The translations under genes and the position numbers were made by a program. DNA of 64,000 bases, from NCBI GenBank assembly GCA_001683735.1, contig LUGG01000003.1, positions 248,001 to 312,000 of the forward strand, in the 5' to 3' direction. Every line of letters starts with the position of its first letter. Positions within the stretch are counted from its first letter, which is position 1. Origin of the DNA: Grifola frondosa (lineage: Eukaryota; Basidiomycota; Agaricomycetes; Polyporales; Grifolaceae). Below, piece after piece: positions 1-64,000 of the stretch. The notes under the pieces are model-generated. The model was not told where the DNA came from. It searched no databases and saw only the letters and a program-made list of their open reading frames with translations.

Positions 1-149
1 CATGGAGTCCAAGGTGTTAGTTAATCTCACAACCAACCACGCTGTGCGGGCGCTTGCTAGCAGCATACGTCTCTGATTTTGACTGGCTCGCGTTCTTTGG
101 ACGTGGGAGTTGTAGCTCATATCTGACCAGCACGTTATGCATCACACAG

Positions 150-1525
150 ACAGATGACAAGGTCACAGTCGACTCCGCAGAGGCGATCCTGAAGTACAAA
201 GTCGGCATCAAGTGCGCGACGATCACGCCCGACGAGGCGCGCGTCGAGGAGTTCAACCTCAAGGCGATGTGGAAGAGCCCGAACGGCACGATCCGGAATA
301 TCCTCGGCGGCACTGTCTTCCGCGAGCCGATCATCCTCAAGAGCATCCCCCGCCCTGTTCCCGGCTGGAAGCAGCCCATCATCATCGGCCGCCACGCGTT
401 CGGCGACCAGGTATGTGCCTAATGATGACCATGTGTCGGGAGCACGGCTAAGATTTGCACAATTTATTTAGTACCGTGCGACGGACTTCCTTGCGCCTGG
501 CGCGGGTAAGCTCCAGCTCGTCTACCGCCCCGCAGACGGCGGCGAGCCTACCACCCTTGATGTGTATGACTTCAAGGGCAAGGGTGTCGCGATGGTCATG
601 TACAACACTGACGACGTGAGTGCCTCTCCATGTTTCCGTCGTGCTACATCTGACGGCTACGTATTTCTGTCAGTCTATCACCGGCTTTGCGCACGCGTCT
701 TTCAAGATGGCGTTGTCCAAGAAGCTCCTCTGGTGTGTGAAACCGAATTTTGTCTGATGTGAATCCCACTTACTCTGCCTACAGTTCATGTCGACCAAGA
801 ACACCATCCTGAAGAAGTACGATGGCCGATTCAAGGACATCTTCGCCGAGGTCTACGAGGCGTATGTCTTTCTGCCGCTCCCAAATTGCACTGCAACCTA
901 ACCACGATTTCCTACCCAGCCAATATAAGCAGGCATTCGAGGATGCCGGCATCTACTACGAGCACCGCCTGATCGACGATATGGTCGCGCAGGTGATCAA
1001 GTCGTCCGGCGGGTTCGTCTGGGCGTGCAAAAACTACGACGGCGACGTGCAGTCGGACATCCTCGCGCAGGGCTTCGGCAGCCTCGGGATGATGACGAGC
1101 GAGCTGATCACGCCCGAGGGCGACGTCATCGAGTCCGAGGCCGCGCACGGCACGGTGACGCGCCACTACCGCGAGTGGCAGAAGGGCCGCGAGACGTCGA
1201 CGAACCCCGTCGCGTCGATCTTCGCGTGGACGCGCGGCCTGCTGCACCGCGCGAAGCTCGACGGCAACGACGAGCTGCGCGCGTTCTGCCAGGATCTCGA
1301 GGCTGCATGCGTCGAGGTCATCGATGAGGACGGTGTCATGACTAAGGACCTCGCACTCGCGATCCACGGAAAGGACATGAAGCGCGAGCACTGGGTCGTC
1401 ACCGACGTGTATATGGACGCCGTCAACGTGAGTGTTCGCTTGTTGCGTATGTGGAGCGTAGTGCTGATGATTGCGTGCAGGACAAGCTCAGGAAGAAGCT
1501 CGCGGCGAGGAAGCACAAGTTGTAA
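150..1525 (+). CDS. NADP-dependent isocitrate dehydrogenase, 5' truncated by the window
   Basis: Oxidative decarboxylation of isocitrate to 2-oxoglutarate with NADPH production. Six exons can be joined: 150-410, 472-615, 674-736, 785-861, 920-1427 and 1481-1525 (365 residues; the family is about 420-450, so the N-terminus lies upstream and bases 1-149 are intron). Visible hallmarks: [17 protein letters not shown] substrate loop, GRHAFGDQ with the arginine equivalent to human IDH1 R132, metal ligands in LIDDMVAQ and YDGDVQSD, and the NADP-binding [11 protein letters not shown] segment. The donor at 736 is one of several close GT choices, so one residue there is uncertain. All joins keep frame. 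The C-terminus ends in HKL, which resembles a peroxisomal signal. The missing N-terminus would decide between mitochondrial and cytosolic forms. Confidence 0.96.
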
Positions 1526-2279
1526 GGCACCTTGTATTGATTTTTGTATCCTGCTGTATCTTGTACGGTCTCGGACTTGGATAACCGATTCCGCTCTTTG
1601 GGGGTTCTCATGAAGGTACCGAATTTGACTCAATCAGGACCTCTCATTTTGCACCGGAAGCATGGGTTATTTCGCATTCCGGATATTTACTGCAATTGGT
1701 TGTGTTCACTGGACTTGTGTGCGCCGCCAGATGATGAACTGCGTGGAGTGTCCAGCATATCCGTAAAGTCAACGTGGTATTGATCAAGGGCATGCGCCTA
1801 CTGACATCTGGGGAATTCATGCTAGCAAGTCCTGATATTTTCTAAACCAATGCTCGGACATGCGGATAACCTCCAACAGGAACCACTGGAGAACACTCAC
1901 CAACGATGGTGCAGTCGACGAGTGAACCATACACGCAGCTGGTTCCAATCTTGGTTACATGCTTGTTTTGGATGTTCACGGGGCCGCGGTGTTGAAAAAC
2001 GTCTTAAGTCATCTAGATCCCAGACCGTGAAACGTCCGCGTGAGGCTCGATGACATCTGCACAGTACGTATATTCAATATTCAATATTCAACCGATCTTG
2101 TATTCCTCGTCGAATCTGCTGCAGACGCGGGTTGTATAGCATTCCAAGAAAACACTTCACACAATTCGCAAGGAATTGATGGTACAGTACGGCGATTTTC
2201 GATTGCCACAGAAGGGTTAATTGGTATGATATAACGTGGTGTTAGACATATCCGAAACATTACGATGCACACGTGAATA
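1526..2279. other. Intergenic, no gene seen
   Basis: Region between the isocitrate dehydrogenase stop and the first retropepsin-like copy. Only short ORFs without family resemblance; it should hold the 3' UTR of the upstream gene. Confidence 0.5.
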
Positions 2280-2870
2280 TTGTAATCCTCAGCTCCTTCC
2301 ACCACGTAAGTGTCTTCGAGTGGCTTCGCCTCTTTGGCAGAAGCTACGTACACATCCTGCGTCCAGGAGCGGTAGGACTGCACACTGCACTTGAACGCTG
2401 TAGCCGTCCACCCAGTCGGTGTCCAGCACGAGCTCCATCGGGCAGCCGAACGCGTCCACGACCCAGTACGGCCAGCTGAACTCGTACCCAAACGCGTCAA
2501 AGTCGAGCGTAGCCGCCCATGCACGCGCAGCTTCGCGCCGTCGAGGTCCTCGAGCCGCACGTCGTCCACGCCACGTCCGCGCGGAGCCGCACCATGTTGC
2601 CCAGGAGCCCCGCGAGGCGCACAAAGGTGTAGTGGACGACGCTTGTGGTCGTGGTCGTGGAGTAGATGCCGCCCGCGTTCGGCATGCGCAGGGGGGCGAA
2701 GCTTGTGGTATATGAGACGAAACTTCAGTGAATAATATGTAGAAGGTAATGATGAGGCATACATTGTGATAATGCTTGTTGGGGAGACAGAGAGAAACCG
2801 AGCGAAAGGACACCTTGATGTTATGACTGGTTTCTAAGTACCGCACATTTAGCGAGCTGGCCATTTATGC
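2280..2870 (-). pseudogene. Retropepsin-like protein, copy 1 (broken)
   Basis: Read on the minus strand, three frames must be stitched to follow the homology: PNAGGIYSTTTTTSVVHYTF then FVRLAGLLGNMVRL; GVDDVRLEDLDGAKLRVHGR; and DFDAFGYEFSWPYWVV then PMELVLDTDWVDGYS. The order matches the retropepsin-like copy at 3150-3977. At least two length differences against that copy break the frame (near 2575 and near 2507). The C-terminal ELVLDTDW resembles the end of retroelement and Ddi1-like retropepsin domains. No D-T/S-G active site is seen in the expected place. Function unknown; a retroelement-derived or domesticated protease fold is an inference. Confidence 0.6.
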
Positions 2871-3149
2871 GCAACAATCCACACGTTGACAGGGACAGAT
2901 ATAATATATGAGATTGGACCATCGTGCAACTTACATCAATATAGTACGACAGTGGGAGGAGGGGGGTATAGGGAAAGTGGGTTGATGTGTTGGATGTGGG
3001 GTATCGACTTGATTAGCCCTTCACAGCAGTTCACGCGCTCTCCGCGCCTCCCAGACTGGTCATCGCACAGTAATGATCATCGATCGTCACAGAAGATCGT
3101 ATACGATCCACCATCTTGTTTGCTGATTTGGAAGACAAAATATTGCAAT

Positions 3150-3977
3150 TCAAAATATTGAACTTTTCAGCAAGGTTAAGCACCACGCACAAAAAAAGTC
3201 CAACTCGGTTAAATATTCCCTCAAGCCCAACGCATCCCTATTCCGCCACATACACGTCTTGGAGATCCCTGACTCGCTTCGCGTCCGCCTGGGTGATCCG
3301 GACCCCGCCGCCTCGAACGATACCGTAGGCGAAAACTTGTCCATCCAATCGAGCCCAAGCACGAGCTCGACAGGCAGCCCGACGTTCACCACCCAGCACT
3401 GCATGCTGAACTCAAACCCGCCCGCGTCGAACACGACCGGCACGCGCCCGAACACCTCCATCTCGTTCCCGTCCGTCATGACCGTACCGAGCTGCACGTC
3501 GTCCACCCCGTACCGCAGCGGCACCATGCGATGCAGCAGCCCGCGAGCCGCACGAACGTGTAGTCCACGACGCTCGTTGTCGACGCAGACGAGAACAGCC
3601 CGCGTGCGTTCGGCAGGCGCAACGGGTGCACGGATACTGGGAAGCCCATGCTCAGCGCCGCTAGCCGCGGATCGCGCCGCGGGTCGACCATCATCGCGCC
3701 GCCCACGCGCCCGCGCACAACGACGGGCGGGCCGCGGCTGACGGATGCGCGGCGGCATGCGCGCGCGAATACGCGCGTCTTCTACGGATTCGTCGGACTC
3801 GCTCGCGTGCGCGGAGACGGAGGGGGTTGGGGGTGCGCGAGGAGGGACGTCTTCTTGCACGAAGGCAAAGCCTGTTTGCTCCACGCGGGGTTGGTCGTCG
3901 TCTGGTCTGCCGCTACCGCGCCCCCGCCCGCCGCCGTCTCTGGCCTCTATTCCCTCGTCTTCCACGATGACCGTCAC
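3150..3977 (-). CDS. Retropepsin-like protein, copy 2 (frame-broken)
   Basis: Tandem paralogue of the copy at 2280-2870. An acidic, proline-rich N-terminal stretch is followed by PNARGLFSSASTTSVVDYTF, then GVDDVQLGTVMTDGNEMEVF, VPVVFDAGGFEFSMQCWVV and PVELVLGLDWMDKFSP, the last resembling the end of a retropepsin fold (LGLDWL). The middle part sits in another frame than the two ends. Against copy 1 the break near 3538 is a single missing G in a G run, so it may be a sequence error; another frame change lies near 3735. The catalytic D-T/S-G is replaced by SAST, so proteolysis is doubtful. Alternative: remnant of a Ty3-type gag-pol. Confidence 0.55.
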   Translation of the reverse strand: MTVIVEDEGIEARDGGGRGRGSGRPDDDQPRVEQTGFAFVQEDVPPRAPPTPSVSAHASESDESVEDARIRARMPPRIRQPRPARRCARARGRRDDGRPAARSAASGAEHGLPSIRAPVAPAERTRAVLVCVDNERRGLHVRAARGLLHRMVPLRYGVDDVQLGTVMTDGNEMEVFGRVPVVFDAGGFEFSMQCWVVNVGLPVELVLGLDWMDKFSPTVSFEAAGSGSPRRTRSESGISKTCMWRNRDALGLREYLTELDFFCAWCLTLLKSSIF

Positions 3978-4141
3978 TGGTGCTCATTTGGTTTCACTGA
4001 AACTAGAGATGTCAGTTATTAATTGTGGAGATGAAGGTGATGAGCAACTGGAGAAAGCTGGCAGAAGCAAGTTCGTTAATCGTATATGCAGGCATTGCAG
4101 GTCTACGCGGATTATAGTATAAAGGAGGCGCAATTTATTGT

Positions 4142-4232
4142 GGCCGACTGGCCTAATGGTTAAGGCGTCAGTTTCCGGTTCAGCGGTTCAGGAATGAGCT
4201 GAAGATTCGGGGTTCGAATCCCCGGTTGGTCG
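4142..4232 (+). tRNA. tRNA-Arg(CCG) with intron
   Basis: Acceptor GGCCGAC pairs with GTTGGTC (two G-U pairs), D arm GCC/GGC, anticodon stem TCAGT/GCTGA, T arm CGGGG-TTCGAAT-CCCCG. The anticodon loop reads TT-CCG-G, then an intron of about 18 nt, then A, giving anticodon CCG (Arg, CGG codons) with the intron at the usual position after base 37. It lies 6 nt upstream of a tRNA-Thr and no T run separates them, so joint transcription by Pol III is likely. Confidence 0.9.
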
Positions 4233-4238
4233 CTTCCC

Positions 4239-4337
4239 GCCCGTTTAGCACAGTGGTAGTGCGCATCACTCGTATGGCGTACTTGTACGAGGTGCAACGT
4301 GATGATGAGGTCGGTTGTTCAATCCAGCCAACGGGCA
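4239..4337 (+). tRNA. tRNA-Thr(CGT) with intron
   Basis: Acceptor GCCCGTT pairs perfectly with AACGGGC, discriminator A. D arm GCAC/GTGC, anticodon stem CATCA/TGATG, loop CT-CGT-AT interrupted by an intron of about 27 nt, T arm GGTTG-TTCAATC-CAGCC. Anticodon CGT reads ACG (Thr). A T5 run at 4353-4357 is a good Pol III terminator for the two-tRNA unit. A degenerate relative lies on the minus strand at 21323-21419. Confidence 0.9.
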
Positions 4338-5840
4338 TCAGCATATCTTGATCTTTTTCATGTGAGTCCTCGAGTCCAGCGATATTTCTCCAAAGAAAAC
4401 TGACCTATGCACATCATATGCATTGCACCATAACCTCTGTGTGTCTTGCAGCTGATGCTGACAGCCGTTGTTCAAGAGGTACAATCTCTTCGTTAGAGCA
4501 GAATTCTCACACACATCGTCCAGTCCCTGATGACCTCGTTTTCGAGAGACACTCAATCTCGATGGTACGTTCACTTTCTCCCCGACGACATACTCAGAGA
4601 CTACGCCATGGCTGGAGTAAATGGTGACAAGACTCGATATTGGCTCACTCACGCTATGCAAGAACCTGCAGCACTCTGTCTACTCATGTAGATTGTTGAA
4701 CGCAACTCAACCGAGGCACCAAATCCATGCCGAACGAGGTCGCTAAATGCGGCCAGAGCATGTTTGGTGGATATCGGATATGTGCAGGTTGACCGCTGTA
4801 GGACGTCGATACTTGGACGTTATGTGCAAGATTTCTCTGATGGTAAATAGGTATGTTGTGGCAATACTGACTACGCATTATAGATCTGTCTCACGTCGCA
4901 GTCCGTAACAGGATCATTCCATATGGAGTTTTTAAGATGACCTAAATACGCACGCGCTCCATATTCGTAGGACTATGTGGGCTATTCTAGCTGTCAGGTA
5001 CCGGCTAGAGGCGGAGAATCTCTCGCTCGACATCACGCAGAATAGTCACGACTGGACGAGTCTTGGCGTCCATCTTCCGGCTGATCTCCTCCGACAGAAG
5101 AGGACTAGAATTTCGAACGCAACGGGGATGTCTGTACGTGCTATATATATTGTGCTTTTGTATCATGACTAACAGAGCAAAAGTAATGGGCGTCCTCTTT
5201 TGCCGCAATGAGGGCCGCTGAGGGCGTAGAATGATAACTGCCTAACTTCGCGATGGCCGCGATCGATGCCACTTGTCCAGACTGCTGTGGCACTAGCCCT
5301 GAGTGGTCTCTGAGATCGCGTATACAGACTGCTTTGGCGACCGCATTTTGGTTGAAGAGCACAGCCAGACTCCTCAGGTTTCCACGCTCGGGGCAAGCGA
5401 GTGATGGTCTTGAGCCTACTGCAAGCCAATTTTCACAACCTCTCGGGGTTTGGTCTGTAGATCGTTTGCTTTATGTCTTACACGCTACCCTTTCCTCACA
5501 GAGCTGAATGCACGTTTAGTGTGCATCTCTTCTGAAGTCAACATCATGAAATCAGTGTCTATCTCAGTATCAGGCATCCCGCCTAGCTCTTCGTATCTAT
5601 CATTCTCATACCGCATTCCAGAAGTTCAGGCACGTAACTTTCAGCGGGTTTCAGTAATCGCTGCCGGCGTGTTGACGTCGCATATGAGCTCGGCTCTCAA
5701 GTCTACTCACCTCCTAGATGGTCTATCTCTCAAAGTCGCTCTCGACGTCCTCTAGTGCGCTTGCTTCTAGCAGTCGATGGACTGTATGATTTGAACCCCG
5801 TCTCTCGTATGCTGTTGTTTTGCCTCCAGAACGTCCACCA
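4338..5840. other. Intergenic, fragments only
   Basis: About 1.5 kb without a recognisable gene. A short open stretch around 4563-4690 (+) reads FLPDDILRDYAMAGVNGDKT and looks coding-like, but I cannot place it in a family or find partner exons. The last 200 bases are related to the region upstream of the second protease gene (11640-11840), so they belong to the duplicated segment. Confidence 0.4.
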
Positions 5841-5846
5841 GCAGCC

Positions 5847-5854
5847 TATATAAA
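5847..5854 (+). promoter_or_regulatory. TATA box of aspartic protease 1
   Basis: TATATAAA lies 57 bases upstream of the start codon at 5904, within a stretch conserved in the paralogue at 11838-11910, where the same place reads TATATGAA. Position and sequence fit a core promoter. Confidence 0.65.
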
Positions 5855-5903
5855 CTCGGCTCTACTCCTCATTAACCTCCAGCGCCCTGCTTACCCACAT
5901 ACC

Positions 5904-7661
5904 ATGCATACCTGCACTGCCTTCACCCTCCTCTCCCTATGCGCGCTGTCGCTGACAGCCAGAGCGATCCCAGTTGTCGTGCGCGATTCCCCCGTGACGC
6001 TGCCGTTCGCGCGACGGATGAACTTCACGGGCTCGGCGACGCTGCTGGAGATCGACCAGGCGCGAGCGAAGGCCTTGAAGGCCCGCTCGCAGTCGCACGG
6101 GATATTCGACAAATCAGCTATCATCAGCGTACCGACTACGAACCAGGCTGTGTACTATACCGCCTCAGTAAGTCTCTTGCTCCCGTATATTCGTTGGATG
6201 CTGAGTAATGTGTTTTGTAGGTCGGCGTCGGCACCCCTCCGACACAATGTGTGTTGGGCTCTCTGCGTTTGTTGTTCATCGACGATCCTGAAAGTGCGCT
6301 GCTCCAGATAGTTTGATACTTGATACAGGTAGCTCGAGCACCTGGGTCGGTGCCAATCAGAGTTATGTTGTAACTAGCAGCTCGCACGACACGGGTGAGA
6401 GTTCGGTGCGCAACTTTCTCAGGTGCATTCGCTATGATTTGACCTTGGCTTCGTTCTGGTTGTTATTTTCAGGCTATTTTCTATGGCTCCGGGATCTTCT
6501 TTGGCGAGGAATACACAGATACTGTCACCGTGTCCGATGATCTCATTATTAAGAACCAGTCGATCGGCGTTGCAATCCTCGCGATCGGCTTCGACGGGGT
6601 AGATGGAATCTTGGGGTGAGCAGAAATGATTTTCGCTTTTCCGCGCCATTAATGAACATATTTATGTTAGCCTCGGGCCAGAGGACCTCACTTGTGGTAC
6701 GTTTGGTTTGTGTCCCTTTCGGGCCAGAACTTACTTGTTACTCAGGAACTACTTCGGGCGGAGAGTGTATCCCGACCGTCACCGACAACGCGTTCTTGGA
6801 TGGCTTCATCAACGAGGAGGTCGTCGGCATCTCCTTCGAGCCGACCACATCTATCTCCAACACCAATGGCGAGTTCACCTTTGGCGGCACTGACTCCAGC
6901 AAGTTCACCGGCCCGCTCAATTTTGTGTGAGCAGGACTTGTACATTCGTAACTGAAGAATGGCACCGATGACGCGTTGTCTTCTAAGGCCCATTACCACT
7001 ACCTCTCCTGCGAGCGAATACGTCGGGATCAACCAGTCCGTGAGCTACGGCTCGGCCGGCACGACTATCCTCTCCGGCACCGCCGGCATCACCGACACCG
7101 GCACCACCCTGGTGCTCCTCGCAAGCGGTGCGCGTGCCACCGACCTTGATTTTGTCACGGCGCTGATAGACTCATTGCACAGATGCCCTGGCGAGATACC
7201 AGAACGTGACTGGGGCAGTTCCGGACAGTAACACTGGTCTGCTCACGATCACGCCCGCGCAGTTCGCGAACCTGCAGAGCCTGTTCTTCCACATTGGCGA
7301 CGTGCGTCACCTCGCGTGCTTATGCTACTGCTATTATTAAATTGATATTCTTTACTTGGCGTAATAGGTGACTTACGAGCTCACGCCGAATGCGCAACTC
7401 TGGCCCCGCGCCGTGAGCATCTTCTCGTGTATCTCCCCGACATGTGTCTGACTCTCATCACGGCTGCAGCTGAACACCGCTTTCGGAGGCACTGAGGACG
7501 GCATATACCTCATCATCGGCGACCTCGGCTCAGAGAGCGGCGAGGGTCTCGACTTCATCAACGGCATGACCTTCCTCGAACGCTTCTACTTCGTTTACGA
7601 CTCCGGGAACAACCAGGCTGGCTTCGCGACGACGCCGTTCACGTATGCGACTACCAACTGA
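5904..7661 (+). CDS. Secreted aspartic protease 1 (pepsin family A1, polyporopepsin-like)
   Basis: Extracellular acid endopeptidase. Ten exons join without a frame break to 411 residues: 5904-6167, 6221-6248, 6308-6405, 6473-6615, 6671-6696, 6746-6926, 6988-7127, 7183-7301, 7368-7412 and 7470-7661. Residues 1-21 are a signal peptide (hydrophobic core ending SLTARA); a propeptide follows up to about residue 85. The catalytic motifs are DTGSS (Asp103) and DTGTT (Asp283), with flap YGSG and FGG between them, as in fungal pepsins. One cysteine pair is plausible (LTCG and GGEC). No GPI or C-terminal membrane segment. A paralogue at 11911-13675 has ten exons of exactly the same lengths. The gene opens the first unit of the 5.8-20.5 kb duplicated segment; secreted protein turnover in a wood or litter decayer fits the family. 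Confidence 0.95.
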
Positions 7662-8069
7662 CCGCGAGTTGCTGTGAGATCAGAATCGAACGAACTTGAC
7701 TTTGGAATGATTGCTGCATGCCTGGATTGGACTATATGATTGAAATTTGCTGTATTTGACACCCGATTTGTGGATGTACCCAATATCATACTGTCCTGAA
7801 GAGTCTATTTTCTGTCCGTCCCCATTCCGTTGCTTCAACTGTTGTCTAGCTTTCACGACTCGCGAACCCACCCTCCGTGCTTCAGGGTGTCGAGCGCAAT
7901 CAGATTTAATCACTTGCATCAGCCCAGCAGTCAAGTTGATGATGAGGTTTTCGTATCATGTACATAAATAAGGATGTATGCGGAGGTCCGCTCCGCTGTA
8001 TAATTTCTAGTACCAGTCAGATCAAGAACGGGAACCTCCCGCATCACGTCCATTCTCTATACCGAGCTG

Positions 8070-8765
8070 ACTTCAGTGTGCGTTATGCGCATAGACGAAG
8101 AAGTGAAGCGACGATGCATGTACCACATGCACACCGTGCTCCGAGAGTCCATCCTTACGTCGGAAGGACCGGCCTCGATCTGTGCGCGGACGTCTCATCC
8201 GACCACATATCCTCGTTATTTCCTGGGGCTCCGTTGACTCCGGGTTCCTCGTCCTCGTCGGCCTGCCCCTCCTCAAGAGAGTGGCTGAGGTCGAGCGCAG
8301 AGGACGAAAATGCGTGGTCGAGGGGCGCGCCGAGCGGGTCAACAAACGTAGCGAATCTGATCGAGAGAGAACATTAGTTGCATCTGCGTTATTGCTTTGG
8401 AGCTCGTGAAAGTTGAAAATGAAGCATGCAGTAAAGATCGTGGTCATGCTGTGATAAATACGGCAGAATGAACAAACGCCAAACGTAAAAAAAAGAAGAA
8501 GAAGAAGGTATGCTTACGGGTCGATAAAGAGAGAACCGACATTGAGCAATGCCTATCGGTGATTCATCAATTTCGGTGAAAGTAGAATCCGTAGTAAATC
8601 TACATATTTGTGTCGCCGATGAAATAATACTCGCAATATTCATCAATAACAGCTTCCTATAAAATATCTTGTGGTGAGATGTCATTGAGCCATTGCATAC
8701 ACAAATCACTCACACGAAATATAGCGTGCCTTACATAGAAAATCAGTGTTGTGGTAATAACGTCT
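8070..8765 (-). pseudogene. DUF6533 seven-helix protein, truncated copy A
   Basis: Only the 3' third of the gene remains. Minus-strand reading gives SSHHKIFYRKLLLMNIASII then AYLTTIFTACFIFNFHELQS-like sequence and a broken tail, colinear with the full genes at 14090-15843 and 16894-18553. The sequence that flanks the 5' side of copy B (around 16345-16430) recurs immediately upstream here (about 8860-8930), so the exons for the first helices were lost by an internal deletion rather than by the edge of the duplication. The tail frame is also lost. Sits between protease 1 and uniporter 1. Confidence 0.7.
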
Positions 8766-9024
8766 CACACGGAGCAGAGTTGGCGCGTAGTACAAAACTT
8801 GAAGCTTTTGAAGTACAAGAGCGCTACGTGATCAATATTGAAGCCAAGTTGGTGGCCAGTTGAACGTTGAAAGCCGAATTTGATTACTCACATATGAAAT
8901 TCAAGTTCGATTATGGGCGCCTGATGTTCATCATGGACGATGAATATTAATGGCTACGTCATCGGAGACGTCGAACCTTGAGAGAACACAAACATGCACG
9001 AGCAACAACCGCTCACCCAGAGTC

Positions 9025-10436
9025 ATGCACTCCTCCTCTCTCCGCTGTTTCTCGCGTCTCCTACGCAGTCCAACTCCCGGTACACTCATTCCCACTCCGA
9101 GAGCGCGACGACGCTGGCTCACGACCACCCATGAAGTCGAGAATACGAACGTCGCCCACTCACGTTTCCTCGCCGAGGCGTCCATCCACGCGAAATGGAA
9201 AGACACCGCCGCGCACAACGTCGAGAGCGGCGGCATGGAAGCGACAGGCGCAGAGCTCGACTGCATAACTGAGGGCAAAGGTGCGCATTCCCATACCAAC
9301 TCCAGCACGCATATATGCTAAACCACCCATGCGCGCGCTAGGCAAACTATCATCTACATCATCACACCTGTTCAAACTCATCATACACCTGGGGCACGTT
9401 GGAAAGAGCAGACCCTCCACAATCAAGGCGCAGCCGCCCATCGTCTTCCTGCTGCACCCCTCCCAGCCGCTCTCGCACGTCTCCAGGCTCATCCTTGGCT
9501 CGCTCGCACCCGCCACCCGCGCATCTCCTTCCAGAGCACCTCCCCGCGCGGACACACGCTCCAGTGGTCCGACTCAACCGACGTCGCGGACTTCATCCGC
9601 GACGCCGCGCGCGAGAGAGAATTCCAAATCATGATCGAAGGCACGGGGACGAAGGAGGAGGGGAGCAGCAGCAGCTGATACGCGTCGACGTGCCGAGCTT
9701 CGCAGACCGCACACGCTTCCTGCATCGCCGCCTGCGCATGATCGACGAAGAGCTTGCGCGGATGGAGGCGCTCAAGCGTGCATGCGACCGCGAAGCACAC
9801 CGCGGCGCGCGCAGGATGGCATTGGGCGGCTTCGCGATGCTCCTCGCGTATTGGGGGACCGTCGCGCGCCTTACATTCTGGGACTTTGGTTGGTGCGTGC
9901 CATGCTGTGCCGCGCGTTGGGTATATGCGGCTCGCTCACTACGATGGGTATGGGTAGGGATGTCATGGAGCCGATCACGTACCTCTCCGGGCTCTCGAGC
10001 GTGATCGTAGGCTACTTGTGGTACGCATGCCCCCGTGATACAAATTTTGGCGCCTTGCTGAGCTGTGAGTTCACATGCAGGTTCCTATTCCGTGGGCGGG
10101 AGGTGTCCTACGCCTCTTGTGCTGCACCACTCCATCTCCGCGCGCCGCGAGGCGCTTTACAAGGAGCGCGGGCTTGACATAGAGCGCTGGATGGACCTTG
10201 TGAGCGAGGGGAAGAGCGTGCGCGGGGAGATTGGTAGGATCGCGGAGGACTATGATGAGACGCGCTGGAGTGATCAGGATCGTGAGGAGAAAGAGAAGGA
10301 GAAGAGGGAGAGAGGCAGCGAGGAGCCTGAGGATGTGGAGGACGAGCCTGGGGATGCTGACGATGGGGTGAAGGAGCGCGAGAAGGAACGAGAGGGCGAC
10401 CAGAAGCGTGCTGATGAGGAGAAGGCTGTGACGTAG
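9025..10436 (+). CDS. Mitochondrial calcium uniporter pore subunit (MCU), frame-broken
   Basis: Inner-membrane calcium channel subunit. Exons: 9025-9280, 9342-9892, 9958-10020, 10081-10436. The N-terminus MHSSSLRCFSRLLRS followed by arginines and RRRWLTT is a good mitochondrial presequence. Then comes the matrix domain (PPIVFLLHPSQPLSHVSRLI), a coiled coil (FLHRRLRMIDEELARMEALK), helix 1 (MALGGFAMLLAYWGTVARL), the selectivity loop WDFGWDVMEPITYLSG (the DIME-type motif with Asp and Glu intact), helix 2 (SSVIVGYLWFLF) and a charged tail. Three frame breaks occur near 9519, 9675 and 10119 in otherwise good coding sequence. The pseudogene at 19135 does not have the last of them (an extra T here), so it is not ancestral. 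Either a recent pseudogene or sequence errors. Splice sites are intact. Confidence 0.85.
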
Positions 10437-10639
10437 GAAGAGTGATTATTGCGGTTCTGCCGCAGAGGTTATGATGTCTCAATCTGGAAGTTGTAGTCTC
10501 ATACTGAATAGATGCACAGAATGGCGGATTTCATCAGTCTGAAGGCGTATCTGAAGGATGCCACAGAAAAACGAACGTGTCCTCTCTAGATTAGAATTCC
10601 GTCAGCCAGAAATATATTGGAAATGCAAAAATACAGAAG

Positions 10640-11110
10640 AATCGACGTGCGTTTTTGCGGAGCACCGCTCCGTATATAAATTACCGCCAGGAAATTGAGT
10701 GAGCCTCAAATCGTATCTCTCTTCTACGGACTAGATCAGTGTATGTTAGTGCGGAAAAGATGTTGTACGAACTTGTACAAACCACGCGGATATCGCGCCC
10801 CATGCATCCCGGCTCACACCGGACGGACCAGCTTCGGGTTCATATAACCTTCGAAGCGGACCGTCGCCTCGTTCAACACAACATCCTCGTTGTTGCTCGA
10901 TATCTCGGAGAGCTCCACATCTCCATCAGCCTGCTCCGCGTCAGACGGAGAATCGGGGACTAGCACAAAGAACAAAAACTCGTGGTCGAGAGACACTCGA
11001 GCACTCGAGCGAGCGGACGAGCGAATCTCACGGAGATTAAGGATGCATTGCGAGGATATGACAGGTCGGCAGCGATGCAAACGGAGTTCAAACACACTTA
11101 AGTAAGTTCG
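10640..11110 (-). pseudogene. DUF6533 3'-end relic D
   Basis: Minus-strand reading gives CILNLREIRSSARSSARVSL, DHEF and an acidic tail ending SNNEDVVLNEATVRF, a decayed version of the C-terminus of the DUF6533 proteins (FILNLREVESS ... LDHEF). Upstream exons are absent. It follows uniporter 1 just as relic E follows the uniporter pseudogene, so it was part of the duplicated unit. A TATA-like element at about 10671 (+) recurs at the same place near the other copies. Confidence 0.6.
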
Positions 11111-11840
11111 ATCGCCGATAAGATAATACTTTGTGGCGTATTTGGCGATCAGATAGGATCAGATACCAGTATAAATCCCGTAACAGCGCACTTATTCCTC
11201 ATGCGCTTGTGACCCCTGGCTTAACCGCCGAAGGGTACTACATTGATTGTATCTATTCTACAACGACACACTGCAGAAGCCAAATATGTCCGGGCAACAA
11301 AAAGGTCAGAGTAGCCGTTGAAAATGTGTGCTTCCGGACAAGTTGACATTCACGATAACTTAAAGTGATGCATCAAATTGGAAGGTCAGATACCTTATAG
11401 TCCGCAGAGCGAACGCAATGATACCAGTAAATGAGATGCGTAGCCAACGCATAGCCAACGTGATCAAGAGTCTGGTGATGATCGAGCCTCCTGCTGTCGA
11501 GCCTCCCGCTGTCCGACTCGCCATAGTGCCACGTATACGAACAGCATGCAGAATGCAGTATGAAAACTCTCCGATATGAGAGTTTTTACCGGTCAGTGCT
11601 AGCGTGCTTATGACCTTACCTATTCAGTAAGTACTCAGCACTCAGTTCTCAGTTCTTATTTCTCAGTTCTCAGGTCTATTCACCTCTAATTAAATGATCT
11701 TAGTATCTCTCAATGTAGCTCTCGACATTCCCTCGCGCTCTTGCTTCTGTTCATTCGATTGATCCCAACCGTCCTCTCAGCGATTTATCCCCCGTATCTT
11801 GCGATGGTATGCTGTTGTTTTGCCTCAAGAACGCCCATCA
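11111..11840. other. Intergenic, upstream region of protease 2
   Basis: No gene seen. A short (TTCTCAG)-type repeat occupies about 11630-11680. The last 200 bases resemble the region in front of protease 1, including GTATGCTGTTGTTTTGCCTC. Confidence 0.5.
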
Positions 11841-11846
11841 GCAGCC

Positions 11847-11854
11847 TATATGAA
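11847..11854 (+). promoter_or_regulatory. Degenerate TATA box of aspartic protease 2
   Basis: TATATGAA at the place where the paralogue has TATATAAA; 57-64 bases before the start codon. One base differs from the intact box, so expression of the two copies may differ. Confidence 0.5.
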
Positions 11855-11910
11855 CCCGGCTCTCCTCGTCATTAATCTCCAGAGCCCTGCTCGCCCACAT
11901 ACCATATACC

Positions 11911-13675
11911 ATGCACACCTGCACCGCCTTCACCCTGCTTTCCCTATGCGCGCTGTCGCTGACTGCCAAAGCCACCCCAGTCGTCGTGCGCGATTCCCCC
12001 GTGACGCTGCCGTTCGCGCGACGGATGAACTTCACGGGCTCGGCGACGCTGCTGGAGATTGACCAGGCGCGAGCAAAGGCCCTGAAGGCCCGCTCGCTGT
12101 CACACGAGATATTCGACAAGTCGGCTGTCATCGGCGTCCCGGCCACAAACCAGGTCGTGGATTATATCGTCTCAGTAAGTCTCCGATTCACTTATTTTTG
12201 TTTGAATGCCGAGTAATCTGTTTTATAGGTCGGCGTCGGGACCCCTCCCACACAATGTGTGTTGGGCTCTCCGCTTTTGTTCTTCATCGAAAATCCTAAA
12301 AGTGCGCTGCTCCAGATGATTTGTTGATTGACACAGGCAGCTCGAATACGTGGCTCGGTGCCGACAAACGTTACGTCGTAACAAGCAGTTCGCATGACAC
12401 CGGCGAAGAAGTGGTGCGCAACGTTTTCAGCTGCATTTCGACTCTGACCTGATCTTGACTCCGTTTCGGTTGCCATTTTCAGCATGTTCTCTATGGCTCG
12501 GGCTTCTTCATTGGCGAGGAATATCTAGACACTGTCACGCTCGCTAATGGCCTCGTCATTAAGAATCAGTCGATCGGCGTTGCAAACATCACGGAGGGGT
12601 TCGACGGGATAGATGGAATCTTGGGGTGAGCAGAAATGATTTTCGCATTCCCGTGCCATTAATAAACGTATGCGTATTAGCATCGGGCCACAGGACCTCA
12701 CTTGTGGTGCGTGTGTTCTTAATTTATTTTCGAGAAGGAGGACCCAGTTGTTACTCAGGAACAACTTCGGGCGGAGAATGTATCCTAACAGTAGTCGACA
12801 ACGCGTTCTCGCAAGACCTCATCCGCCAGAAGGTCGTTGGCATCTCCTTCGAGCCGACCACGTCTGTCTCCACTACAAATGGCGAGCTCGCCTTCGGCGG
12901 CACCGACTCCAGCAAGTTCACTGAGCCGCTCAATTTTGTGTAAGTATTACTTATATATTCGTAACTGTGAAGAATGGCACAGATGACGCATTGTCTTCTA
13001 AGGCCCATTACCTCTACCTCTCCTGCGAGCGAGTTCGTCGGGATCGACCAGTCCGTCACCTACGGCTCAGCAGGGACTACCATCCTCTCCGGTACTGCCG
13101 GCATCGTCGACACAGGCACCACCCTGTTGCTCCTTGCGAGCGGTACGCGTGCCACCAACCTTGATTTGTCACAGTGCTGATAGAGCCGTTGAACAGATGC
13201 TCTGGAGAGATACCGGAGAGCGACGGGGGCGGTCTTGGACAACACCACCGGTCTGCTCAAGCTCACGCCCGTGCAGTTCGCGAACCTGCAGAGCCTATTC
13301 TTCAACATCAGTGGCGTGCGTAACCTCGCGTGCCTATGCTACTGCTATTATTAAATTGACATTCTTTACTTGGCCTGTCAGGTGACTTACGAGCTCACGC
13401 CGAATGCGCAACTCTGGCCCCGCGCCGTGAGCGCCTTATTGTGCTTTTGAGCTACGTGATTCTGACTCTCACCCCGCCCACAGTTGAACGCGGTCATCGG
13501 CGGCACCGCGAACGGCGTATACCTCATCGTGGGCGACCTCGGCACAAACAGCGGCGAAGGGCTTGACTTCATCAACGGCATGGCCTTCCTCGAACGCTTC
13601 TACTTCGTTTACGACTCCGGTAGAAGGCAGGTCGGCTTTGCGACGACGAAATTCACGAATGCGACCACGAACTGA
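11911..13675 (+). CDS. Secreted aspartic protease 2 (pepsin family A1)
   Basis: Paralogue of the gene at 5904-7661. Exons: 11911-12174, 12229-12256, 12316-12413, 12483-12625, 12681-12706, 12759-12939, 13003-13142, 13197-13315, 13382-13426, 13484-13675; each has the same length as its counterpart, giving 411 residues with no frame break. Signal peptide ends SLTAKA. Catalytic motifs DTGSS (Asp103) and DTGTT (Asp283) are kept, as are YGSG and FGG. Differences are concentrated on surface stretches (for example GADKRY against GANQSY, LIRQKVV against FINEEVV), consistent with a functional duplicate under purifying selection rather than a pseudogene. Downstream, its 3' flank and the DUF6533 gene B match those of protease 1. 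Confidence 0.95.
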
Positions 13676-14089
13676 TCGCGAGTTGCTGTGGAATCAGAAT
13701 CGAACGAAATTGACTTTAAAGTGATTGTTGCGTGCTCAGATTCAACTGTGAAGCTGAGATTCGCCGTATTTGACATCTGATTTTCAGGTGGCATCGGAGG
13801 CCACATTGTTCTTGAGGAATGTATTGTCTGTCCTTCCCCGTTCCGTAGCTTGCCTGCCATCTTAAGCCACTTTCTGCCCTTCAGGATGTCGAGCGAACTC
13901 AGGTTGTATCAGCCCAGTAATAAATACACGATCGAGAACCTTTCGTAGTCGCCCGCAGAAACTATAGCAGCATACACATCTTTGAGGATGCATGCTGAGG
14001 CCCGCTCCGCTGTATAATTTATGGTACCAATCAGATCTTCCTCCGCATTCCAGCCTTGCATTACGTCTATTCTCTATGCGGAGCTGACA

Positions 14090-15843
14090 TCAGCATTGTG
14101 CATAGACGAGGAGGCAACAGCGCACGTACCACATGGATACTGCGCTTCGAGAGTTCGTCCTTACGCCGGAAGAACCGGCTTCCGCTTCAGATGATCTGTG
14201 CTCGGACATCTCAGCTGACCACGTATTCACACTAGTATTGCCTGGGGCAGCACCGCTGGGTCTGGGATCGTCGTCGTCGTCGGCATGCCCCTCCTCAACA
14301 GAGTGACTGGTGTCTAGTGCAGAGGACGAGAATTCGTGGTCGAGGGGCGCACCAAGTGGGTCGACAAATGAAGCGAATCTGACAGAGAGATCCTGTGAGA
14401 GAACACTAGTTGCATCTGAGCTGCTGCTTCCGGGTGATTCGAGCTTGCGGAGGTTGAAAACGAAGCGTGCGGTAAGGATCGCAGTCATCCTGTGATAAAT
14501 ATGGCAGCATGAATAAACATCAACCACAACGAGAGAGAAATGCCTACGGGTCGATGAAGCAGGTATCGACAGCAAGGAATGTCTAGTTGAGATTCATACA
14601 TTTGCGTAAAAGACGAATCTGTAGGAAATCTACGTACTTGTGTCGCCGATGAGATAATACTCGCAACGTTCATCAATGACAGCATACTGTAAAGTCTCTT
14701 GTGGTGAGATGACATTGGTATCAACGCCATTCGCATCAATAACTCACACGAAATATAGCGTGCCTTTTCGGAACATCAGCGTTGTATATACAGTAAGGAC
14801 TAGAGGATGAAACTGACCGTCCCGTAAGAGCAGATATTGCAACGATGTCTGAATATCAGCCTCTCTGATAAGACGCATTATATGGTATGTTTGTGACATA
14901 GTCACTGCGAGGACAAGGATGTCGGAAATAATGGTAGCGGAACGGGCCACGAAATTGACTGAGAATTGCATATAAGCAGACAATGCTCCCATCGAGATGA
15001 AAGAAGGACGCACATCTACGTGTGAAAATAATATTCAGTGGGAGAGTTGTAATGACGCCATTGAAACCAAACGCACATTTCGTTGACCTCCGGTGTAATC
15101 ATGCTGCTGCTAACTGCTTGACAGTCGACGGGAGGCGGTGCTTCAACTGGTACAGTTTGTACATAGGTAAACTTTGAATGCGACATCATTCACTACTCTA
15201 TCTCGTTTCGAAAGACAGTACTCACGAGATCAAGGCCGAAGGGGATTAGGGATAAGGCGAATATCAACGAGGCCGCTTTCCATCGACGTCCTGACAGAAC
15301 GTATGCCCGCAGACTTGAGAATGCTTGAAGTATGATCCAGGCAAGGTCAGGAGCATAAATATTGCATGGCCAACTCAGCACGCACCGGCCCAAAGTAGAG
15401 GCTTGAGTAAGTCAAAGATCGCTATCGACCAGCCTATTGCGGAACAACCCTTGGGATGGTGAGTAAGGGAAGACAAAGACAGGTTGAACGATGCACTTTG
15501 TTTGTTAGAGGATAACCGGTGATGAAGTAGAATATATTCTCCAACAGGACAATATACCTTGCAAACAAAAAGACGAGGGTAGCCGCGGAAAACGGACGTT
15601 TCCAGACCAGTTCATATTCACGGTCAAAAGTGATCAAATACTCAAACACAATAAGACCTGAAAGAAAATGAGTGTGTATGGCATGAATGTTTGACGAGGT
15701 TACCACTAACTAGTGGATGATACAGAACAGCAGGTATAGATAAAGCTAAATGATTGTTCAATCAACAACTGGAGAGGTGATTGCAGTTAATTGACTACCA
15801 CTCACTCTTGGTAAGCGTATTCGGCATCAACGGTAGACGACAT
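14090..15843 (-). CDS. DUF6533 seven-transmembrane protein B
   Basis: Basidiomycete-specific multi-helix membrane protein of unknown function. Starts at 15843 with MSSTVDAEYAYQE; then a helix segment ending in GLIVFEYLITFDREYELVWK (the DUF6533 signature TFDRE...W), a helix FSAATLVFLFARYIVLLENI, GCSAIGWSIAIFDLL, a helix AASLIFALSLIPFGLDL, the segment SVNFVARSATIISDILVLAV with LLLRDG, and finally MTAILTARFVFNLRKLES plus a hydrophilic tail with SVRFASFVDPLGAPLDHEF. Eight or so short introns separate these. The tail pattern FVDPLG...LDHEF is shared with gene C. Exact exon ends are approximate. Second-unit member of the duplicated segment; may act as a receptor-like protein, but that is only inferred from helix number. 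Confidence 0.8.
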
Positions 15844-16437
15844 TGTAGTGCCGGGTGAACACAGAGACTTAGGGAGTAAACTCTACACTTTTATCCTCAT
15901 TCGAGAACAGCGTCGTCTGACACAGCCATCGCCGAGCCTTGGGTATTTTAGATGTGCCAAGTTGCGACAGTCCATTTTGTGACATGGTGAATCAGGTCAC
16001 CATCGCAGCTGTGAAACGAACATGAATCAGATGCATCATGAGAAGACGGAAACGTAAGTTTGATACAATGAGACGCTAGACAACAAAGTTACATTTACTT
16101 GAGTTAGCGATACGTCAAGTACCTGATGAAAATAACACGAAGACTTAGCAACATTTAGTAGAGGATAGCGATAGCGGTCCCACGGCGGCGTCGTCGATAG
16201 TAACACTGCGGAGGAATGCGAGTACCCATTACTATGACAATAGCTGAGTGAACATAGTGTGTGTATATAAAAAGTATCAGTTCTGAGACTCTACGAACAC
16301 TTTGTTGCTGACCTTAAAGATCGACCTTAAAGCTAGGTTGTTGCTGTTGAAACACTGAACATTGACGGCCGAATTTGATCACTCATATCCGAACTTCAAA
16401 TTCAACTATGGCTCGAACATTCCAACCACATCGTATC
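15844..16437. other. Upstream region of DUF6533 gene B
   Basis: No gene. Contains TATATAAAA at about 16263 (+). The stretch around 16345-16430 recurs at 8860-8930, upstream of truncated copy A. Confidence 0.5.
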
Positions 16438-16640
16438 TTGAGTTGCTTTAGAATCAGAATCAAACAAATGGATTTTTTGCATAATTATGCATTGAAGTAT
16501 AATCCCACTATATGGCTGAAAATTCTACTTGATATCCGATATCCAGTCGGAGATGTACCATGGAGATCATATTGTGTCTGAGGAATGTATGATTGTCTGT
16601 CCACCTATGTTCTGTTTCGTCCCCTGCCATCTATCTCACA
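16438..16640 (+). pseudogene. 3' UTR scar of a lost third aspartic protease
   Basis: GAGTTGCTTTAGAATCAGAA here matches the sequence just after the stop codons of protease 1 (7667 onward) and protease 2 (13679 onward), and similarity continues through GAGGAATGTATGATTGTCTG to TTCTGTTTCGTCCCCTGCC. No protease coding exons precede it. It sits directly before the 3' end of DUF6533 gene C, exactly where a protease lies in the other two units, so a third protease was deleted here. Confidence 0.65.
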
Positions 16641-16893
16641 CGAGAATGTAATATCTGGGCCTCAGAGTCAGGTCATGGAGCGCTCTCAGATTTGAATTAT
16701 TTGTACCCGGTCCAGTCCAGCAGCGAAATTCATAGTTAAGGATGTTCCGTGGCCATCTGCAGCAGATCGGATAATAGCACAAATATACATGAGCATCCAC
16801 TCAGAGGTCCGATCCACTGAATATATAAAAATGTCCATCTCACCGAGAGCGTTTACATCCGCGTACGCAAGCGTCGTACCATATATCTCTCTT

Positions 16894-18553
16894 CTATGGA
16901 CGACTCGATCGTATTAGCATGCATTGTACATAAATGAGGAACTGACGTTGTACGAACCATATCGCTGTCGCACCGGATGGACCGGCCCCTTCTTCAGACG
17001 ATCTGCGAGTGGTCGTCTGTTTCAACGAAATATCCTCGCTGTGTCCTGGGGCTTCGCCGATGCTTAGCTCCTCATCGAAAGAGTGACGGGAGTCCAACGC
17101 GGAGGATGGGAATTCATGGTCGAGGGCCATGCCCAGCGGGTCGACAAACGAAGCGAATCTGACCGAGGAGGCTCGGCTTGCATCTGGGCCGATGTTCCCA
17201 GATGATTCGACCTCACGGAGATTCAGGATGAACCGCGAGACGAGGATGGCAGTCATGCTGTGTGAATATGGCATTGTAGTATGACTCGAATAATAGGGTA
17301 AAGGTACTGACGAGTCGACGAAGAAAGAGTCGAAATAGAGGAATCCCTAGTGGATATTAATGAATTTCTATATGAGCGGAGAAGGTGAGGAATGGAAGCA
17401 CACACCTGTGTTGACGATGAGATAATGCTCAAAAGGTTCATGATCAACAGGACACTGCGAAATTCGTCATAAATAAACTACCACTAAATCTTTCCAATAA
17501 CTTACACGAAGTATATTGTACCTAGCACCGAACCGATCAATATTTCATGAAGACAGACATTAGTGAGAAGGCTTACCGTCGCGCAGAAGCAAATAACCGA
17601 ACGACGTGTGAAGGGCAAAGTCAGCCTCTCTAAAAAGCCGCCTGATGTTATATGTTTTCGATACGGTCACTGCGATAACAAGGATGTCGGCGCAAATTGT
17701 AGCCGAACGGGATACCAAAATTGCTGGAAATAGCATGAGGATAAAAAATAACAATCTGGCAGGAACACACACAGCTATATGCAAATTCGGGCTCAGTAGA
17801 TGGCGCAGAGGGAAATTAGTGAAAATGACGGACATTTCGTTAACCCCAACTGAAAGTAGACCAGTGCGCAACGTTTCACAATTGAGCGGAGGTGGTGCAT
17901 CCTTGGGCGTGGCGTGTACATAATGAAACTACAAGGAATCCTTCAATCTTAATTCAATCTCTCTTTCAGCAATGGCACTCACGATATCAATGTCAAAGGG
18001 AATTAGTGATGAGATGAGTACCAATGATGCCATCCTCCATTGACGACCGGACAGCGCATATGCTCGCAGACTTAAGAATGCTTAAAATTAGATCCCGCGG
18101 AATATTAGAAGTATAAATTCTGCACGGTCAACCGGACTCACCAGCCCAAAAAAGGGGGTTGAATAAAGAGAGGACGTCAATCAACCAACCTAATGCAGAA
18201 CAACCCTTGTAATGGTGAGTGAACGAACGAGAAAATTTATAAATAAGTAATAAACCTGATCCGTCAGAGAGAATAAAGCTGAAACGCTGAGCAAATCCTC
18301 CAGCAGCACAACATATCTTGCAAATAGAAAGACCAGCGTAGCCGCGGAGAATCGATGTTTCCAGACCAGCTGGTATTCACGGTCGAATGTAATCACATAT
18401 TCAAATGCGAGAAGACCTGCAAGGGATTAAACGACACAATATGAGAAACACTGAAAGTCACTTACAAGTAGATGATATGAGACAAGAGGTATCGGCGAAG
18501 GTGAGCGCCTGCTGGATTAAAGGCTCCGGGATGACTGGGAGGACTGAGGACAT
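16894..18553 (-). CDS. DUF6533 seven-transmembrane protein C
   Basis: Paralogue of the gene at 14090-15843. Start at 18553 gives MSSVLPVIPEPLIQQALTFA, unlike gene B; then FEYVITFDREYQLVWKHRF, FSAATLVFLFARYVVLLEDL, later LVSRSATICADILVIAVTVS with FGYLLLRDG, and the last helix MTAILVSRFILNLREVES followed by SVRFASFVDPLGMALDHEF and a serine-rich acidic tail. Multiple short introns; exon ends approximate. The conserved core and divergent N-terminus suggest a working family member. Third-unit member of the duplicated segment, next to the uniporter pseudogene. Confidence 0.8.
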
Positions 18554-19134
18554 TGCGTGGGGTGGACGGAGGCTTGTGGAAATCGGAGGTGCAGAGCTCG
18601 TATGTATATATGCTGGATGAAATCTTCCAACATCGCTGATGATCAACTGCTTGACAGAGTTCTCATTCTCACCCATGCATAATCCATGGGAACCACTCTC
18701 ACCAGCGGGAAAACGATATGGACTTCGAAGGTCTACACTACCGTCAACTTCTTGAACACGTTTCGACCTGGAGGTAGCAAGTCAGAATAAACGAGCACTC
18801 GACTGCTTCACGTTTACTCTGCGGCAGCTTGAACACCGTTCCACCACCCTTTCAAAATTCCCATTCAGAGCATCCCGCCGATCATCCTCTCTCAAGTAAT
18901 TTTGGATGGGATTGTCCCTGGGACAAAACGACCTAAACGTGCAACGCACAGGTTTGAACAAGTTCAGAAGTTCAGAAGTTCAACTTCGGACTGACTAACA
19001 GTCCGTGAAGCCGGAAACTACTGGCGCCCAACGGTACAGGAAGCAAGCTTGTTTCCGCCGGTAATGCCACTAAAATGATCTGTCAATGACTGCAAAGACA
19101 CAACGACATGCGGAGTGGGAGCAACAGTAGTTCC
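18554..19134. other. Intergenic between DUF6533 C and uniporter pseudogene
   Basis: No gene seen. It should contain the promoter of DUF6533 C; the uniporter presequence exon expected here is not recognisable, so the 5' end of the uniporter copy is lost or very decayed. Confidence 0.45.
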
Positions 19135-19660
19135 GCATTGACGTGCCGGACTTCGTAGACCGCACATGCTCCCTGCGCGGCCGCTTGTGCGCGATGGACG
19201 AGGAGCTTGCGCAGACGAACGTGCTGAAGTGCACATATAAGCGCGAGGTGCACCGCAGCGCGCGCAGAATGCTAGGCGGCTTGGCGATGCTCCTGGCATA
19301 CTGGGGGACCAGAGTCGCATGCCTCACGTTCTAGGACTTTGGCTGGTGCATTGCGAATCGTTCACCGTAGTGGTGGTATGGATGACATGGGGCCGCTCAT
19401 GTACCTATCTCGACCGTCATACTCGGCTACCTCTGGTGAGCCGGCCTCGCGGAACCGCGGCCTGAGGACTTGTCTTGTTGAATAGGTTTTTATCCCGAGG
19501 ACGAGAGGCGTCTTACGCCTCCGTGCCGCACCATTCCATCTCCATAAGGAGTGTGGGTTCGATATACAGTGTTGGATGGACATCGTGAGCAACAGGGAGT
19601 ACGCCGGGAGATCGGCAGGATCGCGGAGGAGTATGATGAGATGGCTGGAGGGATCAGCAG
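19135..19660 (+). pseudogene. Mitochondrial calcium uniporter pseudogene
   Basis: Second copy of the uniporter at 9025-10436. RVDVPDFVDRTCSLRGRL-like coiled-coil region, then MLGGLAMLLAYWGTRVACLT and a stop codon inside the LTFWDFGW motif. The selectivity motif has become WDDMGPLMYLS: the Glu of the DIME-type motif is Gly. SYASV, HHSISI and a further broken tail follow. Multiple stops and a lost key residue make this a true pseudogene, unlike copy 1, which has only isolated frame breaks. Confidence 0.85.
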
Positions 19661-20047
19661 CGGGAGTGGTATACTTCTCAGCCTCTTGCAGCGTGTCCTG
19701 CACTGTCTGCTCCATGATACCTCACTGAAAGTCTGCAGCACGACGCTGGGCTGGTACGAAGTCGAGCAGCAGTGGCACAGAGTGGCACCCACCAATTGAA
19801 AAAGCGAGTTCAACAACGTATGGCTTCGATGTATCTGAAAATACCCTACCTCTGAAAAGAATGAAGGCCAGCTTGTCCATACAGTCGGCCAAATTGTGTT
19901 GCGCATGCCACCGCTAATTAAGTCCACATCGCTCGGTTTGTTCGATGTACGCACTCAGCAGCCCGATTCGTCCACGAAACAACCTATAATTCGATCACCT
20001 ACAGAGATGCTGAAAAAATGCGGGAACAAATGAGGATCGACATGCGC

Positions 20048-20560
20048 TCATGCATAGCACTGCTCCGCATATAATTTACTGCCAAAAATTGAGCGCTGAA
20101 TTTGCTGAGCCTTCACATCGCGCCGATCTTCTATGGACTGGATCAGTATAAGCTGCACGTTGATGGGGAAACGGCGATGCACGCACCGGTACCACATGGA
20201 TATCGCGCCCCACGCAGATATCGCGTCCCAATCACCACCCAGCGGGTTCATGAAATCGACGTAGGTCATCTCGTCCAGCGTAATGTCCCCACTGTCTTGC
20301 GCGATCCAGAGCAGCTCGTCACATCTTACTGGAGACATGATAGAACTGGTATTTCGAAGCCGGCATGCGATGCTCAAGTAAGGAAGGAGAACGAGAAAGA
20401 CACCGATATCATCGGAAGAAGCTGTCGACTGCACGGTCGGAGCGGAACTGCATTTGATACTGAGGGAAGCACTGCATTTGATACCGAGGAGGACTCCAGG
20501 TTTAACCGGAAGCATGCCATAGGCCGCAGAAGATATTCATGAGATGATCAAAGAGCCTGG
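20048..20560 (-). pseudogene. DUF6533 3'-end relic E
   Basis: Minus-strand reading contains SGDITLDEMTYVDFMNPLG and MWYRCVHRRFPINVQ, which line up with the tail of relic D (NEDVVLNEATVRFEGYMNP) and with MWYVRCCLLVYAQ of gene B. The DNA between 20060 and 20170 also matches 10640-10745. Only the 3' end is present. It follows the uniporter pseudogene as relic D follows uniporter 1. Confidence 0.5.
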
Positions 20561-20996
20561 GGAACTGTTCGACTGGCACCAAATGAGTGATATCGCAATA
20601 GCCCCTTGACGAACATACAGAGCACTGCGCATAGCCTCCGCTCTTCACACGTCTGTTACGGCCAGCACCTCACTTGCGGCGTAGACAGTGGCACAACGCG
20701 ATGAGGCATGCTGACATCCTAGGCATTCATACGTGGCCCGCACAGAGATACAGTAGACTCTCACAGGAAAGGAACACCGCTGCAAAAGTCGCCGAGAACC
20801 AAGCCGACCGCGTGAAACAGAGCCAGTGCACCCGAAAGCACCGTACCATCTTTAAATTCTGGTATAAGCATACTTCGCTCTTGCGCATTAGAAGTTGTTA
20901 GAAGTTCCAGCCCGGGTCGAATCGCCTATATCGCCGCGGAGTCAAAAGAGGCGCAACAACATTCATATATATTTATCATTTGTCGTACCGGAGCAT
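20561..20996. other. Intergenic, end of duplicated region
   Basis: No gene or repeat recognised between DUF6533 relic E and the tRNA-Gln. Confidence 0.4.
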
Positions 20997-21078
20997 GGCG
21001 CTATAGTGTAGTGGTTATCACTTGGGATTCTGATCTTCGGATGTTCCCAAAACCCAGGTTCGAGCCCTGGTAGCGCCT
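20997..21078 (+). tRNA. tRNA-Gln(CTG) with intron
   Basis: Acceptor GGCGCTA pairs with TAGCGCC, discriminator T. Box A region TATAGTGTAGTGGTTATCAC is typical of fungal tRNA-Gln. Anticodon stem TGGGA/TCCCA, loop TT-CTG-A, an intron of about 10 nt, then T; T arm CAGGT-TCGAGCC-type with matching 3' strand. Anticodon CTG at 21030-21032. A T6 run at about 21100 serves as Pol III terminator. Confidence 0.9.
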
Positions 21079-21322
21079 TGAAGATTTAGTGTAGCTGGTC
21101 TTTTTTCATTTTCTCGTCTCGGGTTCTGGCGTTGACAATACTGTGGTCTGGGGCGACGCGTCAATCGGTTGTATATGTACACGCAGATAGCCATTGCCAC
21201 TCAACCGCCCACACTCCAATATCAATAATAACGAAAAATACGCGAATATATATGCACAACGCGAGAACAGATCCCCTTCTGCAAACCTCGAACATCCTAG
21301 CAGAAGGGTTACTTACCTCGAA

Positions 21323-21419
21323 TGTCCGTTGGCTGGATCGAACAGCCGACCTCATCATCGATGCGAATTCAGCCTAGCCTATTATACGAGTGATGCGCAC
21401 TACCACTGTGCTAACGGCG
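21323..21419 (-). tRNA. tRNA-Thr(CGT)-like, degenerate acceptor
   Basis: On the minus strand the D arm, the anticodon stem CATCA/TGATG, the loop CT-CGT-AT with an intron of about 26 nt, and the T arm GGCTG-TTCGATC-CAGCC match the gene at 4239-4337. The acceptor keeps only five pairs (CCGTT/AACGG); the first two positions mismatch and one base is missing before the D arm. No T run was noticed just downstream. Probably a pseudogene or a divergent second copy. Confidence 0.6.
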
Positions 21420-21945
21420 GCTGGCATGTACGCGTCCACGACCCACACCCCACGCCGCATTCTCATGTTCCGCAACCTCTTCATCAACCTAACACCATTA
21501 TGGATGAACAGATTCTCCGCGTGCTGGGCGCGGCGCAATCCCAGATCGAGCAGCCCGTGCATTGCGCTGCATCGACAAGTACTAGCGGTGCTACGAGGGC
21601 CTGCGAGGATGGCATGATTTTGCAAGGAGCGAGTACTGAGTGGTGAGAGTCGGCAACTTTGGAGAGAGCCGGGAGGGCGCATTCATCGATCGTCGACGGT
21701 GGCGGAAGTGATCGGCGATCGTCAGCGCGGATGCGCCGGTATGCCCAAATGTAGACATTCTCACGCTGCATCGAGACCGGAGACAATGAGACTTTGAACA
21801 GACAGGCTCGCGATGAATCAGACGCCGTCCTGTCCCTGCCAACTTTGAGCCTACTCGCCCGCCTCGCCTTCACCTTCGCTGACAACCCACGCCTCGTCGA
21901 CTCCGCCCTTCTCTTGTGCGACTCGACGCTGCTGCCCCGCCCGCC
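21420..21945. other. 5' region of the Zn2Cys6 factor gene
   Basis: No separate gene recognised; short ORFs only. Likely promoter and 5' UTR. Confidence 0.4.
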
Positions 21946-24900
21946 ATGCCGCAGTCCTCCCGCCCCCGCCAGGACGACAAGGACCGCTCAGCAAAGGCAC
22001 AGGAGCAGGAGCTCAAGCGCGCAAGAGGTGCCATATCTTGCGCAGAATGCCGCAGGCTCAAACTCAAGTGCGACAAGACCGTCCCCTGCTCCTCATGCAA
22101 GCGCAGAGGCTGCGCCTCCATCTGTCCCAATGGCAGCCTTACCACAGGTCAGGGTACTAGGTGAGCCGCGATTTCTCGTTTTGGGTTCTTGATTGGGTGT
22201 GGTGTGTTCGGTTTTATCGTCTTAGACTAGCGAATTTGACGGAGATCTGTGGATGTCGGCGTTCGTGGCGTCTCTCACATGGTGCAGGCGTTCCACGCTG
22301 CGCTCGAGCCCTTACGTTCTCGCTACGATGGCAGGATGGAGTATGATGTGACACTCCGAAGGCGCACACTCATTGCGTGTTTCATGCGGGCAGATGACTG
22401 CCTAGACACAATTGCACCAGTTGTGGCGCCTTCCGTTGCTATCTCCTTCTCGCCTACTACGTGTCCTGGGCGTCTGCACAATCAATGCACGTTGTAGAGG
22501 GTGATATGTGGGATGTAGCTCGGCTTCTCTAGCCTCTTCTTCCAAGAGGATAATGCTTTTCTACGTATTGCGCCCGGTTCCAGACGTCCAGGCTTCCGTG
22601 CAGTATGGTGGCGCTTGCACGTTAGGCTCTGGCGAGACAGCACGGCCAGCGTGTGGGGCCGGTCGCATCTGCAATCTCTTCCAAACGGTTGTTGGTGCCA
22701 GTGGCACCTTTGTGTGCAAACGAGTACTGTCCCGTGAAGACCTTTGTGTGGCACTGGATGGCAGCCAAACTCGAGTGAAGGCAGATTCCAAGCATAGCGC
22801 CTGACACGGTTTTCAAAGGTTCATCCTTGCCGACACCGACCGCCTGCACCGGAAAATCGCCGAAATGAGCGACCGCATCCGCCAACTCGAGGACGGTCTT
22901 GCGATACTACAATCGAGCGTCTCCCGCGACCTCCACCCTCTCCTCAGCCAGGACCTCCTCAAGATCAAGTCCGGCCTTGAACTACACTCTGCCAGCAATT
23001 TTTCGTATTCCGAGAATACTGAACGCACGGACGACGGCGATGACGACGGCGAGAGCAAGTACATCGACGCGTTCGGCACGCTGGCGCTGCGCGACGACGG
23101 CGCCGCGACGTTCTATGGCCACTCTGCGGGCTCCGAGGTACGTCCCCCACGTCGTTCATGTCTCCATTCCCTGACCATTCCCGCTCACTGTCTCTCAGAG
23201 CCTCCTACTGGTACGTATCTCCCATCCGTCTGCTACTTTGACCACTCTACTCACACGCGTGCTCACAGAACGAACCGACCTCTCCGACCTCGATCTCCTC
23301 CCCAACCTCACCCATACTCCCCGCCGCAGTGACGCGCCTCGCCTCCTCCTTCCCCGCCTCCCCCTCCGACCTCTCCTCCCTGCACCAGATCCACGCACAC
23401 CTCCCGCCCTGGCCGCGCGCCGCCCAGCTGTGCGACCTCTACCTCGAGCAGGCGCCCTGGTTCTTCGGCGCCGTCGCGCGCGCACAGCTGCTCGACGAGC
23501 TCCTCCCGCTGTTCTACCCCGAGGCGGCCGCGGTGAGCACGGGCGCGGCGGGGACCCCGCGGCGTTCGGGCTGCTGCCTGCGCGCGGCGCGGTGTCTGCG
23601 CACGACCTCGCGCTGCTGTTTGTGATATTTTGTTTTGGGGCGCTGACGGATAGCACGCTGCCGCCCGCGCCGTTTAACCAGGAGGCGGAGACGTATTTCC
23701 AGCTTACGCGTGCGTCGCTTGCGCTGGAGCCTGTGCTGGACCGCCCGCCGAGTGTTGCTACTGTGCAGACGCTGAGTTTGATGGGTATATATCAGGTAGG
23801 TGTCCAGTCTGTTCTTGAGAGATATGGAGTTGAGTGTGTGGTGTTGCAGGGACTGGTCGCTGAGGAACATAGCATTGAGAGCACGTGGGCGCTCATGGGG
23901 CTCAGCTCGAAATTGGCGCAGAGTGTGAGTGCTCGTCCCTGCACGCGTCTGCTATTTCCCTCACTGACTCGTGGCGTTACCTCAGATTGGTCTTCGTACG
24001 TCTGCGTTGATGATGCAGTGGGGGTGTTGTCTGACTTTGGTTGCAGATCGCGACTGTGCGCGTTTCCAGTTGTCCACTGCGGAGGTGCAGAAGCGGCGCG
24101 GGCTGTTCTGGGAGCTGTTCATCACGGACTGTTGGCAGGTACGTGCGCGCGCCATCTGTTTCCTCTGTGGGAGTGGATTTTCTCATGAACACCACTAGGC
24201 CCTCGCCACCGGCCGACTACCCACCTTCTCCCTACAATTCGTCGACACGGAGCTCGCAGGCGACCCCGACCAGACGCTCGAAGAAGACGGCAGCGTCCAG
24301 CCCAGCTGTGAGTCCCCTCCCCCCCTCCCCCCAACTCGCCTACGAATGGTTGCTGATGGTATGGCGGTATGGCGGCGGCAGTCCCGGCGTGGAAGGCGCG
24401 CTGGGGCAAGGAGTGCGTGTCGCCGATCGTGATGGGCACGCTGACGTCGCAGGCGCCGAGGTACGCGGTGATCCTCGAGCTCGACCGGCGGATCCGCGAC
24501 ATGCCCCTCCCCAAGTACGCGCAGGGCGCGGCGCCCCGCGGGGCGGGGCTCGCGCAGACCATGTCGCATTACATGCCTATCAATTATCTGCATCTCAGTG
24601 CGTCTAACGCTGCGTTCTGGGGATAACGCTGACTGCTGATTGGGATGTGTGGGGGGTTGCAGCTCTGCTGTATGTGCACCGGTGCTTCTTCGCGCAGGCG
24701 CTGAGCCAGCACCCGACGGACCCGATGCGGAGCCAGTACGCGCCGTCGTTCCTCGCTGGGTACCGGAGTGCATGTGCGCTGCTGAGCACGGTGCGCGAGC
24801 AGTTCATGCTGTTCCCCGTGCAGATCGCGCGGTTCTGGGTGCTGTGGACGCATGCGTTCTCGTCTTCGGTGCGTGCCTTCCTGTTGCGCGTTTAGGATTG

Positions 24901-26334
24901 GGTGGGCTGATGGGGGATGGTGCGGGCGCGTAGGTGATGCTGGCGTCGGTGGTGACGCACGGCGGGACGACCAAGACTGCACAGGCTGCCCTTGGCGAAC
25001 TGCGCCTCGCATGCGACCTATTCGAGCGCGCCGCGACACACGGCGGGCGCGCCGTCAAGTTCCTCGTACGTAACATACCTCCCCATACCGCGTATTCCAT
25101 CCTCACTGACCACCCTGCGCAGCCGATCCTGCGCCGGCTGCAAGACAAGGCACAGCAAGCACACTTCAAGGGGCTGCAGCCGCTCCGGCACGATATCTTC
25201 ACGCCGCGCAACGCACAGAGCGACGCGCCGGACGAGCTGTCGATATTCAGCGGGCGCACGCGTACCGTCGCGACCAAGGCGCATAAGCCGCGGGCGCGGA
25301 GCGAGTCGCGCCGGCGCATCTCGCCCGGCACTTCTTCTTCTTCTGGTGGCTCCGCCGCGCCCACGCCGCCCGACTCTGCTGGCTCGGGGGCGGGGAGCTC
25401 GCCGGGGTCGGGGGCGGAGGTGTTCCCGATGGTGGAGCCGGCGGCGCGCGCGAGGGTGCACCCGAGGCTTGTGGACGAGATGCGGGCGTGGCAGGGGCAG
25501 CTGGATGCGCAGATTGCGTATTGTAGGGGGGAGGGGGCGGGGGTGGAGATGGAGACGCCGTTTGCGTACCAGGCGTCGGGTGGGGAGGGGTGGTATGCGG
25601 AGCCGGAGCAGGAGGGCGTTTCGCCACACCAGCAGCTGCAGCATCGACAACAAGAACACCCACAACGGCATCAACAACAGCAGCAGCATCAGCAACAGCA
25701 CCGACAGCAACAGCAACAGCAACATCCACAACAACATCATTATCAGCAGCAGGAATATCTCCAGGCCTTGCAGCCACATCCTTCGCACTCCATGCAAGCT
25801 CAGGCGCCGCCTGTGCGGGCCCATCCCGTGCAGGCACAGCATCCCGTGCAAACCTCGCAGCCCGTCCACGCGACGATGCACGCAACGACCGAATCGCAAG
25901 CGCATTCTCTCCCCGTGTACGGCGCCGTCGACCCCGGGCCGCCGGCAGACGCATCATACCACCCATACGCCGCGCCGCCTCCTTCGGCCGCGCACGAGTA
26001 CCACGCAGAATACGAATACGAATACACCCATGCCCCTGCCCACCACGCGAACGCGAATGTGCGCTCGGAGCTGTGGGCTGTGCCGCCGCAGGCGCAGGAG
26101 AGCGCGTTGTTGTATGGGACGTCGCCCGAGTTTCAGCAGCTCGTGGAGGAGCAGTATGGACTCAAGCATGGCCATGGCCATGGCCAGCAGATGCAGATGC
26201 AGATGATGCCCCCGCCCCCGCCCCCGCATGTGCTCCCGGTGTACACGGGTGGGTACAGCCTGCAGGAGTCGTGGACGTCGTTCATGCAGAACGAGCTGCC
26301 GACGCCTGTGCAGTCGAGCCATGGCAGGCGGTGA
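21946..26334 (+). CDS. Zn2Cys6 fungal transcription factor with glutamine-rich tail
   Basis: Nuclear regulator. Exons: 21946-22160, 22819-23137, 23199-23210, 23269-23795, 23850-23934, 23986-23995, 24047-24138, 24199-24307, 24382-24597, 24663-24868, 24934-25065, 25123-26334. Residues 30-60 hold the binuclear cluster (C-x2-C-x6-C-x5-C-x2-C-x8-C) in CAECRRLKLKCDKTVPCSSC, then a linker and coiled coil (MSDRIRQLEDGLAIL). The fungal-specific domain follows: FNQEAETYFQLTRASLALEP, RDCARFQLSTAEVQKRRGLF, WELFITDCWQ with ATGRLPTFSLQFVD, YAQG..MSHYMPINY. The C-terminus is Gln/His/Pro-rich (about 25620-26300), a likely activation region. Intron 1 is 658 nt, far longer than the rest, and two exons are only 12 and 10 nt. 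One frame break near 23557 lies in a G run. Target genes unknown. Confidence 0.9.
22161..22818 (+). other. Long first intron of the Zn2Cys6 factor
   Basis: GTGAGC donor at 22161 and AAAG acceptor at 22818 restore an Arg codon and the usual TRFILADT continuation. All other introns in this gene are about 50-70 nt. No ORF, inverted terminal repeats or known element recognised inside it. Confidence 0.7.
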
Positions 26335-26815
26335 AAACACCGTTTTCATTTTCTGTGTGGTGTAAGGTAGTACTATGTGTTGTGTTTGATTGTGGATCGC
26401 TATCCGAGTCGTCGCATCGTTTTGTTTGTGTTTGGTCCCTTGTCATATGGGCATGTCTCGAGATACCTATGCTTTTACAGTTACGTTCTAGATCTGTGCT
26501 TCGGTTGGTCGTGCTCGCGTACTTGTGGATTCTGGTGCGCATCATGTTATATTTACTGATGGATCTCGTGGTTACATGTGGAATGCATTTTATTTTATTC
26601 AAGTCGCGTCCGCAGATTCGAAGACGCAGGTTCGAATCGAACCGCCACATGAATTGCGAAGGGAAGATTGTAGGTACAACGAATCATGCAGCAGTGGAGG
26701 ATCGCTTGGGTATGACGCCAGAATAATCGTACATGGTAACCGCCGTTTCTCTTCGTGTGTATACATATAATGCTACAAGGTGTTTCAATCAAGCCGAGGG
26801 GTAGCGGATGATCAT

Positions 26816-29431
26816 TTACTTGTTGCGACCCATAGCCGCAAACTCAGACGTGAACTCTTCCATCGCATCCAGCGTCTCTGCCAAATGCGAGAACCCCAGC
26901 TTCTCGCCCTTGCTCGCTGCGAGCGAGTTCGCAGTACGCGTCGCATTCTTGATCTGCCGCCCGTTGATATTGCGCTCCGCAAGCCGCTCAAGGAACTCCG
27001 CGCCGATGTCGTCCTCCTCAACGCCGACCTTCTTGAGGAATGCCACCCAAACCTGCTTTTTGGCGGACTTGGAGAGCTCCTGGAAGTGCAGCGCAACGTG
27101 GATGCGGGAGAGGAACGCCTCGTCGAAGGTCTTGATGCGGTTCGTGGTCATGAAGAGAATTCCGCGGTAGTACTCGACGTGACGCAGGCTGGAGAATGTC
27201 GCATTAGTTTATGCACTGCATCCGGTGACAGAGCGCTCACAAGACGGCGACCATCGCATTCCGCTCGAGATCATGCAGAGACCGTTCTTCCAGGAACACG
27301 TCGGCCTACATATGTGCGTTCAATATCTCCCCTTCCGCGATATAATCAAGAAAATCCTCACTTCATCAATGAGAACGATTGCCTTCCAGCTCGTCGCGAT
27401 ATCGAAGACCTGCTCGAGCGCCTGGTCGAGCTCCGCTGCTTGCGTCCCGAGGTCGCCACCGCCAATGACGTACAAGGGACGTCGAACGTGCTCGCTCGTG
27501 GCCTCCGCCGAGAGCGTCTTGCCCACACCTGGAGGGCCGAAGAGATTGATCACCAGCCCATGACCCTTTCCTTGCACGAAGTCGTCAAACCCGAGGTCGG
27601 AGTTGTGCGCTTCTACAAGCGACTGCAACAAAGTCTTACGACCGGCGGGAAGTACGAGGTTGCTGAATGCTTCGTCATTCCAGATGATCTCTGTGACGTG
27701 CTCGATGTTGAACTCCACTGTGTAGAGTAGACGTTGTTATTCTTTTTCGACAGGAACGCTAGACCGTGATGTGGAAGACGTACGCCATATTTTGTCTGAT
27801 AGGCTGAATCCGTAAACCACAGCTGGCGTCAGCAGCAGCTCATCTTCAGTGAGTTCCGTGTCCAAACGTTGCGTCTTGGTCCGCACTTGGAGAGTAGGAA
27901 CTACATTACCTAGCACTCGTAGAATTAGGAGACAGACGAAAAAACACAAGGAATGAGACGTACTCATATCTGGCGGCGGTAGTGGCACAGGCGTATAATT
28001 GCCCCATTGATTTGGCTGCGTTTGAACTCCTTCGCCCTTAACCATTGGAAGCTCGTAATTTGGGTTCAGCCACTTGAAGTTTGCTAGGGAAAAAGGTCAC
28101 GACCAGCGGTGCATTATCGACGAATAACACACATACCTCTGTCAATCATAATGCGAGAGTTCACCTACACGGAATTGTTCAGAGCGAACTACGATTGGGA
28201 CACCGCACTTACGTTATATTTGATATACTTCTTACATGCTCCCGTACCTATGGCCATTGCACCGAGCCCATGATAGTGCATGTGATGGATGCCCCTCGTA
28301 GATACCCATTTGCGCCCACGAGCAATGAGGGTGCGCTCAAGTTCCACATGCCCAGGGTGATACTTGATGGGATATACATCCAACGTATTGATTTTCACTG
28401 TCCCCTTGAACGACCCTACGAGCATCCTGGTTTGTACCTTCCCAAAGGCTTTCCCGCCGCCAGCTTTACGCAACTGAGCGTCGGGAGACGGCATCGGCGC
28501 CCAGCCACCATTATTGCTGCTCGTGCCGCTCTCGTCCACAGCATCGACACTTTCGCACATCAGGTCATAGTAACCCCCTGTCAGCGTGTGTACGAGAGAC
28601 GCAGATACAAGCTGCAGAGCACGGGGTTCTCCAGTAATAGGGCACTCCGTGATGAGCACCGTCTGTGGAACCATGATAGCAAACAGAAGATCGAAGGTGA
28701 TCTCGCCATGCGAAGTAAGATTGGCGATCTTCGCGAGTGTGCCCCGGTAGTCCTTGCGGAGGTAGTCGATCAGCACTTCGACCGTTGTAAGGATGTTCGA
28801 TTCTTCCTCTGAGCGGTCTTTCTTGCCCTTCAGATTGTTCATGTATGTCTCGAAACGAGGAAGGAAGGCGAGCAGTAAATTCGGGTCCAACTGCGGTAGA
28901 TATGGCAAGGAAATGATCAATAACACCAACAATCGAAGAAAAGAAACTCACCTCTAAGGGCTCCGCGGTCCATGACAGCCCTGGAATATTCTGAATGACA
29001 TCTTTGCACGCCTTCAAGAGATAAGGACTCTTGATCGTGACCTGAAACGTCGGCTCTGCGCCTTGCTCGATGTCCTGCGACTTGGGCATCTTACGCACAA
29101 CCACGAAGCAGAAGGACTGCCACGGGTCGTTGTTGTCAGGACCGCCCAAAGGGCGGATAGCCTCCGGGGTCACTTTGGATCCCGTATTTCTATACTTCCA
29201 CGACTTCGACCAGTTGCTGTAATAATAGTCGACGCGCTTAACCTTGAGGTTAGGCGCCGGCGCCGGCGTGGTTGAGGACATCAGGGCCGACGTCGAATGG
29301 TTGTCCTCGTTGTCCTCATGCACGGTACCATTTCCCCAAGAGGAGCTGGCAGGAGAAGGGCCATTCTTCTCCCGGATTTCTGAGCGATTCTGGGGACGAG
29401 AGGGCCTGGAGATAGAGAGGATGCGACGCAT
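26816..29431 (-). CDS. AAA-family ATPase with large N-terminal domain
   Basis: ATP-driven remodelling protein of a fungal family with a long N-terminal region (DUF7025-like) and one AAA module. Start at 29431; exons run with short introns to 26816 and no frame break was found. N-terminal half: FCFVVVRKMPKSQDIEQG, ECPITGEPRALQLVSASL, MLVGSFKGTVKINTLDVYPI. AAA module: Walker A GPPGVGKT in LVINLFGPPGVGKTLSAEAT, Walker B AIVLIDEADVFLEER split by an intron, sensor region GILFMTTNRIKTFDEAFLSR, and arginine in SRIHVALHF. The lid domain ends AAMGRNK. Substrate unknown. An alternative start is the Met of MSSTTPAPAPNLKVK. Conserved single-copy look; neighbours give no functional hint. Confidence 0.9.
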
Positions 29432-30683
29432 GATGGAGGGATAGAAGGATGTGTGATTCGCAACATCGCTTCCTTATAAGCAAAGTTGAAGTTCTCTCAG
29501 CGCTTCCGAGATGATCATCGAATGACTCCCCGGATGCACAGCTGACCTGAATGCGGGATTTCTGCATATATGGTTTCAATGAGTGGTGTCCGCAGCTCTA
29601 ACGCCGGTACCGTTACCTTCAGCGTAGCAATGGATCACTGTCAACGTGTTGACAGACCGTATTCCACTCCCACGGGCTGCAATGGAACCAGAAGAAATCA
29701 GAAGAAGCAGCATTTAGCAGCGCCATACGGTATTGTGCCAAGCGAAGAATTAAGTTCCAGTCATAGCAAGTCACAGCCAAGTCCCACAGCCCAGGTGAGG
29801 CAGTGCAAATCCTAGGATGGCTTATCGTAGCTTCGGTTGAGAACGGTCACCTCTTAGCTCCTTGACAAACATGCCTTATGCATTTGTACACTAGCTTCAA
29901 TCCAGAAATAAAACTCGACCAATCAATTCTAGGAATTGATGATGATCAGTGCGCGAAAATATGCTGACCTGAAAATGACTGGAATCAAACGCAGATTATC
30001 CTTCCCCTCTTCTGAATTTGCCGCCCACATGACAGGACCGCGATCAAACCGTTCGGGCATAACCCAAGCGTCCTGATCGAAGCTGTCAAGGCACCAAACA
30101 TGAATGCATTGAAGGCTTACACGAGTGCACCAGTGATATGGAACACATGGTATACTTCACATGCATATTCGTAAAAATGTCTTCGGTAAGTCCATATGAT
30201 TGCGAAAGTCCGAGAACGGGTGGCTCCCAGGATACTTATTCCCCTAAACATCGTTGTCGCGCCCGCAACTCAGTCCATTATTATGAACGGAGTGATGAGG
30301 GAGCAAGCTACTGCGAGACTAATCCATCGACCACGGGCCAGAGACATCAGGCTATAAGCATTATTGGGGCGAGCGCTGTTCGAGGCATTCAAGGAAGTGG
30401 CGCCAGCAGATGTTATCGAAGACGTGGATAATGTTCCTGCTATCATGTATCTTGTCAACGACACATGAATGCTACTGAACGTGTCAACTCACTTGACACA
30501 GGAGAAGAGGTAGAATCAGTAGATGAGACGGATGACGATGTTGGGCCAACATTAGTTCCACTTGATGACACAGGCACAGTGGTATTACCGCTCGAGGACA
30601 CAGTCACAGTGCTGGATCCGTTTGATGGTCTAATGAAAGGCAGACTTTCACCGAACGGCTTCGTAGACTACAAAAAATCAGAC
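29432..30683. other. Intergenic, one unplaced coding-like stretch
   Basis: No gene recognised. On the plus strand, 30363-30470 reads LLGRALFEAFKEVAPADVIE with no stop until 30470, and looks coding-like, but an in-frame stop lies just upstream and no family was recognised. Confidence 0.35.
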
Positions 30684-31966
30684 TTACGGACAGAATGTAA
30701 GTGTATAGTCAGCGTTCAGTCCCGAGTCACACGTCCAGAGTGCTGTTCCACTCGATTCATCAAACGCGTATGCATAGGCGTCGGGGCAGTTTCCCTCTAA
30801 ACAATCCGTCCAGCATGAACCAAAAGTGATGTAGACGATCTCTTCGGCACTCACTGAAGAAGCTATAGAATGCGACACCTGACGAAGGACACGTAGCTGC
30901 TGTGCTGTGACTTCCGGAGCAGCAGTTCGCCGAGTCAGCTGTGCATTTATCAAGTTGTGAATGATTGGATGATCGGAAATTACTCTGTTTACCTACTAGG
31001 ATCGTTATCAAGGTTCGCTGAGCAAGCACTCTTGCATCCCACCGGGAACCCAGTAGAGTCGAAGGGTCCTTGAAGAGGAGCAGGGCCTATGAAATGTGAG
31101 ATTTGAGATCGCGGAAGACTGCGGATAACTCACAAATTGGGCCAAGATCGACAGGACAACTAGCTTCAGGACAATTGACACTATTAGTGATCGCCATTGG
31201 CAAGTTGTAGCCATCTACAAGGGACACTGGATTTCGCAAAAGGTGATTGTCAATGAGTGGATTTATTGTATGGAGGTACAATAATGGTTGTACCGTCATA
31301 AAAGTCTTCGTCACCGTCGCCTTGTAAGGTCCACTCCGCTACAGTAGCGGGTGGGACGCCCTATTCATAGAGGATGTTAGCCTGCATCATCCATCGACAC
31401 TCATGCAACCACAAGACTCACGGTCCCAGTATGGGGATCGCACAGAAGCCCACCGTTACACCAACCGTCCAGGCATGTTGGACCTGTAGTGATTGAGAAA
31501 TTACAGTCGCGTCTCCCCTTTCATGGACACAGTGAGCAAGGGGGCTACATGCAGTAATATTAGTAAATACGAACCCATATTCGCCCTGATTCCCAGTTGT
31601 CTGGCACAGAGAAACTGACAGAATTAGATGGCGGCGCTTCCCATCTGTTGAGAATAAGATGAGCAATGGGTCAACATTTGTGAATGGAAAGTTACCCAGT
31701 CGGAAAGTCAGGCACGGCTTGGCCAAAGTGAGGTCAGTAAATATCTACGATTGATGTGAAATAATTGCCGGGGCAAGAGCTAGGAGAACATCTTACTGCA
31801 GGCCTACATGTTTAAAGTGAGCCTCTAACTCTCCGGGATGTTGTATGAACGCGCACCATATTGTGAAAGGACATGCATTAGTGACAGTGAACGTGCGTGC
31901 GGTTGCTGACATCGTCATACAGCCAAGGACAACAACATCCACCGTTGTGAACTTCCGTAGCTGCAT
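30684..31966 (-). CDS. Secreted thaumatin-like protein
   Basis: Family of small disulfide-rich secreted proteins, some with beta-1,3-glucanase activity and a role in fruiting-body wall softening. Start at 31966: signal peptide MQLRKFTTVDVVVLGCMTMS then FTVTNACPFTIW. Next exons give IFTDLTLAK, VPDFPTG, WEAPPSNSVSFSVPDNWESG, DGWCNGGLLCDPHTGTGVPP, TVAEWTLQGDGDEDFYD, VSLVDGYNLPMAITN, CPEASCPVDLGP, GPFDSTGFPVGCKSACSANL, NCCSGSHSTAATCPSSGVAF, CPDAYAYAFDESSGTALWTC and a TLTFCP end, in the standard order. One frame break near 31719 (a missing base in LAK-VPDFPTG) interrupts an otherwise complete gene. The acidic cleft residues of the family are partly visible. Confidence 0.88.
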
Positions 31967-32505
31967 TTCGGCAAGGGCACAATAACTCTGAAATGTAATT
32001 CTTGGATACGTTCGAGATTGGGAAGAGGACTTTAAGGACTTAGATGCAAATTGAAGTGTTGTATAAGGGTCCGTGAAGACAAGAAAGCGTTGGATCTATG
32101 TGCCAAATTTTCCGTCGCTGCGCATATCGCGGGTGGATTACTAAGGTGGAACTTGTTCATGAAAAGGTCCATGAGAGGCAGAAACAATAATAGCTGCCTC
32201 GAGGACGTCGCGCGTCTGGTGTACGACGCGTTCGTACACGTGCTCACCGCCGACACGATGTCGACGACTCCGTTCAGGTAGAGACTTTGTAACTTGTAAG
32301 TACAACCTCCAGTGAGTTATGTGCACTTCAGTACGTTTGACTGTCGGTTTCTCTGCCTCGCAGGTTCATTGTAGATATTTGGGCTGTAAGCCATCTCACA
32401 TCCATGCGATATAGTGAGTTCTAGTTTATGCGTCTTTCGAGCCATGTTACAGAGGTGCTACTTCTAGTAACCTGTACAAGGTGGTTATAACGATCTTGCG
32501 AACCC
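31967..32505. other. Intergenic, unplaced ORF
   Basis: An open stretch 32051-32276 (+) with ALDLCAKFSVAAHIAGGLLR and LEDVARLVYDAFVHVLTADT looks coding-like, possibly joined to FIVDIWAVSHLTSMRY at 32360. It could be a small gene or an upstream exon; not recognised. Confidence 0.35.
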
Positions 32506-33319
32506 ATGAACAAAGTCAAGAAATATGTTCCCCGTGCGGGCGGAGGCACTCAAGACTCACCATCAAAAGGTACTCCTGCAGAAAGTCGGACCATGATGTT
32601 CGCTCGTGCAGTGGTCACGGCAACGACAAATACCGCAGCTGCACCAGTAACCTCCGTCAAAGGTCATCTCCCGATTCCTGAGACCGTACGGCCAGTGACT
32701 ACCAGAGAACACTATTGGGCCGCTCGCGCACTAACGGCCGAAACCCTCCTGTCGACACGGATTACCCACCATTCAGCAGTTATATCAGTTATCGGTTGCG
32801 GAACAAGAGAAGCGATCCGTATGTATCCCATTGTTTTGAATTCTTAGTCGAGCTCAGACATAGGACGCGGCTGTGAATCAGCGTGAGTTAGATGCATTGC
32901 AACGGACTCACGAATATAGGCATGCAAAGCTTGAAAGGCTTGTGGTATGCATGGTTGTACGCTTGGTTCTGAAGACTTCTCTCAAATCGGATATGTAGCT
33001 GTTACTGCTCGGTTGTCTTGTTGCTCTTGCCGCAGCTATGCTGCACAGTATCCTCCGGCAGAATCACCATCCACATCCTCCATCCCCTTCACGGTGGACT
33101 ATTCCCGTAATGCACTTCACTATACCCGTCCTTTCTCCTTTTACATCTGTGGTAACGAAACTGCTCTTTCCCTCAGCTATCGTTGACTCACATGCGGACA
33201 TACAGATCGAACATGAGACGTCCGTTATCAATACAAGACTCATAACGGCCTTAGGCTTCCTACTTATCTGTGCTTGCCTAGGATATGCCTGTTTTCGATA
33301 TTGGTTGGGACATGTATGA
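32506..33319 (+). CDS. Coiled-coil single-pass membrane protein, unknown function
   Basis: Unrecognised gene with clear coding features. Starts MNKVKKYVPRAGGGTQDSPS; then PVTTREHYWAARALTAETLL, a charged coiled coil (QLSVAEQEKRS, NQRELDALQRTHEYRHAKLE), a membrane helix around VTALLGCLVALAAAMLHSIL, a proline-rich stretch, and a second helix LITALGFLLICACLGYACF near the end. Introns follow 32819 (GTATGT) and about 32944 (GTATGC). A frame break near 32770 separates the first part from the coiled coil. I recall similar coiled-coil plus helix proteins in other agaricomycetes, but no function. Confidence 0.55.
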
Positions 33320-33443
33320 ATACGATAGCACGAATTGAATCTCAAGGAATCAACGTAATATATTGCAGTAGACATAATTAATGCAAGATGCAAACGTGAT
33401 AAATCTCTACTCAACGACACTGCAAGACATTAGTACTCTGTGA

Positions 33444-34533
33444 TCACAGCTCAAAGAAATCAGCTAGATGCCTCCAGATGTATATCCTGCAAGCCTCGAT
33501 CCAGCAGATGAGATAGTTCAACATTGAGCGCATATCGCATGTGGCCGATCGACGGCTCCGGGGGTTCTCATCCACTCGGTGAATCTCCTCCAGTGTTCTA
33601 TCAGCTGCCGCATTCTGCTCATACCCTCCAACAACGCCCCCCTCAGATGCGGCCAAAACCGTCGGATCTCCAGAAAGCAGTAGTGGTCCAACGCTGGCCA
33701 CATGTGGGCTGGGACGCGAATCATCATCTGCATGGGACGGCTCCGCAACCGTTCGAGTCCGATGATGAACCGCTCGATGTCCGCGTACGACAGTGGCGCG
33801 ATATTGCGACCCAGGGCAGGCCTCCCAAATTGAAACGTGGACAGGCTCATCGCATAAAATAACGGGAAGTAGAGCTCGCGGTCAGTGTACCCGCACTCCC
33901 GGAGAAGCACGATGATGCTCGCAGGGTGCACGGTGGTGTCCCTGCCCTGCGCCACGATGGCGGGATCGTAATGAGGGTTCACGATTATCCTGCCGCCTTG
34001 TGTCGCGTACGGGGAGCGCTGCATCTGTCGAATGCGTAGCGCATCCATCTTAGCATCGTGCTTGTCGAGCGCAGATGGCCATTCTTCCTTGATGAGCTTG
34101 ACAACACCACTGCGCAACGGTTCAACGTCATACGCCGTCGCCATCCGCAAGATTCTTGACAGCGCGAGGAAGTTTTCTGCGGTCAAGCGAGGGAAACTAC
34201 TACTGACGCCCAGATTAGTGTCGAGCGATGAACGGGAGGATTGGTTACGCACAAGCCATCATATATAACACTCAGGAAAGCTTCCATATCCTCTTTGGCA
34301 TTGCCTGAGACAAGATAGCGACATCCACGAAACCTTGGCTTAATACCCTCCTGGGCATCAAGTAATTCACGAAGGACAGGCGAATGTTTGGAAATCAAGG
34401 AATGATGGACACAAAAAAGAGTATTTCTTGCGCGGATAATGACATCGCCGTCGTTCATATAGAGCGTAGGATGTTCGACGAGATGGTACTTGCGGTCAAC
34501 GCGGGCTCGCTTGCGCTCGGGTAGAGAAGACAT
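33444..34533 (-). CDS. BTB/POZ domain protein
   Basis: Agaricomycete BTB protein, a type often multi-copy in these genomes. Start at 34533 (MSSLPERKRARVDRKYHLVE). The BTB fold is shown by LYMNDGDVIIRARNTLFCVH, HSLISKHSPVLRELLDAQ and AFLSVIYDG; an intron of about 55 nt follows and the second exon begins SSFPRLTAENFLALSRILRM with ATAYDVEPLRSGVVKLIKEE. The C-terminal part is hydrophobic and helical. The end is uncertain: one frame stops at 33518 (AICAQC), another gives CDMRSMLNYLICWIEACRIY ending near 33444, which better matches the usual tail, so a frame break near 33570 is likely. Ubiquitin-ligase adaptor or transcriptional role is possible by family only. Confidence 0.8.
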
Positions 34534-36007
34534 GTTGTGAAAGGTGTCAATAAGTAAAGGGTGAGAGTTAGACAATGTCAGACGAATGCTGAAATGAGTG
34601 GCATCTGTGAGCACTGTCTATCAACGAAGTAGGTTTAGATGCGTAGGAAAAACGTGTGCAGTATGTCTCCGCGGATTTTTTTCGATCGCCTACATTTGCC
34701 ATAGGGACTGTATCCGGGACATGGAGAAGGATGTTGCGCAAAAATATTGCAAATTTGATTGCATTCTCGCATTCAGGTAATAGGCACCTCAGAGGTGGTC
34801 TAGCATGCCGAAGATAAGATACAGAAATCTATCAGATTTGGGTAGTCAGAGAGTGTAGAATAATACGGAGAGCAACTGACTTAGCGCGGGAAATTGTTAC
34901 TGCACTTGTGTGCGCAGCGAATAAACTCGCCGGCAAGCTAATCGTAGATGGCACTAATTCGAGACGTGTCCATTAGAAACAAAATTATAGTCTCAGTGCG
35001 AAGATGGAGCTCCGTATCGTACTGTCGATGTAATAGATCCTTCTGCTTCCTTGTGTGTGAATTTGAGTTCTCGGCTGTTACGCTCGACATACAACAATAG
35101 ATACTTTGTGTGCAGTAGACGCAGTTCTGCAGCAAATGATACTTTAGACCTCCACAACGCACGTCGCTGGAGGACAAGGTTGCAGAGCACATAAATTCAC
35201 TGCCCTTAAGCGCTCGGGTTTAAGACGTGAAGCCGGCGACCGCAGCAGATTGTGATTCAAGCGTGCTGCTAAACGGTAAACTAAGAACCCACGTATAAAC
35301 GATCGATATTCCGCCGCGCGCTCGTGCGAATGAGGGTTGTTCTGTTTTGGAGCTCTCAGAGAATCTGCGAGAACATCCGAAGGTCACAAGTCCTGCAGGT
35401 GGCGTGAACTCCACGTACGTATACGCACCGAGGCATGTTATCACCGCGTACGTGAGAGCCCACCAGATGTTCTCGGCCACAACATGTCAACGGGCACAGG
35501 GCAGAAAGGGACGGCCTCGTATCTGACAGTGTTACTGCCAGAATGATGCAGGGATATCCTCGTCCGAACCGTTGTGTTCCGTGATACCGTAAGAGAAACG
35601 CACATAGAACGGCGCGCTGTCTGCAAGAACCGCCGCACAGACTGTGCCATGCGCGATTAGAGGCATTAGAGGTGAAGTTGCGAAACAGTAAAGCCAACTC
35701 GAGGAGAAAGCAATACAGGTAGAATATAGACAGACTAGATGCACGAATGAAACAAAAGACGAAAGGGCGGGAATATGGCATTGGCCAAGCATTAGCCATA
35801 GCCGCGATAAGTATGCGGCCCCAGACCTCCGAAATTTCCTTATGTGGCCTGGTCGGTGGACTAACCAGTCTGAGACACCCTGGTTGCTGCGTGCCGTGAG
35901 GCTGGGAGCAGGTTTGAACAGCGTCACTCCACTCTTTTCTCTTCATCGTTCTCGCTGGTATTCTCCACACCGCTCACGGCGACGACCTTGTCACCTCTCT
36001 AGCGCAC
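34534..36007. other. Intergenic; promoter region of glucan synthase
   Basis: Some minus-strand ORFs at 35220-35970 contain hydrophobic stretches (SFVSFVHLVCLYSTCIAFSS) but change frame, lack a clear start and match nothing I recognise. The 300 bases before 36008 are the likely FKS promoter. Confidence 0.4.
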
Positions 36008-39000
36008 ATGACCGGTCGCTCTGGTCCACGAAGCCAGGAGGGCATGTATGTCTCCTCGTCTCCGTCTTCAGACCCCCACGATCCCTTCAGCAACGTCCAC
36101 GCACAAATGCCCGAGCCCCAGAGGTACTACGACAACGACTCTGACCAGATAGATAATTACGGTCGGCGCGACACCTATGGCTCGGATGGCAGTAATGGAG
36201 GAAACGACGACGATCGTTATTATGACCACAACGGCGCCTACGATCCGTATGGCCGTGAGTGCCTTTTCCTCATGTTTCCATTCTCTGTGAGCTTAGTTTC
36301 CCCCAGCACAACCCGACACCGACTCGGACGTCGATGTTTACGGTCAGAAGTATGCCCCCTCAGCGGAGTCTCTTGGCCCTCCTCGCGTGGGCGTCTCAGA
36401 GTCCTCCACCCCGACTTTCATTGATCACAATGGTTCCGGCGGGCGAGAGCCATACCCAGCTTGGAGTTCCGAGCGCCAAATTCCACTATCGAAGGAGGAG
36501 ATCGAGGACATCTTCCTGGACCTTACGCAGAAGTTTGGTTTTCAGCGGGATTCCATGCGGAACATGGTATGCTTCTGGGTGAAAGCTATCTGAGTTGAAT
36601 TCTTACACAAGTCTTTAGTTCGACTTTACGATGCAGCTACTGGATAGTCGCGCCTCGCGCATGTCGCCTAATCAGGCTCTCCTCACTTTACATGCTGATT
36701 ACATCGGTGGCCAGCACGCAAATTACCGCAAGTGGTACTTCGCTGCCCAGCTGGACCTCGACGACGCTATTGGACAGACACAAAACCCCGGTTTAAGGTC
36801 TACAAAGCGCAAGGGACACAAGGCCGTGGAAAAGTCCCTGAACATCGCTCTGGACCGATGGCGGCAGGCCATGAACAATATGAGCCAGTACGACAGGATG
36901 CGACAGATCGCACTATATCTCCTTTGCTGGGGCGAAGCTGCGCAGGTGCGATTTGTCCCAGAATGCCTATGTTTCATCTTCAAGTGTGCAGACGACTACT
37001 ACCGATCGCCGGAGTGCCAGAGTCGGATAGATCCCGTGCCAGAAGGCCTGTACTTGCATGCCGTCATCAAGCCCCTGTACAGGTTTATTCGCGACCAAGG
37101 TTACGAGGTAGTCGATGGGAAGTTTGTCCGACGGGAGAAGGACCATGACACAATTATCGGGTACGACGATGTGAACCAGCTATTTTGGTATCCGGAGGGC
37201 ATCGCTCGAATTGTCCTCGCGGACAAGGTATGCCGTCTGACATATACTTTTCTGGTGTTACTCATGCATCTACGTATACAGACACGACTGGTCGACTTGG
37301 CACCAGCGCAACGTTTCATGAAATTTGACCGGATCGACTGGAACCGTGCATTCTTTAAGACGTACTATGAGGAAACGATCCTTCGGCCACTTGCTTGTGA
37401 ACTTCAACAGGATATGGGTCATTCATGTGTCCATGTACTGGTACTACACGGCTTACAACTCACCAACCGTCTACAATGGCATCAGGTCAACAGCGATGCG
37501 ATGGTCGGCAACTGCGCTCGGAGGCGCAGTTGCCACTGTGATCATGATCTTGGCGACACTCGCCGAATTTTCGTACATTCCGACAACATGGAACAATACC
37601 TCGCATCTCACTCGACGTCTCATTTTCCTCGCCATTACCCTTGCCCTCACGGCCGGTCCCACGTTTTACATCGCGATCGCCGAGAGCAGCTCTCCCGGCG
37701 GCTCGTTGGCCCTCATTCTCGGTATTGTCCAATTTTTCATCTCGGTCGTCGCGACGCTGCTGTTCGCGTTCCTGCCCTCTGGGCGCATGTTCGGCGATAG
37801 GGTGGCCGGCAAGTCTCGGAAGTATCTGGCAAGTCAGACGTTCACGGCCAGCTACCCGACGCTGAAGGCATCAGCACGGCTGGCTTCCGTGTGCCTCTGG
37901 ATTCTCGTCTTCGGCTGCAAGTTCACCGAATCGTACTTCTTCCTCACGCAATCCTTTAAAAACCCCATCTTGGTCATGGTGGGCATGAAGATCCAGGGAT
38001 GCAATGACAAGTACTTCGGAGACAATCTATGTCGCAACCAGGCGGCGTTCACGCTGACGATCATGTACCTGATGGATCTCGTCCTGTTCTTTTTGGACAC
38101 CTTCTTGTGGTGGATCATCTGGAATACTGTCTTTAGTATCGCCCGATCATTCATGCTTGGATTATCGATATGGACACCTTGGAAGGATATCTACACGCGC
38201 CTGCCTAAGCGAATTTACTCAAAGTTGCTGGCGACCTCAGATATGGAGACAAAGTACAAGCCAAAGGTCAGTGAACCGTCTACAGATAGTAGCCATCTAA
38301 CGTGAACGTATTGCAGGTGCTGGTGTCTCAAATCTGGAACGCGATCATCATCTCAATGTACCGTGAACACTTGCTCTCCATCGACCACGTGCAAAAGTTG
38401 TTGTATCATCAGGTCGACGCTGGCCAAGACGGACGTCGCAGCCTTAGAGCACCTCCTTTCTTCATCTCGCAGAGCGACAAGGGCTTCAAGGGCGAGTTCT
38501 TCACTCCTGGCAGTGAAGCGGAGCGGCGGATATCATTCTTCGCGCAGTCGCTTACGACGGCTGTTCCGGAACCGTTACCCGTCGATGCGATGCCGACATT
38601 TACCGTGCTGACGCCTCATTACAGCGAGAAGGTAAGTCGCGCTCGTATTCATCTTGATGGAGGTTCATGTGACCTTTGTAGATCTTGCTCTCGCTTAGGG
38701 AAATCATCAGGGAGGAGGACCAGAACACTCGGGTAACATTGCTGGAATACCTCAAGCAGTTGCATCCTGTCGAATGGGATAATTTCGTCAAGGACACGAA
38801 GATTCTCGCGGAAGAGTCTGCTATGTACAATGGACCCAGTCCCTTCGGCACTGACGAGAAAGGACAGTCCAAGACTGACGACTTACCGTTCTACTGCATC
38901 GGCTTCAAGTCCGCCGCACCCGAGTTTACTCTTCGTACGCGTATATGGGCATCGCTCCGCGCACAGACGCTCTATCGCACGGTATCGGGCATGATGAACT

Positions 39001-41929
39001 ACTCGAAGGCGATCAAACTGTTGTACCGTGTTGAGAACCCCGAAGTCGTACAGCTCTTTGGAGGCAACACCGACAAACTCGAGCGGGAACTCGAGCGTAT
39101 GGCACGGCGCAAGTTCAAGTTTGTCGTCTCTATGCAGCGGTACTCCAAGTTCAACCGGGAAGAACAAGAGAACGCCGAATTTCTACTTCGTGCATATCCG
39201 GACCTGCAGATCGCGTATCTCGAAGAGGAACCCGCGCGCAAGGAGGGCGGTGATCCTCGTCTGTTCTCCGCGCTGATCGACGGCCACTCGGAGTTCATCA
39301 ATGAAAGTGGCCGCCGTCGACCCAAGTTCCGCATCGAGCTTCCTGGTAACCCCATTCTCGGAGATGGAAAGTCCGACAACCAGAATCACGCTATCATTTT
39401 CTACCGCGGCGAGTATCTCCAGCTCATCGATGCGAACCAGGACAACTACCTTGAGGAATGTCTCAAGATCCGTAACGTACTTGGCGAATTTGAGGAGTAT
39501 TCAGTCTCGAGCCAGAGCCCGTACGCGCAATGGGGCCACAAGGACTTCAAGAAATCTCCCATCGCCATCGTCGGTGCGCGCGAGTATATATTCTCGGAGA
39601 ATATCGGTATCCTCGGTGATCTCGCTGCCGGAAAGGAACAGACGTTCGGTACCCTCACCGCGCGGTCGTTGGCATGGATTGGCGGCAAGCTGCATTATGG
39701 CCACCCCGATTTCCTCAACGCGCTGTACATGACCACCCGTGGCGGTGTCTCGAAGGCACAGAAGGGTCTGCACCTTAACGAGGATATCTACGCTGGAATG
39801 ACGGCGTTCGGGCGCGGAGGTCGCATCAAGCACACGGAGTACTATCAGTGCGGTAAAGGTCGCGACCTCGGCTTTGGCACGATCCTCAACTTCCAGACGA
39901 AGATCGGCACGGGTATGGGCGAGCAGATGCTCAGTCGGGAGTACTACTACCTCGGCACGCAGCTCCCGATTGATCTTTCCTCACTTTCTACTATGGGCAT
40001 CCTGGGTTCCACATCAATAACATGCTTGTCATCCTGTCCGTTCAGATATTCATTGTGACGAGTAAGTGTTATGTGTTATTTGTGCTCTGCATGGTGCTTA
40101 TGAATTTGATTCGCAGTGGTTTTCTTGGGGACGTTGAACGACCAGCTCCTCGTCTGCAAGTATTCCTCTTCGGGCCAGTTTATCGGTACAACAGGATGCT
40201 ACAATCTCACTCCCGCGTTCCAGTGGATCGACCATTGCATCATCAGTATTTTCTTGGTATTTATGATTGCATACCTCCCTCTGTTCCTACAAGGTACGTT
40301 GTGATGTCATGATTATAACGTGCAATTCTATAACCGTAATTCCGCAGAGCTTGTTGAGCGTGGAACTGGCAAAGCTGTATTTCGACTGGCGAAGCACTTC
40401 GGTTCGGCGTCTCCTGCGTTCGAAGTGTTCTCGACACAGATCTCTTCTCATTCAATTATCACCAACTTGACTTTCGGAGGTGCAAGATACATCGCCACCG
40501 GCCGTGGCTTCGCGACGACGAGAATTTCATTTAGCATTCTATACTCGAGATTTGCGGGGCCAAGTATCTATCTCGGGATGAGGACATTGATTATGTTGTT
40601 ATACGTGACGCTGACCATCTGGACGGGTTGGGTGACCTACTTCTGGGTATCCATTCTCGCATTGTGCATTTCGCCGTTCCTCTTCAATCCCCATCAATTC
40701 TCTTTTGCGGACTTTATCATTGACTACAGGTAAGCTAGAATTGTAGACCTAATCGTTCGCGTCACTAACTTGAATTACAGAGAGTTCTTGCGATGGATGA
40801 ACCGCGGCAACTCGCGCGTACACCAGAATTCTTGGATTGGCTATTGCCGGTTATCACGGACTATGATTACAGGCTACAAGAAGAAGAGGCTCGGGCATCC
40901 TCAGAGAAATTGTCGGGCGACGTCCCGCGTGCGGGCTGGAGAGCGGTCTTGTTCTCGGAGGTCATCTTCCCCATCGTGATGGCGACCCTGTTCGTCATCG
41001 CGTACATGTTCGTGAAGTCGTTCCCGGACAAGGATGGCAAGCAACCGCCGAGTCCCCTCATTCGAATCGCGATCGTATCTCTTGGGCCGATTGTCTGGAA
41101 TGCCGCAATATTGCTCGTCCTGTTCATGTTCTCGCTTTTCCTTGGACCAATGCTCGACACGCCGTTCCCCAAATTCGGATCACTGATGGCTTTCCTTGGG
41201 CACTCGCTCGGTGTCATCGGCATGATCGCATTCTTCGAGTTCCTCGTAAGTCGTCTCACCTTATTTCTTGACATCGCTAACTTTCTGCGGCACATAGTGG
41301 TTCCTCGAGCTGTGGAATGTTGCACACGCCGTGCTCGGTCTGATCGCAGTCATCTTCATTCAGCGCGCCATCCATAAGGTCCTGATTTCGGTGTTCCTGT
41401 CGCGCGAGTTCAAACACGACGAGACGAACCGCGCGTGGTGGACAGGTAAATGGTACGGCCGCGGGCTGGGCTCGCACGCAATGTCACAGCCTGCACGAGA
41501 GTTCATCGTGAAGATCATCGAGCTGTCGCTCTGGAGCTCAGACTTCCTCACTGGCCACCTATTGCTCTTCTTGTTGACACCGCCAATCCTCATACCGTAC
41601 TTCGACCGGCTACACTCGACGATGCTCTGTGAGCAGCTATGCTATGATTTGTGCTAATAATTTTACTGATATCGAGTCTTCAGTCTGGTTGAGGCCGTCA
41701 AAACAAATCCGCGCACCGTTGTATTCCATCAAGCAGAAGCGGCAACGTCGGTGGATTGTCATCAAGTATGGTGCTGTCTACGTGCTCGCGATCGGCATCT
41801 TCGTTGCGCTCATCGTCATCCGTGAGTATTGCTCATCTGTATGGTGTCATCGTTGCTCATTTTGCCTATGTAGCGCTCGTCTTCCGGCAATCGCTGACCT
41901 TCAACTGCAGCATTTGCCAACAGGTCTGA
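36008..41929 (+). CDS. FKS1: Beta-1,3-glucan synthase catalytic subunit (FKS family, GT48)
   Basis: Plasma-membrane enzyme that makes cell-wall beta-1,3-glucan from UDP-glucose; target of echinocandins. Start [20 protein letters not shown] at 36008, an acidic Tyr-rich N-terminus, the FKS1 N-domain ([20 protein letters not shown]), a first helix group (37480-38200), the cytosolic catalytic region ([94 protein letters not shown]), then the second helix group to the stop at 41929 ([12 protein letters not shown]). About a dozen short introns. Three isolated frame breaks occur: an extra base near 37371 (YYE-KRSFGH), a missing base near 39975 ([15 protein letters not shown]) and a missing base near 40898 (LGHP-SEKLSGD). 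Because the rest is highly conserved, errors in the sequence are likelier than loss. About 1,770 residues, the usual length. Confidence 0.95.
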
Positions 41930-42481
41930 TGAACGCTTGCTCACGTATACTCATATCATCTTAGACGAGCCGCATATGTATGCTTTCTTATCCCGTTTCT
42001 CTTGTACTCGCCGGACTTTTAGCTAGCTCTTCGCGGAGATGGACGTTTACTCTTTGAGTTCGAGTGCACTACATAGTCATACATACTGTCACGCTCCCAT
42101 GATCTGCATACTGAGATGATAATGTCCACGAACTCTTTCTGCGCCGTTGTACATCATATGTCTACAAAATTTAGTTTTTTATCTTCTTTGTTCATGATGC
42201 GGTGTTTCGTATGCAGATTGTGTACTGTTTGTGTTGAGATGTACATACCTATAGATCTCCACGACATATACATCTGTGATATAATATGTGTAGAGCGGGC
42301 GGCACAGCTTGCAAGGCTATTCGAACATTCCTAGGGAGGTGGAGTGAGTTTGCAACATGATCGACGCTGTGATCAAATTGATCTCAGCGCTAACCCCATC
42401 AGAGTTTTCATGAACAAAATGTAAAGGTATATATGTTTCTATACTATGTATAATTTAACAAATTTCTGTAATTCTGATACA
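41930..42481. other. 3' flank of glucan synthase
   Basis: No gene seen; AT-rich, should include the FKS 3' UTR. Leads into the tandem repeats. Confidence 0.45.
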
Positions 42482-42985
42482 GCACTAGACAAGGGTATAT
42501 AATCCTAAGTAGCGTTGGTGACATCTGCATAATGCATAAGTATTTCAGGATATTATTAGTGTTATCATAAAGGAGAATCCGGTGAGATGCAGCAGAGAGA
42601 TTGTTACTGACACATCCTGCCAGGTAGCCGGGAATGTCAATTGACGCAATGCTTACAGGAACTCAACAGATCAACCGAAGCATATAAAGATATATTACGC
42701 TGGCAGGTGTTTCGTAAGGTGCGCCCGGATGCGGCACTAGACATGGGTATATAATCCTAAGTAGCGTTGGTGACATCTGCATAATGCATAAGTATTTTAG
42801 GATATTATTAGTGATATCATAAAGGAGAATCCGGTGAGATGCAGCAGAGAGATTGTTACTGACACATCCTGCCAGGTAGCCGGGAATGTCAATTGACACA
42901 ATGCTTACAGGAACTCAACAGATCAACCGAAGCATGTAAAGATATATTACGCTGGCAGGTGTTTCGTAAGATGTGCACGACCGAG
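42482..42985. repeat. Tandem duplication of a 252-bp unit
   Basis: GCACTAGACA...GGGTATATAATCCTAAG begins at 42482 and again at 42734 with only a few differences (for example TATTTC/TATTTT, GACGC/GACAC). Each unit ends in CTGGCAGGTGTTTCGTAAG, which is also the first part of the 85-bp repeat that follows. Confidence 0.85.
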
Positions 42986-43251
42986 AAGAGCGACCAGCGG
43001 CAGCGAGGTTGGCGTGAGCTCCACAAGCATGCAAGTCTGGCAGGTGTTTCGTAAGATGTGCCCGACCGAGAAGAGCGACCAGCGGCAGCGAGGTTGGCGT
43101 GAGCTCCACAAGCATGCAAGTCTGGCAGGTGTTTCGTAAGATGTGCCCGACCGAGAAGAGCGACCAGCGGCAGCGAGGTTGGCGTGAGCTCCACAAGCAT
43201 GCAAGTCTGGCAGGTGTTTCGTAAGGTGCGCCCGACCGAGAAGAGCGACCG
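42952..43251. repeat. Minisatellite, 85-bp unit, three and a half copies
   Basis: CTGGCAGGTGTTTCGTAAG starts at 42952, 43037, 43122 and 43207, spacing 85 in each case. The unit continues with GACCGAGAAGAGCGACCAGC and GGTTGGCGTGAGCTCCACAA. Since 85 is not a multiple of 3, the open frames across it (ACLWSSRQPRC... on the minus strand) are repeat artefacts. Confidence 0.9.
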
Positions 43252-43388
43252 GCGACGATCACATTTATGGGGGTTTAATATATATCTTGGTCTTGGTCTG
43301 TTTTAGAAGGAAATAATCTACGAAATTCGCGAGGTATGAATGGCAGGACAACGCGTGGATACATGCATATGTAAATAAAGTGTTCCCG

Positions 43389-44791
43389 CTACGTGGACAC
43401 CGCCGCCGCAGTGTTGTTCTTCTGCTTACGTCTCTCCAAAAGTTTAGCTAATGCACTATTCTTGGCAGGTGCCCGTGCGCCCGTTGCGGATCCAGGAAAA
43501 ATATGACTAGCAACCATACTCATGAATCCACATATTGACTGAGAGGTACGCAACATAACGCACCGGTTCCACCATGCTAAAAGCGCATCGACATCTTCTT
43601 TCTCATTGATGTCATCAAGGAACTCCAGGACACTATTATAGAATCGTTCGGAGTCAGTCACAGTGTCCGTTCTGGAAAACACGGATGACGAAGATAAGGC
43701 GAATCGGACCTGGTAGAATACGTGAGATACCGTCCATGACTATAGTTGAGAACAGTCGATAAGGACATCATGCTCACTTGAGTAGCGATGTAAGCAATCG
43801 AGGCAGCCGTCACCTTGGTCATACCATGGATACGAGCATTGCCAGCTCTTGTAGCTTTGGTTTCATCGTCCACGGAACTGGGCGAAGTAAAAATATGCTT
43901 GTAAGCCTGCATTTACGAAAATTTCAGTAAGATGACAAATCCAATGCCGATCACACTCACTGTCACTAACAGCCTACTTCTCAATAACCCATTCCAAGGA
44001 TCGTCCGGGTCGTACTGGTTATTGGCATACAAGAAAATCGGCCACTGGTCCCCCGGGACTGTCATTTCCCCGCTACGCAGCTGGGCCTTCACACTAGACC
44101 GAGTAAGCGTAGCTTATGCCAAAATAGAGAGTCGACGTACTTGGAATCTGCCCAATTCAAGCCAGCCGGACAAAGAAGCGACCCAGTGACTTCATGATGA
44201 TAGCCACGATTAGTTTTGATGTTGCGGGCGATAGGGGGCACGAAAGCCTCTCCTGGAGTGCCGATCCAGTCCAAAATATGACCTTTCAGACTCTTCGTAT
44301 CATCTGACCTCGCACTTGAAGCACCCCGCTGAATCTAGTAACATTAGGCTATATAATGATGATAAGGAGGGAACATACGAAGTCAGCAACTCGAGACATC
44401 TCTTCTTCGTCGCAGTCGGTCATCAACCGTTGCTCCAAGAAAGGGACCAGGTTCAATAGCTGCGCGAAGACCCTGCTCTCGCCGTTCTCTGTGATGATAG
44501 GGAAGTGAGCAATACTAAAAGGATGAATGAACATACTCAGCAGATAATAATTCCATCGGTTCTCGCTCGTCTAAACGAAGCACACAGTTCACAATCAGTG
44601 CAGAGACGTTGCACATGGCATGAATGGTTCTCCCGAAATGACGACCATGGTGCACGAGCGGGTCAGAGGTACGCCTAGGAAAGAAATTAGTGCACGGAAA
44701 CATGTATGGTGAAGGGAATGTACGGTTTCTTCCGTGGCCCTTGTTCAAGGGCACTCGGTCGCCTGGTTCCGGATTCGATGTTGTCACTCAT
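43389..44791 (-). CDS. DUF6698-type protein
   Basis: Basidiomycete family of unknown function, usually multi-copy. Start at 44791 (MSDNIESGTRRPSALEQGPR). Ordered segments: YMFPCTNFFPRR, HHGRHFGRTIHAMCNVSALI, GESRVFAQLLNLVPFLEQRL, GASSARSDDTKSLKGHILDW, ARNIKTNRGYHHEVTGSLLC with CPAGLNW, VPGDQWPIFLYANNQYDPDD, AYKHIFTSPSSVDDETKATR, GNARIHGMTKVTAASIAYIA, RFALSSSSVFSRTDTVTDSE and a Lys/Ala tail ending at 43389. Six or so short introns. All segments are in the family's order and none lacks its match. Lies at the left edge of the accessory block; it does not carry the shared upstream module of its neighbours, but a 177-bp tandem repeat lies upstream of it. Confidence 0.85.
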
Positions 44792-44974
44792 GAATACTGA
44801 GAGCGAGAGACTGAAGGGCTAATTCTGCGAGGAATCAAGGCATAAGCGCATGATGAAGTCTACCTCATCTTAAAGGTGAAACTTGATCAAGCTCGCGTGA
44901 CCTCAAAGTATCAAATCTACAAGGCTGTCGTAATGGTATTCGCGCTATGCCATTATGGTGTTTCAAGGAACAAT

Positions 44975-45660
44975 GTCGTCGGCGTCCGGGCACGTCATGA
45001 AAGAAAGAAAAAATCATCTTAACAACACACCTCGGTTTGCTTCTAGGACAAGACAGCCAGACGGGCTTACGTTGTGCGTATGTTTGAAGGGCGATTCAGG
45101 GCGGGATGTGACGGCGTTTCTAATCAGTGGTGTCTGAAGAAAATGTACGATGTCGTCGGCATTCGGGCACGTCATGAGAGAATGAAATAATCATCTTGAC
45201 AACGCATTCGGTCTGCTTCTGAGACGAGATAGCCAGACGGGCACACATTGTGCATATGTTCGAAGGGCGACTCAGGGCGGGTGCACGGCGTTTCTAATCA
45301 GTGGTGTCTGAAGAAAATGTACGATGTCGTCGGCATTCGGGCACGTCATGAAAGAATGAAAAAAATCATCTTAACAACACACCTCGGTTTGCTTCTAGGA
45401 CAAGACAGCCAGACGGGCTTACGTTGTGCATATGTTCGAAGGGCGATTCAGGGCGGGATGTGACGGCGTTTCTAATCAGTGGTGTCTGAAGAAAATGTAC
45501 GATGTCGTCGGCATTCGGGCACGTCATGAAAGAATGAAAAAAATCATCTTAACAACACACCTCGGTTTGCTTCTGGGACAAGATAGCCAGACGGGCTTAC
45601 GTTGTGTGTATGTTCGAAGGGCGATTCAGGGCGGGATGGGACGGCGTTTCCAATAACACT
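44975..45660. repeat. Tandem repeat, about 177-bp unit, nearly four copies
   Basis: GTCGTCGGC marks unit starts at 44975, 45152, 45326 and 45504 (spacings 177, 174, 178). Each unit has ACCTCGGTTTGCTTCT, CAGACGGGCTTACGTTGTG and GTTCGAAGGGCGATTCAGGG. It fills the gap between the divergently oriented DUF6698 and Cys-rich genes. Open frames across it are repeat artefacts. Confidence 0.9.
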
Positions 45661-45846
45661 CCACTTGTGTCTCTATGGCATCTGGAGGAATGCAAGATGT
45701 TCGCAGATGAAGTTACAAGCCAACAGAGATGCACCTCCTTTCTCATATAAGAGCACAGGAATCATGAACTTCTACAGATCATTCTCGTCATATTATGATA
45801 ACCTCCCAACACCAAACCCTTCTTCAACGTATCCGCGACGAGCGAC

Positions 45847-46782
45847 ATGAAGTCTTGCAATATGATATTAGGACGAAGGGGCTATGCACCTGGTACTGGT
45901 AAGCATGTCGATCAAGGAATGCTTGACACCGCTGATTTTCCCTCCTACAGGCCCCTGGAGGACGGAGGTCGTCGCGTCACGCCGTCAGCATTACGAGAGC
46001 GTCGCATGACATACAAATTTACTGGACCTTGTTGTCTCTGCCCGAACGCAACTCCAGACGAAGGACATTATACAGAAGCTGCGACACTAATAGCAATCGA
46101 AGGTCCATGTTCGGGAGAATACGTAGCAATGTGTGCAAAGGGAAGCTGTGGGTATTTGGGTAAGCATCTAACTTGCTCTCTCACAACTTGAAACCTCACC
46201 AAGCTCGACCGTTTTACAGTGTACTTGGAGAGGATCTTCGCCGCCTTCTTCGTGAAGTCCAAACAGTATGATCGCAGAGGTGCGTAGTTGTCGCATGAGT
46301 ATTCATCGAACATACGTCGAGACATCTCGACAGAACCTGGTGACTTAAGGCCCGCCACCGTATTTCACTTCTCGGAAGTCGAACTTGACAACGCATTCCG
46401 CCGTCGACAGTCTGGTAAGTTGTCAGACTCAACACTAAATGTTTAACAACTCATTCCATAAGAAGGGACTGAACATTCCGACTCACGCAAACTAAAGCGC
46501 ACGTATGCAATGTTGGGTTAGTTCACACCGTTACTAGTTTTCTGCAAACAATCTGATTCAGTGCTAGATGTAACGGCAGAGGAGATCAAAGTGACACCCG
46601 CTGATCGACCGGTGCCTCGTCCGATTATAATCGACGACGTTCTACGCAAACTCGATAGCCTTCTGGACCCGGGTATTTCAGATGCCCAGTTCGGATTTGT
46701 GATGGCTAGATGTACGTGCGGCCTTATCATGACGCGCCGGGTGTTCCGCTACCACAGGTGCGCTACAGAACCTGCAGAGTGA
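45847..46782 (+). CDS. Cys-rich hypothetical protein
   Basis: Unrecognised but clearly coding, with five short introns. Start MKSCNMILGRRGYAPGTGKH; then PCCLCPNATPDEGHYTEAAT and IEGPCSGEYVAMCAKGSCGY, giving CxxC, C, C-x5-C spacing that suggests metal or disulfide binding; VYLERIFAAFFVKSKQY; VFHFSEVELDNAFRRRQS; EHSDSRKLKRTYAML; and a C-terminus with RPIIIDDVLRKLDSLLDPGI and FVMARCTCGLIMTRR. I recall similar 'EGPCSGxYVAxCA' proteins as multi-copy in agaricomycetes near transposable elements; function unknown. It is oriented away from DUF6698 across the 177-bp repeat and does not carry the shared upstream module. Confidence 0.65.
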
Positions 46783-46817
46783 TAGATCCCAAGAGAATAT
46801 AGCTATACATGATACGC

Positions 46818-46884
46818 GTACATAGAAGGAATGGGAGCAATCTGGAGCGAACGCTTGTCTGGAGACCGGACAGAGCGCGTACAC
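46818..46884 (-). repeat. Isolated motif B block (left direct repeat)
   Basis: GTCTGGAGACCGGAC at 46857-46871, within about 65 bases (GGGAGCAATCTGGAGCGAAC on the left, AGAGCGCGTACAC on the right) that recur almost exactly at 49122-49188. It lies downstream of the Cys-rich gene and of the Ulp1 gene's stop, without motif A. Confidence 0.75.
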
Positions 46885-46999
46885 TACTTATACACTATAC
46901 ATAATACATCTTGGAGATGCTTGCATATAAATGCGATTTTTTGAGTGATAAAAAACAGGCGAATTGCAAGCATGGATGAGTTGGTAACAAACAAGAGTC

Positions 47000-48933
47000 T
47001 TACGGTTTATCCAGACGCGAATTTCGATGCAAATGCTCCCATTCCTCGACAATTGCTAATATCCTATTCTTCATGTGTGTTCGCAGAGAAGGCAGCGCAT
47101 CAACTTGCCAGACTGCATTGGGATCCACCAGGAAGTCTGCATCCATCTCGGCTGTCTACCATCGAAAAATAGTTCTAGTCTCTAATGAAAACTTGTAGTT
47201 GAAGGGACGCACCCATAGAACGCCTATCATTCGCTTGGGATTGGCCATGAAGAGTTGTGCAAAGTGGCAGATGTACAACCCACAGTCATTGGAACCTGCA
47301 GGTTGCTGCGGCACCTGAAAAATACAAATAAAATACAGAACTTCATATTATATTAATATGGAACACTCACTGGTACTTGCACAACAGCAGGGCGGCACGT
47401 TGGTGAAATGTTCTTCTTTGTGTATGCCTCTACACTCAAATAATCTGATAACACTCCTCCCACCTCGACACAATTAGGTCCCCGTCACCGAGCCTATAGA
47501 TACACGAGAGCAGTTCATGGAGTCAAGAATAAAGATGGTCGCGCTAAACTGTCAATTAGTATGCCGATGCAGCACAATTGAAGCAAACCCACGCTGGGGC
47601 GTAGAGGGACGAGCCGGACTGGGTGTCACCGTCACCAGCACGAAGAGTGCTACTACTCTCTGGGGGCGGGCCAAATACAGATCCAGGGTAAGCAATAACT
47701 GCCAAATACCAATGTTTTTCGTTGCTTTATACATGCATATGAGCAATGAATGGGCAAGCTGGTGAAAGACTTACCTATCGTAAACAGGCACGATGAGAAC
47801 TGTTTTACTGAAGATGTCGACACAATTTGTATGTGATGTTACTCGATCATATCCACATTTTGTACTGCCATGAGCTAAGTGCTGAATGAATGAATGACTG
47901 GGAGTTGAACAGACTCACAGTTGCGTGAAGAAGAAAGGACTAAAGACATGAATTTGATCAGCGGTGGTGACATCTCTGGCCTTGAGCTCCTCATAACATA
48001 CTCTGCAGATGCTCGTGAGTGCGTTACGGCCGCACAAATCTAATGGCACTCACCTTAAACCAAATTCAATAATGTTATCATTGAGATAACGACCCGGTTC
48101 CAACATAGCCAGTTCTTCAGTACCGATGCTCACAGCTCCTTTAGAATGGAAGGGATATAGAAAAAGTCTGTGGTCGGCGGGGGTAGGAGTGTCGGTTGGG
48201 ACAGGAAGCGTTCGTAGAGGTAAGGATGAAGACGCAGTTATAGGGCGCCCACCAATGATCCCCGCGTGCGAGGAGCGTAGACGTGTGGAAGGGACAGATA
48301 CATCAGAAATGACGCGTTTGGTGATACGTTTGGTGATACGTTTGCTGCAAATCGTTGCGCTTGAGCAAGCGCTGAGTAGAAATATGAATCGACTTACACC
48401 ACCACGGCGATTGTAGGTTTCACATCTTCTTTGCGTTTCTTACGTGCCGGAGATGCATTCCGATGCCTAAAAGCTTGAGCATGGAGTAATTTGTGGGTAC
48501 AACAAACCGACCTACTTGATTAGTTCTTTCTTTCTTTCCGACTTGGTTAACGATGGATTTCCCCTGCACTTCTCGACCGGAGAAGACCTGAAGAGTGACA
48601 TCAATCTCAGGTTTTGAATGCAACGATTAAATGACCGCGTACTTCGGTATCACAACCTCCGTTGTTCCTTTTGCATCCCCGATCATCGTACCTGCAGCAG
48701 GATGACTGGACACGCATGAATGTCTCAAATGCGCATTCAACGAAGGCGCATGCCGTACCTAGGCATATGTGACAGACTGCATGCGCTTCATATTGTAACA
48801 TCGTGATGTGAAGATTTCAGGGAAGACAAACTAACCTTGACCCAACGATACTCTGTAGTTTCTGTAGGAGTTCGTCAGGTAGACTACTACCCATGATACG
48901 ATCCAATTCGCGGTCTTGAACATCCTTAATCAT
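47000..48933 (-). CDS. Ulp1/SENP-type cysteine protease (C48)
   Basis: Predicted SUMO-deconjugating or SUMO-maturing protease. Start at 48933 (MIKDVQDRELDRIMGSSLPD). N-terminal Cys-rich segment (VCHICLGTACAFVECAF, GCKRNNGGCDTEVRGHL), then VTLQVFSGREVQG, KPTIAVVV and a basic linker. The protease domain begins LEPGRYLNDNIIEFGLR, then VTTADQIHVFSPFFFTQL, VDIFSKTVLIVPVYDR, the catalytic His in HWYLAVIAYP, the Asp candidate in ATIFILDS and the catalytic Cys in PAGSNDCGLYICHFAQLF. About nine short introns; stop at 47000. The triad and flanks are intact. Such genes commonly accompany fungal DNA transposons. Upstream lies the shared motif A/B module (49104-49253). Confidence 0.88.
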
Positions 48934-49103
48934 TGTGACCAGGAGAGAACGATAAACGAGACAGAGAAAGCTGTCAAACGTGTGTGAGAATGCGTACAGC
49001 CACAAAGGGTTGAACGACAATGAGAAATGGATACACGCACGATGGACGCGTACTAAATTTTGAACGTAAACGCAGAGGAACAGGAGAGCGAGGAGACACG
49101 CTT

Positions 49104-49253
49104 GTCTGGTGACCGGACAGTGCGCGTACATAGAATGGGAGCAATCTAGAGCGAACGCTTGTCTGGAGACCGGACAGAGCGCATACACCAGTTGCACCTG
49201 TCCACTTGAAGTGAGCAGATGCAGACGCAATGCTGTCCACTTGGAGTGAGCAG
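49104..49253 (-). promoter_or_regulatory. Shared A-B module upstream of Ulp1 gene
   Basis: Read toward the gene (minus strand): motif A at 49253-49233 and 49218-49198 (core CTCACTTCAAGTGGAC, one base varied in the first), then motif B at 49175-49161 (core GTCCGGTCTCCAGAC) and 49118-49104 (GTCCGGTCACCAGAC). The start codon is 171 bases further at 48933. Order and orientation match four other genes. Confidence 0.8.
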
Positions 49254-50004
49254 TATTCGTGATGGTTAAAAGTTAAAGAAGCCTTCCATCCGCCGGCCTG
49301 AAAGAAGCCTATCCCTTCGGACCCCCAATCGGATAGTGCAAATTATAAACACAGCTGCAGCTTCTCGATGTCCGATTGATTTTGCGCCGGACTCTTCCGG
49401 TGGCGCGATGATAACACGTTCAAGGGGACGGCGAGCAGCAGAGTCAAGACAAGCTGTGAAACAAAGAGGCAAAACGAGATAAGCATAGCGATGACGGGTA
49501 AACGAGATAGGCATAGCGATGACGGAGAAATTAGTTACTTGAATACTGTGGAAGGCGGCTGCTGTCACATGACCTTTTGTTCCAAATGTGTACTACTACC
49601 AGTACCGTCATCGCACTGGAACGGTACTCACAGAGAAGCCTAAAAAAATGTTCAATGAGTAATTAAGAAGAGGTGAATCGGACTCTGGCGGACCCCCCAA
49701 GTGACTTGATGTTCTGAGACGTTAGCGGATAGGAATGCAGTAATCGGAGACGGGAAAAGTGGTTGAGAGACAAATGTCCTCACCGCCGCTCGAACATGCA
49801 GCACACGATAAATGTCGAAATGTGTAGTCACCAACTTGTATTAACCGCGACGCTCGGCCTTGAAAGTATGCAGCCAAAGTTTTCATAAATACATGCAGTT
49901 AAATACAGTATACAGCCGTGACATTGTCCCTACAAAATACACGAACAGGAAACCTCCGGGATTTCGGACTTCATGCGAGTACCACCGACAGAGCTCGCCG
50001 ACCA
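49254..50004. other. Unresolved minus-strand coding-like stretch
   Basis: Minus-strand frames at 49834-49652 (MVTTHFDIYRVLHVRAA then FVSQPLFPSPITAFLSAN) and 49568-49266 (hydrophobic, then basic) look like exons of a small gene upstream of the Ulp1 module, but I cannot join them or name a family. Confidence 0.35.
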
Positions 50005-52569
50005 CTAATGCCTCGTTCTCTTCCGACTGCTGTGACGTGAATCATCACTGGGACGCTTGTTACCAAGCTGGGTGGAGAGATGTGTGGAAGTTGCGGGGGC
50101 TACGGGGTCGGAATAGTTCTTCAGGAATCCGCGTGGCTCCCCGAACGCGTAATGCTCCCCCGTTGCGTCCATCTCGACAATAGCGTTGATAAGAAGTCGA
50201 CGAAATGCCTCATGGACAAAGTCAACGGAGACGCCTTCACAAAGCGCATACTCGGGCCAGACAATACCAAACATCTCCGTGATGAGAGTTGCAATTGGGC
50301 CTTTCCGGAGTCTCGAATGGAGCAAATTTGGAAATTCTGCCTGATCTATCCAGGCTCCTCGTTGATCGTGACACATGCTGGAAATCTCGTGGGAGAGGAA
50401 GTCGCGGAGGTAAGGGTGTACACCATCGTATTCAAGCTCGTCCTTGCCATCTCCCCACATAATGAGGCGGTAAACCAGCAGCCAGAATACGCTTTCCATG
50501 TCGTGGTATTCCCGATGACAGAAAGGGGGAGTTTCTGGACCAGGTGGCACCAGTGTAGGTTTTGGATATTCGACATTTATATCCTTGTAAGCAGCCTTAT
50601 AGAGGCTTGCGGCTTTGTCGCTGACCTTCGGGAGGTCGGGAGGAAGTGTGCCCGGGCCCTGCAGGAGACGCCCAGAAGAGACAGCGCGTGCGATGAACAT
50701 GGGGGTACCCTGAATCTAAACTGAGTACAATTACCATTAAATCAAGCAGATGGACTTACAGTGCGTGAGCTGCGATTTCCCGGTTCCTCCGGTTCAATTG
50801 ATGGGTCTAGCTCCACGGAATTCGCTTTGAGGTTGTCCAGGTACTTAGCGCTGCCTTGCGTGAAAGCAGAATTGTCGAAGTCGGCCAGCAAGCAGAGACA
50901 TTTGTTCGGGTCCTCGCTAAAAGGAAGGAATTAGCACACGTAACGCTCCATTATGAGCAACACTTGCGTTTTATCGAGTACGCGGGAGATATAGACGCCA
51001 CCCTCATGGCTCTGATATGTCTTACGCAATGGTGGTTTGTGAACGTTCCAGAGAACATTGCCCATCGAGATGTCGCGGTGAAGAACGCCGCGCGCACACA
51101 GAAGACGATGAGCTAACAATTGGATCGTATTAGCTTGCAGAAGAGACAGGAGAAGATAAGAATACTCACTCTCAACGAGGTCATACAGCACTTTCAGTAG
51201 CTCATAAATTGTCGGGCAGCTTTCGAGGGTCTCGCCGATACCCTCGACGACGATGCGAAGACGCTTCCATTGTGATTCGCACGTTGTGATAAACCGTTCC
51301 TCGCGATCCTTCACGACTGCATACTCCACCAAAATGGGAACACCCGGCAAGACACTACGGCCATAGTCGTGCGCGATGTTCAGCATGCGATGCTCGAAAT
51401 AGAACCTGGTCCTCGATAGAAAAATATCCTTGCAGGCCAAATTGTGCTTGTAGTCGACGAAAACGTTGACCCGCCTGCTGCGAGTCGGACTTCCCACAAA
51501 AACCGCAGCATGTCATCATAGACTTTTTCACCAACAGTAAGCTTCCATAGCGACAGTCCAGCAAACTGCCGTACTTCACGGGGGATACCTGATGGCAATC
51601 GAGGACGTCGTGCACTATTGGCGTCGCCGGAACCTTGGGGGAGTTCTGACATGAACCCGATAGTACTATCATAATAAGTGTGCGGGCGTGCGGGACGGCG
51701 AACGGTCCACATCAATTGCATGAGAAGATGACCTCCATTAATCAATTCCATTGGCGTCGTAATCCGAGTGCCCTCGGCGTCGCTCCAATACAAACGAAAG
51801 CTCGATGGGGAGAGGCAGAGCCCGAAAACGCCGACACAGTCCGGCCTGCCGATAAGATGGTAGGTCGTATACATTGCCGCCTGCTCCCTCCCGCCGTCCT
51901 TAACGACCATTGGTTTCACCTCGATGGTCATGCAGAGACGGGCCCATGGCACCCCGACGAATTGCTTGCTTTTCTTGCGTTGTTCTTCCGGTCCGTCCTT
52001 CTGCTCGTCCTGCTGTGCGATATTCTTCGTCCGTCTGTAATATTCTATCTCCTCCGCCGAAGCATTCACTGCGACAAGGTCGGGGCGGACTTTAGTTCCG
52101 AGTGCATGTTCGGACGGGGCGCTGTCCGCGTGGATGACGAAGAGGAGAGGTGCATGATTCAATCCTCGGACTTTCATATGTTCTGAGGGCGCATTAGCAT
52201 TGAAATCAATGTAATTTATGCACGGTCACCTTCGACATGTGCAGCACAGGCGTTCAAGAGGTCGCAGATAGGTTGGTACAGTGTTTCCTCCTTGGTAGAT
52301 TTCGGGAGCTCGAGCAAACGTGTGAGTAGTGATTGCACGGACTCCGGAATGGTCTTGATATCGTACTCCGGCGAAAGAAGATTCATAAAGTCAGAAACAT
52401 CTATGTCTGGCAAACGCGCAGAGGCATTCTTGACATGACCAGGTATCCTAATGTTACCCGGGTTGGTAGTTGCCTTTACGGGGCTTGATGGTTCCAAGTA
52501 AGGGAGCACCCGTCTGACAGGAGACCCAGGACGCGGCTCTGTAGAGAATTTGGGGTCCGGGTTCGACAT
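50005..52569 (-). CDS. FunK1-type fungal protein kinase
   Basis: Fungal-specific kinase family, multi-copy in agaricomycetes. Start at 52569 (MSNPDPKFSTEPRPGSPVRR; an upstream Met at 52599 is in frame). N-terminal region: LYQPICDLLNACAAHVEG, HALGTKVRPDLVAVNAS, WARLCMTIEVKPMVVKDGGR with QAAMYTTYHLIGRPD. Kinase part: AGLSLWKLTVGEKVYDD, RRVNVFVDYKHNLACKDIFL, VPILVEYAVVKDREERF, the catalytic loop GVLHRDISMGNVLW, the metal loop LLADFDNSAF (DFD, usual in FunK1), GTPMFIARA, HDMESVFWLLVYRLIMWGDG. C-terminus is basic (GNKRPSDDSRHSSRKRTRH). A frame break near 51500 separates two otherwise good frames. Carries the shared module upstream; substrates unknown. Confidence 0.88.
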
Positions 52570-52681
52570 GTTAACCGTCTGATGTTCAGACGGTGTCACG
52601 GTGTGTGGTGGAGGTGGCGTTGTTCAAAGGATCGGTACTGTGAGCCTCAGCGGATAGGTGGAATAGAGGATAACCTGAGTT

Positions 52682-52785
52682 GTCTGGAGACCGGACAACT
52701 CGGACAGAGGAAGTTTGAATAGAAGGAATCTACCAACTTGAAGTTGGCAGATCCCTGTTGAGCACCGTCCACTTGAAGTGAGCGG
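52682..52785 (-). promoter_or_regulatory. Shared A-C-B module upstream of FunK1 gene
   Basis: Read toward the gene: motif A variant at 52785-52765 (core GCTCACTTCAAGTGGACGG), motif C at 52747-52733 (CCAACTTCAAGTTGG, a palindrome with one central base), motif B at 52696-52682 (GTCCGGTCTCCAGAC). Start codon 113 bases further. Confidence 0.8.
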
Positions 52786-52895
52786 TGACTGGGCACTATC
52801 TGAATCAAGACCGACGTTCAGGATTGAGCCGCGTTAGAAAATCAAGCTTCTTCCCAGATTGTTACCGGCGCACAGCCGGTGGCACGGAAGGTAGT

Positions 52896-52981
52896 ATTTG
52901 TCCAGGCCATATATAGGGTGAGAATATGCACATATCTGGACATATGCTTACCCTTTAAGGCAATATCTGGCCTGGACAAAT
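52896..52981. repeat. Inverted repeat between divergent modules
   Basis: ATTTGTCCAGGCCATATAT at 52896-52914 and its near-exact reverse complement ATATCTGGCCTGGACAAAT at 52963-52981, with a 48-base spacer that itself holds a second copy of ATATCTGGACATATG. It lies between the FunK1 and 53407 genes, roughly midway between their mirror-image modules. Confidence 0.75.
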
Positions 52982-53211
52982 TCCGATTCCCCGGATCATC
53001 AATATGCAAGAAACTCGCTGTGCCACATGACATTGGTACTTTTGCCCATATATGGTATACTCCCATATTCACCTTTTTCCGGGCTGCCCGCCTCCGCCGC
53101 AAGTGTTGCCGAATTTCTTTCACACGTGACCCAGTTACGGTGGCGTGACACATATGAAGCGCTCGATTTTCAGTCGAACACTCTTGCTTTCTTACTACCA
53201 CCAATTCAGTA

Positions 53212-53363
53212 CTGCTCACTTCAAGTGGACAGTACTGAACAGGATCTGCTAACTTCAAGTTGGCAGATTCCGAAGCTTTCTGAACTCTGTCGTCCGGTCT
53301 CCAGACGTCTGAGAATACCCTTGTTTTGTTCCACGCTACAGCACTGCCGTCCGGTCTCCAGAC
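53212..53363 (+). promoter_or_regulatory. Shared A-C-B-B module upstream of the 53407 gene
   Basis: Motif A at 53212-53232 (core CTCACTTCAAGTGGAC), motif C at 53246-53266 (core AACTTCAAGTTGG), motif B at 53292-53306 and 53349-53363 (GTCCGGTCTCCAGAC, both exact). The start codon is 44 bases after the last motif. Mirror image of the FunK1 module. Confidence 0.85.
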
Positions 53364-53406
53364 GAGCGTGCTGTTATCCCCTACCTGCCTACCTGCTGCC
53401 TGCCCT

Positions 53407-56016
53407 ATGGCGGAAGACGTGACTGGACCCAAGCCCCTAGGCGGCCTGGTGGAATTCATGCGTGCATGTCGAAGACCAATGAAGGACGAGGAAATCACAC
53501 CTCGGGACTGCTTGCGTCTCAGCCGCTTCCCCGGCACAAACGACAAACTATGGATTTCCACGCCAAACATGACGTGGATCCCTGAACCTCCGATACATCT
53601 CGACAAGGAATTCCGGTATCACGATGACGGTATGCTCCATGCCTTCGAGTATGCCAAATGGCCGCAAGCGTACTGCGATTCCGAGCCCCATATCATCGCC
53701 GCGCCGCTATGCCCAACCCTGGCTCAGTTCGGAATCAGCGATCGCTTCCGTATGGGACCAGCGTTTCCCGTGATGGATGACGAGCACGTATTGCCGGATT
53801 TCGAGGACGTCAATATTGCATGGATGGACTTCAATCCCATGCATCATTTCCGTATTGCCGAGGAGCTGCCCAATGAGGCTGTGGGATCTCTGTCCCCATC
53901 ACTTCTTCAGCGTTTTCGTGCGACAATGATAGAAGCCAAGACGATGGCAGGGAGAGGGTTTGCAGACGACTTCAGAAAGTTGGGAGATGATGGTATGTGT
54001 ACGGTGTTCATGCTCCTCTGTAGATGTGCTAATTCCTTTTCTTAGTTCATGACATGCGGACGGCCAAGAAGGTGGCCGGCATGTTCAGGTTCCAAAAACA
54101 ACGGTGCGACGACTTGAAAATGGTATTCGACCATTTGAAGGAAGTGCCGATGTCAAGTTTCGACACCTTGTTGTGGTTCCGCGAATTTCAGCGCGTCTTG
54201 CTGGACTTGCGCGCTTTCATCATATATCGCGAAGTGATCGTGCCGCGTCTGAACGACGTCAATTTCAAGCAGCCACAGCCTGTACTGCCACTGAGAGGTG
54301 TAATTACCTCTCATCTCCATCTAGTGTCCGAGATGTATCGTGTCGGCGTACCGGTCTGGTATGTTCGCGACAGGGTTTCAATCACGGAGCGCACCCTCAT
54401 TGTCCGAGTGGAGACATTGCTGTTAGCAGGCGTTTGTTTTTCATCTGCTATCACGATGAAACACGGGCAGCATTTGGCAAACGCTCCGCTCTGGGTTGAT
54501 GCTCCCATGGCGCAAGTGATTCGTGGATCTCTTCAAGAGAGGCTGCGAAGGTTCTCCCTGACGAGCCGTCCCATACTCCGTCCTCTCGAAACATACTCTG
54601 CGGGGCGCGTTGGCGATTTCGAAAAGCAGCAACATCGTTCCTCACCGCAGATCGCTGGTCCTGACCATCCTCGCCAGGAGCTCGTTGATTTGACAGCAGA
54701 TGATGTTCTGCCAGCATCTGACAATGACCATGTCATCATGGTGACTACGCAAGCCACCGAGCAGTATGGTACGGATATCAGCAGCTGATAATCATCCGTT
54801 CGCGCATTAATTTTGTTTTATAGGCAGCAGCGTTACAGATGTCGGCGGAGTTGCAGTCGGTGCAGACATTGAAGACAATGTCAGTGCGGAAAAGCAGACA
54901 AAAGATGCAGCCATGCGCGGTCCCTCGATGAGTGTTGGGATGCCGTCTGCCTACATGGCACGTAAATCTTTGCAAACGCGGACCGCCCATAAGAAGGGCA
55001 AATCGACCAATCATAGGATCGTACCACCTTCATGGGTCCCTCCCTATGCACCTGGGTGGGCGAACGTCCTGAAGTCATGCGAAGGTCTCACCGATGACGA
55101 CCACGTGGGCCTTGTTTATGCGCTGCCTCCCATCCATATTTTCTTCAGTGCCGAAAGCCCCCTCACAGAGCAGCGTGCCCATAATTGGCTTCGCGTCAGA
55201 ATCTTCTGCTTCCAGCAGATTCTCAGCCCTCCGGCCCACAGGATGGTGCTCATGACAACGCAGCAGTGGAGAATCGCGCTCGAGGGCAAATATTTTGCTA
55301 TAGAATACGAGCATAGTCATGTAGAGCCGGAGTCGGCCAAGGAACATATTATCCGTCTGCCCCCACCGCCACCACAGGAGAAAAGGCCGCGACAAGAAGG
55401 GAAGATGGAGGCGGGACAGATCATGAAGAACGCCAATGCAAAGAGGGTGGCTGATCGCGTCGACATCAATGTCCGGTTCGGTATTCATGGGGGCTTTCCG
55501 CCGTATAGCGCAGACTGTGCTCCTGCATGGGGCGACGTCAACATCACGCGCCAAATGCTCTCTGCGGATCGCACCGTTTTCGTCGGCATTGTGTGGGAGC
55601 TGGCTTTATTCAACTTCCGTCTGGAGTTGATCTTCCTCGATCGCCAACTCGTCCCATATTTCTATAATCACTCGGACCAGAGGCTTGCCCTTCGACGAGA
55701 GCGTGTTATCTACGAGATCTGGAACAGCGGAGGAGTCCGGCCCATGTGGACAGACGACCTCAAGTGCGATCGTCTCACTTCGGTGTTATGGGATGAGCGG
55801 CGCGAAGCGGTCAAGCAGATGGCCATAGTGATGAAGGATTGGCCAGATGGTCAACATCTGCTGTGGACCGATCAGTGTTCCTCGGATTTCGACGCATACT
55901 CGAAGTTCGAAACCGAGGTCTTCACGTTCTACGTAGAAGCCTTTCATGGTCGTTTCGGTCGCATTCCGCATGTGCCCCTCGAGCAGCCGTTGTCCTTGGG
56001 CCAGTTTCGCAAGTGA
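53407..56016 (+). CDS. Unnamed-family protein 1 (GVPVWYV family)
   Basis: Three exons (53407-53992, 54046-54768, 54824-56016) join without a frame break to about 833 residues. No known domain recognised. Visible blocks: LWISTPNMTWIPEPPIHLDK, AFEYAKWPQAYCDSEPHIIA, a middle region FREFQRVLLDLRAFIIYREV, LPLRGVITSHLHLVSEMYRV with GVPVWYVRDRVSITE, a linker with QELVDLTADDV near residue 408 that looks like a SUMO-interacting motif, then RIVPPSWVPPYAPGWANV, PPYSADCAPAWGDVNIT and LALRRERVIYEIWNSGGVRP. The LRAF...GVPVWY core is shared with the gene at 61964. I recall many agaricomycete proteins with a 'G(V/I)PVW' block but no function. Carries the shared module and faces FunK1 head to head. Confidence 0.75.
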
Positions 56017-56273
56017 TTCGCGGACCGTCTTATGATTGATGTCTTTCTCGCGCTCTCCTCGGTAGCTTTTCCCTCCAAAGAACTTGTCGCACGGAGGGTT
56101 TTTGACGCACCCGTAGGAGAATTTATCTTGTAGCATGTACGTCTGCAATGAATCCTTCCAGTTGCGTGCCATCGAGTTAAGTAGACGCTCAATTATTTGG
56201 TAATATTTGTATCTCTGCGTCTAATGCTGACTTTTTTTCAACCTTTCACTCGCACGTTTACGGTATACGTATA

Positions 56274-56456
56274 CTGCTCATTTTCAAGTGGACAGGTACA
56301 GACCTCTGCTCACTTCAAGTGGACAGAAGTTACTCGTCGCTACACGCACCGTCCGCTTCCAGACGAGTGTGCTCTGAGTCTTCGATCACGCGTTTTACCC
56401 GCACCAGCGGAGGATATCTTTGTTTTCTCATCTCACATGCCGTCTGGTTTCCAGGC
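56274..56456 (+). promoter_or_regulatory. Shared A-A-B-B module upstream of transposase
   Basis: Motif A at 56274-56295 (one extra T) and 56306-56326 (exact core), motif B variants at 56351-56364 (GTCCGCTTCCAGAC) and 56442-56456 (GTCTGGTTTCCAGGC). Start codon 181 bases further at 56638. Confidence 0.75.
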
Positions 56457-56637
56457 GCATTCTAGTGTCGCGTTTCGCTCCTACTAGTTCACATTAGAGG
56501 ACGACATCATTTCCTCACGCGCTCTGTGGTTTCTGGAAGAGCGTGTTCCGAGTCTCCTCACCCTCATCAAGAGTGATATACGGTCGGTTGAACTTTGTTG
56601 TTATTGAATCCATCTACTCACATATTGTGGAACTTAG

Positions 56638-59600
56638 ATGGAGCTGTCTACCACCTACACGGAGTCTTGCATATGTGGGAGAAGCTTTATGACCCCAGGG
56701 TCGTTCACCAAGCATAGTCGAGTTTGCCCTAAGCGCAAGAAAAGATCTGCGGGTGCCCTCGCTAGAGTGCAGGAGCTTTGGGCTTCGAAACGACAACGAC
56801 AGGATGACTCCATGCCCCCTGAAGCTCAAGGCGTGAAGACCAAGACGCACACCTTTGGCCCTCTCTCGTCTCCACTTGACGCTGCCAGAGTCTTCGACTC
56901 AGCATCAACTACCCTATATGATTTGGATCGCTCGGTGGCAGAGCGTAGGACCCGCAGAGAAAATCGTATGCTTCCCAAGCGGTATCGAGACATAATCCCG
57001 GCACCTGCTGCAGCACTACCTCCATCGTCGTCGCTACCTCCATCATCGTCGCTACCTCCGTCACTTCCATTACCTCAAGATTCAACACAAAATACTGCTC
57101 CATCAGTTGGGACTCGCCTTCTACATGTCTTCAAGTCTCCTCGGAACGTGTTCGGGTTATTTCGACGATATCAATCAAATAACTTCCCCCAGCATGATCC
57201 TGAAGAGAATGTGGACCGGGAGGAGCTAATGACTGCATCCGACGAGGTTTTAAGCTCGTCTGAGATCGATGAACAACCATACTACCCATACCCAAATCAG
57301 TCATCGTTTACTTTACATAACTGGTTTTGGAATGATGGGGTGGTGAAGTCTCAATCGTCCTTTCGAAAGTTGACAAAAATCATCAGTCACCCCGAGTTCA
57401 AACCGGAAGACATCGCAAGGACTAACTGGCAGCGCATCGATGCTCGTTTGGCAGACGTTGAGCAAGATGCCAACATTTCCCAACGACACGAAGGGAGACA
57501 GTATAGTGACAAGTGGACAGAGACCCCAATCACAATATCTGTTCCTTTTCATGCCAAGATGCACCGCCCAGGGCCTCAGGATTTCGGTGCAGGAATACTT
57601 CATCACCGAAAGCTAGTTTCGGTGATCCGCGAAAAGGTCTCGAACCCTGAAAGCCATCCCCACTTTCATTACGAGCCTTATGAACTACATTGGCAGCCGG
57701 AGGGAGCTTTGGAAGATGTTAGAGTATTCGGAGAAATGTATACATCACAGGCGTTCGTCAATGCGCACCGGATCTTCAGCTAGCTCCTGGAGAACCTGGA
57801 TGTGACCTTCCGAGGGTTGTCGTTGCACTCATGTTTGCGTCTGATGCTACCCATCTAACGGATTTCGGCTCCGCTAAACTCTGGCCTCTGTACCTTTCGT
57901 TTGGAAACGAATCGAAGTATAGACGAGGCAACCCGTCTTGTAATCACTTTGAACATGTCGCCTACTTTGAATCTGTGAGGAATCCTGAAAATCCTGCAGT
58001 TCATAACTGACTTAATGCGTTAGCTACCTGATACATTCAAGGACTTCGTGATGGAAAGTGTCGGGGGAAAGGGTCCGAACACCGCTTTCACCACACATTG
58101 TCACCGAGAAATGCTTCATGCACAGTGGACCATCCTTCTTGATGATGACTTTCTGGAGGCGTATGAGCACGGTATTATCATCGAATGTTGTGACGGCGTG
58201 CGACGTCGGTTTTACCCGCGTATTTTCACATATTCCGCAGATTATCCTGAAAAGTATGTAAAGCCCATTGTTCCTTTCTTGAGGATTCGCTGATAAGTTC
58301 TTCAGGATCACCATAGCAAGCATCAGAAATCTCGGTCGTTGTCCATGTCCGCGGTGCCTAATTCCACTCAATCGCGTGCACAACATGGGCATGACTCGAG
58401 ATATGGCCCAGCGTGTAACACTTGCTCGCACCAACGACGCTCGACGTCGGGATCGTGTCGCGACAGCTCGTAAATTCATTTACGAGATGAATTATGCGGT
58501 CAACAGTGCGGCAGTTGAGAAGTTGCTGCAGGAAGAGTCGCTTGTACCCACTGCAGTGAGTGTGATTCGTGTTACATATTCCCGTTGAGCTTGAACATAT
58601 CGTATTCTTAGAACGCTTTTTCGGAAAGGTTGTCGTCACCAAATTTCAACTTGTTTGGGATGCTCGTTGTAGACCTTATGCACGAGTTCGAGTTAGGCGT
58701 CTGGAAGGCGCTCTTCATTCATCTTCTTCGGATACTTGATTGTCTGGATGAATCCCGTAAACACGAACTGGACCGCCGGCAAGTTGACTTATTCCGACAT
58801 ATTGAACGATGAAGCCCATGCTTTGATCATAGATTTCGTCAAATCCCTGCATTTGGCAAAGATACCATCAGGAAAATTCATTCCAATAGATCGGAGTTGA
58901 AGAAAATGGCTGCGCGGGATTATGAAGACTTGCTGCAGGTGAATTTTTAATTTGGGCTACTGGGTGAATCGCTTCAATGTGGATTCTAGTGTGCAATACC
59001 CGTCTTTGAAGGTCTCTTCCCCGAACCACATAACACTCGAGTGAAAGATTTGTTATATATCATGGCCCACTGGCACGGTTTTGCAAAGTTGCGCATGCAT
59101 ACGGACACAACATTGGATATCCTATCTGAGGATACCGCTGTCTTAGGCCAGAAACTTCGTGAATTCAAGGAGAAGACCTGCGCCGCGTTTCAAACACGGG
59201 AGTTAGCTCGCGAGGGTGAAGCTCGAAAGAGGCGTCAGCAGAAAAATGTTGCAGGCGCTGGTCCTAATTCCGCAGCACCGGGCGATGCGCGTCGACCTAA
59301 AGCTTTCAATCTCAATACCTACAAACTTCACTCCTTGGGTGACTATGTGTCAACCATCCGACTCTTTGGGACTACAGATTCTTACTCGACTCAACTGGTG
59401 GGCTCTTTCTACTTTGTGGAATGCGTTCGCTAATGTACTTTGCCTAGCCTGAAACCGAACACCGAAAGTCGAAATCTCGCTTCCTTCGTACGAAGGTAGA
59501 TTGATTCGGAAACAGTTGACCAAGATCGAAACACGGCAGTGCAATATACGTAAAATGCGTGAAAAACTTAGTCCGCAGGAAGCTCTCCATCCTCCGGACA

Positions 59601-60793
59601 TGGAGGACGTCCCAAGCGATCCACGGATGCAGTACAACATGGGTAAATCGGAGAATTCTCCGGTGAATGTCCCATCCTTCCTTCAGAAACATGCTGGCGA
59701 TCCAGCAATCAAGGTAGGCCATTTCTGGATTGTTCGTTGAGTGTGCTGACGCGTTCCGTAGGACTTCTTGCCAAAGCTGAAAGATCACCTTCTTCCTCGC
59801 ATACAGGAGATCATCTCGCAAGAAGCCACCTTCGGCTCTAACTCGACTAGCGTTCCAGGACCTGTGGTCGGTTACGAACATCCACGGGATTCTGTCTTCT
59901 TGAAGAATGATCGCATCTATCATCACAGTCTCATCCGATTCAACTACACTACCTATGACATCAGACGCGACCACAGTGTTGTCAATGCCGGTACCGAGCA
60001 ATGCAATATCATGCTTCTCGCCGACAGTTCTGATCCCGCCGGCTCCGGTCGTTTCTTGTATGCCCGTGTGTTGGGGACATACCATGCAAAAGTCGTTTAT
60101 ATGGGATCTGGAATGCGCGACTACGAACCTCGTCGTATGGACTTTTTATGGGTGCGATGGTACGAAGTCTTGGATGGAAGCAGCTCTCAACTTCCTTCCC
60201 TTCGATTTCCTTCCATGTGCGATGCGTATTCATTTGGATTCGTCAATCCGAGCGATGTGCTACGTAGCTGCCACGTTATTCCTGATTTCGCGGGTGGCAA
60301 GCGCCATGATGATGGTATTGGTACTTCCTGCTGCGCCAAGGATGCCCAGGACTGGTGTCGCTACTACGTGGGCTGGTATGTGTTCGGATATTATTTACTA
60401 GAAATGATTTGACTTGTTCAATCCTTGCAGTTTTTCTGATCGCGACCTTTTGATGCGCCATCACTGGGGATTAGGTGTGGGTCACATCTATGCTCACGGA
60501 GCTGGAATCAAGGTAAACCGTGGTGCCGTGGTGGAAAATGCAATTGATGCACGGTTGGCTATTCTATCCGCGGAGAGAACGGAAGGTGTGCAATGTTCCT
60601 TTCACTGCCTTCGTAGTTCTAACTTAGTGTAGTTGTAGATGATATATCGGACAACCATGAAGAAACTTACAACCCAGATGATGATCCGGAACTAAGTATG
60701 GAAGATCGAGAGAGAGAGGGCTGGGAAGACGTCGAATCAGACGATGAGGCTGAGTATGAGGACGACGTCTCCTCTGGGGAACATGATGAATGA
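56638..60793 (+). CDS. Plavaka-like DNA transposase
   Basis: Long multi-exon transposase common in agaricomycetes. N-terminus has a C2H2-like finger (CICGRSFMTPGSFTKHSRVC). Then PYPNQSSFTLHNWFWNDGVV, PISVPFHAK-type block, YEPYELHWQPEG, VVVALMFASDATHLTDFG, AKLWPLYLSFGNESKYRRG, a Cys knuckle GRCPCPRCLIPLNRVHNMGM, the core MLVVDLMHEFELGVWKALFI (acidic residues of the probable RNase H-like site), AIPVFEGLFPEPHNTRVKDL, AHWHGFAKLRMHTDTTLDIL, LHSLGDYVSTIRLFGTTDSY, YTTYDIRRD, FLWVRWYEVLDG, CHVIPDFAGGKRHDDGIG and an acidic tail. About ten introns. Frame breaks near 57775 and 59493 interrupt conserved stretches. No convincing terminal inverted repeats were found, so element ends are unknown. Plavaka assignment is from memory of the family; a KDZ-type element is the alternative. 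Confidence 0.75.
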
Positions 60794-61486
60794 GAGGCTG
60801 GCTCCGACCATTCGCGCATGTCTTCTCATCATCACGTTCACCCCGTCCTTGTTCCATACTTATTCGTGTCCTCTTACATCCATGTTCTAAGCATCTGTCG
60901 CATTCACGTACGCAAACTCTTCACTTTACTACTGATTCGAGTTGCATATGAATCAAATGGGCATATCTTGCACCATATACTGCACTACCCCTCCTCAAGT
61001 ACTCGAAGTTGGTGTGACTGTTTAAGAACCCAAGGCGAAGAGGGATGAAGAAGAGAGCGGACCGTATATGACAGACTCTGTCCGCTCGGAGCGGCATAAC
61101 GAACTAATTTGGACAGCAGCGCGTTCACTTGTGAGTAGTTGGCGCTGCTCCGCCCGCCCAATCCGATTCCGTCTCTGTCCACAGTTCAGACATCACGCAG
61201 CCACCCGTTCGTTGGATTTAATTTATGTTTAATTTAAGTCATTATCATAGCCCAGCCTCAAACAACCATACTCGAAGTTAATGACTGTACTCCATGGGCC
61301 GTTACATACTTACCCCAGGACGTCGGTAGGAAGGAGTGGTGAGAGGTAGTTGTCCTGTCTTTGTTCGCAGAATCTCTGGATTGGCATATGTATGTTCAAT
61401 TACTTTCCTCCAACCTCGACATCTGCGGTGATAGCCGTTAATTAAGGCAATCTGTCCACATAAGTCGATGGGTCACGTTCACCCAT
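60794..61486. other. 3' flank of transposase
   Basis: No gene seen. Contains CACTACCCCTCCTC at about 60983, which could recall a CACTA-type end, but no matching inverted copy was found upstream of the transposase. Confidence 0.35.
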
Positions 61487-61555
61487 GTGACCTCGGAGGT
61501 GTTCGACTCCTTGAATTCACTCTTGCCTGATGAACTAGTACTAGCATTACGGTGC
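61487..61555 (+). other. Short coding-like stub ending at a module
   Basis: Reads TSEVFDSLNSLLPDELVLALR up to the first motif A copy. LLPDEL recalls SSLPDELLQKLQ at the N-terminus of the Ulp1 protein (48933). It may be a relic first exon cut by the following module; weak evidence. Confidence 0.3.
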
Positions 61556-61563
61556 TCCAGTCG

Positions 61564-61763
61564 CTGCTCACTTCAAGTGGACAGCCATCATTGCTATTGC
61601 TCACTACAAGTGGACAATTGCATCTTGCGTCGTCCGGTTTCCAGACGCGCATTTACTCGATTTCAGACAGACCCCTCGAATTGCCCGCGTCGTCCGGTCT
61701 CCAGACGCGCATTTACTCGATTTCAGACCTTTCGAATTGTCTGCGTCGTCCGGTTTTCCAGAC
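61564..61763 (+). promoter_or_regulatory. Shared A-A-B-B-B module upstream of the 61964 gene
   Basis: Motif A at 61564-61584 (exact core) and about 61598-61618 (CTCACTACAAGTGGAC), motif B at 61632-61646, 61692-61706 and 61748-61763. The first two B copies sit in a 60-base tandem repeat (CGCGCATTTACTCGATTTCA). The start codon is about 200 bases further, after a probable 5' UTR intron. Confidence 0.8.
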
Positions 61764-61963
61764 AGGCGCGTCAATTACTCGACTTTGGACCTTCATCCGG
61801 CCTTCAGACACCTGCTCGATTTACCTTCGAATTCCTCGCGTTGTCCGGTGCTTGCTTGTGCACGATATCCGACCCTCACCCTTTTTCCATCGTCACCTAC
61901 ATTTCAGTGTAAGTGATAGCTTCCGTCTGTACCACTACTATATGCTTACCCGCTGGTATAGCT

Positions 61964-63573
61964 ATGATGCATACTTGTCATACTCTCCTGTACGATCCAA
62001 AAACCTGCCTAGCGGGATCTTCCCGAGGCCCATCGACACCCTGGGACCAATTCCACGACCACAAGGTCATCCGCACCTATGCAATACTCGACAATAATCG
62101 AGTCGCAATATCTCCCAATGCTGACTACATTCCGGCGGAGCCACCTTCTGGGAACCCACCAAAAAGGCCATATGCGGATGGTCGCCGATACACATTCGAA
62201 TTCGCGTTTCAGCCGCAGCAATGGTGTGCCGAGCTGGAGTACATTTCTTGTAGTTATCAGTTGTCAGAGGCCAGTGGTATTATAGACCCAGCCTTCACAT
62301 TGCTGGAGGATGGGCAAACGTTCAAGACGACAAACTGGCACAGCCGTCAAGGCCGAGTTCTTCAGACGTTCTACGAGCCGTTATTTGAGCTGTTCCAGTC
62401 GGAATGGACTGCTGCGACAGCCATTCAGAGCAATGCGTTGCCCCATGTCGTGCGTTCGTGGTCGGAGATAAACACTGCCGAGGAACGCCGCTGCGTCAAA
62501 GACGAACGTCTTACGCTGCAAAAGCAGCGCACGAAAGTCGCTGAGATTCAGCGTCACATCCTAAAGCTGCGAGCATTTACTCAATGGTGCACGCTCATGA
62601 AAGCTTTCCGCGACGGGATTATAATACGTCCAGTCCCTACCTTGTCTGTCGTTGGCACTTGGACAGCCGCGAACGATGAAGTCACCAGGAAGCGACTTGT
62701 GTGGCTAGGTATACCGTGTTGGTATATCGCCTCTTTACCGAAGTCGCCGATTCCAACGTCGCCAAGTGAAATTCGATCAGTTGACTCTCGTCTCACTGGT
62801 TGGGAATGGGATGACGATATGGACCATCCTAAGCCTGAGACGGCGAAGGCGAAGAAGAGGTGTATGGAATCGGACGATGAGGGCTGGAGTGAGGAAGAAA
62901 TGACGGCCATCCCCCTGCGACATACACGCTTCCTGGTGTCCTTCCGGAACGGAAATATCTTAAGCTGAAGAAAAAGGGTGCTACGATCCTTCCCTCTGAG
63001 GTTCCGGTGAAGTTCAGACCTGGTTTGACTCCCAGACCTTCTCCTGGTTGGCAACCGCCACAAGGCGGATATCGCTCTCATTCTCCCAAACCTCGCGCTC
63101 CTCAGCCCCATTCATGGAGCAACAACTATCAACGTCGCTCTCGTTCTCCCGAGCCTCGCGCTCCTCAGCCCCATTCACGGGGCAACAACTATCAACGTCG
63201 CTCTCGCTCTCCCGAGCCTCGCGCTCCTCAGCCCAATTCATGGGGCAACAACTATCGACGTCGCTCTCGTTCTCCCGAGCCTCGCGCTCCTCAGCCCAAT
63301 TCATGGGGCAACAACTATCGACGTTGCTCTCGTTCTCCCGAGCCTCGCGCTCCTCAGCCCAATTCATGGGGCAACAACTATCGACGTCGCTCTCGCTCTC
63401 CCGTTCGCCGCTGGGGTTATTCATCCGCTAGAACACAATGCGAATCTCCAGATCGGTACGACCCTATGGGTGCTGATGTCGGGTGTCGGGCAGGACATGA
63501 TGGCGGCCAGTCTTCCTGCAGTCTGCGAGATGCCAGTGAGTACATCCCATACCAAGGTCAGTGTGCCCGCTAA
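61964..63573 (+). CDS. Unnamed-family protein 2 with RS-type repeat tail, probably incomplete
   Basis: Start at 61964 (MMHTCHTLLYDPKTCLAGSS) after a likely 5' UTR intron (GTAAGT at 61910, TATAG before the start). Blocks: FQPQQWCAELEYISCSYQLS, VLQTFYEPLFELFQSEWTA, VAEIQRHILKLRAFTQWCTL, VGTWTAANDEVTRKRLVWLG with IPCWYI, then an acidic linker (MESDDEGWSEEEM). The ILKLRAF ... LGIPCWYI core resembles VLLDLRAF ... VGVPVWYV of the 53407 gene. A frame break near 62940 leads into YLKLKKKGATILPSEVPVKF and a tail of five 21-residue repeats (RSRSPEPRAPQPNSWGNNYR-type). The frame after 63420 is uncertain and the gene may extend beyond the window through the 127-base repeats. Confidence 0.65.
63073..63399 (+). 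repeat. 63-bp coding tandem repeat, five copies plus a partial
   Basis: Units begin at 63073, 63136, 63199, 63262, 63325 and (partial) 63388, spacing exactly 63. Each encodes RS(R)SPEPRAPQP(N/H)S(W)GNNY(R/Q)R, 21 residues, so the frame is preserved across all units. The Arg-Ser dipeptides resemble SR-protein tails. Confidence 0.9.
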
Positions 63574-63624
63574 CGAAGAAGTAGGCGACATAGGATCAAT
63601 ACATGCCACTGCCGAGCCCGTCAG

Positions 63625-64000
63625 CCTTGAAGGGCTCGAGATCGCTCTCGCCGATATCGGACACTAGCTTCATCCTCCTCTGCAGGAGCAACAAGCTCAT
63701 ATGGACGTTGATGGCAGAGATGCACTAATGACGGACAAGGTACCCCCGCCGTCAATCCCGTTAGCCTTGAAGAGCTCGAGGTCGCTCCGCCGAGCTTCAT
63801 CCTCCCCCGCAGGAGAAACAAGCTCATATGGACGTTGATGGCAGAGATGCACTGATGACGGACAAGGTACCCCCGCCGTCAATCCCGTCAGCCTTGAAGA
63901 GCTCGAGGTCGCTCCCGCCGAGCTTCATCCTCCCCCGCAGGAGAAACAAGCTCATATGGACGTTGATGGCAGAGATGCACTGATGACGGACAAGGTACCC
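63625..64000 (+). repeat. Tandem repeat, 127-140 bp unit, running off the window
   Basis: CCTTGAAG starts at 63625, 63765 and 63892. The later units are nearly identical (GCAGGAGAAACAAGCTCATA, GACGTTGATGGCAGAGATGC, ACGGACAAGGTACCC). Translated, a unit reads SLEELEVAPAELHPPPQEKQ and AHMDVDGRDALMTDKVPPP, so it is probably coding sequence of the upstream gene. Confidence 0.8.

What the first reader, a model, noticed from the sequence alone, without database searches (positions are those of the whole stretch)
49104..61763. Five unrelated genes share one upstream motif module
Motif A (core CTCACTTCAAGTGGAC), sometimes motif C (AACTTCAAGTTGG) and motif B (GTCCGGTCTCCAGAC, an inverted repeat with a 3-base centre) lie before a Ulp1 protease, a FunK1 kinase, two unnamed-family genes and a Plavaka-like transposase. 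In every case the order is A, (C), B, then ATG, in the direction of transcription, on either strand, within about 45-400 bases of the start. I noticed no copies in the first 46 kb. The genes are not homologous, so a shared module points to common regulation (a transposon-linked regulon) or to capture by one mobile element. This arrangement is not one I know from published work.
Basis: seen in the sequence. Interest (0 to 1): 0.88.

Follow-up and report, generated by a model that had tools for sequence, protein, structure and literature searches.

The report
Shared hairpin leader in mushroom transposon
A 25-kb jumping gene of the maitake mushroom carries the same set of small hairpin-forming sequences in front of five of its genes, apparently as the untranslated start of each message, which suggests that the element controls its genes together through RNA structure.

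Summary
All 36 exact A motifs and all 39 exact B motifs in the 39-Mb genome (Grifola frondosa by protein hits) lie in copies of one 25,458-bp transposon, window 42397 to 67854. It is PlavakaB-type: ends CATCAGA...TCTGATG, 2-bp target duplications in 5 of 5 copies checked.

Two results go further. Stem arms differ between sites yet still pair. From the first hairpin to the start codon the sense strand is poor in ATG (3 seen, 13.5 expected; antisense normal), and decayed copies gain ATGs. So the cassette is most likely a transcribed 5' leader with conserved hairpins. Sister elements lack it where I could compare.

Coordinated post-transcriptional control is inferred, not shown. Against it: antisense leaders fold better in 4 of 5; two of seven recognised genes lack the cassette; one extra B lies behind Ulp1. 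No transcript data.

The parts
42397..64000 (.). Window part of the 25,458-bp PlavakaB-type transposon (goes on to L009:3854, i.e. window-numbered 67854)
   Evidence: ends CATCAGA...TCTGATG, 2-bp TSD, main blocks of four other copies 99.6-99.8% identical to the window copy
43392..44791 (-). DUF6698 gene of the element, without cassette
   Evidence: PF20414 E 1.7e-16 on one exon piece; 8 ATG in the 400 nt upstream
45802..46779 (+). Gene of unknown family conserved in sister elements, without cassette (extent approximate)
   Evidence: tblastn of two pieces to L031, L033, L034
46857..46871 (-). Extra B hairpin, behind the Ulp1 stop, in Ulp1 sense; part of a 75-nt duplicate (89%) of the Ulp1 leader
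47002..48933 (-). Ulp1-type protease gene (limits by my reading; the second uATG in its leader is in frame with it)
   Evidence: PF02902 on one exon, E 2.1e-4, 21.6 bits against a cut-off of 20.7; sequence and frames
49089..49265 (-). Ulp1 leader cassette: hairpin centres A1 49243, A2 49208, B1 49168, B2 49111
50005..52569 (-). FunK1-type kinase gene; its frame near residue 240 of piece 51380-52225 differs from that of other copies
   Evidence: PF17667 E 1.1e-6 on piece 50931-51512; frames compared
52574..52797 (-). FunK1 leader cassette: A1 52775, C 52740, B1 52689, diverged B2 52584
53200..53380 (+). G4 leader cassette: A1 53222, C 53256, B1 53299, B2 53356
53407..56016 (+). G4, gene of unnamed family; protein search with its last exon piece finds 3 proteins, all Grifola; DNA relatives at many places of this genome
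56260..56474 (+). Transposase leader cassette: A1 56282 (one inserted base, poor dyad), A2 56316, B1 56357 (one base missing against the copies K2-K5 and L002), B2 56449
56638..60629 (+). Plavaka transposase gene (end approximate)
   Evidence: annotated copy P0002 hits PF18759 E 3.3e-14
61552..61810 (+). G6 leader cassette: A1 61574, A2 61607, B1 61639, B2 61699, weaker B-like repeats to about 61810
61942..64000 (+). G6, gene of unnamed family with a 21-aa arginine/serine-rich tandem repeat (63072-63403); start 61942 or 61965; runs past the window end

Best explanation
The five modules are paralogous copies of one leader cassette. It spread by duplication inside a single lineage of PlavakaB transposon, where it now forms the 5' untranslated leader of five of the element's seven recognised genes. 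Each leader carries two A-type and one or more B-type stem-loops. The most likely mechanism is coordinated post-transcriptional control: the hairpins slow or gate ribosome scanning, or are bound by one protein of the element or the host, so that transposase, Ulp1 protease, FunK1 kinase and the two other proteins are made together and at a limited level. Shown by computation: the element, its copies, the homology of the cassettes, the pairing of variable arms, the ATG depletion. Inferred: transcription start near the first hairpin, action as RNA. Conjecture: the binding protein; G6, with its arginine/serine-rich repeat, is a candidate by sequence only.
For: Element and copies. All ten pairs of the five upstream regions align, best alignment of each 64-80% over 54-175 nt, same order of sites. 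A/C arms: pairs at positions 11-13 from the centre 22 of 30, against 8.4 +- 2.5 when arms are swapped between 10 sites, 0 of 20000 permutations; of five position ranges tried, four gave 0 of 20000 and the innermost (8-10) p 0.023. In 9 sites (transposase A1 left out) 7 of 13 pairs change on both sides, 20 cells against 7.4, covariation score 0.472 against 0.185, 0 of 500 shuffles; slid partners reach at most 0.139. On the five two-hairpin stretches 0.342 against 0.178, 0 of 500. B arms around one fixed core: summed fold energy of 9 sites -116.5 against -84.3 +- 7.2, 0 of 20000; 7 sites without near-duplicates p 0.00015. ATG: 3 in 1496 nt of leader against 13.5 expected, 0 of 2000 shuffles; reverse complement CAT 26 against 27.5; 300 nt upstream of the first hairpin 30 against 29.7. 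Outside the hairpins 2 against 12.1, 0 of 3000, with CAT, GTA, TGA, AGT and TAC not depleted. Decayed copies gain upstream ATGs: C6 transposase 6 against 1, C6 G4 2 against 0, C6 G6 at least 2 against 0, C13 G4 1 against 0. The B behind Ulp1 lies in the same sense as the Ulp1 message.
Against: The antisense strand of the leader folds more stably in 4 of 5 leaders, and the B core has a conserved C-A mismatch in sense that is a G-U pair in antisense. Of 20 hairpins folded alone, 9 have z above -2; in the full leaders 12 of 19 cores pair with probability 0.85 or more, none of the 4 in Ulp1 and not the first hairpin of FunK1 or transposase. The cassettes are related and the structure was drawn from these sites, so the controls overstate the case: FunK1 and G4 share part of their C arms. 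Palindrome repair by template switching could also keep arms matched without selection. The only double change I noticed between orthologous copies (FunK1 A1, window against C13) is also what decay of two CpG sites would give; in C6 the transposase A2 arms pair better than in the window and the G4 A1 arms less well. ATG gain in decayed copies is not universal (C13 FunK1, 154 nt, none), C-to-T decay favours it, and two better copies (C36, C1:835k) also gained one in the Ulp1 leader. If G6 starts at 61965 its leader holds one more ATG unless spliced out. Two of seven genes lack the cassette. No transcript or expression data.
Confidence: 0.58

Rival explanations
1. DNA-level regulon: A/C and B are palindromic binding sites for a dimeric transcription factor or the transposase, in a promoter cassette shared by the genes.
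For: Near-symmetric conserved cores, two A-type sites at 33-35 nt in five of five genes and B sites 57-60 nt apart in three of five; the other strand folds better in 4 of 5 leaders, as a double-stranded dyad would not mind.
Against: Outer arms vary in sequence but still pair, which binding by a sequence-reading protein does not ask for; the asymmetric cores keep one orientation relative to the gene; sense-only ATG depletion starts at about the first hairpin. No A or exact B hit near the ends of the element, where transposases of related CACTA elements bind (recalled).
Confidence: 0.25
2. No function of the module itself: it is a mini-repeat that happened to be duplicated with promoters, and matched arms reflect hairpin-templated mutation.
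For: Cassettes are paralogous; B units multiply in tandem before G6; one B block lies behind a gene.
Against: Placement before five genes in the same sense in six near-complete copies; sense-strand ATG depletion that decayed copies tend to lose.
Confidence: 0.12
3. Chance or composition artefact.
For: None found.
Against: Exact 16-base A 36 times in the genome, all in one element family; reversed, shuffled and permuted controls.
Confidence: 0.01

Closest known systems
PlavakaB DNA transposons of Agaricomycotina (Kojima 2025, PMC12730594; outline with abstract, section 3.2.2 and found passages seen)
   Same: Plavaka transposase, ends CATCA..TGATG, 2-3 bp TSD, extra genes carried
   Different: What I saw of it describes captured TET/JBP genes and termini; a shared leader cassette is not mentioned there
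MuDR of maize (PMC8224964, found passages seen)
   Same: Homologous upstream sequence serves two non-homologous genes of one DNA transposon
   Different: There the shared sequence is the 200-bp terminal inverted repeat used as promoter; here it is internal, before five genes, and looks like a structured leader
Upstream conserved sequence of yeast cytoplasmic linear elements pGKL (PMC6211774, found passages seen)
   Same: One conserved element before each gene of a mobile element
   Different: A 6-bp promoter motif (ATNTGA) usually 20-40 nt before the start codon; no stem-loops in the passages seen
Starship giant transposons (search listing only)
   Same: Large fungal element with cargo genes
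   Different: Tyrosine-recombinase elements of Pezizomycotina; no shared leader seen in the listing

Membership tests
PlavakaB transposon | Plavaka transposase (PF18759) | tested here: met
   P0002, 100% identical to the window ORF over 48% of it, hits PF18759 E 3.3e-14
PlavakaB transposon | Ends 5'-CATCA..TGATG-3' | tested here: met
   CATCAGA...TCTGATG in 5 of 5 copies compared; definition from PMC12730594
PlavakaB transposon | 2 or 3 bp target site duplication | tested here: met
   CC/CC, AC/AC, CC/CC, TG/TG, CC/CC in 5 of 5
PlavakaB transposon | Catalytic residues of the transposase intact, and place in the PlavakaB clade of a tree | not tested
   no spliced protein or tree made
MuDR-like shared terminal promoter | Shared sequence lies in the terminal inverted repeats | tested here: not met
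   terminal repeat match is 7 bp; the nearest B is 4.4 kb from the left end and the G6 cassette 6 kb from the right end
Known structured RNA family (Rfam) | Match to a covariance model | tested here: not met
   0 matches with E up to 1 in 42300-64000
mRNA leader element | Lies in the transcribed 5' untranslated region | tested here: inconclusive
   ATG depletion supports it; no transcript data
Structured RNA | Compensatory changes that keep pairing | tested here: met
   the sites are paralogous, so the shuffles overstate independence, and the same pairing could serve at DNA level

The most novel reading that the evidence does not exclude
A transposon has built its own RNA regulon: a hairpin leader cassette that was copied in front of gene after gene of the element, the recruited FunK1 kinase included, so that all are controlled through one RNA-binding activity, perhaps encoded by the element (G6).
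Probability: 0.3. Interest if true: 0.85.

Novelty: new variant of a known kind. Interest (0 to 1): 0.68.

Why it matters
It would show how a multi-gene DNA transposon keeps unrelated genes under one control when it takes in a new one. It also offers a test system: five natural leaders with the same hairpins, near-identical copies in one genome, and sister elements that have G4 and transposase without the cassette.

Tried and rejected
Head-to-head A-like pair CTCACTTCAAGGGTAC at C2:3271055/3271611 and C31:13486/14042 looked like a related module; the C2 copy reads to me as an inverted-repeat element and has no blastn match to the window, so it was dropped; the C31 copy was not fetched. Capture of the whole module from a host gene: no copy found outside the element. 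Sister elements with a diverged cassette: no ACTTSAAGT core in L031-L034, no palindrome over the threshold there, only short matches (13-24 nt, E 0.08 or worse) between the upstream regions of G4 and transposase there and the window cassettes and none between those two, best model hit 9.1 bits, E 4.6. L037 and L038, from more distant elements, have no A within 6 of 21 mismatches and one B with 3 mismatches. The upstream regions of Ulp1 (in full) and G6 in the sister elements were not held. Transposase binding sites: no A or exact B near the ends. Copies in viral contigs: none exact. Strand test by G-U against A-C pairs in the arms: 6 against 2, too few. Palindrome scan: the element has 8 palindromes over the threshold against 1, 0, 0 in shuffles; 4 of the 8 are cassette hairpins (52574, 52724, 53205, 53244), 4 are not. 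Paper searches listed no report of such a leader in a Plavaka or other DNA transposon; one search found no paper at all. 11 papers mention Plavaka, 10 were listed, and I saw passages of two of them (PMC12730594, PMC9674265).
Full report
What it sits in. The window is C3:248001-312000 of a 39-Mb genome. Top protein hits name Grifola frondosa, with contig lengths equal to C1 and C3. The motifs lie in a transposon of 25,458 bp, window 42397 to 67854 in window-plus-L009 numbering, with ends CATCAGA...TCTGATG (7-bp match) and 2-bp target duplications CC, AC, CC, TG, CC in 5 of 5 copies examined. The main blocks of the four other copies are 99.6-99.8% identical to the window copy. These features and the Plavaka transposase hit (PF18759) fit the PlavakaB lineage as defined in PMC12730594 section 3.2.2. 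From the motif hits there are six near-complete copies (the sixth at C1:835-861 kb with about 11.6 kb extra inside, seen through its motif places and five 3-kb loci only), one copy with the middle missing (C36), one decayed copy (C6, 92-96% in long blocks) and one decayed fragment (C13, about 88%).

Where the motifs are. 36 of 36 exact A and 39 of 39 exact B matches in the genome lie in those copies. A search with the G4 cassette as DNA gives 27 matches, all in those copies.

The cassette. The upstream regions of Ulp1, FunK1, G4, transposase and G6 align to each other, all ten pairs, over 54-175 nt at 64-80% identity. In the order Ulp1, FunK1, G4, transposase, G6 the two A-type sites are 35, 35, 34, 34, 33 nt apart, a B follows after 40, 51, 43, 41, 32 nt and a second B after 57, 105, 57, 92, 60 nt. 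The 105-nt case is a diverged B just before the FunK1 start, with a core change on both sides (52574-52594). The first transposase A has an inserted base and a poor dyad. The first hairpin lies 185 to 368 nt before the start codon.

Pairing arms. Around the conserved core the arms differ from site to site but pair with each other. Swapping right arms between 10 A/C sites lowers pairs at positions 11-13 from 22 of 30 to 8.4 +- 2.5, none of 20000 permutations reaching the observed value; of five ranges tried, four gave that result and positions 8-10 gave p 0.023. On 9 sites (transposase A1 left out) 7 of 13 pairs change on both sides and the covariation score is 0.472 against 0.185 in shuffles and at most 0.139 with slid partners. 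For B, 9 sites were used (transposase B1, FunK1 B2 and the weak G6 repeats left out): -116.5 against -84.3 +- 7.2 kcal/mol, 0 of 20000; without two near-duplicates p 0.00015. The sites are paralogs and the structure was drawn from them, so these numbers overstate the case.

Transcribed leader. From the first hairpin to the start codon the five sense strands hold 3 ATG in 1496 nt; dinucleotide shuffles give 13.5 and none of 2000 is as low. The antisense count is normal (26 against 27.5), and the 300 nt upstream are normal (30 against 29.7). Outside the hairpins it is 2 against 12.1 (0 of 3000), and after the last hairpin 0 against 6.0 (p 0.0007, four genes). DUF6698, without cassette, has 8 ATG in the 400 nt upstream. 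Copies that decay by C-to-T and G-to-A gain upstream ATGs (C6 transposase 6 against 1, C6 G4 2 against 0, C6 G6 at least 2 against 0, C13 G4 1 against 0; C13 FunK1, a 154-nt part, none); C36 and C1:835k each gained one in the Ulp1 leader; the other copies kept the window's counts. Two of the three ATGs are in the Ulp1 leader; by my reading the first opens a 12-codon frame over B1, and the second is in frame with Ulp1. If G6 starts at 61965 there is one more, unless removed by a possible intron.

Folding. Of 20 single hairpins 11 have z -2.78 or lower and 9 are above -2. Full leaders: z -5.9 (FunK1), -5.6 (G4), -2.2 (Ulp1), -2.2 (G6), -1.4 (transposase); the antisense is more stable in 4 of 5; 12 of 19 hairpin cores pair with probability 0.85 or more in the full sense leader. 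This speaks against a simple optimum of sense RNA folding, and the B core with its C-A mismatch may be read in another way.

Origin. Sister elements with 51-55% identical transposase (C40, C2, C3:88x) share DUF6698, the 45.8-kb gene, G4 and transposase, and in C40 and C2 also Ulp1, with the left block inverted; G6 relatives at 33-35% lie beside them. They have no A-type core in the stretches held, and the upstream regions of G4 and transposase there resemble neither each other nor the cassettes beyond short matches. FunK1 of this type is found in the window-type element only: 14 of 16 matches are in its copies, the other 2 are at C3:710-722 kb with 30-32% identity; the FunK1 family as a whole has 134 matches in this genome, though the same profile also rings in 4 of 14 control genomes. 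So the cassette was most simply gained in this lineage and spread to five genes, the recruited kinase among them; loss in the sister lineage is not excluded.

Mechanism. Best supported: structured leader acting after transcription (0.58). Rival: promoter palindromes (0.25). See the separate fields. Nothing here measures expression.

Noticed in passing
window 50005-52569: FunK1: the window copy and the C5 copy read piece 51380-52225 as one 281-aa frame, whereas the copy at C1:2303318 changes frame near residue 240 and has an open frame of 431 aa there; the window frame is probably the shifted one.
   Followed up: partly
window 42482-43254, 44973-45654, 63072-64000, L009:1-315 and 3386-3715: Tandem repeats of 252, 85, 178, 63, 127-140 and 119 bp inside the element, some near both ends; the 178-bp array lies between the DUF6698 gene and the 45.8-kb gene.
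   Followed up: no
L035-L036 (C6:938001-952500), L028 (C13:257001-267000): Decayed copies differ in the leaders mainly by C-to-T and G-to-A changes, as repeat-induced mutation or methylcytosine decay would give.
   Followed up: partly
window 63072-63403: G6 carries a 21-aa arginine/serine-rich tandem repeat (RRRSRSPEPRAPQPNSWGNNY type).
   Followed up: no
L029 (C2:3271001-3276000): Apparent inverted-repeat element whose ends contain CTCACTTCAAGGGTAC, 556 bp apart; a pair with the same spacing at C31:13486/14042; no match to the window element.
   Followed up: partly
C1:1024282-1028833, C3:805158-807191: Insertions of about 4.5 kb and 2 kb inside two of the copies.
   Followed up: no
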